Source of the DNA: Micromonospora aurantiaca ATCC 27029
Lineage (GTDB): Bacteria > Actinomycetota > Actinomycetes > Mycobacteriales > Micromonosporaceae
Direction of reading: 5' to 3'
Assembly (NCBI RefSeq): GCF_000145235.1
Contig: NC_014391.1
Coordinates: 1-64,000 of the forward strand
Length of the DNA stretch: 64,000 bases
Below, piece by piece: positions 1 through 64,000 of this stretch (its first letter is position 1; every line of letters begins with the position of its first letter). The notes below the pieces were generated by a model, which was given only the letters and a program-made list of their open reading frames with translations, was not told the origin of the DNA and searched no databases. The translations under genes and the position numbers were made by a program.

Positions 1-313
1 TTCACTGATGTTGCCAAGGTCGTCAGGGTGTCGCCGGTTGATGCTGTGGGGTCCGCGCTGTTAGCGTGCGCGATTGCGGTCGGCGTCGGGGGTCCGGGGT
101 TTGTCGCCGATCGGCAAGACCGGACACGCTGTTGAATCGTTCGGCACGGTGAACCCGCTTCAACGCCTCCCCGGATCGAGGGGGGCAGGTCCGACCCGCG
201 TCCGGTGGGCGGCCACAATCGGTCGGTACACAGGCTGTGGATAACTTGTGGATGACGACCGGTCAGCCGTCCGGGCGGGCGTGAGAAGGAGCAGGCGAGG
301 GGGTGGCACGACG
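1..313. other. dnaA upstream region
   Basis: No gene is visible here. In most actinobacteria the divergent rpmH gene lies on this side of dnaA, but no ribosomal protein L34 frame is present, so it must lie outside the window. The stretch carries one consensus DnaA box on its right side and probably the dnaA promoter, whose -10/-35 I could not place with confidence. Confidence 0.6.
236..244 (-). promoter_or_regulatory. DnaA box upstream of dnaA
   Basis: The sequence TGTGGATAA is a perfect inverse match to the DnaA box TTATCCACA, and a second partial box (ttgtggatg) follows immediately. A box at this position is the usual site of dnaA autoregulation; that role is inferred. Confidence 0.7.
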
Positions 314-2137
314 GTGACCGGAGCGACCGACCTTGCCGCGGTGTGGACGGCGACCACCGACGAACTCGCCGACGAGATCATCTCCGCGCAGCAACGGGCG
401 TACCTCCGGCTCACCCGGCTGCGGGCGATCGTCGAGGACACGGCGCTGCTCTCGGTGCCGGACGCCTTCACCCGGGACGTGATCGAGTCCCGGCTCCGCC
501 CGGCCATCACCGAGGCGTTGAGCCGCCGGCTCGGCCGGCCGATCCAGGTGGCCGTCACCGTGCGGGTCTCCGACGACCCGAGCGCCCGCCCGGCCGGCAC
601 TGTCTACCGCAGCGGCCCGGAGCCGCTGCCCGAGCACGACGCCGCCGCCCCGCTGCCCGGCTTCGACCAGCCCGCGTCCGCCTTCCCGTCGCCGCGCCCG
701 GAACCCGGGTACGCCGAGGCCGGGTACGCCGAACCGCGCCCGGAGCAGCCGCTCGACGAGCCGGCGCCGCGCCAGCGGACCGCCGACGGCGGCGGCCGCC
801 CGCACCTCATTCCGGCCGGCCGGGACGCGCAGGACACGCTCTTCAGCGCTGCGTTCGCCGAGCCGGTACGCACCGCGCCCGAGCGCCGCGCCTTCGACGA
901 GCGCACCCGCATCGAGCCGCCCGTGCCCGACGCCGGCGGATACGAGCCCCGATACCGGGAGAGTCCGCCCGCCGACCCCGCGCCGATGCGCGGCCTGCCG
1001 CGCGACGGCGCCACCGACAACGGCCCCGGCCGGGGTGGCGCCGACCACCACCGTCCGGGCGGCGGCGGCCAGGCCGATCGCAGGCTCCCCGGCGGTACGG
1101 AGAGCGGCGGTAACCGGCTCAACCCGAAGTACATGTTCGAAACTTTCGTCATCGGCTCGTCCAACCGGTTCGCGCACGCCGCGAGCGTGGCGGTGGCCGA
1201 GTCGCCGGCGAAGGCGTACAACCCGCTGTTCATCTACGGCAGCTCCGGGCTGGGCAAGACCCACCTGCTGCACGCCATCGGGCACTACGCCACGACGCTC
1301 GGCAACGCGCGCTCGGTCCGGTACGTCTCGACCGAGGAGTTCACGAACGACTTCATCAACTCGCTGCGCGACGACAAGACGAGCGCGTTCCAGCGCCGCT
1401 ACCGGGACGTGGACATCCTCCTGATCGACGACATCCAGTTCCTGGAGAACCGGGAGCGGACGCAGGAGGAGTTCTTCCACACCTTCAACACCCTGCACAA
1501 CGCCAACAAGCAGATCGTGATCACGTCCGACCGCTCGCCGAAGCAGCTGGCGACGCTGGAGGACCGGCTGCGTACGCGGTTCGAGTGGGGTCTGCTCGCC
1601 GACATCCAGCCGCCTGACCTGGAGACGCGGATCGCGATCCTGCAGAAGAAGGCGGCGCAGGAGCGGCTGTTCGCCCCGCCGGACGTGCTGGAGTTCATCG
1701 CGTCCCGGGTGTCGAACTCGATCCGCGAACTGGAGGGGGCGCTGATCCGGGTCACCGCCTTCGCCAGCCTCACCCGATCCTCGGTCGAGCTGTCGCTGGC
1801 CGAGGAGGTGCTGCGGGACTTCATCCCGGACGGCGCCGGCCCGGAGATCACCGCGGACCAGATCATGGTGTCCACGGCCGACTACTTCGGCGTGAGCCTG
1901 GAGGACCTGCGCGGCCACTCCCGCTCCCGGGTGCTGGTGAACGCGCGTCAGGTGGCCATGTACCTGTGCCGCGAGCTGACCGACCTGTCGCTGCCCCGAA
2001 TCGGGCAGGCGTTCGGCGGCCGGGACCACACGACGGTGATGCACGCGGACCGCAAGATCCGCCAGCAGATGGCGGAGCGGCGCTCGCTCTACAACCAGAT
2101 CGCCGAGCTGACGAACCGCATCAAGCAGAACACCTGA
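314..2137 (+). CDS. dnaA: chromosomal replication initiator DnaA
   Basis: Initiator of chromosome replication that binds DnaA boxes and melts oriC. The 607-residue product has an N-terminal helicase-interaction domain (about 1-90), a long Pro/Gly-rich domain II linker typical of actinobacteria (about 95-275), an AAA+ domain with Walker [10 protein letters not shown] near residue 309 and Walker B ILLIDD near 371, and a C-terminal DNA-binding domain with the signature [10 protein letters not shown] near 568. I chose the GTG at 314, preceded by a purine-rich gagggggtgg, over an in-frame upstream GTG at 248, because [11 protein letters not shown] resembles normal DnaA N termini and the earlier start would lie almost on the DnaA box. 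Confidence 0.97.
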
Positions 2138-2195
2138 CCGTCTCTCTGCTCGCGCTGCCTCTTTCCCTCACCGCTCCCGCCGCGGACGTCCCCGC

Positions 2196-2245
2196 AGATC
2201 TTGGAAGCTTGGCGCCCTCATAGGGGCCGTTTCCTACCAAGATCT
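2196..2245. repeat. intergenic palindrome, AGATCTTGG type
   Basis: Perfect outer arms AGATCTTGG (2196-2204) and CCAAGATCT (2237-2245) enclose a second, smaller hairpin (gcccTCATAggggc). It lies 58 bp after the dnaA stop, so it could act as the dnaA terminator. There is no T-run, and its form resembles a dispersed intergenic repeat. Confidence 0.6.
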
Positions 2246-2322
2246 CGCCAGAGCTGAACGTCACACCTCACGCGTGACCTGAACGCAGCCACGGTCCCCA
2301 CCCTCACCGGCCGACCGTTCGC

Positions 2323-2383
2323 GTCGATCATGAGGTTAGCGGCGACAAACCGGACGCCAGATGCCGCCAACTTCATGGTCGAC
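2323..2383. repeat. intergenic palindrome, GTCGATCATGA type
   Basis: Two 21-base arms (2323-2343 and 2363-2383) match as an inverted repeat at 18 of 21 positions around a 19-base loop. It sits at the left edge of oriC. The arms share the form GT(T/C)GA(T/C)CA with the palindrome at 42120-42180, which suggests related repeats. Confidence 0.55.
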
Positions 2384-2540
2384 CCGAGCAGGGCTGGGCG
2401 GGGCGGGCGGAGTCGCGGGAGGGGCGGCGTGACCTAGTGACCATTTCGGCGCCGACGCGGCGGGCTCGGGCGGGTGGCAAGTAGCCGACAGCGGGGATCG
2501 GTTGACCCTCGACCCGGTGGAGGGCCCAGGATCTGTCGTG

Positions 2541-3005
2541 TGCTCGTCCACAGCTCGTACCCGTTGTCCACAGCCCCTGTGTCACAGGCAGTGGACAACC
2601 ACGCTTTGCACCCGGCCGGTTACCCACAGACTGTGGACAACTCCTGGGGACGACGCTGTGGATGCCTGGGGACAACGCAGTCGTCATCCCCAGACGACGG
2701 TCTGCCTGTGGGCGAGCTGTTGAAGGTTCTGGGGATGACGGCTCTCGACCCTGTCGGCGTTGTCCACAGCGCTGGGGAGAAAACCGGTGGATTACCGGTG
2801 GACAACCGGTGGACAGCCGTGGAAAACCCGGCGGCCGGCGAGGGCTGTGGACCGGGACACGAGTTTTACCCCTGGTTCTCCACAGCCAAACCACCGGTGG
2901 ATAACGTGTCTGACCTGCGCGGACGCCGGTTCTCCACAGTTTGCACAGGTGCGATGAAGACGATGAGTTATCTCTTCTAAACAACAAAAACCAATCATCA
3001 CCGTT
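2541..3005. other. chromosomal origin oriC
   Basis: The 1,055-bp dnaA-dnaN spacer has no credible gene but many DnaA-box-like nonamers on both strands. They include ttgtccaca at 2564 and 2760, ttacccaca at 2620, tgtggacaa at 2632, ggtggataa at 2896, and several variants such as gtggacaac and tctccacag. The mostly TTGTCCACA-like boxes fit the high-GC actinobacterial preference. An AT-rich tract at about 2963-3002 is the best candidate for the unwinding element. Position, box density and both flanking genes identify oriC; the exact edges are inferred. Confidence 0.9.
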
Positions 3006-3192
3006 GGACTTCCTGTGGATCGGGCCGGAGCACTGCCGTCGGCAGTCGCCCGGGGCACCTGGATCCACGGGGTCGGGCGCACAGCCGATGTCCCAGCGCC
3101 TTAAGGTGCGATGGGTACCCGCACGGTCGGGCGGGACGGGTGGCAGCGGTCGGCATGAGAGAGTTGTCGCTGACGTCGACGCGGAGGCATTG

Positions 3193-4326
3193 ATGAAGTT
3201 CCGAGTGGAGCGCGACGCGCTCGCCGAGGCGGTCGCGTGGACCGCCAAGAGCCTGCCCAACCGACCCTCCGTACCGGTGCTGGCCGGGGTGATGCTCCGC
3301 GTCACCGACGGCAACCTGCAGGTCTCCGGCTTCGACTACGAGGTCTCCAGCCAGGTGACGGTCGAGGTGCAGGGTGACGCGGACGGCGCCGCCCTGGTCT
3401 CCGGCCGCCTGCTCGCCGAGATCACCAAGGCCCTGCCGGCCAAGCCGGTGGACATCGCCGCCGTCGGCGCCCACCTCGAACTGGTCTGCGGCAGCGCCCG
3501 GTTCACGCTGCCCACCATGCCGGTGGAGGACTACCCGACGCTGCCGGAGATGCCGGAGAGCGCGGGCACCGTCGACGCCGCCGCCTTCGCCTCCGCCGTG
3601 GCCCAGGTGGCTGTCGCCGCGGGCCGCGACGAGACGCTGCCGATGATGACCGGCGTACGGATCGAGCTGAGCGGCAGCACGATGGCCATGCTGGCGACCG
3701 ACCGCTACCGCCTCGCGCTGCGCGAGATGGAGTGGAACCCGGACGACCCGGAGATCAGCCTCAACGCGCTGGTGCCGGCCCGTACGCTGCACGACACCGC
3801 GAAGGCGCTCGGCCCACTCGGTGGCCACGTCACCATGGCGCTGTCCTCCGGCGGCGCCGGTGAGGGCATGATCGGTTTCTCCGGTGGCACCCGCCGGACC
3901 ACCAGCCGCCTGCTCGACGGCGCCAACTACCCGCCGGTGCGCTCGCTGTTCCCGGCCGACCACAACGCCGAGGCCCGCGTCGCCGTCGCCGCGCTCATCG
4001 AGGTGGTCAAGCGCGTCGCGCTGGTCGCCGAGCGCACCACCCCGGTGCTGCTCAGCTTCAGCGCCGACGGTCTCGTGGTCGAGGCGGGCGGCACCGAGGA
4101 GGCACGGGCCAGCGAGGCCATGGAGGCCACCTTCAGCGGCGAGCCGCTGACCATCGGGTTCAACCCGCAGTACCTCATCGACGGCCTGGCCAACCTGGGC
4201 GCGCAGCACGCCCTGCTCCGGTTCGTCGACGCGTTCAAGCCCGCGGTCATCTCCCCGGCAGGCGAGGATGGCGAGGTCATCCCGGGGTACCGGTACCTCA
4301 TTATGCCGATCCGCGTGTCCCGCTGA
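3193..4326 (+). CDS. dnaN: DNA polymerase III sliding clamp (beta subunit)
   Basis: The ring-shaped processivity clamp that tethers DNA polymerase III to DNA and recruits repair polymerases. The 377-residue protein has the three-fold clamp repeat, begins MKFRVERDALAEAVAW and ends with the family tail YLIMPIRVSR. The ATG at 3193 has a GGAGG-type ribosome site seven bases upstream. The open frame extends back to 2941, but that part lies in oriC and shows no clamp similarity. It follows oriC and precedes gnd and recF, the standard actinobacterial order. Confidence 0.97.
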   Translation: MKFRVERDALAEAVAWTAKSLPNRPSVPVLAGVMLRVTDGNLQVSGFDYEVSSQVTVEVQGDADGAALVSGRLLAEITKALPAKPVDIAAVGAHLELVCGSARFTLPTMPVEDYPTLPEMPESAGTVDAAAFASAVAQVAVAAGRDETLPMMTGVRIELSGSTMAMLATDRYRLALREMEWNPDDPEISLNALVPARTLHDTAKALGPLGGHVTMALSSGGAGEGMIGFSGGTRRTTSRLLDGANYPPVRSLFPADHNAEARVAVAALIEVVKRVALVAERTTPVLLSFSADGLVVEAGGTEEARASEAMEATFSGEPLTIGFNPQYLIDGLANLGAQHALLRFVDAFKPAVISPAGEDGEVIPGYRYLIMPIRVSR

Positions 4327-4366
4327 TCGCAGGCAGCACGACCCTGACGTACGGAGGTAGGAGCAG

Positions 4367-5239
4367 ATGCAGCTCGGCCTGGTAGGACTCGGCCGCATGG
4401 GCGGCAACATGCGGGAGCGGTTGCGCGCCGCCGGGCACGAGGTGGTCGGCTACGACCACAACCCGGAGATCAGCGACGCCGCGAGCCTGGCCGAGCTTGC
4501 CGAGAAGCTCCAGTCGCCCCGCGCGGTCTGGGTCATGGTCCCCGCCGGCGTCACCGACGCCACCATCGACGAGCTCGCCGGTGTGCTCGGCGAGGGCGAC
4601 ATCATCATCGACGGCGGCAACTCCCGGTTCAGCGACGACGCCCCGCGCGCCGAGCGGCTGAACGAGCAGGGCATCGGCTACATCGACGTCGGCGTCTCCG
4701 GCGGCGTCTGGGGCCGGCAGAACGGGTACGCGCTGATGGTCGGCGGCGCGCAGGAGCACGTCGAGCGCCTCATGCCGATCTTCGAGTCGCTCAAGCCCGA
4801 GGGCGAGTTCGGCTTCGTGCACGCCGGCCCGGTCGGCGCCGGCCACTACGCCAAGATGGTGCACAACGGCATCGAGTACGGCCTGATGCACGCCTACGCC
4901 GAGGGCTACGAGCTGCTGGCGGCCTCGGAGCTGGTGACGAACGTCCCCGGCGTGTTCAAGTCGTGGCGCGAGGGCACCGTCGTGCGCTCCTGGCTGCTCG
5001 ACCTGCTGGACCGGGCACTCGACGAGGATCCGGAACTGGCCGAGCTGAGCGGCTACACCGAGGACACCGGCGAGGGCCGCTGGACCGTGGACGAGGCGGT
5101 CCGGCTCGCCGTACCGCTCAACGTCATCACCGCGTCGCTCTTCGCCCGGTTCGCCTCCCGGCAGGACGACTCGCCCGCGATGAAGGCCGTCGCCGCGCTG
5201 CGCCAGCAGTTCGGCGGCCACGCCGTCCACAAGCGCTGA
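4367..5239 (+). CDS. gnd: 6-phosphogluconate dehydrogenase (decarboxylating)
   Basis: Oxidises 6-phosphogluconate to ribulose 5-phosphate and CO2 in the pentose phosphate pathway. At 290 residues it belongs to the short, GntZ/YqeC-like branch, which is usually NAD-linked, not the roughly 470-residue E. coli type. The nucleotide-binding motif GLGRMGGNM is at residues 7-15. The substrate signature [10 protein letters not shown] follows near residue 84, and [16 protein letters not shown] near 156 contains the catalytic Lys-Met-x-His-Asn segment. The ATG is preceded by ggaggtagg. Placement between dnaN and recF is common in actinobacteria. Cofactor preference is inferred from length and family. 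Confidence 0.93.
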
Positions 5240-5255
5240 CCGGTATCCACAGGCT

Positions 5256-6389
5256 GTGTACGTCCGCCGGCTCGAACTGGTCGACTTCCGCTCGTACGAG
5301 CGCGTCGGCGTCGACCTGGAGCCGGGGCCGAACGTGCTCGTCGGCGCCAACGGCGTCGGCAAGACCAACCTGGTCGAGGCGCTGGGTTACGTGGCGACCC
5401 TGGATTCGCACCGGGTCGCCACCGACGCCCCGCTGGTCCGGATGGGCGCCGCCTCGGCGGTGATCCGGTGCGCGGTGGTGCACGAGGGCCGGGAGCTGCT
5501 GGTCGAGCTGGAGATCGTTCCGGGCAAGGCCAACCGGGCCCGCCTCGGCCGGTCCCCGGCCCGCCGCGCCCGGGACGTGCTCGGCGCGCTGCGCCTGGTG
5601 CTGTTCGCGCCGGAGGACCTGGAACTGGTCCGCGGCGACCCGGCTGAACGCCGCCGCTACCTGGACGACCTGCTGGTCACCCGCCAGCCCCGCTATGCCG
5701 GTGTCCGTGCCGACTACGAGCGTGTGGTCAAGCAACGCAACGCGCTGCTGCGTACGTCGTACCTCGCTCGGAAGACCGGCGGCACACGCGGCGGTGACCT
5801 GTCGACGCTGGCCGTGTGGGACGCGCATCTGGCGCAGCACGGCGCGGACCTGCTCGCCGGCCGCCTGGAGCTGGTGGCCGCGCTGACCCCGCACGTGGCG
5901 AAGGCGTACGACGCGGTGGCGGCCGGACGTGGCGCGGCGGGCATCGCGTACCGGCCCTCGGTGGAGCTGCCCGAACCCGGCGCCGACCGCGCGGCGCTGG
6001 CGGAGGCGCTCGCCGCCGCGCTCACCGCGAACCGCGCCGCCGAGATCGAGCGCGGCACCACACTCGTCGGCCCGCACCGCGACGACCTGGCGCTGACGCT
6101 CGGCCCGCTGCCCGCCAAGGGGTACGCGAGCCACGGCGAGTCCTGGTCGTACGCGCTGGCGTTGCGGCTGGCCGGGTACGACCTGCTGCGCGCCGACGGG
6201 ATCGAGCCGGTGCTGGTGCTCGACGACGTCTTCGCCGAGCTGGACACCGGCCGGCGGGAGCGGCTGGCCGAGCTGGTCGGCGGCGCGAGCCAGCTCCTGG
6301 TCACCTGCGCGGTGGACGACGACGTGCCGGCGACGCTGCGCGGCACCCGGTACGCGGTGGGCGAGAGGACGGTGCGACGTGCCGGATGA
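5256..6389 (+). CDS. recF: DNA replication and repair protein RecF
   Basis: SMC-like ATPase that loads RecA at gapped DNA and helps stalled forks restart. The 377-residue product starts at GTG ([16 protein letters not shown]). It has Walker [10 protein letters not shown] near residue 30, the [15 protein letters not shown] segment near 130, and Walker [12 protein letters not shown] near 325 with the ABC signature just before it. The start lies only 16 bp after gnd. No strong ribosome site is visible, and a DnaA-box-like GTATCCACA (5243-5251) occupies the gap, so translation may be coupled to gnd. Confidence 0.95.
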
Positions 6390-6984
6390 CGAGGTGCAGC
6401 TCCCGCCCGCGCGGCTCGGGCCGGGACGCGACGCGCGTACCCCGGGGAAGCCCGCGGACGGCGAGCCGGCCGCGAAGCTGCCGGAGGGCACGGCCGGGCC
6501 GGAACTGGCGCGGGCGGTGCTCGACGCGGCGAAGGCCCGGCGGCAGGCGGCGGCCCCGCGACGGCGCGGCGCGGTCCGCGGCGACGGCGAGAAGCGGCTG
6601 CGCGGCTACTCCGGCCCGGGGCCGGACCCGCGCGACCCGCAGCCGCTCGGCGCGGTGCTGGACAAGCTGATGAAGGCGCGCGGCTGGCAGCAGCCGGCCG
6701 CCGAGGCGACCGTGTTCGGCGCGTGGGAGAAGGTGGTCGGCCCGGAGGTCGCGCAGCACAGCCGCCCGGTCAAGCTGGAGGACGGCGAGCTGACCGTGGA
6801 GGCGCGTTCGACGGCGTGGGCGACCCAGTTGCGCCTGCTGGCGGGCTCGCTGTTGCAGCAGATCGCCCGGGAGGTCGGCCACAACGTGGTGCGCAAGCTG
6901 CACATCCACGGGCCGGCGGCGCCGTCGTGGTCGCGCGGTCCCCGACGGGTACGCGGGCGCGGCCCTCGCGACACCTACGGCTGA
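6379..6984 (+). CDS. DUF721 / DciA-like protein
   Basis: DUF721 proteins include DciA, which loads or assists the replicative helicase DnaB in bacteria lacking DnaC. Here the 201-residue product has a charged, low-complexity N-terminal half and a C-terminal DUF721 domain from about residue 90. The domain begins with [16 protein letters not shown] and includes [16 protein letters not shown] and a [16 protein letters not shown]-type strand-helix segment. The GTG start overlaps the end of recF by 11 bp, so the two are co-translated. Helicase-loading function in this organism is inferred from the family. The gene ends in a convergent 10-bp overlap with the next gene. Confidence 0.85.
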
Positions 6985-7214
6985 CCGACACCGCCCGAAC
7001 GCCGCGCCTCCCGCCGGGCGCGCTTGAGTTCGCGCTGCTCGCGGCTCCACTGCTTGCGACGCTCCAGGTCTTCCTTCCACGCGTCGCGGGCCAGCTTCGA
7101 GCCGCCCTGCACCGCGCCCTGCACCTGGGACGGGCCGGCGAGGTTGCGGAACACCCAGCCCAGCAGACGGCCACCCTTGCCGGAGGCGTCGCCCACCTGC
7201 TCGTCGTCGCTCAT
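6975..7214 (-). CDS. small charged hypothetical protein
   Basis: A 79-residue protein of unknown function, with an acidic N terminus, a glycine-rich centre and a very basic helical C terminus (ERRKQWSREQRELKRARREARR). There is no signal peptide or membrane segment. The ATG at 7214 has gaggcggcggg upstream; a longer frame reaches 7256 but would run through the operator at 7244-7257. It is divergent from the OhrR-like gene and convergent with the DciA-like gene. The RNA- or DNA-binding look of the tail is only an impression. Confidence 0.65.
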   Translation of the reverse strand: MSDDEQVGDASGKGGRLLGWVFRNLAGPSQVQGAVQGGSKLARDAWKEDLERRKQWSREQRELKRARREARRSGGVGQP

Positions 7215-7243
7215 CCCGCCGCCTCTCTGTTTGTGTGCAAACC

Positions 7244-7257
7244 ATTGGTACACCAAT
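7244..7257. promoter_or_regulatory. palindromic operator of the OhrR-like regulator
   Basis: ATTGGT-AC-ACCAAT is a perfect 14-base palindrome in an AT-rich patch 37 bp upstream of the OhrR-like start and 30 bp upstream of the divergent small gene. MarR-family repressors normally bind such sites, so autoregulation, and perhaps control of both genes, is likely. Confidence 0.6.
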
Positions 7258-7294
7258 CATTGCTACGATCGCAACGACGACGAGGAGGACGCGG

Positions 7295-7783
7295 GTGACC
7301 GACGGCATCGAGGAGGACCCCCTGGCGCTGGAGCAGCAGGTCTGCTTCGCGCTCTCAGTCGCCGCCCGGAGCGTCGTCGCTGTCTACCGGCCGCTGCTGG
7401 AGCCGATGGGGCTCACCCACCCGCAATACCTGGTGATGCTGGCGCTCTGGCAGCACGCGCCGCTGTCCGGCCGGGATCTGAGCCGGCTGCTCCAACTCGA
7501 CCCGGGCACGCTGTCACCGCTGCTCAAGCGGCTGGAGGCGGCCGGCTACATCCGGCGGGAACGCGACGCCGCCGACGAGCGCAGCCTGGCCGTCTCGCTC
7601 ACCGCCGAGGGGCAGGCGCTGCGGGCGCAGGCCGAGCGGATCCCGCCGGCCATCGTGCAGCGCCTCGGCCTGCCGCTGGCCGACCTGCGGCACCTGCACA
7701 CGGCGCTGACCGAGGTGATCGCGGCAGCCAACCAGGCCACGTCTTCTTCCGGCGCTGCGGCGCCCGGTCAGGCGTCGGCGTAG
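7295..7783 (+). CDS. MarR-family, OhrR-like organic peroxide sensor
   Basis: A 162-residue winged-helix repressor. The N-terminal segment LEQQVCFALSVAARSVVAVY with Cys17, followed by YRPLLEPMGLTHPQYLVMLALW, closely follows the OhrR pattern, in which this cysteine is oxidised by organic hydroperoxides to release DNA. The DNA-binding helix region is LSRLLQLDPGTLSPLLKRLE, and the wing carries RRERDAADERS. The GTG at 7295 follows gaggagg. The usual partner, the peroxidase gene ohr, is not adjacent, so its regulon must include distant targets or it is an OhrR-like sensor with another role. Confidence 0.85.
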   Translation: MTDGIEEDPLALEQQVCFALSVAARSVVAVYRPLLEPMGLTHPQYLVMLALWQHAPLSGRDLSRLLQLDPGTLSPLLKRLEAAGYIRRERDAADERSLAVSLTAEGQALRAQAERIPPAIVQRLGLPLADLRHLHTALTEVIAAANQATSSSGAAAPGQASA

Positions 7784-8322
7784 ACCGCGAAGCCCCGCTC
7801 CGCGCAGCGCCGGTAGAAGGCCGCCAGCACGCTCAGCTCGGCGCAGGTGAAGTTCCACTGCGGCGGATCGCCGCTCTCGTCCCGCAGCCGGTCGAGCCGG
7901 CTGTCGAGCCAGCGGAGCTGCTGCTCGGCCAGCCGCCCGTCGCCGAGCAGCGCGCGCAGCACCTCGCTCACCGACTCGAACGTGACCGGCTCGCCGTACG
8001 GCCGGTGCCGTGCGACGAACTTCTCCACGCCCTCGGCGATCCAGGAGCAGCCGTCCGGGTCGATCACCGGGTCCTCGTCCTCGACCGCGTTTTCCGTGGC
8101 GTAGAGCACATTCTCCAGCCCGAGGATCAAATCGACCAATTCGGTGTACGCGGTCGCGCGTACCGTGCCGGTCTTCGCGATCAGCTCGGCGAGCGCCGCG
8201 GTCGGCGCGGAGATCCGGGGCATGTCCACGATCTCGCCGAAGTCCACGAACTCAGCCGGCGCGACCGGATCGTAGAAGCGGCCGGTCCGCGGCCAGTGCA
8301 CCGCGACGTTGTCCAGCCCCAT
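7768..8322 (-). CDS. hypothetical protein
   Basis: A 184-residue soluble acidic protein that I do not recognise. It starts MGLDNVAVHWPRTGRFYDP with a good gagaggtga ribosome site. It contains a central acidic stretch ENAVEDEDPVIDPDG and a C-terminal helical segment CAELSVLAAFYRRCAERG. There are no membrane segments or catalytic motifs. Its end overlaps the convergent OhrR-like gene by 16 bp. Confidence 0.7.
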   Translation of the reverse strand: MGLDNVAVHWPRTGRFYDPVAPAEFVDFGEIVDMPRISAPTAALAELIAKTGTVRATAYTELVDLILGLENVLYATENAVEDEDPVIDPDGCSWIAEGVEKFVARHRPYGEPVTFESVSEVLRALLGDGRLAEQQLRWLDSRLDRLRDESGDPPQWNFTCAELSVLAAFYRRCAERGFAVYADA

Positions 8323-10816
<2,494 letters not shown>

Positions 10817-10861
10817 CGGACGCGCCCGGGTCGGCCGGCGATCCACCGGCCGACCCGGCGA

Positions 10862-10910
10862 TCCACAGAGTTATCCACAGTCTGGCCGCTTTCCACAGCC
10901 GTTATCCACA
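10862..10910 (+). promoter_or_regulatory. DnaA-box cluster between gyrB and gyrA
   Basis: Two perfect TTATCCACA boxes (10871-10879 and 10902-10910) flank two partial ones (atccaca at 10861, ttccaca near 10891) in the same orientation. They may couple gyrA transcription to DnaA or titrate DnaA. Confidence 0.7.
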
Positions 10911-10946
10911 GCGAGACCACGACTCTGAGTCTGATAAGGGTTAACA

Positions 10947-13900
10947 GTGACCGATACTCCCGAGTCCACCCCGAACGAGCCGGAGACCCCGGAACCACTG
11001 GCGGCGGTCGTCCAGCACGACCGGATCGAGCCGGTCGGCCTCGAGGTCGAGATGCAGCGCTCGTACCTCGACTACGCGATGAGCGTCATCGTCGGGCGGG
11101 CCCTGCCGGACGTCCGGGACGGGCTCAAGCCGGTCCACCGCAAGATCCTCTACGCCATGTTCGACTCCGGCTACCGGCCGGACCGCGGGTACGTGAAGTG
11201 CTCCCGCGTCGTCGGCGACGTGATGGGCCAGTTCCACCCGCACGGCGACTCGGCCATCTACGACGCGCTGGTCCGGATGGCGCAGCCGTGGTCGCTGCGC
11301 TACCCGCTGGTCGACGGCAACGGCAACTTCGGCTCGCCGGGAAATGATCCGGCTGCGGCCATGAGGTACTGCCTTGCGGCAGATGTCCGGGTTCGTACCG
11401 TCGACGGCACCGTCCGGATCGGCGACGTCGTGCCGGACGCCGCGCCGAGCAGCGAGACCGACGTCGACCTCAAGGTCCGTGACCGCAACGGCGACCTGGT
11501 CCGTGCCAGCAGGTTCTTCCACTCCGGCGAGCACCCCACGCTGCGGCTGCGCACCCGTGAGGGGTACGAGCTGACCGGCACCCACAACCACCCGGTGCTC
11601 TGCCTGGTGAACGTGGCCGGTGTGCCGACCCTGCTGTGGAAGCTGCTTGCCGAGATCGCCCCGGGCGACCGGGTGGCCCTCCAGCGCACCGTGCCGGACG
11701 AGATCGGCTACCCGATGCTGGAGCACGTCGAGGCAGCCGTGCTCGCGGGCGCGCTCGTGTCCGAGGGGTGGGTGTCCGAGCAGCGAGCCGGCTTCAACAA
11801 CGTGGACCGGGAGTTCTTCGTCCGGGTCCTCACCGCCTATGACCTCGCGGTCGGCGGCCCCCGGTACGTCGCCGAGCGGGTCATCGACTCGGGCAGCACG
11901 CTGCACGAACTCGATGTACAGAACCTCGCCGCACTGCGGGCGAGCGTACTCGGCGAGATGGTGGGCGCGCGGAGCGCCGACAAGTTCGTGCCGGAGTTCG
12001 TCTGGCGCGGACCGGCCGCGGTCAAGCGGGCCTTCCTCCAGGCGCTGTTCGAGGGCGACGGCTCGTCGTCGCTGCTGCCCCGCCGCACGATCCAGGTCTC
12101 CTACTCGACCCGCAGCGAGCGGCTGGCCCGCGAGGTGCAGCAACTGCTGCTGGAATTCGGCGTGGTCAGCCGGCAGTGCCGGTACGACGACGGCGAGATC
12201 AAGGTCGTCGTCACCAACCGGCGGGACGCCCGGATCTTCGCCGCTCACGTCGGATTCCTCGGCCGCAAGCAGGCCAAGCTGGAATCCGAGCTGGCCCAGG
12301 TGCCGGCGAGCAGCACCGCGCTCTCCGGCGATCACGTGCCGTTCGTCGGTGACTTCGTCCGCGAGCACGGCGCGAGCCGCTGGACCGAGCGTGACTGGCT
12401 GCGCCGGCACAACGTGGACCGGATCGAGCGCTGGGAGCGGGACCGCGACGAGATCGCCGCCCGGATCACCGAGCCGGGCATCCTCGACGTGGTCGAACCG
12501 CTCGTCGACGGCCGCTTCTACTACGCCGAGGTGACCGACGTCACCGACGCCGGTGTGCAGCCGGTCTACAGCATCCGGGTGGACACCGAGGACCACTCGT
12601 TCGTCTCCGACGGTTTCGTCAGCCACAACACCGAGTGCAAGCTCGACCCGCTGGCGATGGAGATGCTGCGGGACATCGACGAGGACACCGTCGACCTCCA
12701 GGACAACTACGACGGCCGGGCCAAGGAGCCCACCATCCTGCCGTCGCGTATCCCGAACCTGCTGATCAACGGCTCCGAGGGCATCGCGGTCGGCATGGCC
12801 ACCAAGATCCCGCCGCACAACCTGCGCGAGATCGGCGCGGCCGTGCAGTGGTGCCTGGAGCACCCGGAGGCCGACGAGGCCACCACGCTGGAAGCCCTCC
12901 TGGAGATCGTCAAGGGCCCGGACTTCCCGACCCACGGCCTGATCGTCGGTCAGGCGGGCATCCAGGACGCGTACCGGACCGGGCGCGGCTCGATCCGCAT
13001 GCGCGCCGTGGTCGAGGTCGAGGAGGACAAGCGGGGCCGGCCGGCGCTCGTGGTCAGCGAGCTGCCGTACCAGGTCAACCCGGACAACCTCGCCGAGCGC
13101 ATCGCCGAGCTGATCAAGGAGGGCAAGCTCGCCGGCATCGCCGACATCCGCGACGAGTCCTCCGGGCGTACCGGCATGCGGATCGTGCTCGTGCTCAAGC
13201 GCGACGCGGTCGCCAAGGTGGTGCTGAACAACCTCTACAAGCACACCCAGCTCCAGGAGACGTTCGGCGCCAACATGCTGGCGCTCGTCGACGGCGTGCC
13301 GCGCACGCTGAACCTGGCCCAGTTCATCCGCTACTACGTCGAGCACCAGATCGAGGTGATCCGGCGGCGGACCGCGTTCCGGCTGCGCAAGGCCGAGGAG
13401 CGGGCGCACATCCTGCGCGGTCTGTCCAAGGCGCTGGACGCGCTGGACGAGGTGATCGCCCTGATCCGGCGCTCGCCCACTGTGGAGGACGCACGGCAGG
13501 GCCTGATCCGGCTGCTGGACATCGACGAGGTCCAGGCGACCGCGATCCTGGACATGCAGCTGCGCCGGCTGGCCGCCCTGGAGCGGCAGCGGATCCTGGA
13601 CGACCTGGCGAAGCTCGAAGTGGAGATCGCCGACCTCAAGGACATCCTGGCCAAGCCGGAGCGGCAGCGGCGGATCGTCTCGGAGGAGCTCGGCGAGATC
13701 GTCGCCAAGTGGGGCGACGACCGGCGTACGAAGATCGTCCCGTTCGACGGCGAGGTCTCGATGGAGGACCTCATTGCCCGCGAGGACGTGGTGGTGACGA
13801 TCACCCGCACCGGGTACGCGAAGCGGACCAAGGTCGACCTCTACCGGTCGCAGCGGCGTGGCGGGAAGGGCGTCAGCGGGGCGACGCTCCGCCAGGACGA

Positions 13901-14726
13901 CATCGTCAGCCACTTCTTCGTATGCTCTACCCACGACTGGATCCTGTTCTTCACGAACAAGGGTCGGGTCTACCGGGCGAAGGCGTACGAGCTTCCCGAG
14001 GCCAGTAGGGTGGCCAAGGGCCAGCACGTGGCCAACCTGCTCGCGTTCCAGCCCGACGAGCAGATCGCGCAGATCATTGAAATCCCGAACTACCAGGTGG
14101 CCCCCTACCTGGTACTGGCCACGAAGAACGGCCTGGTGAAGAAGACGCGGCTCGAGGAGTTCGACTCCAACCGTTCCGGCGGCATCATCGCGATCAACCT
14201 GCGCGATGAGGACGAGCTGGTCGGTGCGGTACTGGTCGCTCCGGAGGACGACCTGCTGCTCGTGTCGAAGAACGCCCAGGCGATCCGCTTCAACGCCACC
14301 GACGAGGCGCTGCGTCCGATGGGCCGGGCCACCTCCGGTGTGATCGGCATGCGCTTCAGCGGCGAGGACGAGTTGCTCGCCGTCGAGGTGGTGCGAGAGG
14401 GTCTGGACGTTCTGGTCGCGACGAACGGGGGTTACGCGAAACGTACCCCGATCGAGGAATACCCGGTCCAGGGCCGGGGAGGTAAGGGCGTGCTGACCGC
14501 GAAGATCACCGAGCGACGCGGTGGCCTGGTCGGCGCGGTCGTGATCGATCCGGAGGACGAGCTGTTCGCCATCACGAGCAACGGCGGCGTCATCCGGACT
14601 CCGGTGAAGCCTGTACGCCGTACGCGTGACCGGAACACAATGGGGGTCAAGCTGATGGACCTCCCGGACGGCGTGACTATCGTGGCGATTGCTCGCAATG
14701 CCGACGAGCCTGACGAACAGGACTAG
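10947..14726 (+). CDS. gyrA: DNA gyrase subunit A, intein-containing precursor
   Basis: Breakage-reunion subunit of gyrase. The 1259-residue precursor is interrupted by a 420-residue intein after Tyr141, the DNA-cleaving tyrosine in the conserved AAMRY motif; splicing would leave an 839-residue GyrA. The quinolone-determining region reads [17 protein letters not shown], with Ser102 and Asp106 at the positions of E. coli Ser83 and Asp87, so no resistance substitution is visible. The GyrA box QRRGGKGV and C-terminal beta-pinwheel repeats are intact. The GTG start at 10947 has aaggg seven bases upstream. The downstream DUF3566 gene follows immediately. Confidence 0.97.
11370..12629 (+). other. 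GyrA intein with LAGLIDADG homing endonuclease domain
   Basis: The in-frame insert starts at Cys ([13 protein letters not shown], block A), contains the block B sequence GTHNHPVL, and ends with [22 protein letters not shown] (blocks F and G), followed by Thr as +1 residue. All splicing residues (Cys1, block B Thr/His, penultimate His, final Asn, +1 Thr) are present. Between them are two dodecapeptide motifs, LAGALVSEG near residue 125 and LQALFEGDG near residue 223, each with its acidic catalytic residue. It looks like a complete, splicing-competent and possibly homing-active intein, at the same site as the mycobacterial GyrA inteins. Confidence 0.95.
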
Positions 14727-14729
14727 TTG

Positions 14730-15656
14730 ATGACGGAGACACAGGCGAAGTCGGGGAACAAGGGGACCTCGGCCACTCCGGTCGAGGAGGAGGCCGCGCA
14801 GGGCGGCACACCAGCGACCGGCCGCGCGGCTGTGGGCCGGGCCACGGTTCCCGCCGACGCGCCTGCCCCGAAGTTCACCCGGGCTCCCGGCATGGCCCCG
14901 CCTCCGGACAAGCCGGCCGAGGACTCCGGTTCCCGGGACTCGGCCGAGACCAAGGTCGACGCGCCGACATCGGCCGACGGTCTGGCCGCTCCGGCCGCCA
15001 AGCCCGCGAACGCCACGAGCACCCAGCCGATCAAGACCCCGTCGGCCGCCGGCCGGGCCTCCACCGGAACGACCGGCACGCAGCCGCGGATCGGTGCCGG
15101 CCTGGGCACCGCCCCGAAGACGTCGCCCGACGGCTCGCGCCCGAGCGGCGCCGCGAGCGCCCAGGCCCGGCCCGCCAACGGCGGCGGCCTGCCGCCGGGC
15201 ATCAGCGGCGCGGCAGCCGTCGGCGCCGCGCGCGTGGGTGAGGCGGTACGCGCCGCGCGTACCTCGGTCAGCTCGGCCGCGTCGCGCGGACCGCGACGGG
15301 CCCGGCTGAACCTGAAGCGGATCGACCCGTGGTCGGTGATGAAGTTCGCCTTCGCGGTGTCGGTGGTGCTCTTCATCGTGGTCGTCGTGGCGACGTCGGT
15401 GCTCTACCTGGCGCTGGACGCCATGGGTGTGTTCAAGAGCGTCAACGACAGCCTCACCGACCTGGTGAACGCCGGCGGCGGCCAGGGTGGCGGCGGCTTC
15501 CGGATCACCGCCAAGGGCGTGATCCTGACGTCGGCGCTGATCGGCCTGGTGAACGTCGTGCTGTTCACCGCGCTGGCCACGCTCAGCGCGTTCGTCTACA
15601 ACGTCTGCGCCGACCTGGTCGGCGGGATCGAGCTGACGCTCGCCGAGCGGGACTGA
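14730..15656 (+). CDS. DUF3566 membrane protein
   Basis: A 308-residue protein commonly encoded after gyrA in actinobacteria. The first 190 residues are a disordered Pro/Ala/Thr/Gly-rich cytoplasmic region. The C-terminal DUF3566 domain starts at the basic RARLNLKRIDPWSVMK and has two membrane helices (about residues 210-235 and 265-290) joined by a glycine-rich segment. I took the ATG at 14730, three bases after the gyrA stop; a TTG at 14727 is the only nearer alternative. Cell-division or topology-linked roles have been suggested for the family, but nothing here proves a function. Confidence 0.9.
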   Translation: MTETQAKSGNKGTSATPVEEEAAQGGTPATGRAAVGRATVPADAPAPKFTRAPGMAPPPDKPAEDSGSRDSAETKVDAPTSADGLAAPAAKPANATSTQPIKTPSAAGRASTGTTGTQPRIGAGLGTAPKTSPDGSRPSGAASAQARPANGGGLPPGISGAAAVGAARVGEAVRAARTSVSSAASRGPRRARLNLKRIDPWSVMKFAFAVSVVLFIVVVVATSVLYLALDAMGVFKSVNDSLTDLVNAGGGQGGGGFRITAKGVILTSALIGLVNVVLFTALATLSAFVYNVCADLVGGIELTLAERD

Positions 15657-15664
15657 TCGACCGG

Positions 15665-15698
15665 CGCCGGGGCACCGCGTAAAGCGGTCGCCCCGGCG
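15665..15698 (+). terminator. hairpin after the gyrA operon
   Basis: CGCCGGGGC (15665-15673) pairs with GCCCCGGCG (15690-15698), extended inward by accgc/gcggt around a GTAAA loop. It lies eight bases after the DUF3566 stop. There is no T-run, as is usual in high-GC actinobacteria. Confidence 0.6.
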
Positions 15699-15800
15699 TC
15701 GTGCGTCCGGGTAGGTTCGAGGTGGCGCGGGTGCTTCCCACCACAGACCCCCGATTTGGGCGCGGTGGAGGCGATGGGTTAACCTAGCTCGTCGCTACGC

Positions 15801-15874
15801 GGGGCTATAGCTCAGTCGGTTAGAGCGCAGAGCTGATAACTCTGAGGTCGCTGGTTCGATTCCAGCTAGCCCCA
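15801..15874 (+). tRNA. tRNA-Ile (GAT anticodon)
   Basis: A 74-base cloverleaf with acceptor ggggcta/tagcccc, D-loop AGTCGGTTA, anticodon stem cagag/ctctg with loop CTGATAA (anticodon GAT), and T arm GCTGG-TTCGATT-CCAGC. The CCA end is not encoded. Its position after gyrA is standard for actinobacteria. Confidence 0.97.
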
Positions 15875-15917
15875 CCGCACATCGTCCGACGACAGTCGAG
15901 CGCGAGGGGTCAAGCAC

Positions 15918-16046
15918 ATGTTCAAGAAGCTCCTGATCCTGGCCGGCATCGTCGGTGTGGCCGCCGTCGTGGCCAAGAAGGTCAAGGCCTCGAACGACGA
16001 GCGCGCCCTGTGGCACGAGGCGACCACGGCGCCCGACCTGCGCTGA
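15918..16046 (+). CDS. DLW-39-type small membrane protein
   Basis: A 42-residue protein, MFKKLLILAGIVGVAAVVAK at its N terminus, giving one short membrane helix after two lysines. It is followed by a charged linker and the sequence ERALWHEATTAPDLR. Size, single helix, the LW-x-EAT tail and the position between tRNA-Ile and tRNA-Ala match the DLW-39 family of actinobacteria, which has no known function. The ATG has gaggggt eight bases upstream. Confidence 0.85.
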   Translation: MFKKLLILAGIVGVAAVVAKKVKASNDERALWHEATTAPDLR

Positions 16047-16056
16047 ACGCCGTCAC

Positions 16057-16132
16057 GGGGCCCTAGCTCAACTGGCAGAGCACTGCCTTTGCAAGGCAGG
16101 GGTTAGGGGTTCGAGTCCCCTGGGCTCCACCA
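16057..16132 (+). tRNA. tRNA-Ala (TGC anticodon), element insertion site
   Basis: A 76-base gene including an encoded CCA. Acceptor ggggccc/gggctcc, anticodon stem ctgcc/ggcag with loop TTTGCAA (anticodon TGC), T arm AGGGG-TTCGAGT-CCCCT. Its last 46 bases, from the anticodon loop to CCA, are repeated perfectly at 29662-29707. The integrated element therefore restores the 3' half of the gene on insertion. Confidence 0.97.
16087..16132 (+). repeat. attL core repeat
   Basis: The 46 bases from ctttgcaagg to the CCA end of the tRNA are identical to 29662-29707 in the same orientation. The identity stops exactly after CCA on the right (gc here, ca at the other copy) and before ctttg on the left. 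Confidence 0.95.
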
Positions 16133-16161
16133 GCACTTTCCCCGGTTGATCTCGGTCCCGA

Positions 16162-16185
16162 GTACAGCCAATCGTACAGCCAAGC
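16162..16185. repeat. paired GTACAGCCA arm-type site near attL
   Basis: Two direct copies of GTACAGCCA, 12 bases apart, followed by agc. The same 24-base arrangement occurs near the right end at 29548-29571 with 22 of 24 bases identical. It lies between attL and the integrase stop codon and is probably an integrase or excisionase arm site. Confidence 0.6.
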
Positions 16186-16187
16186 GG

Positions 16188-17339
16188 TCACGCCATGCCC
16201 TCCTCGCCGAGGACCCGGTCGATGGCCGAGGCAGCCTGACGAGCCCGCGCCGGCAGGACGTGCCCATAGGTGTCAGCCGTCATCCGGATCGTGGAGTGCC
16301 CGAGCAGCTCCATCACCGTGCGCAACTCCTCGCCCTGGTCGAGCAGGAACGTGGCGAATGCATGGCGCAGGTCGTGCAGGTGCAGCCAGTCCAGACCGGC
16401 CGCCGCGCGTAGCTGCTCGAAGCGGCGGTTGACGTTCCGCGGCTCCATCGCGGTGCCGATCGTGCTGGCGAAAACCAGCCCGAGATCTGACCACAGCTCC
16501 CCCGCCGCGAGCCGTTCTCTGGCCTGACGGACCCGCTGAGCCTCCAACGCCCGGACCGCCAACGCGGACAGTGGCAGAGGCCGACTCGACCGGTGCGTCT
16601 TCGGCGGCACGAACTCCAAGCCGCGGTCGGTGCGCTGGACCGTCTGGCGAACGAACAGCGCCTTACCGGGCAGGTCGACATCCGACCAGCGCAGGCCCAG
16701 CAGTTCCGCCCGGCGAAGCCCGGTGGCCAGCGCCAGGACGAACAGGGACTCCAACCGGTCCCCGGTGAGCACCGACAGCAGTTGCTTGGCTTCCTCGGGA
16801 GTCAGTGCCCGTCTTTCGACCCGGCCGAGGGCCGGTGGCTTGGCCGCCTTGGCGACGTTGCGCGCGACGAGGTCCATCCGCTCGGCGTCGGCCAGGGCGA
16901 CGCGCAGAACTGCGTGAACCTTGATGATGCTGGCCGGCGCGAGCTTGCCGCGAAGCCCGGTGAGGAACCTCTGTACCTCCCGAGGCGTCAGCCGGTCGAG
17001 CTTCACCCGACCCAACCCCGGCACCAGGTGCTTAGTCACGGCCAGTCGGTAGCGGGCGAGCGTCGACGGCCGAGTGCCGTCGTGAGCCTTCACGTCCCTC
17101 AGCCACTCGGTCAGCCACGCTTCAACGGTCCGAGGCTGCGCGGTGAGGTCGACGCCGAGTTGAAGTTGGCGCCGCAGCTCGTCGCGCTTCCGGACCGCTT
17201 CAGCCTCGCTCTTGGCGTAGACGTACTTCCGCTTCCGCTTCCCGTCGATCCACCCGAGGTCGATGACCGCGGCCCACACGCCCGGCCGCTGCTCGTACAC
17301 CGAGCCTTCCCCGTGAGCCCGACGGCGACGCCCCGTCAT
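16188..17339 (-). CDS. tyrosine site-specific integrase
   Basis: Integrates and, with the excisionase, excises the element at tRNA-Ala. The 383-residue protein has an N-terminal AP2-like arm-binding segment (GSVYEQRPGVWAAVIDLG), a SAM-like core-binding domain (about 70-165), and the catalytic domain with Arg209 in TGLRRAEL, Lys247, His322 and Arg325 in HDLRHAF, His348 in LLGHST and the nucleophile Tyr358 in TADTYGH. All catalytic residues are present. It is the last gene of the minus-strand operon, its ATG overlapping the excisionase stop (ATGA), and its 3' end faces attL. Confidence 0.96.
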   Translation of the reverse strand: MTGRRRRAHGEGSVYEQRPGVWAAVIDLGWIDGKRKRKYVYAKSEAEAVRKRDELRRQLQLGVDLTAQPRTVEAWLTEWLRDVKAHDGTRPSTLARYRLAVTKHLVPGLGRVKLDRLTPREVQRFLTGLRGKLAPASIIKVHAVLRVALADAERMDLVARNVAKAAKPPALGRVERRALTPEEAKQLLSVLTGDRLESLFVLALATGLRRAELLGLRWSDVDLPGKALFVRQTVQRTDRGLEFVPPKTHRSSRPLPLSALAVRALEAQRVRQARERLAAGELWSDLGLVFASTIGTAMEPRNVNRRFEQLRAAAGLDWLHLHDLRHAFATFLLDQGEELRTVMELLGHSTIRMTADTYGHVLPARARQAASAIDRVLGEEGMA

Positions 17340-17533
17340 GCCGCGAACTCCTCATCAGCCGACAGGAACTCGTCAATTGCCGTCAGCGGGATCAGGCGAG
17401 CCCGGCCAGCCTTGATCGACCGCAGTCGCCCGGAGCGCATCAGGACGTAGACGGTGTCCCGGCAGACGCCCAGCAGGGCGGCAGCTTCGGCGGGGCGGAC
17501 GCTTTTGGGAGCCACGGCGTGGGGCTGGATCAT
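17336..17533 (-). CDS. excisionase-like helix-turn-helix protein
   Basis: A 65-residue MerR/Xis-type DNA-binding protein: SVRPAEAAALLGVCRDTVYVLMRSGRLRSIKAG is the winged helix-turn-helix, followed by RLIPLTAIDEFL. This is the usual excisionase of pSAM2-type elements, needed for directional excision by the integrase. Its ATG shares one base with the stop of the replication gene (TGATG), and its stop overlaps the integrase ATG, so the three are translationally coupled. Confidence 0.88.
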   Translation of the reverse strand: MIQPHAVAPKSVRPAEAAALLGVCRDTVYVLMRSGRLRSIKAGRARLIPLTAIDEFLSADEEFAA

Positions 17534-19290
17534 CACGCACGTCCTTCCGGGGAGTCGAGGTCGGATCGGGTCGGAACCGGGATGCCCTGTGTCGCCTTGT
17601 CTCTCGCCGCGAGCAGTGCCGCCTTCCACTGCGCGCGTTGCGACAGCGCCTTGAGGAGCCGGTGTTGCAGCGGCGGTAGGTCCGGGTCGTCGGGTCGGGC
17701 GAGTTCCCAGGCGTACGCGGGTGGGTCGTCCTGGTCGACGGCGTCGGCGTCGGCGGCGCCGACGGTGATGCCGAGGAGGTTGCGGACCCAGGCGCGGGCG
17801 TCGGCCCGGTGGTCGGCGAGGGTCTTCCCGGACCAGTCGCGGGAGACGAGGATGCGCCGGCCGCCGATGCCGAGGGTGGCGCGTTGGTGGACTTTGCCTT
17901 TGCAGCGGCCGGCTTGCAGACGTCCGTGTGCCTTCTTCGGCTGGATGCCGTAGAGCAGCCAGTTCGCGCACCGCTCGTTGCACGGCGTCACCCGCAGCTC
18001 GTGCCACAGCCGGTCGAGGTGGTCCCGCTGCCGGTCGGTATCGGGCTTGTGGCAGTCAGCCGCGGACTTGGTGATGTACTTCGTGATGTAACCGATGGTG
18101 CGGTTGGCGTGAACCGTCCCCGGGGTGACGCCCTCGGCGTGGACCTGCGATCCGAAGCGGACCACGTGAGCCGGTTGCGCGTCAGGGTCAGAGTCGATGA
18201 GATCCAGGGCGTCAGCCCACGAGCGCAGCGGTTCCCGACTGTCGGGGTCGATCCACTCCGCGCGGTCGGCGTCCCACACGGGTGGCCGGTCGAGGGAGTA
18301 GACCGGTTCGTCAGCGGCGGGCCACCAGACCTGGTGGTAGGTGGCGGCGGCTACCTGCCGCAGCACGGCGCGCGGGATGGTGCCGCGGATGGCGAAGTGG
18401 GCGTGTGGCGCGAGGCGCCGTTGGGGCTCGACGCACCCGGCGTACTGCACGTTCCAGCCCACGCAGCGCCGCAGGTTCTGCCAGAACCGGTCCAGGAGGC
18501 GGGCGAAGTGCACCGCGTCCCAGGCTGCGCGCCGGTAGTCGTAGGTGTCGGGGTTGACGGGGGTGCCGTCGGGCAGCACCCGGCCGTAGGTGTCCAGGGT
18601 GAGTGACAGCCACATGGACGGCCGGTGTTCGGTGCCGTCGGGCGCGGTGTAGACCTTCCCCACGGTGCGCGGCTCGACCTTCTTGCGCGGCAGGTCGGGG
18701 GCGTCTTGGCGGCGGCGGGTGGAGCGTTTGCGGCGTGCGTGGTTGTCGTCGTCCTGGTCGTGGGGTGGGGCGACGGCGCCGCGGAGTCCTTCGGCGGCGA
18801 TGGCTTCCTCGACCTCCCCGATCGCCTCATCGATGGCGGGCACCTGGTCGAACTGTGCCGCGCGTTGGGCCTCGTCGCGGGCGAACTCCAGGTGAGCCCG
18901 CAGCAGGATCAACTCACGTTGCGCGTCGGTGGCCGGGTTCGGGCCGGGTGCGGGTTCGTCGGTGCGGTGCCAGCCCTCCCGGATCTGCGTCTGCCGCAGC
19001 CGGCGGGCACGTTTCGCGCACGGCTCGCACTTGTCTTCGCGGGTGGAGCCGCAGGGCAGGTCTACGACTTCGGTGTGGCCGGTGTGCAGGTCGGTGCGGC
19101 GCAGGGTGACCGGGTGCAGGCAGACGCCGTACTCGGCGGCCATCTCCGTGAGCACCTTGCGCGACATCGGCAGCGCGAGACGGGCTGCGCGGGTGCCGGG
19201 AGCCGGGCCGAGGTCAGCCGGGACGGTTACCGGGTTGGTGGTCGGTGGGGCCGGGTCGGGGGTGAGGCCGGGCAGGGTCGGGGCGGTCAT
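17533..19290 (-). CDS. RepSA-like replication initiator
   Basis: A 585-residue protein of the RepSA family that starts rolling-circle replication of excised actinomycete elements. It has a Cys cluster CGSTREDKCEPCAKRARR near residue 80. A Glu/Arg-rich middle follows, then the HUH-type metal motif PHAHFAIRG near 293 and the segment IGYITKYITK near 400, whose tyrosines are candidates for the nicking nucleophile. The start ATG at 19290 has a ggaggtga ribosome site. It follows the small coupled genes and precedes excisionase and integrase. Family assignment is from motifs and context. Confidence 0.88.
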   Translation of the reverse strand: MTAPTLPGLTPDPAPPTTNPVTVPADLGPAPGTRAARLALPMSRKVLTEMAAEYGVCLHPVTLRRTDLHTGHTEVVDLPCGSTREDKCEPCAKRARRLRQTQIREGWHRTDEPAPGPNPATDAQRELILLRAHLEFARDEAQRAAQFDQVPAIDEAIGEVEEAIAAEGLRGAVAPPHDQDDDNHARRKRSTRRRQDAPDLPRKKVEPRTVGKVYTAPDGTEHRPSMWLSLTLDTYGRVLPDGTPVNPDTYDYRRAAWDAVHFARLLDRFWQNLRRCVGWNVQYAGCVEPQRRLAPHAHFAIRGTIPRAVLRQVAAATYHQVWWPAADEPVYSLDRPPVWDADRAEWIDPDSREPLRSWADALDLIDSDPDAQPAHVVRFGSQVHAEGVTPGTVHANRTIGYITKYITKSAADCHKPDTDRQRDHLDRLWHELRVTPCNERCANWLLYGIQPKKAHGRLQAGRCKGKVHQRATLGIGGRRILVSRDWSGKTLADHRADARAWVRNLLGITVGAADADAVDQDDPPAYAWELARPDDPDLPPLQHRLLKALSQRAQWKAALLAARDKATQGIPVPTRSDLDSPEGRA

Positions 19291-19294
19291 CGGG

Positions 19295-19498
19295 TCACCT
19301 CCGGGGGGCGGGGAGCGGGGTGGAGTCGGTGGGGTGTGGCTGGCACGATTGGGGTGTCACCTCAACAGGCGCGGCGGGGCGCCCGAGGCGTGAGCCGAAC
19401 CGGTGGGGGAAAGAGGCGGTGCAGGTGGTAGCCGCACGCGTGGCGCGCGATCGGCGTCCTGAATGAACACCACCGGACCCGTCATACAGAGCCCTCAT
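19295..19498 (-). CDS. possible small coupled ORF
   Basis: A 67-codon frame whose ATG overlaps the stop of the preceding small gene (ATGA) and which ends four bases before the replication-initiator ATG, whose ribosome site it contains. The product is Ser/Thr/Pro/Arg-rich without recognisable domains. The tight coupling argues for translation, but composition is poor and it may only be a spacer read-through. Confidence is low. Confidence 0.35.
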   Translation of the reverse strand: MRALYDGSGGVHSGRRSRATRAATTCTASFPHRFGSRLGRPAAPVEVTPQSCQPHPTDSTPLPAPRR

Positions 19499-19719
19499 GA
19501 CGTGTTCACCTCCGGCAGCTCGAACAGGACAGCGGGTGCAGGGCCGATGGGGGTGGTGCGGGGTGGGCCGGCGTGGCTGGCCCAGCGGCGGGCAGCGGCC
19601 TGGTGGCGGGTGCAGGCGGTTTCGGCGCGGTAGCGGCCGGTGCCGGGAAGGCCGGCTTCGATGAGGGCGGTGGCCCACCGACGGCAGCGCGCGCAGTAGA
19701 CGGGCCGACCGATGTTCAT
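19495..19719 (-). CDS. small CxxC protein of the element
   Basis: A 74-residue protein beginning MNIGRPVYCARCRRWATALI, with a second Cys-x-x-His (CTRH) at about residue 37. Together these could form one zinc knuckle. The remainder is Pro-rich. The start at 19719 (ATG) was chosen over an in-frame GTG at 19737 because the motif then lies at the N terminus. It lies five bases after the upstream membrane-protein gene. Function unknown; similar tiny proteins accompany transfer genes in AICEs. Confidence 0.65.
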   Translation of the reverse strand: MNIGRPVYCARCRRWATALIEAGLPGTGRYRAETACTRHQAAARRWASHAGPPRTTPIGPAPAVLFELPEVNTS

Positions 19720-19724
19720 GGCGG

Positions 19725-20168
19725 TCAGTGCTGGCACCCGGAGCAGTGCAGCCCGCCGCAGGTGACCTTCCGGCGCAGCAGCAACACCGCGAGGACGAGC
19801 AGGACCAGGACCACGCCAACAACGGCGGGCGCGTTGCGCTGAACGGTGTGCGCGACCTGGGTCGCGAGGTAGCCGATCCCGGCCAGCGCGCCGACGGCAG
19901 TGGTGGTGATGGCGGTGGCGGCGATGACCCGGCCGCGGCGCAGCCGACGCACGGGCGGTGGGGTGGTGCGGGCGGTGTTCAGGAACCGCACGGTGACCGT
20001 GACCCGGCCGTCAGCATGCTGGTGGGGGCGGTCGGCGAACATCAGCCGCCCCGACTCCCGCAGCACGGCGAGCGCGGCGGCGACCTCGGCCGGGGTGCCG
20101 ACGATCCGGCGGGTCAGCGTGGTGGGACGGGTCCGGTGGGCGAGAGCGGTACGGGCAGTGGACGACAT
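19725..20168 (-). CDS. small membrane protein with Cys-rich tail
   Basis: A 147-residue protein with two adjacent membrane helices (about residues 83-105 and 115-132) and the tail RRKVTCGGLHCSGCQH, which could bind zinc on the cytoplasmic face. The soluble N-terminal half contains a short alpha/beta region. ATG at 20168 with ggagaa six bases upstream. Its position in the transfer operon suggests a Spd-like role in plasmid spreading between hyphal compartments; that is inference. Confidence 0.7.
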   Translation of the reverse strand: MSSTARTALAHRTRPTTLTRRIVGTPAEVAAALAVLRESGRLMFADRPHQHADGRVTVTVRFLNTARTTPPPVRRLRRGRVIAATAITTTAVGALAGIGYLATQVAHTVQRNAPAVVGVVLVLLVLAVLLLRRKVTCGGLHCSGCQH

Positions 20169-20246
20169 CACGGGTTCTCCTGCTCTGGCTCGATGGGGTG
20201 CTGCGGCGCGGTCGAGGGTGAGCCGGCCACGCCGCAGCGGTCGGGG

Positions 20247-20393
20247 CTATCGGCGGGGGCGGGCGCCGTGGGGCTTGGCGAGGTTGCGCATGTCGGTGTG
20301 CCGCCAGTACGGGTCCTTCACGTCGACGTACTCGATCGGTCCGTTGCACACGGCACACATGTCCGTCAGCCGCGGGTGCTTGGGCTGGGTCAT
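20247..20393 (-). CDS. 48-residue CxxC protein of the element
   Basis: A very small protein (MTQPKHPRLTDMCAVCNGPI at its N terminus) with CAVC followed by two histidines in the segment YWRHTDMRNL, a possible zinc knuckle. The ATG overlaps the stop of the DUF2637 gene (ATGA) and is preceded by ggaggtga. The RHTD motif is shared with the four-Cys protein encoded two genes upstream (20974-21231). Confidence 0.7.
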   Translation of the reverse strand: MTQPKHPRLTDMCAVCNGPIEYVDVKDPYWRHTDMRNLAKPHGARPRR

Positions 20394-20977
20394 CGGGTCA
20401 CCTCCGAGACGATGTGGCCGTTGCGCGGGGCCTGAACGACCGACGACACGAGCGCCGACCGAACCGGAACCGGAGCCGGGGGTGTGAAGACGGGCGCCGG
20501 GGCGGTCGGGACGTTGACGGGTTCGGCGTCGACGGGCTCCCGATCCGGAGCCGGGGTCGGGGTCGGGGCCGGCTTCACCGGGGTGGGGGTGCCGGTGAAG
20601 ACGAGCTTGGTCAGGGCCATGAACGCCAGCGCCGGCAGCGCGGACAGCAGCCACCCCGACGGACTCGCGTCCGCGACGGCGAGCTGCGCGGCGAGGGAGA
20701 AGGACGCGAAGGCAAGCATGAGGAACACCGGGTAGCCGATGGGCTGGCGGTGGCGTCGGCGTCGGCGGATGTCGAGCAGGCACGCGACGGGTACGAGGTC
20801 GGACAGGACGGCGTTGGCCCAGCCGAAGGCGTCGGGGGTGCCGGGCGGGACGTGGCGCATGGTCCAGTCGTGGACGTGGGAGAACGACGCCCACCCGGCG
20901 GTCCCGGCGACGATGAGGAGGATGAGGACCAGCGCGACGGCTTCCAGCCGGTCCGGGCTCGGGCGGGTGGCGGTCAC
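20390..20977 (-). CDS. DUF2637 membrane protein (Spd-like)
   Basis: A 195-residue protein with four predicted membrane helices in its first 130 residues, including AVALVLILLIVAGTAGW, and the DUF2637 hallmark WASFSHVHDWT near residue 29. It ends in a Pro-rich cytoplasmic tail. DUF2637 proteins are frequent in actinobacterial conjugative elements, where Spd proteins help intramycelial spread. The GTG at 20977 overlaps the preceding stop (GTGA) and has GGGAGG seven bases upstream, so I prefer it to the ATG at 20992. Confidence 0.82.
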   Translation of the reverse strand: MTATRPSPDRLEAVALVLILLIVAGTAGWASFSHVHDWTMRHVPPGTPDAFGWANAVLSDLVPVACLLDIRRRRRHRQPIGYPVFLMLAFASFSLAAQLAVADASPSGWLLSALPALAFMALTKLVFTGTPTPVKPAPTPTPAPDREPVDAEPVNVPTAPAPVFTPPAPVPVRSALVSSVVQAPRNGHIVSEVTR

Positions 20978-21231
20978 TTCGGGGCCTCCCATCGGGTGAA
21001 GTCGGTGTGCCGGCAGACCGGGCAGGGGACCTTCCACATGCGGTGCGCGGGCGGGGTCAGCTCGTAGGTCAGGCCGTCGGTCATGTCGGGGTTCCAGATC
21101 TGCACCTCGTCTCGCTGCTGGCACAGGGAGCAGTCGTCGGGGTCGGTGACGAGCTGCACGGGGCCGCCCCAGCCGACGATGAACACGGCGACCGGAAGCG
21201 CGAACGGACCGCGCCCGGGACGGCCGGTCAT
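20974..21231 (-). CDS. four-cysteine zinc-ribbon-like protein
   Basis: An 85-residue protein with an N-terminal hydrophobic stretch (PFALPVAVFIVGWGGPV) and two Cys pairs, CSLC near residue 34 and CPVC near residue 70, spaced as in a zinc ribbon. The ATG at 21231 overlaps the stop of the previous gene (ATGA), and its stop overlaps the next GTG. No known function; it belongs to the run of small Cys proteins between the transfer and replication genes. Confidence 0.72.
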   Translation of the reverse strand: MTGRPGRGPFALPVAVFIVGWGGPVQLVTDPDDCSLCQQRDEVQIWNPDMTDGLTYELTPPAHRMWKVPCPVCRHTDFTRWEAPK

Positions 21232-21416
21232 GCCGCCCACCCCCACGCTTCGGCGTCTTCGGCGGCGATCTCGGCATGCTGGCGCAGCGCCGCGGCGATC
21301 ACGTCGACGGCGTCGGGGTCGGGTGCGCAGTAGGGGCAGGTCTGGTCGGGGTCGGTGTGGAGCAGGTCGAGGCAGGTCCGGCGGATCGGCCGGCGGTTGA
21401 GGCGACGGGTACGCAT
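21228..21416 (-). CDS. 62-residue CxxC protein of the element
   Basis: A small basic-then-acidic protein with TCPYCAPDPDAVDVI near residue 26 and an upstream Cys (RRTCLDLL) that could complete a metal site. The ATG at 21416 has ttggag six bases before it; an in-frame ATG at 21428 lies too close to that site. The stop overlaps the next ATG. Function unknown. Confidence 0.65.
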   Translation of the reverse strand: MRTRRLNRRPIRRTCLDLLHTDPDQTCPYCAPDPDAVDVIAAALRQHAEIAAEDAEAWGWAA

Positions 21417-21443
21417 CACAAGCTCCAAGCAGGCAGGCGGCGG

Positions 21444-21755
21444 TTAGCGGGTGGTGGGGTTGACGTGCACGCGGATCCACTCCGGCGGCTCGCCCGTAGA
21501 GGCCACGGCTTCGGACAGGCAGCGCCACAGCGCCCACGCCTCCGCAGGCGTCAGGTACATCCGCCGACGACCGGCACCCACGGCGATGTAGAGGTCGGCG
21601 TCCGGGGTGACCCGGACCGTGACCGGCACCGACGCCTTGTCGACGTGCGGGGCACGCAGCCGGTAGAAGCGGCGCGGTTCCGAGGTCTGCTGGTCGGGTT
21701 CGTCGGCGTAGGGCACCCGCACCGCAGCGCCCTCGGGGATCTCGTGGTGGGTCAT
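21444..21755 (-). CDS. hypothetical element protein
   Basis: A 103-residue soluble protein with mixed alpha/beta character, including RRMYLTPAEAWALWRCLSEAV near the C terminus, and no known motif. Its ATG overlaps the stop of the transfer ATPase gene (ATGA). This close coupling suggests a role in transfer or in tuning the translocase, but nothing in the sequence shows it directly. Confidence 0.72.
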   Translation of the reverse strand: MTHHEIPEGAAVRVPYADEPDQQTSEPRRFYRLRAPHVDKASVPVTVRVTPDADLYIAVGAGRRRMYLTPAEAWALWRCLSEAVASTGEPPEWIRVHVNPTTR

Positions 21756-23398
21756 CGGGGGTCACTCCCGTTCGTGCTGTTGAGGTCCAGGGCGTTGAGC
21801 AGCGACGGCGGCAACAGCGGAGCGCCCTGCTTCGGCGTCGGCCGGTAGGTGGTGTGCCGCCCGCTGCCGTTGCTGGCGCGAGGCTTGGGCGCCGTGGGCT
21901 GGACAGCGGGCTCCGGCTGCGTCTCCGGCGGAGCGGGGAAGGTCGCGGCCATGTCGCGGATCACGTCGTCGGCCAGGTAGGAGAACCGGACCCGAGCCGG
22001 TTCGGGCTGACCGTCCAGCAGCACGTAGGCCACGCCCTTGCCGGACAGCGGGATCTGATCCGCCAGGGCTCCCCGCTCGCGGGCGCCATCACCGAGCAGC
22101 AGATCGACGTGACCCCGCTCGGTGAGCCCGAGAGCGATGCGGGTCGGGAACAGGTCCCGCACCGAGACGACTTCCTTGCGGGGGTCCTGGGTGGCGGCGA
22201 CGACCAGGACACCGAGCCCGGCACCCTGCGACAGCAGCAACCCCAGCGCCTGCGTGATCCGCTGGCGCACCTCGGAGTCGGGCAGGTAGGCCAGCAGCGC
22301 GGCGATCTCATCGATGACGACGACGATCAGCGGTTCATCGACGGTGGGGGTGTGGACACGGGCTTTGCCGCGCAGGATCTGCTGCCGGGCGCGCATGCGG
22401 GCTACGGCGTCTTCGAGGAGGTCGGCCATGCGGGACCAGTCGTCGTCGACGTAGCGGGAGAACAGGGGCCGGCCGATCGCCAGTTCCATGCCGCCCTTGG
22501 GGTCGATCGCCCACACCCGCACCAGCCCCGATCGGATGCCGGCGGCGAGGGAGCGGAGCAGGGACCAGATGACCGAGCCCTTGCCCATCCGCGTGGCGCC
22601 GCCGATGAGCACGTGCGTGGCCAGGAGCCGGAAGCAGTAGACCGCCAAGTCCTCGCGCAGGCCGAGCGGGAGGGCGGTGAAGTCCGGACGAGCGGGCACG
22701 GGCAGCGGGGCGACGATGCGGGTGAGCGGGTCGCGGCGGATGAACACCAGCCACACGTGGCGGGGCCGGTCGCGGAACTGCACCCGGTCGATCAGCCGCA
22801 GCACGAACGCGAGGCGTCCGGTGCGGTGCGGGATGGGGTGGCGGCGGGTGGAGAAGACGCGGCAGTGCCGGGTACCGAACGAGTACGCCAGGTCCCGGGC
22901 GGCCTTGTGGTACACCTCGGGGTTCTGGCCCTTCGGCATCCGCAGCACCAGTTCGTCGGTGGCGTAGGAGCAGCGCACCGACAACAGCCGCGGCACCACC
23001 TCACCGCCGTCGTACTTCTTCACCAGCCCGCACAGCGACATGACCTCGTGCCACTGCCGCCGGTACACCCACAGGCGCCGCCACACCGAGACGGAACGGA
23101 GGATGACGTGGCGGTGGAACGAGTCACGGCCGCGCCACCACCACACGCCACCCGAGGCGGCGAGGACGACGGCGACCAGGGCGTGAGGCCACCAGCCGTG
23201 CGACCGGTAGACGTTCACGGCGAGCAGGACCAGGGCGACGCCTGGCCAGGCCTGCCAGTGCCGCACTACGAACACCGCGAGCCGGACCACGGCCACGGCG
23301 AGGCGGAACAGGAGGAACAGAACGGTGACGGTCCAGAGCAGCGGCCACGGCGCCGAGATCTGGAACCGGCGGAAGTTGACCAGCGGCGCCCGCACCAT
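21752..23398 (-). CDS. FtsK/SpoIIIE-like conjugative DNA translocase (TraSA-like)
   Basis: The motor that moves double-stranded element DNA into the recipient hypha, the single main transfer protein of AICEs. The 548-residue product has N-terminal membrane helices (about residues 15-100). The FtsK-type ATPase domain follows, with Walker A GGATRMGKGS near residue 265, DPKGGMEL near 295 and Walker B VVVIDEIAALL near 358. The downstream AATQDPRKEVV and LGDGARERG segments match the family. The Pro-rich tail probably reads target repeats. The ATG shares a base with the stop of the small gene before it. Confidence 0.93.
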   Translation of the reverse strand: MVRAPLVNFRRFQISAPWPLLWTVTVLFLLFRLAVAVVRLAVFVVRHWQAWPGVALVLLAVNVYRSHGWWPHALVAVVLAASGGVWWWRGRDSFHRHVILRSVSVWRRLWVYRRQWHEVMSLCGLVKKYDGGEVVPRLLSVRCSYATDELVLRMPKGQNPEVYHKAARDLAYSFGTRHCRVFSTRRHPIPHRTGRLAFVLRLIDRVQFRDRPRHVWLVFIRRDPLTRIVAPLPVPARPDFTALPLGLREDLAVYCFRLLATHVLIGGATRMGKGSVIWSLLRSLAAGIRSGLVRVWAIDPKGGMELAIGRPLFSRYVDDDWSRMADLLEDAVARMRARQQILRGKARVHTPTVDEPLIVVVIDEIAALLAYLPDSEVRQRITQALGLLLSQGAGLGVLVVAATQDPRKEVVSVRDLFPTRIALGLTERGHVDLLLGDGARERGALADQIPLSGKGVAYVLLDGQPEPARVRFSYLADDVIRDMAATFPAPPETQPEPAVQPTAPKPRASNGSGRHTTYRPTPKQGAPLLPPSLLNALDLNSTNGSDPR

Positions 23399-23568
23399 CA
23401 CGCCACCGCCCGGCGGTCGGCGGAACGCTGCTCGGTCCAGGTCTCCGCGCAGACCTTGTGCACCGGCTTACCCGCCGGACTCCGGCAGATCGCAGGCTTA
23501 CCGCAGATGACACACGGGACCGGCTCGCCGGCACCGGCAGTGCGCGTCCAGTCCAGGACAACAGGCAT
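23398..23568 (-). CDS. 56-residue zinc-finger-like protein before the translocase
   Basis: A tiny protein starting MPVVLDWTRTAGAGEPVPCV with Cys pairs CVIC (19-22) and CRSPAGKPVHKVC (28-40), a compact four-ligand set suited to one zinc finger. Its TGA overlaps the translocase ATG as TGATG, the tightest possible coupling. The upstream ribosome site (ggcagg) is modest. No family name is known to me. Confidence 0.72.
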   Translation of the reverse strand: MPVVLDWTRTAGAGEPVPCVICGKPAICRSPAGKPVHKVCAETWTEQRSADRRAVA

Positions 23569-23659
23569 GATGAACCTGCCCTTCCAGGCCGAGAGGGTTT
23601 GAGAGGGCAGCGGGGCGGCCGGCGTTCCTAGGGCATGGGCCGCCCCGCGCCAACGTCAG

Positions 23660-23875
23660 TCAGTAGCCGTGCCGCTTGAGCGCGTCGTACGCGGCGGCCT
23701 TTTCCGCCGGGGTCGACTTCCGCATCGCGCTGTTGAACGCGTCGCGGGCCCTGTCGAACTCCGGGCTGTCGATGTCCCGGTCAGCGGCGTCGGTCTCCTT
23801 CATCCCCAGGTTGATCAGCTTCATCACCTGATCCCGACGCACCGGCTCCGGCTCGGGGCGCTTGCGGCCGAACAT
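23660..23875 (-). CDS. small hypothetical element protein
   Basis: A 71-residue, highly charged helical protein (MFGRKRPEPEPVRRDQVMKL at the start, ending ALKRHGY). It contains no Cys pair or membrane helix. Its ATG shares one base with the stop of the preceding gene (TGATG). The 91-bp gap after it is the only sizeable break in the left half of the operon. Confidence 0.72.
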   Translation of the reverse strand: MFGRKRPEPEPVRRDQVMKLINLGMKETDAADRDIDSPEFDRARDAFNSAMRKSTPAEKAAAYDALKRHGY

Positions 23876-24273
23876 CAGGCAGCCTTCCCGCGCGTCTCGG
23901 CCAGGGTCTTCGGCGCCACCAGACCAGTGGCCCGGTAGGAGAACGCCAGCCGACCGTTGCTGCCCACGTACGGGGTCACCGTCAGGCCCTCGAACTCCAC
24001 CGGCTGGAACGGACCCACCGGCGGCACCGGCTGCACATCCGCCAGGATCTTGATCGCCACCTCACGCGACCGCGACCCCAACTCCGGGTCCATGTCCATC
24101 ACCCGGCACTGCCACACCCGCTGACCCGTCACCTTGTCCTTCGCCGGCGTCCGCTGACGAGTCGCCTCGTTGAAGTCCTGCGCCTCCGCAATCGAGTCCG
24201 GCACGAACACCGCGCCATGCGGAAAGACCGCCTCGAACGGAACCGAGAACCGAGTACCACCACGAAGAGCCAC
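23875..24273 (-). CDS. first gene of the transfer operon, hypothetical
   Basis: A 132-residue beta-rich soluble protein (for example VWQCRVMDMDPELGSRSREV and FEGLTVTPYVGSNGRLAFSYR), resembling conserved proteins found upstream of tra genes in AICEs. The GTG at 24273 is preceded by a full GAAGGAGGAA ribosome site; the frame continues upstream only through the promoter. A minus-strand promoter with an operator between -35 and -10 lies about 105 bp upstream. Function unknown. Confidence 0.78.
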   Translation of the reverse strand: MALRGGTRFSVPFEAVFPHGAVFVPDSIAEAQDFNEATRQRTPAKDKVTGQRVWQCRVMDMDPELGSRSREVAIKILADVQPVPPVGPFQPVEFEGLTVTPYVGSNGRLAFSYRATGLVAPKTLAETRGKAA

Positions 24274-24350
24274 GGATTCCTCCTTCAGCGCAATGCGCTT
24301 TCTGCTCAGCCGGACCCATCCGGTAGAGCTTGTGCACCAGGCTTGACTTG

Positions 24351-24443
24351 CCTGGCTAGCCAAGCGGCATGCACCGAGGCTAGGCCGCCTTGGCTAGTCA
24401 GGTCAAGAGTTGGAGTCGGGGTTTCCTAGCTTGGCTAGCCAGC
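24351..24443. promoter_or_regulatory. triple operator and transfer-operon promoter
   Basis: Three copies of a TTGGCTAG-(T/C)-CA type site lie at 24351-24364 (inverted), 24389-24402 and 24430-24443, about 40 bp apart. On the minus strand TTGACC (24401-24406) and TAGCCT (24377-24382), 18 bp apart, form a good promoter for the transfer operon, and the middle operator fills the space between them. The third copy lies just upstream of the GntR gene, so the repressor probably controls itself as well. Confidence 0.75.
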
Positions 24444-24458
24444 AGGTAACCTTGACGG

Positions 24459-25325
24459 GTGACCGAAGACCTGGACTACCTGGGTGAACTCGACCCCGAT
24501 GACCCGAAGCAGGCGTCACAGCAGATCGCAAACAAGCTCCGGGCCGCGATCCTTACGCGCCGACTGGCGCCGGGCGACAAGTTGCCGTCGCAACCTGAAC
24601 TTGCTTCCCGCTACGGGGTGGCACGGGAGACCATCAAACGAGCGCTAGAGGTGCTCCGCTCAGAACGCCTCATCATCACCCGGCAAGGCAGCGGCGCTTT
24701 CGTTCGCGCCCAGACGCAACGGGCCGTGGAGCTACGACCCCACATCGAAGCAGCGTTCGAGCGAGCCCACGTCACCATCGACTTCGCCGGCTTTTCTGGC
24801 GAGACCCTGCGAGACGCCCTGGCCGAGGTGCTGGACAAGGTCCGCGTTGGTCGCCTCGCCCCGGAGACGATCGCAGTACGTGTGCTCGTCTCCGACATGT
24901 CCGTCCCCATGGCGCTACCCGCCAGGGCTGAGACACAGTCTGACGATCCGGCCGTCCGGGAACGAGCTGACCGCATCACCCGCAGGGCTGTCGACGGCAT
25001 TGTTGATCAGGTCACGGAGCTAGGCGACCTGGGCTTGATTCGTTCGGCCACGGTCGAGGTGCGGATGCATCGCGGTTCACCGCAGTTCAAGCTCTACGTC
25101 CTCAACGGTGAAGAGGTGTTCTTCGGCTTCTACCCCGCCGTCGAACGGACCGTCACCATCAAGGGCGAGCCCACCGCCATCTACGACCTCATGGGCAAGG
25201 ACGTCCCGCTCTTCCACTACGCCGTCACCGACGACGACACCTCGCACGGCACTCAGTTCGTGGAAGCGTCCCGCCAGTGGTTCGACTCCCTATGGTCGAC
25301 CATCGCCTATCGGCACGAAGGATGA
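24459..25325 (+). CDS. GntR-family element repressor (KorSA-like)
   Basis: A 288-residue regulator. Residues 15-85 form a GntR winged helix (ASQQIANKLRAAILTRRLAPG, LPSQPELASRYGVARETIKRAL, then the wing with RQGSGAFVR). The larger C-terminal domain (about 95-280) is not a classic FadR, HutC or MocR effector domain. Its EVFFGFYPAVE and IYDLMGKDVPLFHY segments recur in GntR proteins of actinobacterial elements. Divergent placement opposite the transfer operon across three operator copies argues that it silences transfer, as KorSA does in pSAM2. Its stop overlaps the HAD gene start. Confidence 0.85.
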   Translation: MTEDLDYLGELDPDDPKQASQQIANKLRAAILTRRLAPGDKLPSQPELASRYGVARETIKRALEVLRSERLIITRQGSGAFVRAQTQRAVELRPHIEAAFERAHVTIDFAGFSGETLRDALAEVLDKVRVGRLAPETIAVRVLVSDMSVPMALPARAETQSDDPAVRERADRITRRAVDGIVDQVTELGDLGLIRSATVEVRMHRGSPQFKLYVLNGEEVFFGFYPAVERTVTIKGEPTAIYDLMGKDVPLFHYAVTDDDTSHGTQFVEASRQWFDSLWSTIAYRHEG

Positions 25326-26017
25326 CCGCCAGCCTGGAGCAGCTGTGCCGGGATGTCCGCGCATTGCTGCTCGACTTCGACGGGCCGGTATGCAGCATCT
25401 TCGCCAACTACCCAGCACCACAGGTTGCGAGGGAGCTCCTCGACCTACTAGTGAGCCAGGGCTTGGCGCTCATGAACGAGCTAGCCGAAGAATCGGACCC
25501 CCTGGAGGTGCTGAGGCACACCGGCAGCTCGTCGGATCAGGAGTTGACCCGACTCGTCGAAGACGCCTTGATCGCAGCTGAGGTGAAGGCGGCATCGACG
25601 GCGGAACCGACCGCCTACGGGCGAGAGGTCATCGTGGCCGCGCGCCAGCTGCACCTGCCAATCGCGGTGGTCAGCAACAACTCGCCCCAAGCGGTGGAGG
25701 CCTACTTGAGAGAGCACCGACTGAGCCAGCACGTCGCCAAGACTGTTGGCCGGGCATACGCCGATCCCTCGCGCATGAAGCCGAACCCGACGCCCATCGT
25801 TGACGCGGCGGCATCCCTTGGAGTCGTTCCGGCGCTGTGTGTGTTGGTCGGCGACTCGCTCTCCGACATCGAGGGAGCGAAAGCCGCAGGCACTCGTGTG
25901 ATCGGGTATGCGAACAAGCCCGCAAAGGTGGCGGCGTTCCAAGAGGCGGGTGCGGACGCGGTGGTTACGTCGATGCGGCAAATCGCGCAGGCCCTCATGC
26001 AGGTCGAGGGTCTTTGA
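25322..26017 (+). CDS. HAD-superfamily hydrolase
   Basis: A 231-residue phosphatase-like protein with the HAD motifs: Asp18-Phe-Asp20 in LLLDFDGPVC (nucleophile and acid), the motif II serine in VVSNNSP near 120, a lysine near 152 (RMKPNP) and GDSLSDIEGAKAAG (motif IV) near 180. The cap region inserts after motif I as in phosphoglycolate phosphatase relatives. It is translationally coupled to the GntR repressor (ATGA). The substrate is unknown; an element-encoded phosphatase tied to the repressor could affect signalling or exclusion, which is inference. Confidence 0.85.
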   Translation: MTASLEQLCRDVRALLLDFDGPVCSIFANYPAPQVARELLDLLVSQGLALMNELAEESDPLEVLRHTGSSSDQELTRLVEDALIAAEVKAASTAEPTAYGREVIVAARQLHLPIAVVSNNSPQAVEAYLREHRLSQHVAKTVGRAYADPSRMKPNPTPIVDAAASLGVVPALCVLVGDSLSDIEGAKAAGTRVIGYANKPAKVAAFQEAGADAVVTSMRQIAQALMQVEGL

Positions 26018-26076
26018 TCTTTCCTGGTTGCTTCGTATCGCCGGCAGATGATGACCATGGGGGAGGAACCGCACGG

Positions 26077-26351
26077 ATGGCGACCGCACCGAGTCCGGGC
26101 AGCGACAAGGCCGGCGGGGATGGCCCTGGGTGCTTGGGGCACTCGTGGGGCTTGCCTGCGTCGGCCTTGTTGCTGTGCCCGCGTCCTGGGCGGTGCGGAA
26201 GCAGCTAGAAGCGGAGCGCGGTGAGGCGACGCCGGTTGGCCAACGAGCCGCGGTCGTGGCTGTCACCACTTCCATCTCTGACGCCAGCTGGTCTGTTTCT
26301 CGGCCAGCCGCCCATCGCGTGTCGATAGACGGCTGGCCGAGAGGTGGCTAG
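26077..26351 (+). pseudogene. possible frameshifted small membrane protein
   Basis: An ATG at 26077 has an excellent gggggaggaa ribosome site, but its frame soon becomes Cys/Ser-rich and stops. In the neighbouring frame from about 26115 the translation reads WPWVLGALVGLACVGLVAVP, then ASWAVRKQLEAERGEA, a convincing membrane anchor without any start codon of its own except GTG 26130. A single-base frameshift would join them. Alternatively translation begins at GTG 26130. The C-terminal end runs through a terminator hairpin. Confidence 0.35.
26298..26342. terminator. 13-bp hairpin between convergent small genes
   Basis: TCTCGGCCAGCCG (26298-26310) and CGGCTGGCCGAGA (26330-26342) are perfect complements with a 19-base loop. 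Located between the plus-strand GntR/HAD unit and a minus-strand small gene, it could end transcription from both sides. Confidence 0.6.
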
Positions 26352-26509
26352 CTACCGCACGAGCTGATCAGGCCGGTGATTGCGGTGATCGCCGTAGCTG
26401 AGGCAGCAATGAGCGTGGCTACCTCGCCGATCGTCGGCTTGCGGCGGGCCGAATCGCTGGAATTCCCATCGCGGGAACCACCGAACCTGCGAACGGTCGT
26501 TAGTCTCAT
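26348..26509 (-). CDS. 53-residue single-helix membrane peptide
   Basis: Starts MRLTTVRRFGGSRDG, then a basic linker and a C-terminal hydrophobic helix (IGEVATLIAASATAITAITG) ending ISSCGS. The ATG at 26509 has a purine-rich gagag stretch nine bases upstream. A longer frame to 26560 is less likely. Its A+T content is higher than that of the chromosome. Function unknown; it is too short for a confident call. Confidence 0.45.
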   Translation of the reverse strand: MRLTTVRRFGGSRDGNSSDSARRKPTIGEVATLIAASATAITAITGLISSCGS

Positions 26510-26560
26510 CGTCTTGCGTCTCTCCCTCGCAGTGGGCTGGGCGCAGGGCAGGGGCGGCAC

Positions 26561-27130
26561 TCGCGGACCAAGCAGGGTGCCGCCCCCTTCTGCACGGGCT
26601 GTGTCCGCCCGCTTAATGTGAAACGAAACGACCGTGCAAAAAGTGATTGGCCAATCAGGGCGAATTTTCGGGGTGTTTTGCCCGTTTTTATTACCACTTA
26701 GCGTTATTCGGCAGAGCGTCTATCAGGCGGGTGCAAGTTGCATATGGCAAAGATGATCTTCGCATGAGGGGTAACGGAAAGTAGTTTTCTGGCGACCAAT
26801 GGCTAATGAGGCGGGGAGCCAGTGGGTGACCACATGCGAAGCGTCAGCGCCCGAGGAGGTAGTGCCGCCATTTCCTCTGACATAGCCCCCGGAGACAGCC
26901 GGGAGAGATGGGTGCCGTGAGAACCTTGTCCCCTGGAGCGCTGTCCGTGATCTGTTGCCGAATTGGCCTGTACTAGATCAAGCGCGCTCCGCGCGGCGCG
27001 GGCCGGGGCGCGGCAAACGGCTCCTGCGGAGCCGCCGCCCCGGCCGCCTACGGCGCCGGGGCGGAAAATCAGCCAGCCCGAACCCCACGCCCCGCCCCGC
27101 GCGTCACACCTGGGTCAGTGAAGTGACCCG
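26561..27130. other. non-coding structured segment of the element
   Basis: No credible gene. The left part (26620-26800) is unusually A+T-rich and contains the perfect palindrome TGATTGGCCAATCA (26644-26657). The right part holds a strong compound hairpin at 27001-27045, with arms of about 14 bp around an inner ggctcc-TGC-ggagcc hairpin. A further inverted repeat, gggtca-GTGAAG-tgaccc, lies around 27112-27129. Such layered structure in a pSAM2-type element is what one expects of a replication origin or transfer locus, but neither is proven. Confidence 0.5.
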
Positions 27131-27412
27131 GTGACGAGTCCCGAAGGACGACCAGGGCCAGGCGAACACGCTCCACCCGGTTCCGACGATCCCCAAAGCA
27201 GCACGAGATCCGGCGGGCCAACCGCGGCGGACGAAGTTGCCGAACGGTTCCGCACGGTCGCCCAGGCCGCAGGGTGGGGAAGGGGTGGAGGTGGGTGTGG
27301 GGGTGGTGGGGTGAGGGAGAGGGTGGGGTTAGAGATGTGCCTCCGGCGGGGGCCAGACGACTCCGAGATGGAGTTGCCGAACGGTTCCGGTCAGAGGGTG
27401 GTTGAGGTGGGA
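27131..27412. other. non-coding stretch with G-rich tract
   Basis: Holds an 18-bp direct repeat (AGTTGCCGAACGGTTCCG at 27235-27252 and 27372-27389). Between the copies, at 27271-27329, lies a G-rich tract with many GGG/GGGG runs on the plus strand. Open frames here translate to low-complexity sequence and depend on the palindrome that follows, so I see no gene. Confidence 0.5.
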
Positions 27413-27557
27413 TGCCATCCCGCCAGCCACCGACCCAGGCAAGCCGAGCAGACCAGGGTCAGGGTGACAAGGTCGTACGTCCGGTAGGGCGCTCCACCTT
27501 GTCACCCTGACCCTGGTCTGCTCCACGATGTGTGGGTCGGCGGCAGACGGGATGGCA
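27413..27557. repeat. 145-bp imperfect palindrome beside darG
   Basis: Inner arms 27446-27473 and 27496-27523 are perfect 28-base complements around a 22-base loop. Outer arms 27413-27436 and 27534-27557 match at 21 of 24 positions, separated from the inner ones by about 10-base internal loops. It ends 27 bp from the darG stop. It may be a miniature inverted-repeat element or a very large terminator; no target-site duplication is obvious. Confidence 0.8.
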
Positions 27558-27584
27558 AGCTTCGGTAGTGGCTGTGAGGCTGCG

Positions 27585-28739
27585 CTACACGCCTACCAAC
27601 TCGTTCGCAGCGTCTGCAATCGAATCATCCGGCTCGACCTCAATCCAGCGTTGGATGGCCAATTGTACGACCGCCTGCTCAACATCTTCCCGACGGATTG
27701 GAGGCTGACGACGCACCTTCCACTTCAGGACTGCATCCACCACCTCCTCAGCTGTGGGAGTCCGCCCAAGCTTATTCCGTAAAGCATCTGCTGCGTAATG
27801 GACCGAGGCGGCTACTTCGGCCCGGCTAGGGTTGAACCGCGATATAAGGTCCACCACACGCGATATGCGGTCTTCCCATCCGTCCAGTTCACCTATAGCC
27901 GATGCTCGTGCATCGGTAAAGGTCGGGCCCACCTTCACCTCGAAGGCCCGCCCATTCTGCTGCTCTTTCACTAGGCCGTTGTTCTGGAGCCTTCCAACAA
28001 CTCTCTTCAAGTCGGCGGCGTACGGGCCGTAGCTAGCAGCTTGGTAATCTAGGCCGGTAGGTAGGCCGGCTGCAGTGGCGAAGTAAGCCAGTTTTTGGAA
28101 CATGATCCGACCAACAGGCCAGTGGAACGGCTCTTGCTCGATCCGATGCAGGATTTCGACAAGGGCAATCGTTGCAGGATCCACATATCGGGCCTCATGT
28201 GCCGACGCCACTCCACTTGGAGGTGACGCCTGCGGGTTGAATAGAGCGAGTTGCGCCTGATCGGGTTCGACATCGTGGGGGACGTAGAGTTCAACCGGGA
28301 TGCCAAACGTGCTCAAGTGGCGGTACAGGGTTGGACCCACAACTGACCATTCGAGCTGACCATTTCCGCAGCCTAGCGGTGGGACAGCAATCGAGCGCAC
28401 GCCCCACTTGGATAGATTGCTGCGCAGGTGCTCAAGGCCATGTTCGATGTCCTCTAGCCTGCTTACAGATCGCCAGTGCTGCTTGGTGGGGAAGTTGATA
28501 ATCAACTTCTCTTCGTCTTGATATGCGTACGGCTTCCCAAGTTGCACGAGGCCCTGATCGCATCGTCTGACGTAGTCCCGGAACATGTTGGGGTAACGCT
28601 TCTTGAACGCGAGCGCTATGCCCTTTCCCATGATGCCCACGCAGTTTACGGTGTTGACTAGGGCGTGAGCTTTAGAGTTCAGGAGATCCCCCCGCTTCAA
28701 CTGAACGAGGTCTCCGTCCTTGCTAGGCAAAGAAGACAT
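27585..28739 (-). CDS. darG: DarG antitoxin: DNA ADP-ribosylglycohydrolase with C-terminal toxin-binding region
   Basis: Removes ADP-ribose from DNA and neutralises DarT. In this 384-residue protein residues 8-160 are a macrodomain with the signature NTVNCVGIMGKGIALAFK (29-46). The segment INFPTKQHWR includes Lys86, corresponding to the catalytic lysine of DarG, and PPLGCGNGQLEW closes the site. The C-terminal region (about 190-384) contains a helical domain (FQKLAYFATAAGLPTG, ASYGPYAADL) like the DarG toxin-binding part. ATG 28739 lies inside the last codons of darT (17-bp overlap) with ribosome site GGGGAGGTG. Confidence 0.92.
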   Translation of the reverse strand: MSSLPSKDGDLVQLKRGDLLNSKAHALVNTVNCVGIMGKGIALAFKKRYPNMFRDYVRRCDQGLVQLGKPYAYQDEEKLIINFPTKQHWRSVSRLEDIEHGLEHLRSNLSKWGVRSIAVPPLGCGNGQLEWSVVGPTLYRHLSTFGIPVELYVPHDVEPDQAQLALFNPQASPPSGVASAHEARYVDPATIALVEILHRIEQEPFHWPVGRIMFQKLAYFATAAGLPTGLDYQAASYGPYAADLKRVVGRLQNNGLVKEQQNGRAFEVKVGPTFTDARASAIGELDGWEDRISRVVDLISRFNPSRAEVAASVHYAADALRNKLGRTPTAEEVVDAVLKWKVRRQPPIRREDVEQAVVQLAIQRWIEVEPDDSIADAANELVGV

Positions 28740-29307
28740 TGGCGAACACCTCCCCTCGCAGGCCAGCCGCATGGCACGAAATCACATGTGACTGTCGAAT
28801 CACTTTTGCCTTGTCGATATAGCTTGGGTCTACACAGTTTGGAACTAGCACCTCCGCGCACCGAGCTCGCTTACGCTCGATGTAGTCCCACCTGTCGCTA
28901 CTAGTCCAAGAGTGTGCATATACCAGCCCTTCATCTAGTATAGCAATTCCCCCCGGGGATGCAGCAAACCGGGTACCATCAGATGCTGCGTTTCCGTCAG
29001 TGATCACTACCCCTGGTAGATCCAGGATCGACGGATTTACACAAACGACGGCCAGCGGCGTCCCGTTGCCCTTTATCCGATACATCATCGGATTTCGAGC
29101 GTCGAAGTACAGGTTGGCATAATCGTGAAGTTGCATCCCGCCTGGGACTCTCTTCTGCCGTCTGCGCGATTGCACGTCCTCGTCCGCTACTGAGAGGTGT
29201 GGGAGACGTCGTGCTGCGTTGTGACTCAGGATGCCATGCCGCAACACCGACTCTAGGTTGGAGATCGGTGTAATGAAGTGAAGCTCCTGTACCCGGCCTC
29301 TCTCCAT
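28723..29307 (-). CDS. darT: DarT toxin: DNA ADP-ribosyltransferase
   Basis: Attaches ADP-ribose to single-stranded DNA, blocking replication; the pair acts as toxin-antitoxin and in phage defence. The 194-residue protein has the NAD-binding start LHFITPISNLESVLRHGIL, the ARTT-loop segment with LHDYANLYFDARNPMMYR (60-77) and the catalytic Glu152 in CAEVLVPN, matching DarT. The ATG at 29307 was chosen because it places the HFIT motif at residue 10; the frame stays open further upstream, and the ribosome site is weak, as expected for a toxin. It is transcribed before darG. Confidence 0.9.
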   Translation of the reverse strand: MERGRVQELHFITPISNLESVLRHGILSHNAARRLPHLSVADEDVQSRRRQKRVPGGMQLHDYANLYFDARNPMMYRIKGNGTPLAVVCVNPSILDLPGVVITDGNAASDGTRFAASPGGIAILDEGLVYAHSWTSSDRWDYIERKRARCAEVLVPNCVDPSYIDKAKVIRQSHVISCHAAGLRGEVFANVFFA

Positions 29308-29661
29308 CCCATCACTCCGTTTCGCGTCCGTAGGCAGGTTCGAGGGATCGTGCCACGCGGGTGTGACAACTTGCCGAACACCTGTACTAGCGCCCCGCGT
29401 CGGGGGGAGCAGGCGGCGGGTACGGCAGGTTGTCGCCCGGGTTGATGGTCGATCAGAACACGGACTGCCACCGGGCACAACGGTCAGATGGAGGGTGTAG
29501 CGACGGGTCTGCGAGGAGCCGGCGGAGCTACGGATCAGAAGGTGGCTGTACAGCCATCCGTACAGCCAAGCCGGCCGACGGAGCCAGCCAAGGGCCGACG
29601 GCAGGCGACAGAGCGAGCAGGTCAGGGGCAGTCACCGACGCTGGCCGACAGCAGGCTTGAT
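29308..29661. other. right-end spacer of the element
   Basis: The stretch between darT and attR has no believable gene. It should hold the darT-darG promoter, which I could not place, and it contains the paired GTACAGCCA arm site at 29548-29571. Confidence 0.5.
29548..29571. repeat. paired GTACAGCCA arm-type site near attR
   Basis: Two direct GTACAGCCA copies 12 bases apart followed by agc, matching 22 of 24 bases of the site at 16162-16185 and in the same orientation. It lies 90 bp inside attR. Confidence 0.6.
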
Positions 29662-29707
29662 CTTTGCAAGGCAGGGGTTAGGGGTTCGAGTCCCCTGGGC
29701 TCCACCA
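29662..29707 (+). repeat. attR core repeat (tRNA-Ala 3' fragment)
   Basis: A perfect 46-base copy of the tRNA-Ala 3' half, from the anticodon loop to CCA. It lacks the 5' half and is not a functional tRNA gene. It marks the right end of the element. Confidence 0.95.
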
Positions 29708-29709
29708 CA

Positions 29710-29895
29710 TCATTTCGCCGGATCATCAGCGGCTGTCGATGCTGCTGTGTCGCGTGCCGCCTCGGCAGTCGGCTTCCATCGATCAACGAAAGCCTCGGCG
29801 AACCGATCATGATCTGATCGGCGTTGTACCCGGCCGACCTTCCGGCTGCGGTGTTGGAGCACGTGATGCCCTAGCTCGTGCAGCAGTACGTCAAG
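29710..29895 (-). pseudogene. remnant of a zinc metallopeptidase
   Basis: The minus strand encodes about 61 residues with VLLHELGHHVLQHRSRK and, further on, RFAEAFVDRW, an HExxH motif followed by a plausible glutamate ligand. The upstream part of the frame is nonsense, so only a C-terminal domain remains. Opposite, the plus strand ends a short frame at 29955 with FKFMSYLMDTDSVRRQLAG, which also looks like a coding tail. The region just outside attR appears to be decayed chromosomal or former mobile DNA. Confidence 0.4.
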
Positions 29896-29959
29896 TTCAA
29901 GTTCATGTCGTACCTGATGGACACCGACTCGGTGCGGCGCCAGCTCGCCGGCTGATCCG

Positions 29960-30991
29960 TCACCCCGGACGGCGCGTCGCCACACCGCCGCCGGCCCTCG
30001 CTCGTCGAGGCCGGCGGCGGTTCCGCATGTCGGCGTCACGGTCCCTGAGCGCCGCAGTCGACGACGGCGCCGGTCCGGGTTCGCCGAGCATCAGCGTGAC
30101 CACCGCGGCGAGCAGCACGATCGACCCGAGAACGGCGGTCACTGTGAGCCGTTCGTCGAGCAGGAGCACCGCGATGAGCGCCGCCGTCACCGGCTCCACG
30201 AGCGCGATGACCGACGCGGTGGTCGCCCGGACCGAGGCCAGCCCGGCGAAGAACAGGGTGTACGCCACGGCGGTGGGCCCCACGGCGAGGAAGGCGAGCA
30301 GGCCCACTGTCTGACGGATGTCACCGGCTGTGGGCAGGATCCCTTCGAGCAGGGCCAGGGGAAGCAGGCAGATCATTCCGACGGCGAATCCGTCCAGTAG
30401 CGGAGTGTGCCCGCCGCCGTCTCGGCCGAGCTTCCGGTTGAGCAGGGTGACGGCTGCGTACCCGGCCGCGGACAGCAGCGCGCAGGCCAACCCCAGCAGC
30501 GGCGCCGGGGCGCTGCCGGCGCTACCACCGCCCAGCAGCAGGACCAGGCCGACGAGTGCTGTCACGACTGTGACTCCGCCGGATCGGCCGAGTCGCTCGC
30601 CGAGGGCCAGGCGTGAACCGAGGGCGATGAGGACCGGCCCGGCGCCCAGGGTGACCATGGTGGCGACGGCCAGACCGGCGTACCCCACTGCGGCGAAGTA
30701 CGCCGTCTGGTAGACGGCGAGCCCTACGCCTGTCGTCACGACCTGCCGCCACCTGTGGCGCGGCCGGGTGCTGACGACCCGGATACGCGAGGATGGTCGC
30801 CGACGTGTCAGGTGTCCGGCGGCGAGCAGCAGGACGCCGCCCGCGAACCGCCAGAAGGAGACGGCGACGGGGCCCAACCCGCTGGTGTCGTAGAGGACGG
30901 CCGCCGCGGCGCCGCCGGTGCCCCAGGCGATCGCCGCCAGGAGGATGTACAGGGTTCCTCGCCCCACGGTCGGGGGCAGATTTCTGCGCAC
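29960..30991 (-). CDS. EamA-family drug/metabolite exporter
   Basis: A 343-residue integral membrane protein with ten predicted helices arranged as two EamA repeats. The first runs from [20 protein letters not shown] to about residue 155. The second starts near 165 and contains [15 protein letters not shown] and [20 protein letters not shown], typical of the DMT superfamily. The C-terminal 40 residues are a basic tail. The substrate cannot be read from sequence. It stands alone, with the next gene on the same strand 120 bp upstream. Confidence 0.9.
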
Positions 30992-31113
30992 GGGATTCTC
31001 CGTTGTCGTCGCCGCCCGGGCACCGCGAACGCACCCGGGCTCTGGATCGAAAGCCGGGTTCGGTGAACGGCGTCGTTACCGGGTGACCGGTGGCGGCGAG
31101 ACAACGCGGAACG

Positions 31114-31680
31114 TCATGTCCGCACCCTAGCGGCGCGCAGACGATCGACCGCCTGCTTTATCGCGGCCACCCGCGTCGTGAGCGGCCCCGCGGGCACCTC
31201 GACGAGGTCGAATCCCGCGTCGCGGTACGTCAGTTCGTGGACGCGCTCGAAGACGAGCGACTCCTCGAAGCTGATCCGGCGGGCGGCGGTCGCCTCGACG
31301 AAGCCCTGATTCCGTACGAAGAAGACGGTCCGCTCGTAGTGGCGGCGTTCCGTCGTCAGGCGCTCGACCTCGTCCAGCAGGGCGGACGGCGGCGTCGACC
31401 CCAGGTGGCGGCACAGCGCGAGCGTGCAGACAGGTGAGCGGTCGTGGAAGACGATCTCCCCGGCGCGCGCTTCGGCTCGGCGCCGACGCCTGCGCTGGAG
31501 AGCCAGCACCCGCTCGGCGAAGTCCGGCTCGCGCCACGGTTCGGGCCGGCCGAGCGCCTGGTGCAGCGCGATCACGTCGGTCGCCGCCTCCTCCACGACG
31601 GGGTGGCCGTCGACCTCCAGGTGGCGCAGGATCGCGGTCTTACCGGAGCCGGGAGCGCCGGTGAGGATGAATCCGGGCAT
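31114..31680 (-). CDS. AAA_28-type ATPase / kinase-like protein
   Basis: A 188-residue P-loop protein: MPGFILTGAPGSGKTAILRH has Walker A at residues 8-15, followed by VVEEAATDVI near 28 and VFHDRSPVCTLAL near 76. This layout matches the AAA_28 group, often annotated as ATPase or predicted NTP-dependent kinase. The start at 31680 begins directly with the P-loop strand; the frame extends further but overlaps the divergent ArsR gene. The substrate is unknown. Confidence 0.82.
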   Translation of the reverse strand: MPGFILTGAPGSGKTAILRHLEVDGHPVVEEAATDVIALHQALGRPEPWREPDFAERVLALQRRRRRRAEARAGEIVFHDRSPVCTLALCRHLGSTPPSALLDEVERLTTERRHYERTVFFVRNQGFVEATAARRISFEESLVFERVHELTYRDAGFDLVEVPAGPLTTRVAAIKQAVDRLRAARVRT

Positions 31681-31706
31681 GACGTCCTCCGTTGGCAGAC
31701 AGCCTC

Positions 31707-31736
31707 TTGATAGGCAAGCTGACACTTGCATATGGT
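31707..31736 (+). promoter_or_regulatory. promoter of the ArsR-VOC operon
   Basis: TTGATA (31707-31712) and TATGGT (31731-31736) are 18 bp apart. Transcription would start about 7 bases later, at or next to the GTG at 31744, so the message is probably leaderless. Confidence 0.5.
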
Positions 31737-31743
31737 GGGTGAC

Positions 31744-32033
31744 GTGGGCGATCTGTACCAGGCGCTGGCCGATCCCACCCGCCGCCTGATCCTCGACGAG
31801 CTGACCGAGCGCGACGGTCAGACCCTGTTCGAGATCTGCGGCCGGCTGGCCACCAAGCACCAGGTCGGCTCGTCCCGGCAGGCGATCTCCCAGCACCTCG
31901 ACGTCCTGGAGGCCGCCGGCCTGATCGTCACGCGGCGGCAGGGTCGCTACAAGTTCCACCACCTCGACACCCGGCCGCTGCGGTCCATCACCGAGCGATG
32001 GCTCAGGTCCGACGCACCCACCCAGGAGAACCC

Positions 32034-32037
<4 letters not shown>
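31744..32037 (+). CDS. ArsR-family transcriptional regulator
   Basis: A small winged-helix repressor of 97 residues, beginning VGDLYQALADPTRRLILDEL with the recognition segment SSRQAISQHLDVLEAAGLIVTRRQGRYKFHHLD. No metal-binding cysteine motif of the ELCVC type is present, so it is the SdpR/YczG-like kind often paired with enzymes. Starts at 31726 (TTG) or 31732 (ATG) lie within the predicted promoter; GTG 31744 fits a leaderless message. The stop overlaps the following glyoxalase-fold gene (ATGA). Confidence 0.85.
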
Positions 32038-32420
<383 letters not shown>

Positions 32421-32430
32421 CGGGTCGACA

Positions 32431-32979
32431 GTGGCCGGACCGTGGCGTAGCCCGGCGCTGGCGGCCGCGGTGGCGCGCCTGGAGGACGAGATCCGGGACG
32501 CCTGGGCGCGGCTGCGCGGTGAGCTGGACGTGGCGCCGGGCTCGCCCGAGGAGAGCGAGCTGGCCTGGCTCGTCATCGACGACCCCGGGGCGTACGACTG
32601 GCGGACCGTGGACGGCGCGGTGGACCGGCTGACCTGTCCCGACTGCGGGGCACGGCTGACCGCCGGACCGGCGACGTGTGAGACGTGCGAGTTCCGCCAC
32701 CGGATGCGGTTCGGCGCCCGGGAGCGGGACCGCCCGCACGTGCCGCCCGGCAACGAGCACGCGCTGCGCGTGGCCACGGCGGTGACCCGCAGCCGCCACC
32801 GCTACTCACCCCGGGCGCGGGTCGGCTACGAGCTGGTCCTGCCGGACCTGCTGGCCGGCGCCCTGCCCACGACTCCCCAGGCCCAGGCCGCCAAGGCACT
32901 CGTCAACACGTTGACCGACGACGAGTGCGACCGGGTCGTGAGCCTCGCCGAGGTCGTGGAGTTGGCGAGAGGTCGTTGA
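32431..32979 (+). CDS. zinc-ribbon hypothetical protein
   Basis: A 182-residue protein with a helical N-terminal part, a central four-Cys ribbon (CPDCGARL near 70 and CETCEFRHR near 85), and a C-terminal helical region ending ECDRVVSLAEVVELARGR. The GTG start lies 10 bp after the VOC gene, so it may be the third gene of that operon. I do not recognise the family. Confidence 0.7.
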   Translation: MAGPWRSPALAAAVARLEDEIRDAWARLRGELDVAPGSPEESELAWLVIDDPGAYDWRTVDGAVDRLTCPDCGARLTAGPATCETCEFRHRMRFGARERDRPHVPPGNEHALRVATAVTRSRHRYSPRARVGYELVLPDLLAGALPTTPQAQAAKALVNTLTDDECDRVVSLAEVVELARGR

Positions 32980-33021
32980 CTCCGCGCGGAACCGCTGGAC
33001 ACGATCGGTCACTCTGGCCGC

Positions 33022-33711
33022 ATGACGGTGTGGCGGCGCCCGTACTCGCTGGACCTGACCACCTCCGGCTTCATGGTCGTGGCGGTGCTGGCGGTCGGCT
33101 TCTTCGTGCTCCTCGTGTTCGAGGTCAGAAGCGGCAGGATGACGGGACGGGATGCGGTGTTCCTCGGCGTGTGGAACGCCGCCGGCCTCGCTGTCGCGGT
33201 CCGCCGCGCGATGCTCGGCGTCTGGGTGAGCCCTGTCGGCGTACGCTCGCGCTCGCTGCTCCGCACGACCACAGTGCCGTGGGCGTCGGTTGCGGAGATA
33301 CACAGCGGTACGGGTTCGATCGTGGGCCTGGACGTGGGACGCGACGCGATCGTCATCGAGCGGATCGACGGCGAGCCGGTGCAGACGCCGATCCAGTCCG
33401 GCGCCGTCGTCCGGCCGTTCCGCCTGGAGCTGACCCGGCTGGTCACCTGGCCGGAGCACTACGACGAGATCCTCGCGAACCTGCGGGAGTGCCATCGCAA
33501 CGCCCGGCCCCCGGAGCAGCGCGCGGCGGCGAGCCCGGCGCCGGATCCGGTCCGCACCGACCGTCCGGTCCCGCCGGGGCAGATCCGGCGGCCCGCTCCG
33601 AGCGCCACGCAGCGGCGCGACATCCATGCGCTGACCAGGCAGTACGAGCGTGGAGTGCTGACCGACGCCGAGTACGCGGCCGCGTTGGCGCGGCTGCGCG
33701 GTGACGAATAG
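33022..33711 (+). CDS. membrane protein with PH-like domain and SHOCT-type tail
   Basis: A 229-residue protein with two N-terminal membrane helices (about residues 13-35 and 45-60), a PH-like beta-rich domain (VSPVGVRSRSLLRTTTVPWA near 70) and a Pro-rich linker. The C-terminal helix RDIHALTRQYERGVLTDAEYAAALARL resembles SHOCT motifs. No enzymatic motif. It is separated from the previous gene by 42 bp. Function unknown; such proteins are often envelope-associated. Confidence 0.7.
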   Translation: MTVWRRPYSLDLTTSGFMVVAVLAVGFFVLLVFEVRSGRMTGRDAVFLGVWNAAGLAVAVRRAMLGVWVSPVGVRSRSLLRTTTVPWASVAEIHSGTGSIVGLDVGRDAIVIERIDGEPVQTPIQSGAVVRPFRLELTRLVTWPEHYDEILANLRECHRNARPPEQRAAASPAPDPVRTDRPVPPGQIRRPAPSATQRRDIHALTRQYERGVLTDAEYAAALARLRGDE

Positions 33712-33714
33712 GCG

Positions 33715-34305
33715 TCAGCCGAGCCGGTCGAGCAGCTCGCGGCTGCGGCTCACCACCAGCGCTGTGGCCTCGGCGTCGTACGAGGGCAGCGAACTGTCGG
33801 TGAACAGGTGCCGGTCGCCGGGGTAGACGTACAGCTCGCCGCGCTCGGGACCGACGATCGACACCAGCTCGCGCGCGGCGTCCACGTCGCCTTCGAGCCC
33901 GAAGAACGGGTCGCGCTCCATGCCGTGCACCTGCACCGCCACCCCGTCGGGCCAGGGGCCGATCGCCCACTCGCCGGTCACCGGCAGGCAGGCCTCGTAG
34001 AGCAGGGCGGCCCGGGCGCCGGCCCGGGTCTGGGCGAGCCGCTGGGCGATGGCGGCGCCCCAGGAGACGCCCGCGTAGACGAGGCCGGCGGGCAGGTCGG
34101 CGACGAGCGCGTCGGCGCGCCGGTCGAGGACGTCGCCGCCGATCCGCTTGATCAGCGCGGCGCCGTCGGAGATGGTGGCCGGCCGTTCGCCGTCGAAGAG
34201 GTCGGGGACGTGGACGGTGTGGCCACCGGACCGCAGGGAGCCGGCGAGCGCGCGGACGCCGTCCGTGAGCCCTTGAATGTGGTGGAAGAGCACGATCTCG
34301 GCCAT
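33715..34305 (-). CDS. dienelactone hydrolase-family alpha/beta hydrolase
   Basis: A 196-residue alpha/beta-hydrolase: VLFHHIQGLTDGVRALAGSL at the start, a nucleophile elbow GVSWGAAIA near 79 with Ser where classical dienelactone hydrolases have Cys, an acidic residue in HGMERDPF near 128, and His in GDRHLF near 165. The substrate is unknown. It is divergent from the ArsR-type regulator at 34371, with a 65-bp shared promoter region containing a GAGTTGTC direct repeat. The regulator probably controls it. Confidence 0.82.
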   Translation of the reverse strand: MAEIVLFHHIQGLTDGVRALAGSLRSGGHTVHVPDLFDGERPATISDGAALIKRIGGDVLDRRADALVADLPAGLVYAGVSWGAAIAQRLAQTRAGARAALLYEACLPVTGEWAIGPWPDGVAVQVHGMERDPFFGLEGDVDAARELVSIVGPERGELYVYPGDRHLFTDSSLPSYDAEATALVVSRSRELLDRLG

Positions 34306-34370
34306 CACTACACTCCTGAGTTGTCAGACCAGAGTTGTCGAACGAACCAGAATCTTAGAACGGTCGAGAA

Positions 34371-34961
34371 ATGTCGGTCAATGAGCGAATCCCGGACTAC
34401 GACCTCGACGACCTGCTCGTGGTCACCGCTCCGGAGCAGTTGCGTGCGCTCGCCGACCCGCTGCGGAGCACGCTGCTCGAACTGCTCCTGGAGCGCGCCG
34501 CCACTGTCAACGAGATGGCCCGCGCCGTCGACCGGCCGAAGAGCAGCGTGGCGTACCACGTGAACCAACTGGTCGACGCCGGTCTGCTGCGCGTGGTGCG
34601 GACCCGCCGGGTACGCGCCATCGAGGAGCGGTTCTACGGGCGGGTGGCCCGCACCTACTACGTCGGCGCGCTCAGCCGGGCCGAGGACAAGCAGGTGGTG
34701 TCCCGGATCAACGGGCTCGCCGAGGCGGCAGCCGAAGCGGCGGCCGCGCACGCCGCCGACGAGTTGCGGTGCACGCTCGTGCACGCGCGCATCCCGATCG
34801 AGGACGTCCGCGAGTTCTGGGCGGAGGTGCAGGCGCTGGCCCGGCGGTTCGCGCAGATCCCCCGCGCCGGGGACCAGGTGTACGGCTTCGCCGCCGGCCT
34901 CTACCCCACCGACGCGCCCACGCTCCCCGACACGGAACCCGCCACCGACCCACGCGACTGA
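34371..34961 (+). CDS. ArsR/helix-turn-helix_20-type regulator
   Basis: A 196-residue regulator. The winged helix covers residues 20-90 (LRALADPLRSTLLELLLERA, RPKSSVAYHVNQLVDAGLLRVVRTRRVRAIEERFY). The C-terminal half is helical and probably dimerises or binds a ligand. It is divergent from the hydrolase at 33715-34305, the usual arrangement for local repression. Confidence 0.83.
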   Translation: MSVNERIPDYDLDDLLVVTAPEQLRALADPLRSTLLELLLERAATVNEMARAVDRPKSSVAYHVNQLVDAGLLRVVRTRRVRAIEERFYGRVARTYYVGALSRAEDKQVVSRINGLAEAAAEAAAAHAADELRCTLVHARIPIEDVREFWAEVQALARRFAQIPRAGDQVYGFAAGLYPTDAPTLPDTEPATDPRD

Positions 34962-35026
34962 CGGCCCCACCACGCGACGGCAGGGTCTTGCCGGGACGGC
35001 GAACCGGGCAGGCTAGCGTCGGAAGC

Positions 35027-35994
35027 GTGAGCACCGGATCCCCGCGCGTCCTGCCGGCCGAGCGCGGCATCGACGAGGCAGCCGCCGTCCTGCGTGCCGG
35101 CGGGCTGGTCGCCTTTCCCACCGAGACGGTCTACGGGCTGGGCGCCAACGCGCTCGACGCCCGGGCCGCCGCGCGGATCTTCGAGGCGAAGGCGCGGCCC
35201 AGCTTCGACCCGCTGATCAGCCACCTGGCCGACGCCGCCGACCTGGCCGCGCTGGTGGGAGAGGTGCCCGCGGCGGTGGCCGAGCTGGCGAAGCGGTTCT
35301 GGCCCGGCCCGCTCACCCTGATCGTGGACCGTCCGGAGATCATCCCGCCGATCGTCACCTCCGGTCTGGACACCATGGCGGTACGCGTACCGGACGAGCC
35401 GTCGGCGCGGGCACTGATCGCCGCCGCCGGAGTGCCGGTGGCGGCGCCGAGCGCGAACCGGTTCGGCCAGCTCAGCCCCACCCGGGCCGAGCACGTGGTG
35501 GCCGGGCTGGGCGGCGCGGTGGACGTGGTGCTCGACGGCGGGCCCACCCGGTGCGGCATCGAGTCGACGATCGTGGACGCGCGCGGTGAGCGGCCGGTGG
35601 TGCTGCGGCTGGGCGCGCTGCCGGTCGAGGCACTCGTCGAGGCGGTCGGCCCGGTCGAGGTGCGCCAGGGCAGCTCCGGCCAGCCGGTCGCGCCCGGGAC
35701 GCTCGCCGCGCACTACGCCCCGCGTACCCCGTTGCGGTTGGGCGCGGCGGCCGAGCCCGGCGGCGGCCGGCGGGGCTTCCTGGCCTTCCGGGAGCCACCG
35801 GCGGACAGCGACTGGGCGGCGGTGGAGGTCCTGTCGCCCGACGGCGACGTGACGGCGGCGGCGGCGCGCCTGTTCGACGCGCTGCACCGGCTCGACGCGG
35901 CCGGGGTGACCGAGATCGTCGCCGAGCCGGTGCCGGAGACCGGCGTGGGCCGAGCGATAAACGACCGGCTGCGCCGGGCCGCCGCCACCTGGCG

Positions 35995-35998
<4 letters not shown>
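35027..35998 (+). CDS. threonylcarbamoyl-AMP synthase, Sua5/YrdC type
   Basis: Makes threonylcarbamoyl-AMP from threonine, bicarbonate and ATP, the first step of t6A37 modification of tRNAs reading ANN codons. The 323-residue protein has the YrdC domain (GLVAFPTETVYGLGANALD near 25, KRFWPGPLTLI near 90, RVPDEP near 118, APSANRFGQLSPT near 140) followed by the extra Sua5 domain (about 230-323), so it is the long form. GTG start at 35027. It ends in a 4-bp convergent overlap with the ATPase gene. Confidence 0.92.
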
Positions 35999-40490
<4,492 letters not shown>

Positions 40491-40494
<4 letters not shown>

Positions 40495-40544
40495 CGAGTC
40501 GTACGGCCGGGCAGTCGGTTGAAGGTGTCGCAGCCGTACGCCAT
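40491..40544 (-). CDS. 17-residue leader peptide coupled to the ATPase
   Basis: A short frame MAYGCDTFNRLPGRTTR with a good gggaggcgag ribosome site ends in a TGA that overlaps the ATPase ATG (ATGA). The ATPase start itself has no visible ribosome site. Translation of the leader therefore probably delivers ribosomes to the ATPase. Whether it also senses something is unknown. Confidence 0.5.
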
Positions 40545-40704
40545 CTCGCCTCCCGGTCTCGTCCCGGCGGCCCGACTTCCCGGCGCGGCGTCCGTTATGC
40601 CACCCCGACGGCAGAAGTTTCCGGGCATCGCCCCGCCGTTCCCGGCCGACGAGACGCGCGCCACAGTTGACCTCAACCGGGGGTGAGGTCCGAGGCTGAA
40701 CGCC

Positions 40705-42081
40705 ATGACCAGCACCACCGCCGTTCCGGCTGATCCACCCGTCGACCTCTGGTCGCCGCGCCTGCGGGCGATGACGGTGGGCAGTGTCGCCCTGGTGTCC
40801 CTGCTCGCGTTCGAGGCGCTGGCGGTGGGCACCGCCATGCCGACCGTGGCGCGCAGCCTCGACGGGCTCGGCCTGTACGCGCTGGCGTTCGGCGGTTCCT
40901 TCGCCTCCGGCGTGGTGGCGATGGTCGCCTCCGGCATCTGGTGCGACGCGCGCGGGCCGCGCCCGGCCATGTGGCACGGTGTCGTCTGGTTCGTCGCCGG
41001 GCTCGTGGTGGCCGGCGCCGCCACGACCATGGAGGTGCTGGTCGTCGGGCGGGTGGTGCAGGGCTTCGGCTCCGGACTGGTCTCGGTGGCGCTCTACGTG
41101 GTCGTCGGGCAGGCGTACCCGGAGCAGTTGCGGCGGCGGATCTTCGCCGCGTTCGCCGCGGCCTGGGTGGTGCCGTCGCTGGTCGGACCGGCCCTGGCCG
41201 GACTGATCGTGGAACATCTGGGCTGGCGGTGGGTGTTCCTCGCGGTGCCGGCGGTGGCGATCCCGGCGGCGCTGCTGGTCCAGCCGGGGCTGCGGGCGCT
41301 GACCGCCACCGTGGCGACCCGCCCGCCGGCGGGTGCCCTGGCCCGGATCGGCTGGGCCTGCGGGGCGGGGGCGAGCGCCGCACTGCTGCACTACGGGGGG
41401 CAGCAGCGCGGCGTGCTCGCCGCCGCCCTCATCGCCGGCGCGCTGGCCGGGCTGTTCGTCTGCGTGCCGCACCTGCTGCCGGCCGGGTTCCTGCGCGCGG
41501 CGCGGGGACTGCCGACGGTGATCGGCCTGCGCGCGCTGGCGTCGGCGGCGTTCGTGGCCGCCGAGGTGGTGATCCCACTGATGCTGTCCCGGGAGCGCGG
41601 TTTCTCGCCCACCGGCGCCGGCCTGGTGCTGACCGTCGGGGCGCTGTCCTGGTCGGTCGGCTCGTGGATCCAGGGGCGGATCCGCTCACCCCGCTCGGCG
41701 GCGACGCTGCCCCGGGCCGGGCTGGCCTGCATCACGATCGGTACGGCGGGCGTGGCGTCGGCGCTGGTGCCCGGACTGCCGGTGCTGCCGGCCGTGCTGA
41801 GCTGGTCGGTGGCAGGGCTGGGCATGGGCCTGCTCTACCCGTCGCTGTCGGTGCTCACCCTGGAGCAGTCCGCCCCGGCCGAGCAGGGCCGCAACAGCTC
41901 CGCGCTGCAACTGGGCGACTCGCTCGCCGCCGCCACAGTGCTGGCGCTCACCGGCGCGGTCCTGGCCGCCGGTGCGTCCCCCGGCCCGGCCGGCTTCGCG
42001 ACCACGCTGGCTGTGGCAGCCACTTGCGGCCTGCTGGGCCTGCTGCTGGCCGGCCGGGTGGTCCTCCGCCCCACCCCCTGA
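40705..42081 (+). CDS. MFS transporter
   Basis: A 458-residue permease with about 14 hydrophobic segments. It starts with LRAMTVGSVALVSLLAFEAL, has the loop motif GIWCDARGPRP near 78 (degenerate motif A) and the motif C-like stretch VPSLVGPALAGLIVEHLGWRW near 155. These point to the DHA2-like drug:H+ antiporters. It is divergent from the ATPase across about 160 bp. No adjacent regulator; the substrate is unknown. Confidence 0.88.
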   Translation: MTSTTAVPADPPVDLWSPRLRAMTVGSVALVSLLAFEALAVGTAMPTVARSLDGLGLYALAFGGSFASGVVAMVASGIWCDARGPRPAMWHGVVWFVAGLVVAGAATTMEVLVVGRVVQGFGSGLVSVALYVVVGQAYPEQLRRRIFAAFAAAWVVPSLVGPALAGLIVEHLGWRWVFLAVPAVAIPAALLVQPGLRALTATVATRPPAGALARIGWACGAGASAALLHYGGQQRGVLAAALIAGALAGLFVCVPHLLPAGFLRAARGLPTVIGLRALASAAFVAAEVVIPLMLSRERGFSPTGAGLVLTVGALSWSVGSWIQGRIRSPRSAATLPRAGLACITIGTAGVASALVPGLPVLPAVLSWSVAGLGMGLLYPSLSVLTLEQSAPAEQGRNSSALQLGDSLAAATVLALTGAVLAAGASPGPAGFATTLAVAATCGLLGLLLAGRVVLRPTP

Positions 42082-42119
42082 CCCGCCCTGCCCGCCCCCG
42101 CCCCTCCCACCCTCTGCCG

Positions 42120-42180
42120 GTTGATCAAGGAGTTCGGGTCGGTCTTCGAGCCTCCGTCCGACACGAACTCCTTGGTCAAC
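42120..42180. repeat. intergenic palindrome, GTTGATCAAGGAGTT type
   Basis: Arms 42120-42136 and 42164-42180 match at 16 of 17 positions around a 27-base loop. It lies 38 bp after the MFS stop and could end that transcript. It resembles the oriC-side palindrome at 2323-2383. Confidence 0.6.
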
Positions 42181-42330
42181 AAAGGGAGGGCAGGGCCGAG
42201 GTGGCCCTCGGGGGCGCAGGATCGGGGTGAAAGGGGCCGGGGGCGGGCGGCTGTCACGATCCGGGTCGGCGTTCCGTCCCAATCGGGGAGCCGCGGTGTG
42301 GCGGTCGCGCGTGGGCGGGAGGAGTGGGCG

Positions 42331-43110
42331 ATGCGGGTGCTGGTGACCGGGGCGACCGGGCGGCTCGGGCGAGTGGCGGTGCCGCGGCTGCGGGACGAGG
42401 GCTTCACGCTGCGCGCGATGAGCCGCGGACCGCGTACCGGGGACGGGGTCGAGTGGGTGACCGCCGACCTGGCCACCGGCGCCGGGCTGGCGGAGGCGGT
42501 CGCCGGGGTGGACGCGGTGCTGCACCTGGCCTCGTCGCCGCAGCGGCGCACCCACGACATCGACGTGCTCGGCACCCGCCGGCTCGCGGTGGCGGCCGGT
42601 CACGCCGGGGTGCGTCACCTGGTCTTCGTGTCGATCGTCGGCGTCGACCGGGTGCCGTTGGGCTACTACCGGCACAAGCTCGCGGCTGAGCAGGTCGTGG
42701 CCGCCGGACCGGTGCCGTGGAGCGTGTTGCGGGCGACCCAGTTCCCGGAGTTCCTGGAAGGGCTGCTCAGCGGCGCGAGCCGCCTCGGCCCGGTGATCGG
42801 GGACCGGGCCGTGCTCGCCCAGCCGGTCGACCCCGGTGAGGTGGCGGACCGGCTCGCCGTCCTGCTGCTGGCCGGGCCGTCGAACCGGGTGGAGGACTTC
42901 GGCGGACCGGAGGTGCTGCGCTACGACGACGCGGCCCGCGCCTGGCTCGCGGCCCGGCGGGTACGCCGTCCGCTGCTGCCGGTCCGGATCCCCGGCCGGC
43001 TCGGACGGGAGCTGCGCGCGGGCGGCCTCACCACGACCGCCACGCCGACCGGCACCCGGACCTGGGCCGACCACCTCGCGGACACGTACGGGGGAACCGC
43101 CGGAAGATGA
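42331..43110 (+). CDS. NAD(P)-binding atypical SDR / NmrA-like protein
   Basis: A 259-residue Rossmann protein beginning MRVLVTGATGRLGRVAVPRL with the GxxGxxG dinucleotide motif at residues 7-13. LHLASSPQ lies near 67, and YYRHKLAAEQVV near 111 replaces the classical YxxxK by a related arrangement. Typical of NmrA/HSCARG-type redox sensors or atypical SDRs of unknown substrate. The ATG has GGGAGGAG upstream. The frame is open further upstream but only through the palindrome region. Confidence 0.85.
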   Translation: MRVLVTGATGRLGRVAVPRLRDEGFTLRAMSRGPRTGDGVEWVTADLATGAGLAEAVAGVDAVLHLASSPQRRTHDIDVLGTRRLAVAAGHAGVRHLVFVSIVGVDRVPLGYYRHKLAAEQVVAAGPVPWSVLRATQFPEFLEGLLSGASRLGPVIGDRAVLAQPVDPGEVADRLAVLLLAGPSNRVEDFGGPEVLRYDDAARAWLAARRVRRPLLPVRIPGRLGRELRAGGLTTTATPTGTRTWADHLADTYGGTAGR

Positions 43111-43146
43111 GAAACGGTCGGGTCCGCACCGGCCTACGGTGACCGC

Positions 43147-43344
43147 ATGCTGGTCTTCGTCGCCACAGTGGTCCTGTACGTCTTCGGTTTCGTCTTCCTC
43201 TACGGCGTGATCCGGGTCGGCGTCCGGCACGGCATCGAGGACGCCGAGGCGAACCGTCCCGAGGTGCTGCGCCGCCGGCAGCTCACCACGACCGAGAGCC
43301 GGGACTTCGCGCAGGAGAACGCGTTCCTCACCAATCCCAACTGA
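43147..43344 (+). CDS. small membrane protein
   Basis: A 65-residue protein with one N-terminal helix (MLVFVATVVLYVFGFVFLYG) followed by a hydrophilic tail ending DFAQENAFLTNPN. Lies 36 bp after the SDR gene in the same direction. No known function. Confidence 0.7.
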   Translation: MLVFVATVVLYVFGFVFLYGVIRVGVRHGIEDAEANRPEVLRRRQLTTTESRDFAQENAFLTNPN

Positions 43345-43400
43345 AGGGCGGGGGCGGGGTCCGGCCGGTCGATCCGCCGGGCGGGTGCGAGGATCGCGGC

Positions 43401-43952
43401 ATGATGGGGACGCTGAAGACGGAGCCGGCCCGAACCCGGCTCGACCTGCTGGCTCCGCCGGTCGCCGCGGCCCTGCAGGATTGGCCGGCCGAGGCCCCGG
43501 TGGACGTGGACGACGTACTGGTCGCCCCGATCGACGCCGACCTGGCCGACACCGCTGCCTTCTGCGAGGCGTACGGGGTGGGGCTGGAGGAGTCGGCCAA
43601 CTGCGTGGTGGTCGCCGGCAAGCGCGGCGGCGAGATCCGGTACGCGGCCTGTGTCGTGCTCGCCACCACCCGTGCCGACGTCAACGGTGTGGTCCGCAAG
43701 CTGCTCGACGTGCGCAAGGCGAGCTTCGCGCCGATGGCCGAGGCGGTCGAGTCGAGCGGCATGGAGTACGGCGGCATCACGCCGATCGGCCTGCCGGCGG
43801 ACTGGCCGATCCTCGTCGACTCCCGGGTGATCGCCACGCCGCACGTGATCATCGGTTCGGGCGTACGGCACAGCAAGATCGCCCTGCCCGGGCCGGCGCT
43901 CGGCGCGCTGCCCGGGGCGAGGGTGGTGGAGGACCTGGCCAGGCCGGCCTAG
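43401..43952 (+). CDS. YbaK/EbsC-type aminoacyl-tRNA deacylase
   Basis: A 183-residue protein of the YbaK/ProX family, which hydrolyses mischarged tRNAs such as Cys-tRNA-Pro. The VGLEESANCVVVAGKRGGE segment near 68, the lysine in KLLDVRKASFAP near 108 and the glycine motif YGGITPIGLP near 127 match the editing fold. ATG 43401 has gagga seven bases upstream; a second ATG follows at once. It ends 20 bp before the parS site. The exact tRNA substrate is inferred from the family. Confidence 0.88.
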   Translation: MMGTLKTEPARTRLDLLAPPVAAALQDWPAEAPVDVDDVLVAPIDADLADTAAFCEAYGVGLEESANCVVVAGKRGGEIRYAACVVLATTRADVNGVVRKLLDVRKASFAPMAEAVESSGMEYGGITPIGLPADWPILVDSRVIATPHVIIGSGVRHSKIALPGPALGALPGARVVEDLARPA

Positions 43953-43972
43953 GTCCTCATCCGCATCGATCT

Positions 43973-43988
43973 TGTTCCACGTGAAACA
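43973..43988. promoter_or_regulatory. parS centromere site
   Basis: TGTTCCACGTGAAACA matches the parS consensus TGTTNCACGTGAAACA at every defined position. It lies in the 36-bp gap between two convergent genes, about 41 kb from oriC. ParB binding here would seed the segregation complex. Confidence 0.9.
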
Positions 43989-44621
43989 TCAGGCTGCCGC
44001 TTCGCGCTGCGCCACCTCGCGCAGCGCGGCGAGCAGCGTCTCCGGCTCCTGGGCGCCGGTGACCGCGTACTTTCCGGCCAGCACGAAGGTCGGCACGCTG
44101 GAGACGCCGAGCTGGTGGGCGGTGCTCAGGTCGGCGGCGACCTCCCGGCGGCCCAGGTTCGACTCCAGGTACTGCCGCGCCTCGGTCTCGTCCAGCCCGG
44201 CCTCGCCGGCCAGCGTGACGAGCGCGTCGATCGAGCCGACGTCGACGCCGTCGTGGAAGTGCGCCCGGTAGAGCCGCTCGACCATCTCGGCGGAGCGCCC
44301 GTGCTCGGTGGCGAAACGCACCAGCCGGTGCGCGTCGAACGTGTTCGCGGCCACCGCCCGGTCGAACCGCAGGTCCAGGCCCGCGCCCGCGGCGACGCCC
44401 GTCACGTGCGCGGCCATGCCCTCGGCCTTGTCCCGCCCGCCGAACTTGTCGCCGAGCGCCTCCAGCAGCGGCTTCGGCTCGGTGACCGGAGTCGGGTCCA
44501 GCTGGAACGGCCGGAACCGGACGTTCACCTCGCCGTCGTACGACTCCAGGGCCTGTTCCAGCCGGCGCTTGCCGATCCAGCACCAGGGGCAGACCACGTC
44601 GGCGTAGATCTCGATGTCCAT
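43989..44621 (-). CDS. DsbA-family FrnE-like oxidoreductase
   Basis: A 210-residue thioredoxin-fold protein with the CPWC active site at residues 11-14 (IEIYADVVCPWCWIGKRRL), a helical insertion, and the cis-Pro loop GVSSVPTFV near 172. This is the FrnE/2-hydroxychromene-isomerase-like branch, cytoplasmic because no signal peptide is present. The stop codon directly abuts parS. It lies 20 bp downstream of the SufE-like gene and may be co-transcribed with it. Confidence 0.9.
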   Translation of the reverse strand: MDIEIYADVVCPWCWIGKRRLEQALESYDGEVNVRFRPFQLDPTPVTEPKPLLEALGDKFGGRDKAEGMAAHVTGVAAGAGLDLRFDRAVAANTFDAHRLVRFATEHGRSAEMVERLYRAHFHDGVDVGSIDALVTLAGEAGLDETEARQYLESNLGRREVAADLSTAHQLGVSSVPTFVLAGKYAVTGAQEPETLLAALREVAQREAAA

Positions 44622-44641
44622 GACCAGCGACAACCCGCGGG

Positions 44642-45067
44642 TCAGGAGATCTGTTCCCGGACCTGGCGCTTGAGCCGGGCCAGGATGGCGGTGCCGCCGC
44701 GTACGCGCAGCGGGCTGATCGCCTGCGCCAGGCCCATCCGCTGGTAGAGGTCGTCCGGTACGGCGAGCACCTCCTCGGCGCTCGCCCCGGCCAGCCCTTC
44801 GGCGAGGATGCCGGCGAACGCCCGGGTGGTGGGCGCCTCCGGCGGGCAGTCGAACACAGTGCTCACGGTCTTGTCCGCGTTCACCTCGGCGCGCAGGAAG
44901 AACGCGGTCTGGCACTCGGGGACCTGCTCCAGTTCCTCCCGGTTCACACCCTCGGGCAGGGGCGGGATCACGTCCGCGAACTCCAGCAGCATCTCCAGGA
45001 CGACGTCGCGGGGCGCGGCGGCGAACTCGTCGACGATCTCGGCCAGCTTGGTCGGCATCTCGGGCAT
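44642..45067 (-). CDS. SufE-family Fe-S cluster assembly protein
   Basis: SufE accepts sulfur from the cysteine desulfurase SufS and stimulates it. The 141-residue protein has the conserved Cys in VPECQTAFFLRAEV near residue 52 and the C-terminal signature LSPLR-like ISPLRVRGGTAILARLK. In many actinobacteria this gene stands next to a rhodanese; here the rhodanese at 61007 is distant. Confidence 0.88.
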   Translation of the reverse strand: MPEMPTKLAEIVDEFAAAPRDVVLEMLLEFADVIPPLPEGVNREELEQVPECQTAFFLRAEVNADKTVSTVFDCPPEAPTTRAFAGILAEGLAGASAEEVLAVPDDLYQRMGLAQAISPLRVRGGTAILARLKRQVREQIS

Positions 45068-45145
45068 GGGTCGAGGCTATCCGCCGCCGGGCGTCGCCAC
45101 CCGGCGGTGCCGAGCGGGGCCCCGCCGCACGTGCGGAGCCCGCGC

Positions 45146-45565
45146 TCACACGTTCGGCGCGGCCTCGCTGATGTCGCTGAGCGCCGAGTGGGGGTCGAGC
45201 TGCATGGCGAGGTCACCGAGGGAGACGATGCCGACGAGCTTGCGGTCGCTGTCGCACACCAGCACCCGGCGGATGTTGCGCTCGCGCATCAGCGCCGCCG
45301 CCTCGTTCGCCGTGCAGTGCTGTTCAATCATCACCACCTCGCGGGTGATGATCGAGCCGATCGTGGTGGTGCCGGGGTCGGCACGCTCGGCCACCGCCCG
45401 GACCACGATGTCGCGGTCGGTCAGCATGCCGGCGAGCGTGGCGCCGTCGGTCACCACCACGTCGCCGATGTCCGACTCCTTCATCACCCGGGCCGCCTCG
45501 TCCAACGGGGTCTCCGCCGAGAGGTAGACCACCTGCCTGGTCATCACGTCACTGACGCGGAACAT
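45146..45565 (-). CDS. tandem CBS-domain protein
   Basis: A 139-residue protein consisting of two CBS motifs (residues about 5-60 and 70-125): MFRVSDVMTRQVVYLSAETP and the repeats TDRDIVVRAVAE and NIRRVLVCDSDRKLVGIVSLGDL. CBS pairs bind adenine nucleotides and act as energy sensors. No effector domain is attached, so its partner is unknown. Confidence 0.88.
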   Translation of the reverse strand: MFRVSDVMTRQVVYLSAETPLDEAARVMKESDIGDVVVTDGATLAGMLTDRDIVVRAVAERADPGTTTIGSIITREVVMIEQHCTANEAAALMRERNIRRVLVCDSDRKLVGIVSLGDLAMQLDPHSALSDISEAAPNV

Positions 45566-45619
45566 GAGAGCCTCCGAACGCTTTGGTCGATCCGTCTGCG
45601 GTACCCGGTGGCGCGCTCG

Positions 45620-47389
45620 CTACACCCCGTCGCGGCGCGTCGCGCCCGCCTCGTCGCGCAGGCGCTCCACGATGGCCTCCACCGGCAGCTCGGTGCGCTC
45701 GCCGGTGGCCCGGTCGCGCAGTTCCACGTACCCCTCGGCCAGGCGGCGGCCGACCACGACGGCGCGCGGGATGCCGATCAGCTCGGCGTCGGTGAACTTC
45801 ACCCCGGCGGACACGTGCGTGCGGTCGTCGACCAGCACCCGCAGGCCGGCGGCGGCGAGGCGCCCGCCGAGGTCGAGCGCCGCGTCGAGCTGCGGCCCCT
45901 TCCCGGCGGCGATCAGGTGTACGTCGCACGGCGCGACCGCCGCGGGCCAGACCAGCCCCCGGTCGTCGTGGTGCTGCTCGGCCACTGCGGCGACCGCCCG
46001 GGACACGCCGATGCCGTAGCAGCCCATCGTGGGCCGGACCGGCTTGCCCTCGGGGCCGAGGACGTCGACCGCGAACGCGTCGGTGTACCGGCGTCCGAGC
46101 TGGAAGATGTGCCCGATCTCGATGCCCCGCCGGATGGTCAGCTCGCCGTCGGCGCAGGCCGGGCAGCTGTCGCCGGGCCGCACCTCGGCGGCCTCGATCG
46201 TGCCGTCCGGTACGAAGTCGCGCCCGCACACCACGTCGGTGGCGTGCCGGCCCGGCTCGTTCGCGCCGGTCAGCCAGGAGGTGCCGGGCACCACGCGGGG
46301 GTCGACCAGGTAGCGGATGCCGTGCTTGGCCAGGATCTGCGGGCCGATGTAGCCGCGGACCAGCTCCGGGTGCGCGTCCCAGTCCTCGAAGACCGCCACC
46401 GTGGCCGGGACGAGCACCGCCTCGACCCGCTTGAGGTCGACCTCGCGGTCGCCGGGCAGGCCGATCACCAGCGGTTCGCCCTGTTCGGCGCCGGGCCGTC
46501 GGACGGTGAGGACCACGTTCTTCAACGTGTCGGCGGCGGTCCAGCCGGTGCGCCCGCCCAGCTCCCGGGCCTCGGCCAGCTCGACCAGTGCAGCGATGGT
46601 CGGCGTCTCCGGGGTGTCGTGCACCTCGGCGGGCGGGTACGCGTCGGGGTCGCCGGCGGCCGGGGCGCGGGTCACCACCGCCTCGGTGTTCGCCGCGTAG
46701 TCGCAGGCGGTGCAGCCGACGAACGTGTCCTCGCCGACCGGCGTGGCGGCCAGGAACTCCTCCGAGGCGGACCCACCCATCGCGCCGGACATCGCGTGGA
46801 CAGTGGTGAAGTCCAGGCCGAGCCGGGTGAAGACGCGCTCGTAGGCGGCCCGGTGCCGGTCGTACGCCGCCTGGAGCCCGGCCTCGTCCAGGTCGAACGA
46901 GTAGGCGTCCTTCATCAGGAACTCGCGCCCGCGCAGCAGACCGGCCCGGGGCCGGGCCTCGTCGCGGAACTTGGTCTGGATCTGGAACAGCGTCACCGGG
47001 AAGTCCCGGTACGACGTGAACAGGTCCTTCACCAGCAGCGCGGCCAGCTCCTCGTGGGTCGGCGCGAGCAGGTGCTCGGCGCCCTTGCGGTCGGCGAGTG
47101 TGAAGATGTCGTCCCCGTACTCGGTCCACCGCCCGCTGGTCCGGTACGGCTCGGCCGGGAGCAGCGCCGGGAAGTGCACCTCCTGGTCGCCGATTCCGGT
47201 CATCTCGTCCCGCACGATCGCGGTGATCCGGTCCAGCACGAGCTTGCCCAGCGGCAGCCAGGTGTAGCCGCCCGGCGCGGCCCGGCGGACGTAACCGGCG
47301 CGCAGCAGCAGCCGGTGGCTCGGAACCTCCGCGTCGGCCGGGTCCTCGCGCAGGGTCCGGAGCAGCAGGGTCGACATGCGCAGCAGCAT
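45620..47389 (-). CDS. proS: prolyl-tRNA synthetase, bacterial type
   Basis: Charges tRNA-Pro. The 589-residue class II enzyme shows motif 1 ([16 protein letters not shown]), motif 2 ([21 protein letters not shown], residues about 140-160), the bacterial editing insertion (about 225-400) with TLKNVV and [12 protein letters not shown], and motif 3 ([13 protein letters not shown] near 440), followed by the anticodon-binding domain. The start [20 protein letters not shown] is the family norm. A large hairpin lies in the upstream gap. Confidence 0.95.
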
Positions 47390-47456
47390 TGGCGCAGCTT
47401 ATGGCGCGAGCGGACGACCGGGCGATCCCTTTCCGCGCTCGTGTCGGATCGATCGT

Positions 47457-47518
47457 CGCCAGCTCGGCGAGGTGGCGGCATCCGACTGGTGTCGATACCG
47501 CCACCCGCCGAGCTGGCG
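47457..47518. repeat. long hairpin between proS and a VOC gene
   Basis: Arms 47457-47478 and 47498-47518 are perfect complements over 21 bases apart from one bulged A, with a 19-base loop. It lies in the divergent promoter gap and could be a dispersed intergenic repeat or a 5' leader structure of proS. Confidence 0.65.
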
Positions 47519-47562
47519 CGGACGGTCCAGCAAACGTCGCGGGGGTCGGGTAGGAATGCGGC

Positions 47563-47937
47563 ATGGCTGAGCGACCGCTGATGAAGCTGACGACCACGGT
47601 GCTGGACGCGCCGTCCGCAGAGGACCTGGCCGCGTTCTACGAGCGGCTGCTCGGCTGGTCCCGTCGCGAGGACGAGTCCGACTGGGTGGTGCTGGCTCCG
47701 CCGGACGGCGGCACCTGGCTGGCCTTCCAGGACGAGCCGGCCTACGTGCGCCCGGTGTGGCCCGCCGGGCCCGGCGACCCGCCGATGATGACCCACCTGG
47801 ACATCAAGGTCGACGACCTGGAGGCCGCCTCGGCGTACGCGGTGTCGGTGGGCGCGACACTGGCTGACTTCCAGCCGCAGGACGACGTCCGGGTGCACCT
47901 CGACCCGGCCGGTCACCCGTTCTGCCTCTACCTGTGA
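47563..47937 (+). CDS. VOC/glyoxalase-fold protein
   Basis: A 124-residue protein of the Glyoxalase_6-like kind, starting MAERPLMKLTTTVLDAPSAE and ending VHLDPAGHPFCLYL, with the central metal-type histidine in MTHLDIKVDDL. One predicted VOC module pair and no signal peptide. Its substrate is unknown. It is convergent with the ABC permease gene. Confidence 0.85.
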   Translation: MAERPLMKLTTTVLDAPSAEDLAAFYERLLGWSRREDESDWVVLAPPDGGTWLAFQDEPAYVRPVWPAGPGDPPMMTHLDIKVDDLEAASAYAVSVGATLADFQPQDDVRVHLDPAGHPFCLYL

Positions 47938-47961
47938 CGGGTGACCGGCTCCCACGGCCGG

Positions 47962-48726
47962 CTAGCTGACCTTGGTGCGGTAGATCGCCGTCGCGGCGGC
48001 GTAGGCGGCCAGGAGCAGGCCGGCGCACCAGGCGAGCGCGATCCAGACGTCGTTGCCGACGGGTTGCTGAGCGAAGAGCGCGCGGAGGGTGTTCACGATC
48101 GATGTCACCGGCTGGTTGTCGGCGAACCAGGCGACCGGGCCGGGCATCGAGTCGGTGGGGACGAACGCCGAGCTGATGAAGGGCAGGAAGATCAGCGGGT
48201 AGCTGAAGGCGCTCGCGCCGTCGACGGTCTTGGCGGACAGGCCCGCGATGACGGCGACCCAGGTCAGGGCGAGGGTGAACAGGATCAGGATGCCGGCTGC
48301 GGCGAGCCAGCCGACCACCGATGCGCCCGTCCGGAATCCCATGATCAGGGCGACGCCTGTGACGATCACGAGCGAGGCCAGGTTGGCGACGAGCGAGGTC
48401 AGGACATGCGCCCAGAGCACTGAGGGCCGCGGGATCGGCATCGACTGGAAGCGCTCGAAGATGCCGCCCTGCATGTCGAGGAACAGGCGGTACGCCGTGT
48501 AGGCGATGCCGGACGCGATCGTGATGAGGAGGATGCCCGGCAGCATGTAGTTGATGTACGACTCGCCGGATCCGGTGTTGATGGCTCCACCGAGCACGTA
48601 CACGAAGAGCAGCATCAGCGCGACGGGGGTGACCGCCGTGGTGATGATGGTGTCCGGGCTGCGGAGGATGTGCCGCAGGGAACGGCCGGTGAGGGTTCCG
48701 GTGTCGCTGAGGACGTGGATGGTCAT
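47962..48726 (-). CDS. ABC-2 type permease (DrrB-like)
   Basis: Membrane subunit of a drug or lipid exporter. The 254-residue protein has six predicted helices and the DrrB/ABC-2 pattern (ILRSPDTIITTAVTPVALML near the N terminus, SMPIPRPSVLWAHVL in the first cytoplasmic loop, QPVTSIVNTLRALF near 208). Its ATG overlaps the ATPase stop (ATGA). The four-gene unit PadR - DUF1048 - ATPase - permease is a self-contained, regulated efflux operon. Confidence 0.92.
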   Translation of the reverse strand: MTIHVLSDTGTLTGRSLRHILRSPDTIITTAVTPVALMLLFVYVLGGAINTGSGESYINYMLPGILLITIASGIAYTAYRLFLDMQGGIFERFQSMPIPRPSVLWAHVLTSLVANLASLVIVTGVALIMGFRTGASVVGWLAAAGILILFTLALTWVAVIAGLSAKTVDGASAFSYPLIFLPFISSAFVPTDSMPGPVAWFADNQPVTSIVNTLRALFAQQPVGNDVWIALAWCAGLLLAAYAAATAIYRTKVS

Positions 48727-49535
48727 CGGGATTCCTCTCCTGCGGGCACGGCTGCCTTGTCGGCGGCCCTGGCGGTGTGGCCCACGAGGGCGAGGAAGAC
48801 GTCCTCAAGGGTCGGCTGCTTCTCGACGTACTCGACCTTCGCGGTCGGGAGGAGCCGCTTCAGCTCGGCGAGAGTGCCGTTCTGGATGATCGTTCCCTCG
48901 TGCAGGATCGCGATCCGGTCGGCGAGTTGCTCGGCCTCGTCGAGGTACTGGGTGGTGAGCAGGATGGTGGTGCCGTCCTCGGCGAGCTGCCGCACTGTCC
49001 GCCAGGCCTCGATGCGGGCCTGCGGGTCGAGGCCGGTGGTCGGCTCGTCGAGGAACACGACCGGCGGGTTGCCGACGAGACTCATCGCGATGTCCAGCCG
49101 CCGGCGCATGCCGCCCGAGTACGTCCCCGCCCGGCGGTTCCCGGCGTCGGTGAGGGAGAAACGGGCCAGCATGTCGTCGGCGACCGCACCCGGATTCCTC
49201 AGGTGGCGGAGCTTCGCGACCAGGACCAGGTTCTCCCGGCCGGTGAGCACTTCGTCGACGGCGGCGAACTGGCCGGTCAGGCTGATCGACTTGCGTACCT
49301 CGGCGGGAACCGAAGCGACGTCGAAGCCGTGGACGGTCGCGGTGCCGGTGTCCGCCTTGAGCAGCGTCGACAGGATCCGCACGAGCGTGGTCTTTCCGGC
49401 GCCGTTCGAGCCGAGCAGAGCGAAGATGCTCCCGGCCGTCACCTCGAAGTCGACGCCCCGCAGCACGTGCAGGTCCTTGTAGGACTTGGTGATGCCCCGA
49501 ACCCGGATGGCGGGTTCGCGCGTCGCGGTGGTCAT
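48723..49535 (-). CDS. ABC transporter ATPase (DrrA-like)
   Basis: A 270-residue daunorubicin-resistance-type ATPase with Walker A GSNGAGKTT near 43, the signature TYSGGMRRRLDIAMSL near 140, Walker B VVFLDEPTTGLDP near 160 and the switch histidine position replaced by Q in LLTTQYLDEAEQL, as in other DrrA proteins. The C-terminal PTLEDVFLALVGH segment is typical of the family. It overlaps DUF1048 upstream and the permease downstream by 4 bp each. Confidence 0.93.
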   Translation of the reverse strand: MTTATREPAIRVRGITKSYKDLHVLRGVDFEVTAGSIFALLGSNGAGKTTLVRILSTLLKADTGTATVHGFDVASVPAEVRKSISLTGQFAAVDEVLTGRENLVLVAKLRHLRNPGAVADDMLARFSLTDAGNRRAGTYSGGMRRRLDIAMSLVGNPPVVFLDEPTTGLDPQARIEAWRTVRQLAEDGTTILLTTQYLDEAEQLADRIAILHEGTIIQNGTLAELKRLLPTAKVEYVEKQPTLEDVFLALVGHTARAADKAAVPAGEESR

Positions 49536-49909
49536 GAGTGTTCCTCCCCGCTGTTGCCGGCGGCGGCGTCGATCGCCTTCCGGAGGCGCTCGCGCTCCTT
49601 GTCCATCCACTGCCTCCCGGAGTACGCGGACACGAACGTCTCGGCGAACTCGACCGGGTCGTCGCCGACGATCGCGCGGACGGGCGTGTTGTCGGCAACC
49701 GCGCGCTCCCAGAGGTCCACGGAGTCGCCGAGCATCGCGACGAGTGTGTTCCCGTCGACGATCCCGCCCTGGTACATGAAGTACCGCTGGAGCGCCTTGG
49801 CCGCGCTGCGATGGGGTTCCGGCAGGGCCTCCATGCGGGCCATGTGCCGCTTGTACTGCTTCTTCTGGTCGAGCGATCCGACGAGCGTCTCGATCCACTT
49901 CGCGGCCAT
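49532..49909 (-). CDS. DUF1048 protein
   Basis: A 125-residue helical cytoplasmic protein (MAAKWIETLVGSLDQKKQYK at the start) of the DUF1048 family, frequently found between PadR regulators and DrrAB-type ABC genes. I chose the ATG at 49909, which has gaaggag seven bases upstream; an ATG at 49915 overlaps the PadR stop (ATGA) and is the alternative. Function unknown, probably regulation of the exporter. Confidence 0.88.
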   Translation of the reverse strand: MAAKWIETLVGSLDQKKQYKRHMARMEALPEPHRSAAKALQRYFMYQGGIVDGNTLVAMLGDSVDLWERAVADNTPVRAIVGDDPVEFAETFVSAYSGRQWMDKERERLRKAIDAAAGNSGEEHS

Positions 49910-49911
49910 GC

Positions 49912-50259
49912 TCATGCTCCTTCGTCGTGCCGGTCGTCGTCGTCACGAAGGTGGTCGATGCGTTCCGCGAGGACGCTCCACGTCCGCCAGAACTCGGCGA
50001 GCTGATCCCGCCCCTTTGCGTTGATCGAATACACCTTCCGCGGGGGCCCCTTCTCGGAGGGAACCTTCTCCACGTCCACGAAACCGCGTTGCTCGACGCG
50101 GACGAGCAGCGCGTAGATGGTGCCTTCCGCGATGTCCGAGAATCCGCGGTCGCGCAGCCAGGCGGTGATCTCGTAGCCGTACGCGGATCGGCGGGCCAGG
50201 ATCGCCAGGACGATGCCTTCGAGGGTGCCCTTCAGCATCTCCGTCATCTGGTTGGCCAT
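49912..50259 (-). CDS. PadR-family transcriptional regulator
   Basis: A 115-residue repressor with the PadR winged helix: GTLEGIVLAILARRSAYGYE, then GFSDIAEGTIYALLVRVEQRG and the wing sequence PRKVYSINAKG, and a C-terminal dimerisation helix FWRTWSVLAERIDHL. First gene of the exporter operon; probably a drug-responsive repressor of it, by analogy with LmrR and relatives. Confidence 0.92.
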   Translation of the reverse strand: MANQMTEMLKGTLEGIVLAILARRSAYGYEITAWLRDRGFSDIAEGTIYALLVRVEQRGFVDVEKVPSEKGPPRKVYSINAKGRDQLAEFWRTWSVLAERIDHLRDDDDRHDEGA

Positions 50260-50310
50260 GTCCTCGTTCCCTCGCTATTGAGCGTCGCTGAGTACCAGTA
50301 GAAAGTAACA

Positions 50311-50328
50311 CTAGGTACCGGTAGCTAG
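50311..50328. promoter_or_regulatory. putative PadR operator
   Basis: CTAGGTACCGGTAGCTAG is an 18-base imperfect palindrome 52 bp upstream of the PadR start, in an A+T-richer patch with a second GTACCAGTA half-like element at 50292. It is well placed to regulate both the exporter operon and the divergent methyltransferase gene. Confidence 0.5.
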
Positions 50329-50379
50329 CAACGCTTAATACCGGGGATCCCGCAGAACCGCTTCCTCTAAGTTCGGCGG

Positions 50380-51147
50380 ATGACCACCACTCCTTCGGCG
50401 CGCGCCGTGAGCCAGTACGCGACGACGACGGGCAACCTGACCGCCCGCATGGCACTGCACTCGTACGGCACCAACCCGCAGGACTGGTTCGCCTGGCTCG
50501 GCGAGCGGCTGCCGCTGTCCGGCGACGTGCTGGAGGTGGGCGCCGGCACCGGCGAGCTGTGGCACCGGATCGGCCACCGACCCCGGCTCACCCTCACCGA
50601 CTTCTCGCCCGCCATGTGCGCGCGGCTGCGCGAGGTGCCCGGCGCGCGGGTGCTGCGCTGCGACGCCACGCACCTGCCGTTCCGCACCGGCGTCGCCGAC
50701 GCGGTGATCGCCAACAGCATGCTCTACCACCTGGACGATCCGGACGCCGCGCTGCGCGAGTTCGCCCGGGTGCTGCGCCCCGGCGGGCGGCTCGCCGTCG
50801 CCGTGAACGGCCGTGACCACATGGCCGAGCTGAACACGCTCGGCCCGGTGATCGGGTGCCCCGACCTGGCTGTCCGGTTCCACGACCGGAACGACGTGAC
50901 CGCCGAGACGACACCGGCCCGGGTCGCCGCCCACTTCGACGACGTGACGGTCGAGCGCTACCCGGACGAGCTGGTGGTGCCCGCCGCGGAGCCGATCCTG
51001 GCGTACGTCGCCAGCATGATCGGGCCGCTGCCCGCCGCGCAGGAGGCGGCCGCCCGCGCCGCGATCGAGGCGCGCATCGACGCCGAGGGCGCCTTCCGGG
51101 TACGCAAGCACACAGTGCTGATCAGCTCGACGCGCGGCGCCCGCTGA
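50380..51147 (+). CDS. SAM-dependent class I methyltransferase
   Basis: A 255-residue enzyme with the SAM-binding motif VLEVGAGTGELWHRIG near residue 51, an acidic residue in LTLTDFSPAMC near 73, RCDATHLPF near 93 and the post-motif LREFARVLRPGGRLAVAVNG near 125. The substrate is unknown. It is divergent from the PadR-exporter operon and faces the DUF397 gene, overlapping its end by 26 bp. Confidence 0.88.
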   Translation: MTTTPSARAVSQYATTTGNLTARMALHSYGTNPQDWFAWLGERLPLSGDVLEVGAGTGELWHRIGHRPRLTLTDFSPAMCARLREVPGARVLRCDATHLPFRTGVADAVIANSMLYHLDDPDAALREFARVLRPGGRLAVAVNGRDHMAELNTLGPVIGCPDLAVRFHDRNDVTAETTPARVAAHFDDVTVERYPDELVVPAAEPILAYVASMIGPLPAAQEAAARAAIEARIDAEGAFRVRKHTVLISSTRGAR

Positions 51148-51313
51148 GCCGGACGAAGGTGCGCCAGGCGTCGGGCGTGAAGGTGAGCACCGGCCCGGCC
51201 GGGTCCTTGCTGTCCCGCACCCCGACCACTCCGGCCAGGTTGTCCGCCACCTCGACACACTCGCTCTGCCCGCTACGACTGGACTTGCGCCAGAGCGCGC
51301 CGATCAGCTCCAT
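51122..51313 (-). CDS. DUF397 protein
   Basis: A 63-residue protein with the DUF397 pattern WRKSSRSGQSECVEVADN and VGVRDSKDPAGPVLTFTPDAWRTFV. DUF397 proteins are the small partners of XRE regulators in WhiJ-type systems of actinomycetes, where they modulate the regulator. The ATG overlaps the end of the XRE gene by 10 bp. Confidence 0.92.
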   Translation of the reverse strand: MELIGALWRKSSRSGQSECVEVADNLAGVVGVRDSKDPAGPVLTFTPDAWRTFVRLSGRRASS

Positions 51314-52128
51314 GACTCGACCACTTCCTTCATCAGCTCGATCGACTGGCGACGGGACAACGCCTCACTTCGGACGCTCTCCCATCTGGACAGCAGGATA
51401 GCCACGTGCTCATCTTTGTCGATCACTGTTCCGCCGAGCTGGTTCTCCAGATAGCCGATCCAACCGCCGTCACCACCTCGGGCGAGGGTGAACGGTCCGG
51501 TCAGTCCGATGTGCAGTCCCACGTCGGCCGGAATGACGTGTACCGCGATATGAGGGTGGCTGCTCGCCTCGATCAGGTGCGCGACCTGCTGACTCATCAA
51601 CCCGCGAAAGCTCTCGTCGGCGCGGCGCAGCACGGTTTCCTCGATCACCGCGACGAACTTGGGTGGATCGGCGCCGGCCAGAACGGTCTGCCGGTCGAGC
51701 CGGACCGCGAGCCGCCGTTCGGCCTCCTGCTCGGCGAGCATGTCGTCCGTGCGGATCATCGCGCGGGCGTAGTTCTCCGTCTGTAACAGGCCCGGGATGA
51801 GGCTCGGCTGATAGCAGCGCAACTGCTGCGCCTGGCGTTCGGCTTCGAGCCAGGGGCGGAACCAGCTCGGCTGGCCGTCGCGCTCGGCGAGCTTGAGCAG
51901 CGACATCAACAGCCCGCCGGTGCCGAGCACCTCGTCGGCCCGGGCGAGGAAGAACCGGTCGAGCGGCCGGTGGCCCAGCTCGACCGCCGACACCTGGGAG
52001 CCGGAGAAGTGCACGAGCCTCCCGAACTCCTCCTGGCTCAGCTCGGCCCGCACCCGCAGCCGCCGCAGTTGCGCACGGATCAGCTCGGCGGTCGGCTCGT
52101 TCTCCACACGCCCTCCCCAGTCGGCCAC
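51304..52128 (-). CDS. XRE-family regulator with DUF5753 (WhiJ-like)
   Basis: A 274-residue protein with an N-terminal helix-turn-helix (LRVRAELSQEEFGRLVHFSGSQVSAVELG, residues 25-53) and a C-terminal DUF5753 domain (LRCYQPSLIPGLLQTENYARA near 103, VIEETVLRR near 160, VHVIPADVGLHIGLTGPF near 195). Together with the DUF397 gene it forms the WhiJ-type pair linked to development and antibiotic production in Streptomyces; a similar role here is inferred. Start is GTG; an internal GTG seven codons on has a poorer ribosome-site distance. Confidence 0.92.
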   Translation of the reverse strand: MADWGGRVENEPTAELIRAQLRRLRVRAELSQEEFGRLVHFSGSQVSAVELGHRPLDRFFLARADEVLGTGGLLMSLLKLAERDGQPSWFRPWLEAERQAQQLRCYQPSLIPGLLQTENYARAMIRTDDMLAEQEAERRLAVRLDRQTVLAGADPPKFVAVIEETVLRRADESFRGLMSQQVAHLIEASSHPHIAVHVIPADVGLHIGLTGPFTLARGGDGGWIGYLENQLGGTVIDKDEHVAILLSRWESVRSEALSRRQSIELMKEVVESWS

Positions 52129-52202
52129 CGGTCTCCCGGTCTCTCCCCGGACCGGCCGCGACGGCTTCCGAGAGTAGTGGCTCGCTCAGCAGACTGTCAC
52201 GC

Positions 52203-52538
52203 ATGAACCTTCCCGTACCGCGGCTCGGGCCGTACCCCGATCGGCCCCGCCCCTACCCGCCGGACCACCCGGCCCACCTGCCGATCCGGCCGCTCTGGCT
52301 CTGCCGCGCCTGCGGCGGACCGTGGCCCTGCGCGCAGGCCCGCCTGCTGCTCAAGGTCGAGTACGCGGACCACCCCGTCGACCTGGCCGTCTACCTGTCC
52401 GGGCTCTACCACGAGGCCACCCACGACCTGTTCCGCCTCAACCCGCAGGACGGGCCGACCCCGCGCGAGCTGTTCGAGCGGTTCGTCGGCTGGGGGCCGT
52501 ACCGGCGCAGCATCACCGATACGATGCCCGCGTCATGA
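52203..52538 (+). CDS. conserved hypothetical protein with CxxC-x5-C motif
   Basis: A 111-residue Pro-rich protein (MNLPVPRLGPYPDRPRPYPP at the start) with the metal-binding-like WLCRACGGPWPCAQAR near residue 33 and a hydrophilic C-terminal half (DPVDLAVYLSGLYHEATHDL region). Homologous small proteins frequently sit next to XRE/DUF397 pairs in actinomycetes, divergently as here. Function unknown. It overlaps the next gene by 4 bp (ATGA). Confidence 0.8.
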   Translation: MNLPVPRLGPYPDRPRPYPPDHPAHLPIRPLWLCRACGGPWPCAQARLLLKVEYADHPVDLAVYLSGLYHEATHDLFRLNPQDGPTPRELFERFVGWGPYRRSITDTMPAS

Positions 52539-53092
52539 CAGCGCCCGGGGACTTCGACCTGACGACGGACGAGCTGCGCGAGGTGACGCGGTACGCGGTC
52601 CGGCACGCGGAGGACGTGCTCCCGGTCTACGAGCGGGCGGTTCCCGGTGACCCGCGTCCCCGCGCGGCTGTCGACGCGGCCTGGACGTTCGCGCGGGGCG
52701 CCGCCCGGACGAGACTTCAGCGGGTCACGTCCCTCGACGCGCACCGGGCCGCCCGGTCCGCGCCCACCGAGGCCGCGCGCCTGGCCGCCCGGGCCGCGGG
52801 TGACGCCGCCGCGGCCGCGTACCTGCACCCGATCGCGAAGGCCACCCAGGTCGGTCACATCCTGCGGGCGGCCGCCAACGCCGCGCGCGTCGCCGAACTG
52901 GAGGCCGGCGGCGACGAGGCCGTCGGGGATTCGCAGGTGGACCGGTCCCGACGGCTCGCCACGCCGGTGCTCGTCGACGTGCTCCGCCGCTATCCGCCGC
53001 TGACCGGCGGCGGCAGTCGGGTCGCCCGGCTGATGAGCACTCTGGACCACGACCTGCGCCAGGGCACCGCCGGGCCGGAGGCCGCGTCGTGA
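52535..53092 (+). CDS. Imm-5-like putative immunity protein
   Basis: A 185-residue all-helical protein starting MTAPGDFDLTTDELREVTRY, with VYERAVPGDPRPRAAVDAAW near 30 and YLHPIAKATQVGHILRAAAN near 95. The repeated helical pattern and the PRPRxAVDAAxxxARG element match proteins annotated as putative immunity (Imm-5-like). No polymorphic toxin is visible nearby. It is coupled to the genes before and after by ATGA/GTGA overlaps. Confidence 0.7.
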   Translation: MTAPGDFDLTTDELREVTRYAVRHAEDVLPVYERAVPGDPRPRAAVDAAWTFARGAARTRLQRVTSLDAHRAARSAPTEAARLAARAAGDAAAAAYLHPIAKATQVGHILRAAANAARVAELEAGGDEAVGDSQVDRSRRLATPVLVDVLRRYPPLTGGGSRVARLMSTLDHDLRQGTAGPEAAS

Positions 53093-53604
53093 TCCTGCCG
53101 AAGGTCCGCGATCCCCGGTTCACGACGATCCGCCGGGGCGGCACTCTCACCGACGAGCACCACCACCTGCTGGCGCTCTGGGCCGCCACCTGCGCCGAGC
53201 ACGTCCTCGGCATGTTCGAGGCGGTCCGGCCGGACGACAGCCGCCCACGCGAGGCGATCGAGCACACCCGCGCCTGGGTGCGGGGCGAGGTCAGGATGAT
53301 GGAGGCGCGTGCGGCGGGCGGTCACGCCATGGGTGCGGCCCGGGACCTGCGCGGGGCGGCACGCAACGCCGCGTACGCCGCCGGTCAGGCCGCCGTCGTG
53401 GCCCACGTGGCCGCCCACGAACTCGGTGCCGCCGCGTACGCGATCAAGGCGGTACGCGCAGCGGCGCCCGCCGGTCTCGCCGAGGCGGCCGGGCGGGACG
53501 AGTGCCGGTGGCAGCGCGACCAGCTCCCGGCGGAGATCCGCGACCTGGTCCTGGACGACCAGCGCCTGCGCAACGACATCTGCTGGTCGGTCTTCGACTG
53601 CTGA
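53089..53604 (+). CDS. second Imm-5-like putative immunity protein
   Basis: A 171-residue helical paralogue of the preceding protein: DDSRPREAIEHTRAWVRGE near 43 corresponds to its PRPRAAVDAAWTFARG, and DLRGAARNAAYAAGQAAVVAHVAAH to its central helices. It keeps the family tail RDLVLDDQRLRNDICW. GTG start overlaps the previous stop (GTGA). Two tandem, diverged copies without a toxin are unusual. Confidence 0.7.
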   Translation: MILPKVRDPRFTTIRRGGTLTDEHHHLLALWAATCAEHVLGMFEAVRPDDSRPREAIEHTRAWVRGEVRMMEARAAGGHAMGAARDLRGAARNAAYAAGQAAVVAHVAAHELGAAAYAIKAVRAAAPAGLAEAAGRDECRWQRDQLPAEIRDLVLDDQRLRNDICWSVFDC

Positions 53605-53720
53605 CGCCAGGCCGAGGGCTGTCGAGAAAGAGTCACCGGCGGCGGCAACCATGGCGTGCGCAGGTGGCGTCTCGGAAGGCGTCACGCTGATGTACCACCT
53701 GACCCCAAGGACCGGCTCGT

Positions 53721-54251
53721 GTGGACCCTCTCCTGAATGAGTTCGACCTGTTCGTCCGAACTCGTACCCCCGCGTTACTGCGATCCGCCTACCTGCTGAC
53801 CGGCGACCAGCATCTGGCCGAGGATCTCGTCCAGTCCGCCCTCGCCCGTACCCACCGTGCCTGGAACCGGTTGCACGAGACCGGCAACGCGGAGGCGTAC
53901 ACCCGGAAGACCATGTACCACCTGCAGGTCTCCTGGTGGCGGCGCCGCCGGGTGGCCGAGTCGATGCCGGGCGACATGCCCGAGCCGCGCGGAGGCGACT
54001 CGGCCCCCGACCACGCCCAGCAGACCACGCTCCGGCTGGCTCTCCGGGCCGCGCTGGCCCGGCTGTCCGCCAAGCAACGGGCCGTGCTGGTCCTGCGGTT
54101 CTTCGAGGACCGTACCGAATCCGAGGCCGCCGACCTGCTCGGCGTGACCGTCGGCACCGTCAAGAGCCAGACCTCCAAGGCGCGGGCGAAGCTGCGCAGC
54201 GTGGCCCCGGAGCTCGCCGAGCTGTACGTCACGGAAGGAACCGCCCGATGA
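53721..54251 (+). CDS. SigE-family ECF RNA polymerase sigma factor
   Basis: A 176-residue sigma factor of the actinobacterial SigE-like (SigE family TIGR type) group. Region 2 contains LRSAYLLTGDQHLAEDLVQSALARTHRAW, and region 4 contains LSAKQRAVLVLRFFEDRTESEA and GVTVGTVKSQTSKARAKLR. GTG start at 53721. Its stop overlaps the following membrane-anchored propeller gene (ATGA), which is probably its anti-sigma or signal input. Confidence 0.92.
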   Translation: MDPLLNEFDLFVRTRTPALLRSAYLLTGDQHLAEDLVQSALARTHRAWNRLHETGNAEAYTRKTMYHLQVSWWRRRRVAESMPGDMPEPRGGDSAPDHAQQTTLRLALRAALARLSAKQRAVLVLRFFEDRTESEAADLLGVTVGTVKSQTSKARAKLRSVAPELAELYVTEGTAR

Positions 54252-55354
54252 ACCAGGACCGACTGCGCTTCGACCTGGCCGACCTGGCCGAGGAGGTCAC
54301 CCCGGTCGACCTGCGGGACCGGGCGCTGCGTACCTCGCGGCGGCTCGGCATCCAGCGGGCCGTCGCCACCTCCGCCGCCGCGCTCGTGGTGCTGGCCGCC
54401 GCGACCGGGACCGCGCTGGCGATCCGGCCGAACAGCCAGGCGCCCGCACCGGCCGGCCCGTCGGTCACAGTCACCGCCCCGCCGGTCGAGCCGTCCCGTA
54501 CGCCCTCCCCCGACGCGAGTACCGCCACCGGCCAGTCGCAGTCGGCGCTCGCCGGTACCCGCTACTACCTGGAGCAGACGTCCACCCGATCGCGGATCCA
54601 TGAGGTCCGCGGCACGCGGGACCGGGTGGTCCACGAGGTCGTCCACGAAGCCGCCTCTCGCTGCGAGTCCAACACCGTCAGCGTCTCGCCGGACGGCAAG
54701 CGGGTGGTCTGGGTGCAGGACAGCACCGACAACGCGAGCGGGGTGCTGCTGATCGCCACCGTCGGAGACAAGGGGGCGACGACCCTCGCGGAGGGGATCA
54801 GTTGTTTCGGCGCCCGGCCGATGCGGTGGAAGGGCGACGACCGGCTGATGGTGCAGCGGAAGAACGGCCAGTCCGTGCTCTACGACGTGGTGGCCAACAA
54901 GCAGGTCGTCGGCGACCCGGGCCAGGAGACCAAACGCTGCTGGTCCGCCGACGGCACCTGGCTGGCCGCCGAGTCGGACGGCAAACCCTACGTCTCGGAC
55001 ACCACCGACCTGCGGCAGTACACCTACACCCCTCCCCAGCAGGAGGCCGCGAAGTGGGACGGCTGGGAGGCCCGCAGCGTGTCCACCGACGGCCGCTACG
55101 TGGCAGTGGGCTGGATCGGCACCGACCCGTCCCGCCGGGACGGCAGCTTCGCGGTCGTCGACACCAGGACCAGCAAGGTGGTCGACCTGCCCGGCACGGG
55201 CGAGGTGCGGAGCATCCTGTTCAGCGCCGACGGCACGGTGCTGCTGCGGCGCGGCACCGGCATCACGGTCCTCGACCGTGAGTTCAAGCCACTCGGCACG
55301 GTGACCGAGCCGGCACCGACCCGGAACCGGGCACTGCTGGCGTACGTGCCCTGA
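54248..55354 (+). CDS. membrane-anchored beta-propeller protein, putative anti-sigma partner
   Basis: A 368-residue protein with a short cytoplasmic segment (MNQDRLRFDLADLAEEVTPV), one membrane helix (about residues 39-60), a Pro/Ser/Thr linker and an extracytoplasmic WD40/TolB-like propeller (VSVSPDGKRVVWVQD, SVSTDGRYVAVGWIG). The cytoplasmic stub could hold the sigma factor encoded just upstream, with which it is translationally coupled. No zinc-finger anti-sigma motif is present, so the inhibitory role is inference. Confidence 0.8.
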   Translation: MNQDRLRFDLADLAEEVTPVDLRDRALRTSRRLGIQRAVATSAAALVVLAAATGTALAIRPNSQAPAPAGPSVTVTAPPVEPSRTPSPDASTATGQSQSALAGTRYYLEQTSTRSRIHEVRGTRDRVVHEVVHEAASRCESNTVSVSPDGKRVVWVQDSTDNASGVLLIATVGDKGATTLAEGISCFGARPMRWKGDDRLMVQRKNGQSVLYDVVANKQVVGDPGQETKRCWSADGTWLAAESDGKPYVSDTTDLRQYTYTPPQQEAAKWDGWEARSVSTDGRYVAVGWIGTDPSRRDGSFAVVDTRTSKVVDLPGTGEVRSILFSADGTVLLRRGTGITVLDREFKPLGTVTEPAPTRNRALLAYVP

Positions 55355-55373
55355 GCCGCCTCAGACAACCCCT

Positions 55374-55408
55374 ACAGGCCCCTGGCGCTTCGTGCGCCGG
55401 GGGCCTGT
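55374..55408 (+). terminator. hairpin with UUCG-type loop
   Basis: ACAGGCCCCTGGCGC (55374-55388) pairs with GCGCCGGGGGCCTGT (55394-55408) around TTCGT with one mismatch. It lies 20 bp after the propeller gene and probably ends that transcript. Confidence 0.7.
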
Positions 55409-55525
55409 CCGCGTCCGCCGACCCGGGGCCGAAGTTCTTTCGATCAGGCGGCAACCATGCAGATCGAAACCGACGTCTGGGAGTGCATCAGAGACGCGCA
55501 CCAACCAACCCCCGAGGATCGAATC

Positions 55526-56539
55526 GTGAACGTCATCGTCACCAGCGCCCGCGGACTACGTACCGTCGCCGCCCTCGCCGCCGCCGCGTTCGTCGCCGTG
55601 GGCGTGAGCGCCTGCGGCGACGGCGGGTCCACGCCGTCCGCCCCCGCAGCCGGGCAGTCGTCCGCCGCCGCACCGTCGTCCGCCGCCCCGAGCCCGTCGG
55701 ACGCCTCCTCCGCCGCACTGCCCGGCACCCGGTACTACCTGTCGTTCGGCGAGCAGGCCGCGGAGGTGCACGTCGTCAAGGGCGGCACCGACCGGGTGAG
55801 CGCCAGCGTCCCGTACGGCGGCGGCGACTGCGTCCGGAACACCATCACCATCTCGCCGTACGGCGAGCGGCTGGCCTGGGTGGAGGGAGCAGCCGGAGCG
55901 GAGGCCGGCAAGCTCGTGACCACCCGGATCGACGGCAGCGACCGGGCCACCATCGCGACGGAGCCGCCCTTCTCCGGCAAGGCGCCCTGCGACGGCGGCG
56001 ACCCGCTCGTGTGGAACACCAACGACCGGGTGCTGGTGCAGCAGGACGGCCACATGGCGCTCATCGACCTGAGCAGCCGCAAGCCCGCCGACGGCGACGC
56101 CGGCAACGAGACTCTGAAGTGGTGGACGCCGGACGGCCGCAACTGGGCCGCCGTCTCCGAGGGGCGGCCGTACGCGACGACCGACCCGAAGGTGACGTTC
56201 TACCGCTACACGCCGCCGACGGCCCAGGCGGCCCGCTACGACGGCTGGCGGGTCCGCAGCGTCTCGGCGGACGGCCGGTACGTGGCCGTCGGCTGGATCA
56301 ACAAGGACGAGACCCGCAACGACGGGAGCTTCGCGGTGGTCGACACCAGGACCAGCAAGGTGGTCGACCTGCCCGGCACGGGCGAGGTGCGGAGCATCCT
56401 GTTCAGCACCGACGGCACGGTGCTGGTCCGGCGCGACAACGGCATCAGCGTTCTGGACAAGCGTTTCCAGCCGGTCGGGACGGTGACCGAGCCGGCCGGG
56501 CTGAGCGGGGCGCTGCTGCTGGCTTACGTGCCTGCCTGA
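55526..56539 (+). CDS. lipoprotein with beta-propeller, paralogue of the preceding gene
   Basis: A 337-residue predicted lipoprotein: signal peptide VNVIVTSARGLRTVAALAAA with lipobox VSAC near residue 29, a Ser/Ala/Pro linker, then a propeller similar to the preceding protein. Its C-terminal half shares long identical stretches with 54248-55354, including a 69-bp perfect nucleotide match. The GTG at 55526 has gagga upstream and gives a normal signal peptide; a frame from 55457 adds 23 residues that spoil it. It lacks the sigma factor and membrane-stub features of its paralogue. Confidence 0.8.
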   Translation: MNVIVTSARGLRTVAALAAAAFVAVGVSACGDGGSTPSAPAAGQSSAAAPSSAAPSPSDASSAALPGTRYYLSFGEQAAEVHVVKGGTDRVSASVPYGGGDCVRNTITISPYGERLAWVEGAAGAEAGKLVTTRIDGSDRATIATEPPFSGKAPCDGGDPLVWNTNDRVLVQQDGHMALIDLSSRKPADGDAGNETLKWWTPDGRNWAAVSEGRPYATTDPKVTFYRYTPPTAQAARYDGWRVRSVSADGRYVAVGWINKDETRNDGSFAVVDTRTSKVVDLPGTGEVRSILFSTDGTVLVRRDNGISVLDKRFQPVGTVTEPAGLSGALLLAYVPA

Positions 56540-56548
56540 CGAAAGGCG

Positions 56549-56590
56549 ACGCGGGGCGGGCCACCGACGGGTGGCCCGCCCCGTGTCTTT
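56549..56590. terminator. strong bidirectional terminator
   Basis: A 16-bp GC-rich stem (acgcggggcgggccac with gtggcccgccccgtgt) around a five-base loop, followed by TCTTTT. It separates the plus-strand lipoprotein gene from the minus-strand propeller gene. Confidence 0.8.
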
Positions 56591-57991
56591 TCAGCGCAGC
56601 ACGGTGATCGCCGCATCCGCTGTGACGTGCTTCCACGGCACCAGCACCACTGTGCCGTCTCGCTCCAGCACCTTCGCGTCGCTGCCCTCGGTGCCGGCCG
56701 ACAGCGGCGCCTCGGCCACGACTGTGACCTCGCCGGTGGCCGGGTCGATCCGGACCAGCCGTGGCGCGAGGTCACGCCGGTCGCCCACCTCCCACGCCAG
56801 CAGGCCCTGTTCGTCGAGGCGGACGAGTTCCACCTCGCTGTCGGTGTGCCCGGCCGACACCCAGCGCCGATTCCCGGTGGCCAGGTCGATCGCCACCACC
56901 TGGTTGGCTTGGCGCATCTTGCCGCCGACGTTCGTCGCCTCGGTGGGCAGGTAGAGCGTGTCCGCGTCGGCCAGGTACGGCCGGATCCCCGGCCCGCTCA
57001 CCGTGTTGGAACGGTTGACCGGCAGGTCGCTGAACCGCGTACCGTCGACGGGGTTGCCGAACGTGGCCCGCGCCTTGCCGGCGGCGTCGCGCGCGACGAA
57101 CGTCTCGGTGCTCAGACCGGGCAGGCTGACCAGCGGGTCGACGCTCAGCACCCCGGCGCTCTGCTGCGCTGCGGGCAGTTTCTGCTGCCAGCGCGGCTTG
57201 CCGGTGGCCGGGTCCAGACCGAGCAGCGCGCCCCGGTCGCCGTCGCAGAGCGCGGTCACAACGGCCTGGTCCCCGGCGGCCTGCGCGTCGGTCAGGCGGC
57301 AGTCGCGGCCCGGCAGCAGCCGGTCGGCGTCGGTCTGCCACAGCCGCTTGCCGTCGGCCAGCGAGTAGCCGAGGACGTTCTCGCCGCTGCGGACGACCAC
57401 CTGCCCGGCGGTCACCGACAGGTCCGGGGCGACGATCTCGGACCGGCCCGTCCGGCGTTCGACGGGGAACGTCGCCCGCCACGTCTGCGTGCCGGCGGCA
57501 GCGTCGAAGCCGACGATCGTGTCGCACGAGTCGGCGGAACCGAGCGCCACCACACCCCGCCCCTCGGCGAGCGTCTGCGCGGCCGCGCACAGCGAGGTCG
57601 CCTGGGGCGCGGGCACGCCCCACGCCTGGGCGCCGTCGTCGAGCCGGTAGGCGATGACGCCGTCCGGCTGGGCCCGGACCACCGCGTCGCCGACCAGCCA
57701 GGCGCCGAACATGTCCTGCCCGTCGTACGTCTTCAGCCCGTTGCGCTGCCGCTCCGGGAAGTCGAGCACCCAGGCGGTACGCAGCTTCCTCCCGTCGTCG
57801 TCATCGCCGCCGACCAGCCGGGACACGCCGTAGGCGGTGCCGGCCGCGACCGCGAGCACGGCCACCAGGCCACCGGCGACGAGCAACGCCACGCGTCCGC
57901 GCCGCTTCGGCGCCGCCGGCGGCGCACCGGCCGGACCCGGCCATCCCGCCGGCGGGTACGCGGGCGGCGGATGCTGGTGCTGGTACGTCAT
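56591..57991 (-). CDS. membrane-anchored PQQ-type beta-propeller protein
   Basis: A 466-residue protein with a Pro-rich cytoplasmic start (MTYQHQHPPPAYPPAGWPGP), one membrane helix (about residues 34-55) and an extracytoplasmic eight-blade propeller of the PQQ/BamB kind (repeats such as GLDPATGKPRWQQKLP and AIDLATGNRRWVSAG). Enzymatic PQQ residues are not evident, so it is more likely a binding or scaffolding protein. It is followed downstream by nothing on its strand except the terminator. Confidence 0.82.
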   Translation of the reverse strand: MTYQHQHPPPAYPPAGWPGPAGAPPAAPKRRGRVALLVAGGLVAVLAVAAGTAYGVSRLVGGDDDDGRKLRTAWVLDFPERQRNGLKTYDGQDMFGAWLVGDAVVRAQPDGVIAYRLDDGAQAWGVPAPQATSLCAAAQTLAEGRGVVALGSADSCDTIVGFDAAAGTQTWRATFPVERRTGRSEIVAPDLSVTAGQVVVRSGENVLGYSLADGKRLWQTDADRLLPGRDCRLTDAQAAGDQAVVTALCDGDRGALLGLDPATGKPRWQQKLPAAQQSAGVLSVDPLVSLPGLSTETFVARDAAGKARATFGNPVDGTRFSDLPVNRSNTVSGPGIRPYLADADTLYLPTEATNVGGKMRQANQVVAIDLATGNRRWVSAGHTDSEVELVRLDEQGLLAWEVGDRRDLAPRLVRIDPATGEVTVVAEAPLSAGTEGSDAKVLERDGTVVLVPWKHVTADAAITVLR

Positions 57992-58010
57992 TCGTCGTCT
58001 CCGTTCCGGG

Positions 58011-59492
58011 TCAGCGCGCCTGCGCGCGGACGTAGGCGGCCCAGCCGGCCTGGAACTCGTCGAGCGACACGCCCAGCACGTCCCGGGCGGCGCGGTCGGT
58101 CGGGGTACCGGCGTAGACCGCCTCGACGAAGCGGAACAGCTTCGGCTCGCCGTGCTTCTCGGCGAGGTGGTTCATCGCGGCGTGGCCGAGCCAGTAGTGG
58201 AAGCTCAGCCGGTCGGGGTCGTCCCACTCGCCGTTGCCGGGCAGCGTGCCGTTCCACCCGCCGCGGACCAGCTGCCGGGCCTGCGCGGTGCGCTCGCTGG
58301 CACCGAGCGGGCGGCCGTGGAACGCGATGTACTCGGCGAAGCCCTCGACCACCCACTCGTCGAGCTTGCTGAACGCGTCCACAGCGGTCAGGTCGGTGCG
58401 GGGCGTCATCAGGGAGTGCGCCACCTCGTGCCGCAACACCATGCGGGCGTCGTTGTCGCCGCCGGTACGGGTGAAGTAACGGTCGCTGGTGTCCACCACG
58501 ATGCGGGTGCCGCCGATCGTGTCCTTGCCGTCCTTGCGCTCGGCCGCGACCAGGCCCAGCGAGAAGCCCGCCTCGGTGGCCTTCTCGGTGCCGATCCGGT
58601 AGAGCGAGGTCATCTCGTCCTTGCCGTCGGCGAGCGTGATGACGAAGCCGCTCGGCACCGGGCCGGGCGGCCCGCTGGCCCGCCACACGGCCAGGCCGTT
58701 CGTCACCGCCACATCGGCGGCCGGGGCGTACCGCTTCGCCACGCCGGCCCGGGCGGCGTCGGCGATGAGCAGGGCGTGCGGGGTCCGCTCGACGTGGATC
58801 TCCCGCCACTTGTCCCACGGACCGGGGTAGTGGACGGTCTTCGAGCCACCGTTCCCGGCGGCCGGAGCGCCGGTCACAGCGGTGACCCGGATCGGCGCGT
58901 CCTTGCCGGTGCGGACGATCGTCCAGCGGTACCACTCGGTGACCGGGGCCAGGTCGAAGCCGTCGAGCTGGTGCACGAACGAGACGTCGAGCTGGAACGT
59001 GACGCCCTGCCCGAAGGCGTCGCCGGCGCGGCCCTGCCGCTCGATCGTCTCGTAGCGGGCCACCGACAGCGGCAGCTTCCCCAGGTTGCGGAACAGCTGG
59101 CTCTGCCCGGCGATCAGCTCCTTACGGGCCGGGTCGAACGCGGCCAGGTAGCCGTCCAGGTCCTTCGCCGCCAGCGCCTTGCTGTGCCGGTCGAGCAGGG
59201 CGGTCAGCTCGGCGTTCGTGACGGTGACGCCGTTCGCGCCGGCTGCCGCCTTCGGCGCCGGGCCCTCCTCGTCGTCGCCGCGCAGGCCCAGCCCGACGCC
59301 GACCGCCGTGCCGGCGCAGAGCGCAAGCGCGAGCGCACCCGCCGCGAGCCCGATCCAGAGCCCTCGGCGGGACTTCGGCGTCGCAGGCGGCGGCCCCCAC
59401 GGTCCCGGCTGCGCGGGCGGCGGTGCTGCGGCGTACCGGGGGTCGGCGTTGCCGGGCGGTGGCCAGCCCGCCGGTGGGTGCCCCTGCGTCAT
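58011..59492 (-). CDS. membrane-anchored zinc metallopeptidase-like protein
   Basis: A 493-residue protein with a Pro/Gly-rich cytoplasmic start (MTQGHPPAGWPPPGNADPRY), one membrane helix (about 44-66), an extracytoplasmic alpha/beta region, and a gluzincin-type active site HEVAHSL near His357 with the downstream glutamate in WVVEGFAEYIAFHG near 382. This is the peptidase MA-like arrangement. The ATG at 59492 has gaggaacc upstream. It lies 19 bp upstream of the PQQ-propeller gene on the same strand, and both share the same N-terminal build. Confidence 0.82.
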   Translation of the reverse strand: MTQGHPPAGWPPPGNADPRYAAAPPPAQPGPWGPPPATPKSRRGLWIGLAAGALALALCAGTAVGVGLGLRGDDEEGPAPKAAAGANGVTVTNAELTALLDRHSKALAAKDLDGYLAAFDPARKELIAGQSQLFRNLGKLPLSVARYETIERQGRAGDAFGQGVTFQLDVSFVHQLDGFDLAPVTEWYRWTIVRTGKDAPIRVTAVTGAPAAGNGGSKTVHYPGPWDKWREIHVERTPHALLIADAARAGVAKRYAPAADVAVTNGLAVWRASGPPGPVPSGFVITLADGKDEMTSLYRIGTEKATEAGFSLGLVAAERKDGKDTIGGTRIVVDTSDRYFTRTGGDNDARMVLRHEVAHSLMTPRTDLTAVDAFSKLDEWVVEGFAEYIAFHGRPLGASERTAQARQLVRGGWNGTLPGNGEWDDPDRLSFHYWLGHAAMNHLAEKHGEPKLFRFVEAVYAGTPTDRAARDVLGVSLDEFQAGWAAYVRAQAR

Positions 59493-59746
59493 GTGGTTCC
59501 TCGCTCGTGCCGTGTGCGGGACCGGCCGGACGGTTTCGCCCGGCCGGATGACGGCAGACATCATCCCCGGTCCGGACGACGGATTCTGCCCCGCCGGACG
59601 TGTCGGACGGATTTGTCCCCTCGGGTGGCTGTCGTGAACAGGACGTCGAGACATCCGCCACGTCCGGCGTCCAGGGTCAGCGGGACCGGTCCGCGCGGTG
59701 ACAGACTGTGCGACGCACTTCTGCCGGGACGTCTGAGGGAGGCGCC

Positions 59747-60517
59747 GTGCGCTGGCGCAGCTACGTGGCGGTGGGCGACAGCTTCACCGAGGGCATGGAC
59801 GACGCGTATCCGGACGGCAGCTACCGGGGCTGGGCCGATCTGGTCGCCACCCGCCTCGCCGCCGAGGCCGGGCCCGACTTCGGGTACGCCAACCTGGCCA
59901 TCCGCGGCCGGCTGTTCCCCAACGTGGTGGCCGAGCAGGTGCCGTCCGCGCTGGCCATGAAGCCCGACCTGATCAGCTTCGCGGCCGGCGGCAACGACGT
60001 GCTGCGCCGCAGCTTCGACCCGGACTCGTTCGTCCCCCGCTTCGACTCGGTCGTGCAGCGGCTGCGGTCCGGCGGCAGCGACGTGGTGCTGTTCCGGTTC
60101 GCCGACGTGATGGCCCGGCTGCCCGGCCAGCGGCTGGTGGCCCCCCGGGTCGCGCTGCTCAACCGTGCGGTCGGCGAGGTGGCCGAGCGGCACGGCGCGA
60201 TCCTGGTCGACCTGTACGCCGACGACACCTACCTCAACCCGCTGCTCTGGAGCACCGACCGGCTGCACCTGTCGGCCGCCGGCCACCGCCGGGTCGCGGC
60301 CCAGGTGCTCACCGCGCTCGGCGTCGGCTGCGAGGAGGAGTGGCTGATGGTGCCGCCGCATCCGGCGCCCAGCCCGTGGCTCGCCGCGCGCGCCGCCGAC
60401 CTGCGCTGGGCCGGCCGGCACCTGGCGCCGTGGATCAAGCGCCGGCTGACCGGGCGGTCCTCCGGCGACTTCGTCACCGCCAAGCGGCCGGTGCTCGGGC
60501 CGGTCGAGCGCGACTGA
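59747..60517 (+). CDS. SGNH/GDSL-family hydrolase
   Basis: A 256-residue esterase-like enzyme with block I GDSFTEGM near residue 9 (nucleophile Ser), the Gly of block II in LAIRGR, block III GGND near 78 and block V DRLHLSAAGH near 173 with the catalytic Asp and His. No signal peptide. The substrate is unknown. The GTG has gagggaggcgcc upstream. The following gene starts three bases after its stop. Confidence 0.9.
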   Translation: MRWRSYVAVGDSFTEGMDDAYPDGSYRGWADLVATRLAAEAGPDFGYANLAIRGRLFPNVVAEQVPSALAMKPDLISFAAGGNDVLRRSFDPDSFVPRFDSVVQRLRSGGSDVVLFRFADVMARLPGQRLVAPRVALLNRAVGEVAERHGAILVDLYADDTYLNPLLWSTDRLHLSAAGHRRVAAQVLTALGVGCEEEWLMVPPHPAPSPWLAARAADLRWAGRHLAPWIKRRLTGRSSGDFVTAKRPVLGPVERD

Positions 60518-60519
60518 GC

Positions 60520-60966
60520 GTGCGAACCGTCCACGCCGCCGACCTGCTGCGGCTGACACCCGACGACCCACCCCGCACCGGGCTGGCGGTCGTGGTCGCC
60601 GGTGACCGGGTCGAGGCGATAGTGCCCACGGCCGAGCTGTCCGGCGCGTACCCCGGGGTGCGGGTGCGGCGATGGGCCGGCACGCTCGGGCCGGCGCTCG
60701 TGCACGACGGCCCGCTGCCCCCGGCGCCCACGCCCCGCGAGCGGGTGCACGCGCTGTTCCGGCTCGGCGTGGCCGCAGTGCTCGACGAGCACGTCACCGA
60801 CCCGGCGCTGCGTTCCGCCGCGGCCCGCAACGAGGTGGCGGTGCTGCCCGCCGCCCGGCCGCCCGCGCTGGTGACCGGCGGGCGCGCCGACCTCGCCGTG
60901 TTCGACGCGGACGGCTCCTGCCTGGCGACAGTGGTCGCCGGCCGCCTGGTGCACCGCCGCGCCTGA
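60520..60966 (+). CDS. imidazolonepropionase-like domain protein
   Basis: A 148-residue protein that resembles only the beta-sandwich part of amidohydrolases ([20 protein letters not shown], then [19 protein letters not shown] and a C-terminal [16 protein letters not shown] strand set). The catalytic metal barrel is missing, so it is probably not an enzyme by itself. It starts immediately after the SGNH gene, suggesting co-expression. Confidence 0.72.
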
Positions 60967-61006
60967 CCGGCACCGCACCGCGCTGATCCGGCGTACCTTG
61001 GGGATC

Positions 61007-61909
61007 ATGCCTGTGCCGAGCGATCCGCATCCCCACCTCCAGTCGTACGCCGACCCGCAGCGCCTGGTCACCACCGAGTGGCTGGCCGAGCACCTGGGCG
61101 ACGAAGGGCTCGTGGTGGTCGAGTCCGACGAGGACGTGCTCCTCTACGACACCGGCCACATCCCCGGCGCCGTCAAGGTCGACTGGCACACCGAACTCAA
61201 CGACCAGGTCACCCGCGACTACCTGGACGCCGCGAGCTTCGCCGAGCTGTGCGCGGCCAAGGGCATCGGGCGGGACGACACAGTCGTCTTCTACGGCGAC
61301 AACTTCAACTGGTGGGCCGCGTACGCCCTCTGGGTCTTCTCCCTCTTCGGTCACCAGGACGTACGGCTGCTCGACGGCGGCCGGCAGAAGTGGATCGCCG
61401 AGGGGCGGGAGCTGACCCGGGACAAGGTGAGCCGGCCCCGCGCCTCGTACCCGGTGCCGGAGCGCAACGACGCGCCGATCCGCGCGTACCGGGAGCAGGT
61501 CATGGCGCACGTGGCGGCCGGGCGGCCGCTGGTGGACGTGCGTTCGCCCGGCGAGTACACCGGCGAGATGCTGCACATGCCGGACTACCCGCAGGAGGGC
61601 GCGCTGCGTGGCGGGCACATCCCGGGCGCGGTGAGCAAGCCGTGGAAGTCCGCCGCGAACGACGACGGCACGTTCAAGTCCGCCGACGAGCTGCGCGCCA
61701 TCTACGGCGACCAGCTCGGGCTGAGCCCGTCCGACGACGTGGTCGCGTACTGCCGGATCGGCGAGCGGTCCAGCCACACCTGGTTCGTGCTGCACCACCT
61801 GCTCGGGTTCCCGCAGGTGCGCAACTACGACGGCTCGTGGACCGAGTGGGGCAACCTGGTCCGGGCCCCCGTCGTGAAGGGCGACCAGCCCGGCGGCCTG
61901 ACCCGCTGA
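61007..61909 (+). CDS. thiosulfate sulfurtransferase (rhodanese)
   Basis: Transfers sulfane sulfur from thiosulfate to thiol or cyanide acceptors. The 300-residue protein has two rhodanese domains: an inactive first ([20 protein letters not shown] near 47) and an active second with [12 protein letters not shown] near 177 and the catalytic Cys249 in [13 protein letters not shown]. It matches the CysA/SseA-type enzymes of actinobacteria. The ATG at 61007 was taken; a TTG at 60998 is possible. A perfect 16-bp hairpin follows its stop. Confidence 0.93.
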
Positions 61910-61914
61910 GCGTC

Positions 61915-61952
61915 CCGGCCGGTCCCGCCGTCACCGCGGCGGGACCGGCCGG
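61915..61952 (+). terminator. perfect 16-bp hairpin after the rhodanese gene
   Basis: CCGGCCGGTCCCGCCG (61915-61930) and CGGCGGGACCGGCCGG (61937-61952) are perfect complements with a 6-base loop, between convergent genes. It can terminate both transcripts. Confidence 0.75.
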
Positions 61953-61990
61953 TTCCGCTGTTACGCCGGTCCGGCCGCGTTCCGGACCGG

Positions 61991-63184
61991 TCAGCGGGCG
62001 GCTATCGACAGCCGGCCGGGGACGTTGCTCGCCACCCAGTCGACGGCGCCGGTCTCCGGCCGCCACCGGGCCAGCCCGGCGTCGTAGCGGAGCAGCACCG
62101 CGCCGTCGGCGGTCCACCCGTACACCTCGCAGCACCCCTTGGTCCTGCCCTCGCGCCCGAGGTCGAGCAGGCGGGTCACCGCGCCGGTGCGGGCGTCCAG
62201 CACCGCCACGCCCTCGGCGCCGCTCATCGTGCCGGCGGCGCCCGCGGTGGTGGTCCACCCGGCCTGGGCGATCCGGTCGCCGCGCTGCCAGCCCCGCCCG
62301 TAGACCTCGTTCAGCTGGTAGCCGGGGGGAAGCTCCCCGGCGGTCACCGGCCGCCGCTCCGGCGCGCCACCCGAGGCGGGGAACCGGCGTACGGCCAGGC
62401 CGCCGTCCCCGGACCAGCCGCCCACTGTGAACAGGTCACCGGACCGGGCCGGCTCGGGCACGACGAGCGTCCACGGGTCGACCGCGAGCTTCCGCGCCGC
62501 CCCGGTGCGCCGGTCCAGCTCGTACGTGGTGTCGTTGTCCCCGACCAGCAGCCGGTCCCCGGCCCAGAGCACGTGTTCCAGGTAGCCGGTGAGCGGATAG
62601 CGGCGGACCGCGCCGTCGGTCAGGCCGACCACGACCACCTCACCGGTCTGCGCGAACGCGGCGGTCCGGCCGTCCGGCGACAGGCTGCCCGGCTTCAGTG
62701 GAGTGGCCTCGTTGCCCTCGGCGTCGCGGGTGGGCGCGAGCGTCACCACGTCGAGTTCCCGGACCATGCCGTCGTCACCCAGCACCCGGACCGGACCGGC
62801 GTCGCCGGTCTCCGGGTCGACCGGCTGGTACAGCGCCAGCGCCCGGCTCACCGGGCGGTCGGAGAGGGCGAAGGCGACCCGGTCGCCGAGCCGGCCCAGC
62901 GGGTCGCCCGCCTCGCCGAGCCGGTCCGGGGGCCGCTGCACCACAGGCGCGCTCGGTGCCGCCGTCACAGTCGGGCGGGGCGGTGCGGCCGGTGGCGGGC
63001 CGGAGCGGTGCAGGAGCGCGGTCGTACCGCCGCCGAGCAGGACCACGGCGACGGCCGCGACGCCGGCGGCCCGGCGGGCGCGGCGGACCCGTCCGGCCCG
63101 CTCCCATCCTGCCTCGGCCGGCCGGGTCGGCCGGATCTCCTCGGCGGCCCGGGTCAGCAGCCGGGTCAGCTCGGGTTCGCTCAC
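61991..63184 (-). CDS. membrane-anchored beta-propeller, partner of second SigE-type factor
   Basis: A 397-residue protein with a short cytoplasmic segment (VSEPELTRLLTRAAEEIRPT), one membrane helix (about residues 38-57), a Pro-rich linker and an extracytoplasmic propeller (SLSPDGRTAAFAQTG, YELDRRTGAARKLAV). Its GTG overlaps the stop of the sigma-factor gene (GTGA). The pairing repeats the arrangement at 53721-55354, but the two proteins are diverged. A sigma-regulating role is inferred. Confidence 0.82.
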   Translation of the reverse strand: MSEPELTRLLTRAAEEIRPTRPAEAGWERAGRVRRARRAAGVAAVAVVLLGGGTTALLHRSGPPPAAPPRPTVTAAPSAPVVQRPPDRLGEAGDPLGRLGDRVAFALSDRPVSRALALYQPVDPETGDAGPVRVLGDDGMVRELDVVTLAPTRDAEGNEATPLKPGSLSPDGRTAAFAQTGEVVVVGLTDGAVRRYPLTGYLEHVLWAGDRLLVGDNDTTYELDRRTGAARKLAVDPWTLVVPEPARSGDLFTVGGWSGDGGLAVRRFPASGGAPERRPVTAGELPPGYQLNEVYGRGWQRGDRIAQAGWTTTAGAAGTMSGAEGVAVLDARTGAVTRLLDLGREGRTKGCCEVYGWTADGAVLLRYDAGLARWRPETGAVDWVASNVPGRLSIAAR

Positions 63185-63711
63185 GGGTTCGCCTCCATCC
63201 CGGTCACCAGGCCGTCTCCGGACGTGCCGGGGGCGGGTACGACGTCGCGCAGCTTGCGCAGCGCGTCGTGGCACTGGCTCTTGACGGTGCCGACGGTGAC
63301 GCCGAGCGCCTCGGCGGTGGCGACCTCGGTCAGGTCCTCGAAGTAGCGCAGCACCACGACGGCCCGCTGACGTGGCGGCAGCCGGTCCAGCGCGGCGCGC
63401 ACGGTGAGCCGCAGCGCCGCGTCGGCGTCGGCACCCGGCCGGTCCGGTGGGTACGCGCTGAGCCACTCCCGGCGTCGGCGCCGCCACCAGGAGACGGCGT
63501 CGCGGTAGAGGATGGCGCGCACGTACGCGGCCGGGTCGCCGTCGCGCACCGACGGCCAGCGCAGCGCCAGCTTGAGCAGCGCGTCCTGGAGCAGATCCTC
63601 GGCCTGGTGGCGGTTCCCGCAGATCAGGTACGCGGCGCGCAGCAGCCGGTGCTGGTGCGACTCGACGAAGGCGAGGTAGTCCGCCCGCCCGTCGTCCGCG
63701 TCACGCCCCAT
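63181..63711 (-). CDS. SigE-family ECF RNA polymerase sigma factor
   Basis: A 176-residue sigma factor with region 2 (LRAAYLICGNRHQAEDLLQDALLKLALRW) and region 4 (LPPRQRAVVVLRYFEDLTEV, GVTVGTVKSQCHDALRKLR). Same length and subfamily as the factor at 53721 but clearly diverged. It is followed by its coupled propeller gene. The ATG start has ggaggagcc-type purines upstream. Confidence 0.92.
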   Translation of the reverse strand: MGRDADDGRADYLAFVESHQHRLLRAAYLICGNRHQAEDLLQDALLKLALRWPSVRDGDPAAYVRAILYRDAVSWWRRRRREWLSAYPPDRPGADADAALRLTVRAALDRLPPRQRAVVVLRYFEDLTEVATAEALGVTVGTVKSQCHDALRKLRDVVPAPGTSGDGLVTGMEANP

Positions 63712-63727
63712 CCGGCTCCTCCCTCCG

Positions 63728-64000
63728 TCACCCGCCAGACGCGCGGGACGGGGGCAAAGGTTGGGTCAGGTAGCGCTGAATCGTCGGGCCGACCCAGTCG
63801 GCCAGTTCCTCGGGGTCGAGGTCCACCACGGGTGGCAGCCGGACGACGTACCGGGTGAGCGCGAGACCGAGGATCTGACTGGCCACCAGACCGGCCCGGC
63901 GGTCGGCGGTCGCCGGGTCGGCACCGGATCGGGCCACCGCGGTGGCGAGCTGGCCGGCGAAGATCCCGCGCATGCGTTCGGCCGCGCCGGGGTTGGTGGC
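63728..64000 (-). CDS. TetR-family regulator, C-terminal part
   Basis: Only the last 90 residues are in the window; the gene continues past 64000. The helical sequence (MRGIFAGQLATAVARSGADP, then LVASQILGLALTRYVVRLPPV and DWVGPTIQRYLT) is the ligand-binding domain end of TetR regulators of the TetR_C_33-like kind. The DNA-binding domain is outside the window. Confidence 0.75.
   Translation of the reverse strand, partial: ATNPGAAERMRGIFAGQLATAVARSGADPATADRRAGLVASQILGLALTRYVVRLPPVVDLDPEELADWVGPTIQRYLTQPLPPSRASGG

Follow-up and report, generated by a model that had tools for sequence, protein, structure and literature searches.

Like the genes described here, those for the Spd proteins of the Streptomyces conjugative plasmids pIJ101 and pSVH1 are small and diverse and adjoin tra. 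According to a published account (PMC4170104), TraB and Spd79 are interaction partners of pSVH1 SpdB2, and SpdA2 of pIJ101, which has zinc-finger motif matches, binds DNA at a palindrome. The window analysed in this study, a stretch of 64,000 nucleotides from Micromonospora aurantiaca ATCC 27029, contains a 13.6-kb element sitting in a tRNA-Ala gene (Table 1). It shows the tRNA integration with direct repeats expected of a pMR2-type AICE (perfect 46-nt repeats at 16087 and 29662), as well as the expected RepSA initiator and single FtsK-type Tra (PF20199 and PF01580), and on these sequence features we assign it to that type.

Table 1. Features of the element, by position in the window, with the number of loci (of 52) containing relatives and dN/dS values
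Feature	Positions	Strand	Basis	Loci with relatives	dN/dS
att repeat, tRNA-Ala 3' end	16087..16132	+	Perfect 46-nt repeat and tRNA call		
Integrase	16188..17339	-	Position corresponds to annotated site-specific integrase of pMR2		
RepSA-type replication initiator	17533..19290	-	PF20199, E 2e-99		
p74, 74 aa, CARC...CxRH	19495..19719	-	C,C,C,H conserved	8	0.35
p147, 147 aa, tail CGGLHCSGCxH	19725..20168	-	Tail conserved	9	0.36
p48, 48 aa, single CxxC (CAVC)	20247..20393	-	phrog_11565, E 0.001	2	0.35 (one pair)
SpdB-like membrane protein of 195 aa with a weak DUF2637 match	20390..20977	-	PF10935, E 0.0075	47	
p85, 85 aa, CxxC...CxxC (CSLC/CPVC)	20974..21231	-	Four Cys conserved in one relative	2	0.40 (one pair)
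p62, 62 aa, C-x4-H-x6-C-x2-C, then likely helix (CPYC)	21228..21416	-	Alignment of relatives	12	0.34
p103, 103 aa, no Cys pair	21444..21755	-	Overlaps traB by 4 nt	42	0.13
TraB, FtsK/SpoIIIE-type DNA translocase, 549 aa	21752..23401	-	PF01580, E 1.9e-9		
p56, 56 aa, C19-x2-C22-x14-H37-x2-C40 (CVIC)	23398..23568	-	Gene directly before traB	10	0.27
p71, small Cys-free protein	23660..23875	-	Relatives	5	
pA, regulator-like protein	23875..24273	-	pMR2 'transcriptional regulator' in equivalent position	51	
Second att repeat, far end of element	29662..29707	+	Perfect 46-nt repeat		

Six small cysteine-pair proteins

The initial annotation had described six small Cys-pair proteins of 48–147 residues between the translocase and the initiator. 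All six are encoded on the - strand where it had placed them, five of them between these two genes; p56 instead lies upstream of the translocase gene. The overlapping gene arrangement that it reported is found at 6 of the 11 gene-to-gene junctions between pA and rep, with overlaps of 4 nt at p56/traB, traB/p103, p62/p85, p85/spdB and spdB/p48, and of 1 nt at pA/p71. The other junctions have gaps of 91 nt (p71–p56), 27 nt (p103–p62), 78 nt (p48–p147), 5 nt (p147–p74, the start of p74 being taken as ATG 19719 in preference to GTG 19737) and 204 nt (p74–rep). A further open reading frame, p68 (19295-19498), was rejected as a gene, having no match in 51 other loci (E <= 1e-3) and a GC3 of 0.73.

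Cysteine accounts for 19 of 472 residues (4.03%) in the six small proteins, versus 17 of 2018 (0.84%) in seven other proteins of the element. Given the composition of each protein, one or more CxxC would arise by chance with a probability of 0.04–0.19, and the product of the single values gives ~3e-7 for all six. Their genes have a GC3 of 0.82–0.94, and median dN/dS values of 0.27–0.40 were obtained with the relatives L034–L041; shadow frames gave 0.99–1.78 where computable. These values indicate that all six frames are coding, the evidence for p85 and p48 coming from a single relative each.

Relatives were counted in a set of 52 loci, which excludes L045 and L046 (partial TraB); the 40 sampled stretches comprised the first 20 from the top of the match list and another 20 hand-picked lower down. 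Four Cys/His ligands, the pattern sought for a zinc finger, are conserved in p56, p74, p62 and p85 (in p85 with one relative). The C,C,C,H set of p74 is present in 8/8 loci, the CxxC of p62 in 12/12, and the four Cys of p85 and two Cys of p48 in 2/2 each. The p147 ligands C, H, C, C and H are found in 8, 9, 9, 9 and 8 of 9 loci, respectively. In p48, which has one CxxC only, a full ligand set was not identified. The Cys pairs are therefore kept among related elements, with nearly invariant putative ligands. The same cannot be said of an RHTD motif proposed to be common to p85 and p48, since the sole relative of p85 (L039) reads CRPETF at this place.

Searches of the six proteins against NCBIfam, Pfam and PHROGs reached no curated cut-off (the best match was phrog_11565 for p48, 0.001). 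The earlier description of the proteins as 'redundant' adaptors is not supported: no shared family was found among them, their ligand spacings differ, and two membrane helices are likely in p147 (judged by eye). The N-domain of p147 may be related to a Cys-free protein of ~62–70 aa from other elements (44.6% over 25 columns), and structure prediction for p74 was too poor to give a usable model. Among 150 genomes of the family, p62 is present in 5 and p74 in 7, two of the latter being weak partial matches. The distribution of p62, p85, p48, p147 and p74 is narrow, and they may be Spd-like accessories. The SpdB-like protein matches PF10935 (DUF2637) with 16.6 bits, below the curated cut-off of 22.8.

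The gene directly before traB

The strongest point of the analysis is that the gene before traB repeatedly encodes a tiny four-ligand protein. Such a frame directly precedes traB in 48 of 78 related loci, a set from which L094, whose contig begins inside TraB, was dropped, and in which L035 is scored as a miss despite containing p56 because its start codon reads AGG. The control frequencies were 0/78 on the opposite strand and a mean of 1.3% (maximum 5.1%) in random windows. In 37 of these 48 loci the frame and the beginning of traB share 4 nt, and in 3 the two touch. After long false N-terminal extensions were trimmed, clustering placed several sequence classes in this slot, of which class 1 (30 members), built with a lax single-linkage threshold, seems to contain three or more types. 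The classes track TraB clades, with 10 label changes versus 37.5 in shuffles for 77 different TraB rows (L043 and L051 are one locus). Five loci, four of them distinct, retain the slot protein with its Cys pairs lost. In the literature listings and the excerpts cited here, no description of this slot before traB was seen.

In the 30 loci with no four-ligand frame before traB, the TraBs are mostly equally short. We considered whether TraB in these loci is longer and includes a winged helix, but this was not supported: TraB tails of 79–117 aa occur in 8 of the 30, versus <=76 in the 48 slot-bearing loci, but the tails look low-complexity, and no winged helix was detected in the two examined, L093 and L103.

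The p56 family has the signature LDW..PCxxCxxPA..PxHxxC. Its C,C,H,C ligands are the most conserved positions of the protein, being present in 10/10 loci and invariant over 13 alignment rows. The AF2 model of p56, assessed for a treble clef (a knuckle and a hairpin followed by a helix that begins with ligands), consists of a hairpin and a helix (38–55) at modest confidence (pLDDT 69.6), and fold comparison with this modest-confidence model returned weak zinc-finger matches (best Z 3.6); a second look with VIA-align found nothing at Z >= 5. The best match of the p56 sequence to solved structures had an E of 1.5, and no match was found in phages (E <= 0.01).

Possible roles of the small proteins

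The prediction that the transfer unit of this AICE contains small metal-site proteins agrees with the conserved ligands, coding frames, overlaps and gene order. We propose, with a probability of about 0.4, that these are real metal-site proteins, with p56 as a zinc-knuckle partner of TraB and the other five as Spd-type accessories. The C-terminal winged helix of pIJ101-type TraB is detected in the positive control, pIJ101 Tra (MarR_2 at 594–631), and in 8 AICE TraBs no winged-helix model matched at E <= 0.1; p56 is therefore a candidate DNA-loading or assembly partner. Metal binding, TraB contact, DNA loading and a role in spread are all predicted. p56 would bind TraB as both are made together from overlapping genes, may help to load the TraB hexamer onto element DNA or at a membrane site, and could supply the contact missing from a short, winged-helix-less TraB. 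p62, p85, p48, p147 and p74 would act in spread within the mycelium, with p147 keeping its Cys tail beside the membrane. A multi-part complex, as suggested initially, is compatible with these data, with SpdB2–TraB–Spd79 as a possible precedent.

A broader hypothesis, which we regard as improbable, is that in many actinomycete elements the DNA-recognition part has been detached from the FtsK-type motor, and that swapping of coupled zinc microproteins re-tunes the DNA or membrane site. If true, short TraBs without a winged helix would be paired with interchangeable zinc microproteins whose translation is coupled to theirs. The small traB-overlapping gene, whose class is constant inside a TraB clade and exchanged from one clade to another, is a concrete, testable candidate.

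The wider occurrence of p56 bears on its assignment as a TraB partner. Relatives lie ~1.5 kb or less from a TraB-like frame at no fewer than 8 of 29 other sites, a lower bound because the flanks were only ~1.5 kb, and the remaining 21 have no TraB-like frame within such flanks (the sites are L119–L125 and L127–L150 after de-duplication, L147 being merged with L128 and L150 with L145). Relatives are also found on 76 plasmid records, 73 of them Streptomyces; in 5 of 7 Streptomyces plasmid regions examined, from 30 matches listed, the gene directly upstream is a GGDEF gene and not tra. The annotation is hypothetical or absent in the 15 plasmid records listed. p56 defines a protein family of AICEs and Streptomyces plasmids that also occurs beside other Tra motors.

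The plasmid occurrences and the 21 sites favour a serious alternative, to which we give somewhat less than even odds, that these are general plasmid accessory zinc proteins with their own partners or tasks (regulation, entry, stability), placed in the transfer unit by the packing of genes onto a single transcript in compact elements, and coupled to traB for dosage. The GGDEF gene, together with the 30 of 78 loci without the tetrad and the five with a slot protein lacking its pairs, likewise counts against a dedicated TraB partner. However, several sequence classes in the slot would be unexpected from chance packing of one family, and the frequent 4-nt overlap with traB also speaks against this alternative. 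It is rather unlikely that p56 and p74 are small zinc-finger DNA-binding regulators of transfer or stability: pIJ101 SpdA2, with its zinc-finger motif matches and palindrome binding, would be a model, but p56 and p74 matched no known DNA-binding family, and pA and a gene at 24459-25325, which we take to be GntR-like, are already nearby. It is very improbable that the frames are non-genic or that their Cys pairs arose by chance, since, although shadow frames in this stretch do contain CxxC by chance and p68 is not conserved, the dN/dS, GC3, ligand conservation and conserved gene order refute this reading for p56, p62, p147 and p74, the case for p85 and p48 being one relative each.

Comparison with known systems

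The C(P)XCG microproteins of Haloferax volcanii are likewise <70 aa, with Cys pairs and predicted zinc fingers, but unlike the proteins of the window they are chromosomal and archaeal; in the excerpted account, only 9 of 14 purified examples bound zinc, which advises caution for the present proteins (PMC11241148). pIJ101 encodes a 56-aa protein with C-x4-C...H-x-H. In this plasmid, unlike in the window, the gene preceding tra is divergent, a small slot gene is absent, and Tra includes a winged helix. Another close known system is the AICE or plasmid pMR2 of Micromonospora rosaria (NC_006910), which has the same order, regulator-traB-p103-p62-...-RepSA-xis-int. Its spdB region differs: p85, p48, p147 and p74 have no match there, and a 53-aa CTGC protein is present instead. 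The TraB of pMR2 is 80% identical to that of the window, and pMR2 also encodes a p56 with 75% identity, yet at a place where no feature is annotated.

Six small Cys-pair proteins in the element

All six small Cys-pair proteins of the initial annotation (p56, p62, p85, p48, p147 and p74, named by length in residues) were found in the integrated element. Their frames are marked as coding by GC3 and dN/dS, and Cys makes up 19 of their 472 residues, against 17 of 2,018 in seven other proteins of the element. The chain of overlapping genes was likewise confirmed: the 11 junctions from the regulator gene to rep include five 4-nt overlaps and one 1-nt overlap. Median dN/dS values over Micromonospora loci L034-L041 were 0.27 (p56), 0.34 (p62), 0.36 (p147) and 0.35 (p74), with 0.40 for p85 and 0.35 for p48 from one relative each; they climb to 0.3-0.9 in comparisons with L048 and L049, which are more distant and strongly diverged at synonymous sites. 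For scale, p103, for which neither Pfam nor NCBIfam gave a match above cut-off, has a value of 0.13 and is the most constrained of the element's small proteins.

Coordinates of the element and of individual small frames
Feature	Sequence	Coordinates	Remarks
Whole element	window	16087-29707	46-nt direct repeats 13,575 nt apart, left repeat in tRNA-Ala
ORF p68	window	19295-19498	within the ~200 nt separating p74 and rep; no match in other loci
p103	window	21444-21755	no Cys pairs
53-aa protein	L040 (pMR2-like element)	7509-7670	CTGC with later His and Cys; near the p48/p147 place

The initial annotation had named a lack of conservation of the Cys pairs in related elements as one outcome that would refute it; in the comparison, the putative ligands are kept among relatives. 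C, C, H, C of p56 is kept in 10/10 rows (an additional Cys, not required for the set, in 9/10), C, C, C, H of p74 in 8/8, the tail ligands of p147 in 8 or 9 of 9, and the CxxC of p62 in 12/12. The first pair of p62 is C-x4-H in 9 of 10 rows and CxxC in L042, a change that, judged from the sequence, would exchange one putative ligand with four still present. The proposed role as metal-site accessories stands as a prediction, and a multi-part complex would be compatible with the data; the suggested redundancy is not supported, and the RHTD resemblance between two of the proteins is not conserved.

Distribution and gene exchange

Of 13 named TraB relatives, the eight closest are from Micromonospora, to which the host probably belongs as well. 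Two such elements, closely related to each other, sit on separate contigs of Micromonospora sp. RP3T (L034 and L035; the p56 start codon reads AGG in L035). Across 52 TraB loci, the window included, the backbone is wide (regulator-like pA in 51, membrane protein SpdB in 47, p103 in 42), while p62 occurs in 12, p56 in 10, p147 in 9, p74 in 8, and p85 and p48 in 2 each; the Cys-pair proteins thus occur mainly in the elements of Micromonospora and in a few relatives. The Cys-free p71 was found in five. Profile searches of 150 genomes of the family found p62 in 5 and p74 in 7, two of the latter being weak partial matches.

Genes are swapped between loci in the p62-spdB interval, which holds p85 in the window and L039. 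A membrane protein is encoded there in L034, L035, L036, L038, L040 and L042, and in the first two of these it is extended by a Cys-rich segment. In L052, L053, L055, L057, L058 and L060-L070, the place of p62 between p103 and spdB is taken by a Cys-free protein of ~62-70 aa (GPxDQxAAAL...RIRIxLTIR). L040 encodes one more tiny Cys-pair protein (see table). In several relatives, e.g. L034, p74 directly adjoins rep, and the stretch carrying p68 is probably an insertion.

The p56 family and the slot before traB

Across 13 aligned p56 rows the four putative ligands are constant and most other positions drift, the invariant columns being L5, D6, C19, C22, P25, A26, P35, H37 and C40. Pfam gave weak matches at most (best E 0.034). 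The predicted model, of modest confidence, combines a hairpin with a helix (38-55) that begins at the HxxC and would resemble a minimal treble clef; fold matches are weak and the structure adds little. AlphaFold2 cannot separate metal-binding Cys sets from others, according to PMC11241148.

The p56 profile matches 11/150 genomes of the family and 19/345 of the class. At 29 other distinct sites with p56 relatives, a TraB-like frame lies within ~1.5 kb at 8 (upstream in L119, L121, L122 and L124, downstream in L127, L128, L129 and L135) and none at 21. Of the 76 plasmid records that the window's p56 also matches, 73 are from Streptomyces; the copy in pMR2 lies at a position without an annotated feature. 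A GGDEF-annotated gene is directly upstream of the p56 relative in 5 of 7 plasmid regions read (four of these five showing a 4-nt overlap with an annotated gene), one gene away in one and not listed in one. This neighbourhood counts against an exclusive TraB role of p56. In the Streptomyces plasmids L151, L153, L155 and L156 it is the end of the GGDEF-domain protein gene that the p56 relative overlaps by 4 nt, and three of the four also have an annotated 'RRQRL motif-containing zinc-binding protein' in the vicinity.

It is the slot directly before traB that merits further attention. Distant relatives have other tiny four-ligand ORFs at p56's position, and a survey of 78 loci (the 52, plus 26 of 27 from other families) found one in 48 (40/52 and 8/26), compared with 0/78 on the opposite strand and a mean of 1.3% (maximum 5.1%, 200 draws) in same-size random windows elsewhere in the loci. 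A start codon in the TraB frame overlaps the slot-ORF stop by 4 nt in 37 of the 48 and touches it in 3. No small coding-like ORF was seen in the slot of L060, L062 and L067, and the surveyed sample gave no slot ORF for f17 and f18, two groups at host-family rank within the class; four other f18 sites do have p56 relatives before TraB. In L107, L109 and L112 tiny four-ligand ORFs come two or three in a row before traB.

Slot proteins fall into five single-linkage classes (30, 9, 6, 2 and 1 members); in hhalign comparisons classes 1 and 4 come together at 72%, and every other pair scores ≤32%. On the TraB tree the class labels need 10 changes, compared with 37.5 in shuffles, a difference to which near-copies contribute. 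One well-supported TraB clade holds both p56-type and CxxC...CxxC-type slots, with L042 (CxxC...CxxC plus an RDARGRF tail) basal on its p56 side; the tail is retained and the Cys pairs are lost in L043/L051, L044, L049 and L050. We infer from these sequences that the variety may reflect replacement or strong drift within a single functional slot.

A possible partner for the translocase

TraB tails past the FtsK core measure 4-117 aa across the 78 loci, and at E ≤ 0.1 no DNA-recognition model matched the TraB of the window or those of seven related AICEs. A translationally coupled zinc protein could provide the DNA or membrane-site contact for TraB. TraBs of loci without a slot gene are mostly equally short, so at those loci another factor serves, or none is needed.

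The gene order of the element is very similar to that of the M. rosaria plasmid pMR2, and PMC3218068 names pMR2-type Tra and RepSA(MR2) clades. Plasmid TraB recognises 8-bp repeats (PMC4170104), whereas no clt is described for the AICE pSAM2 (PMC9513070). Unlike the eight AICE TraBs examined, in which none was found, pIJ101 Tra has a winged helix (594-631); SpdA2 of pIJ101 gives zinc-finger motif hits and has been shown to bind DNA (PMC4170104).
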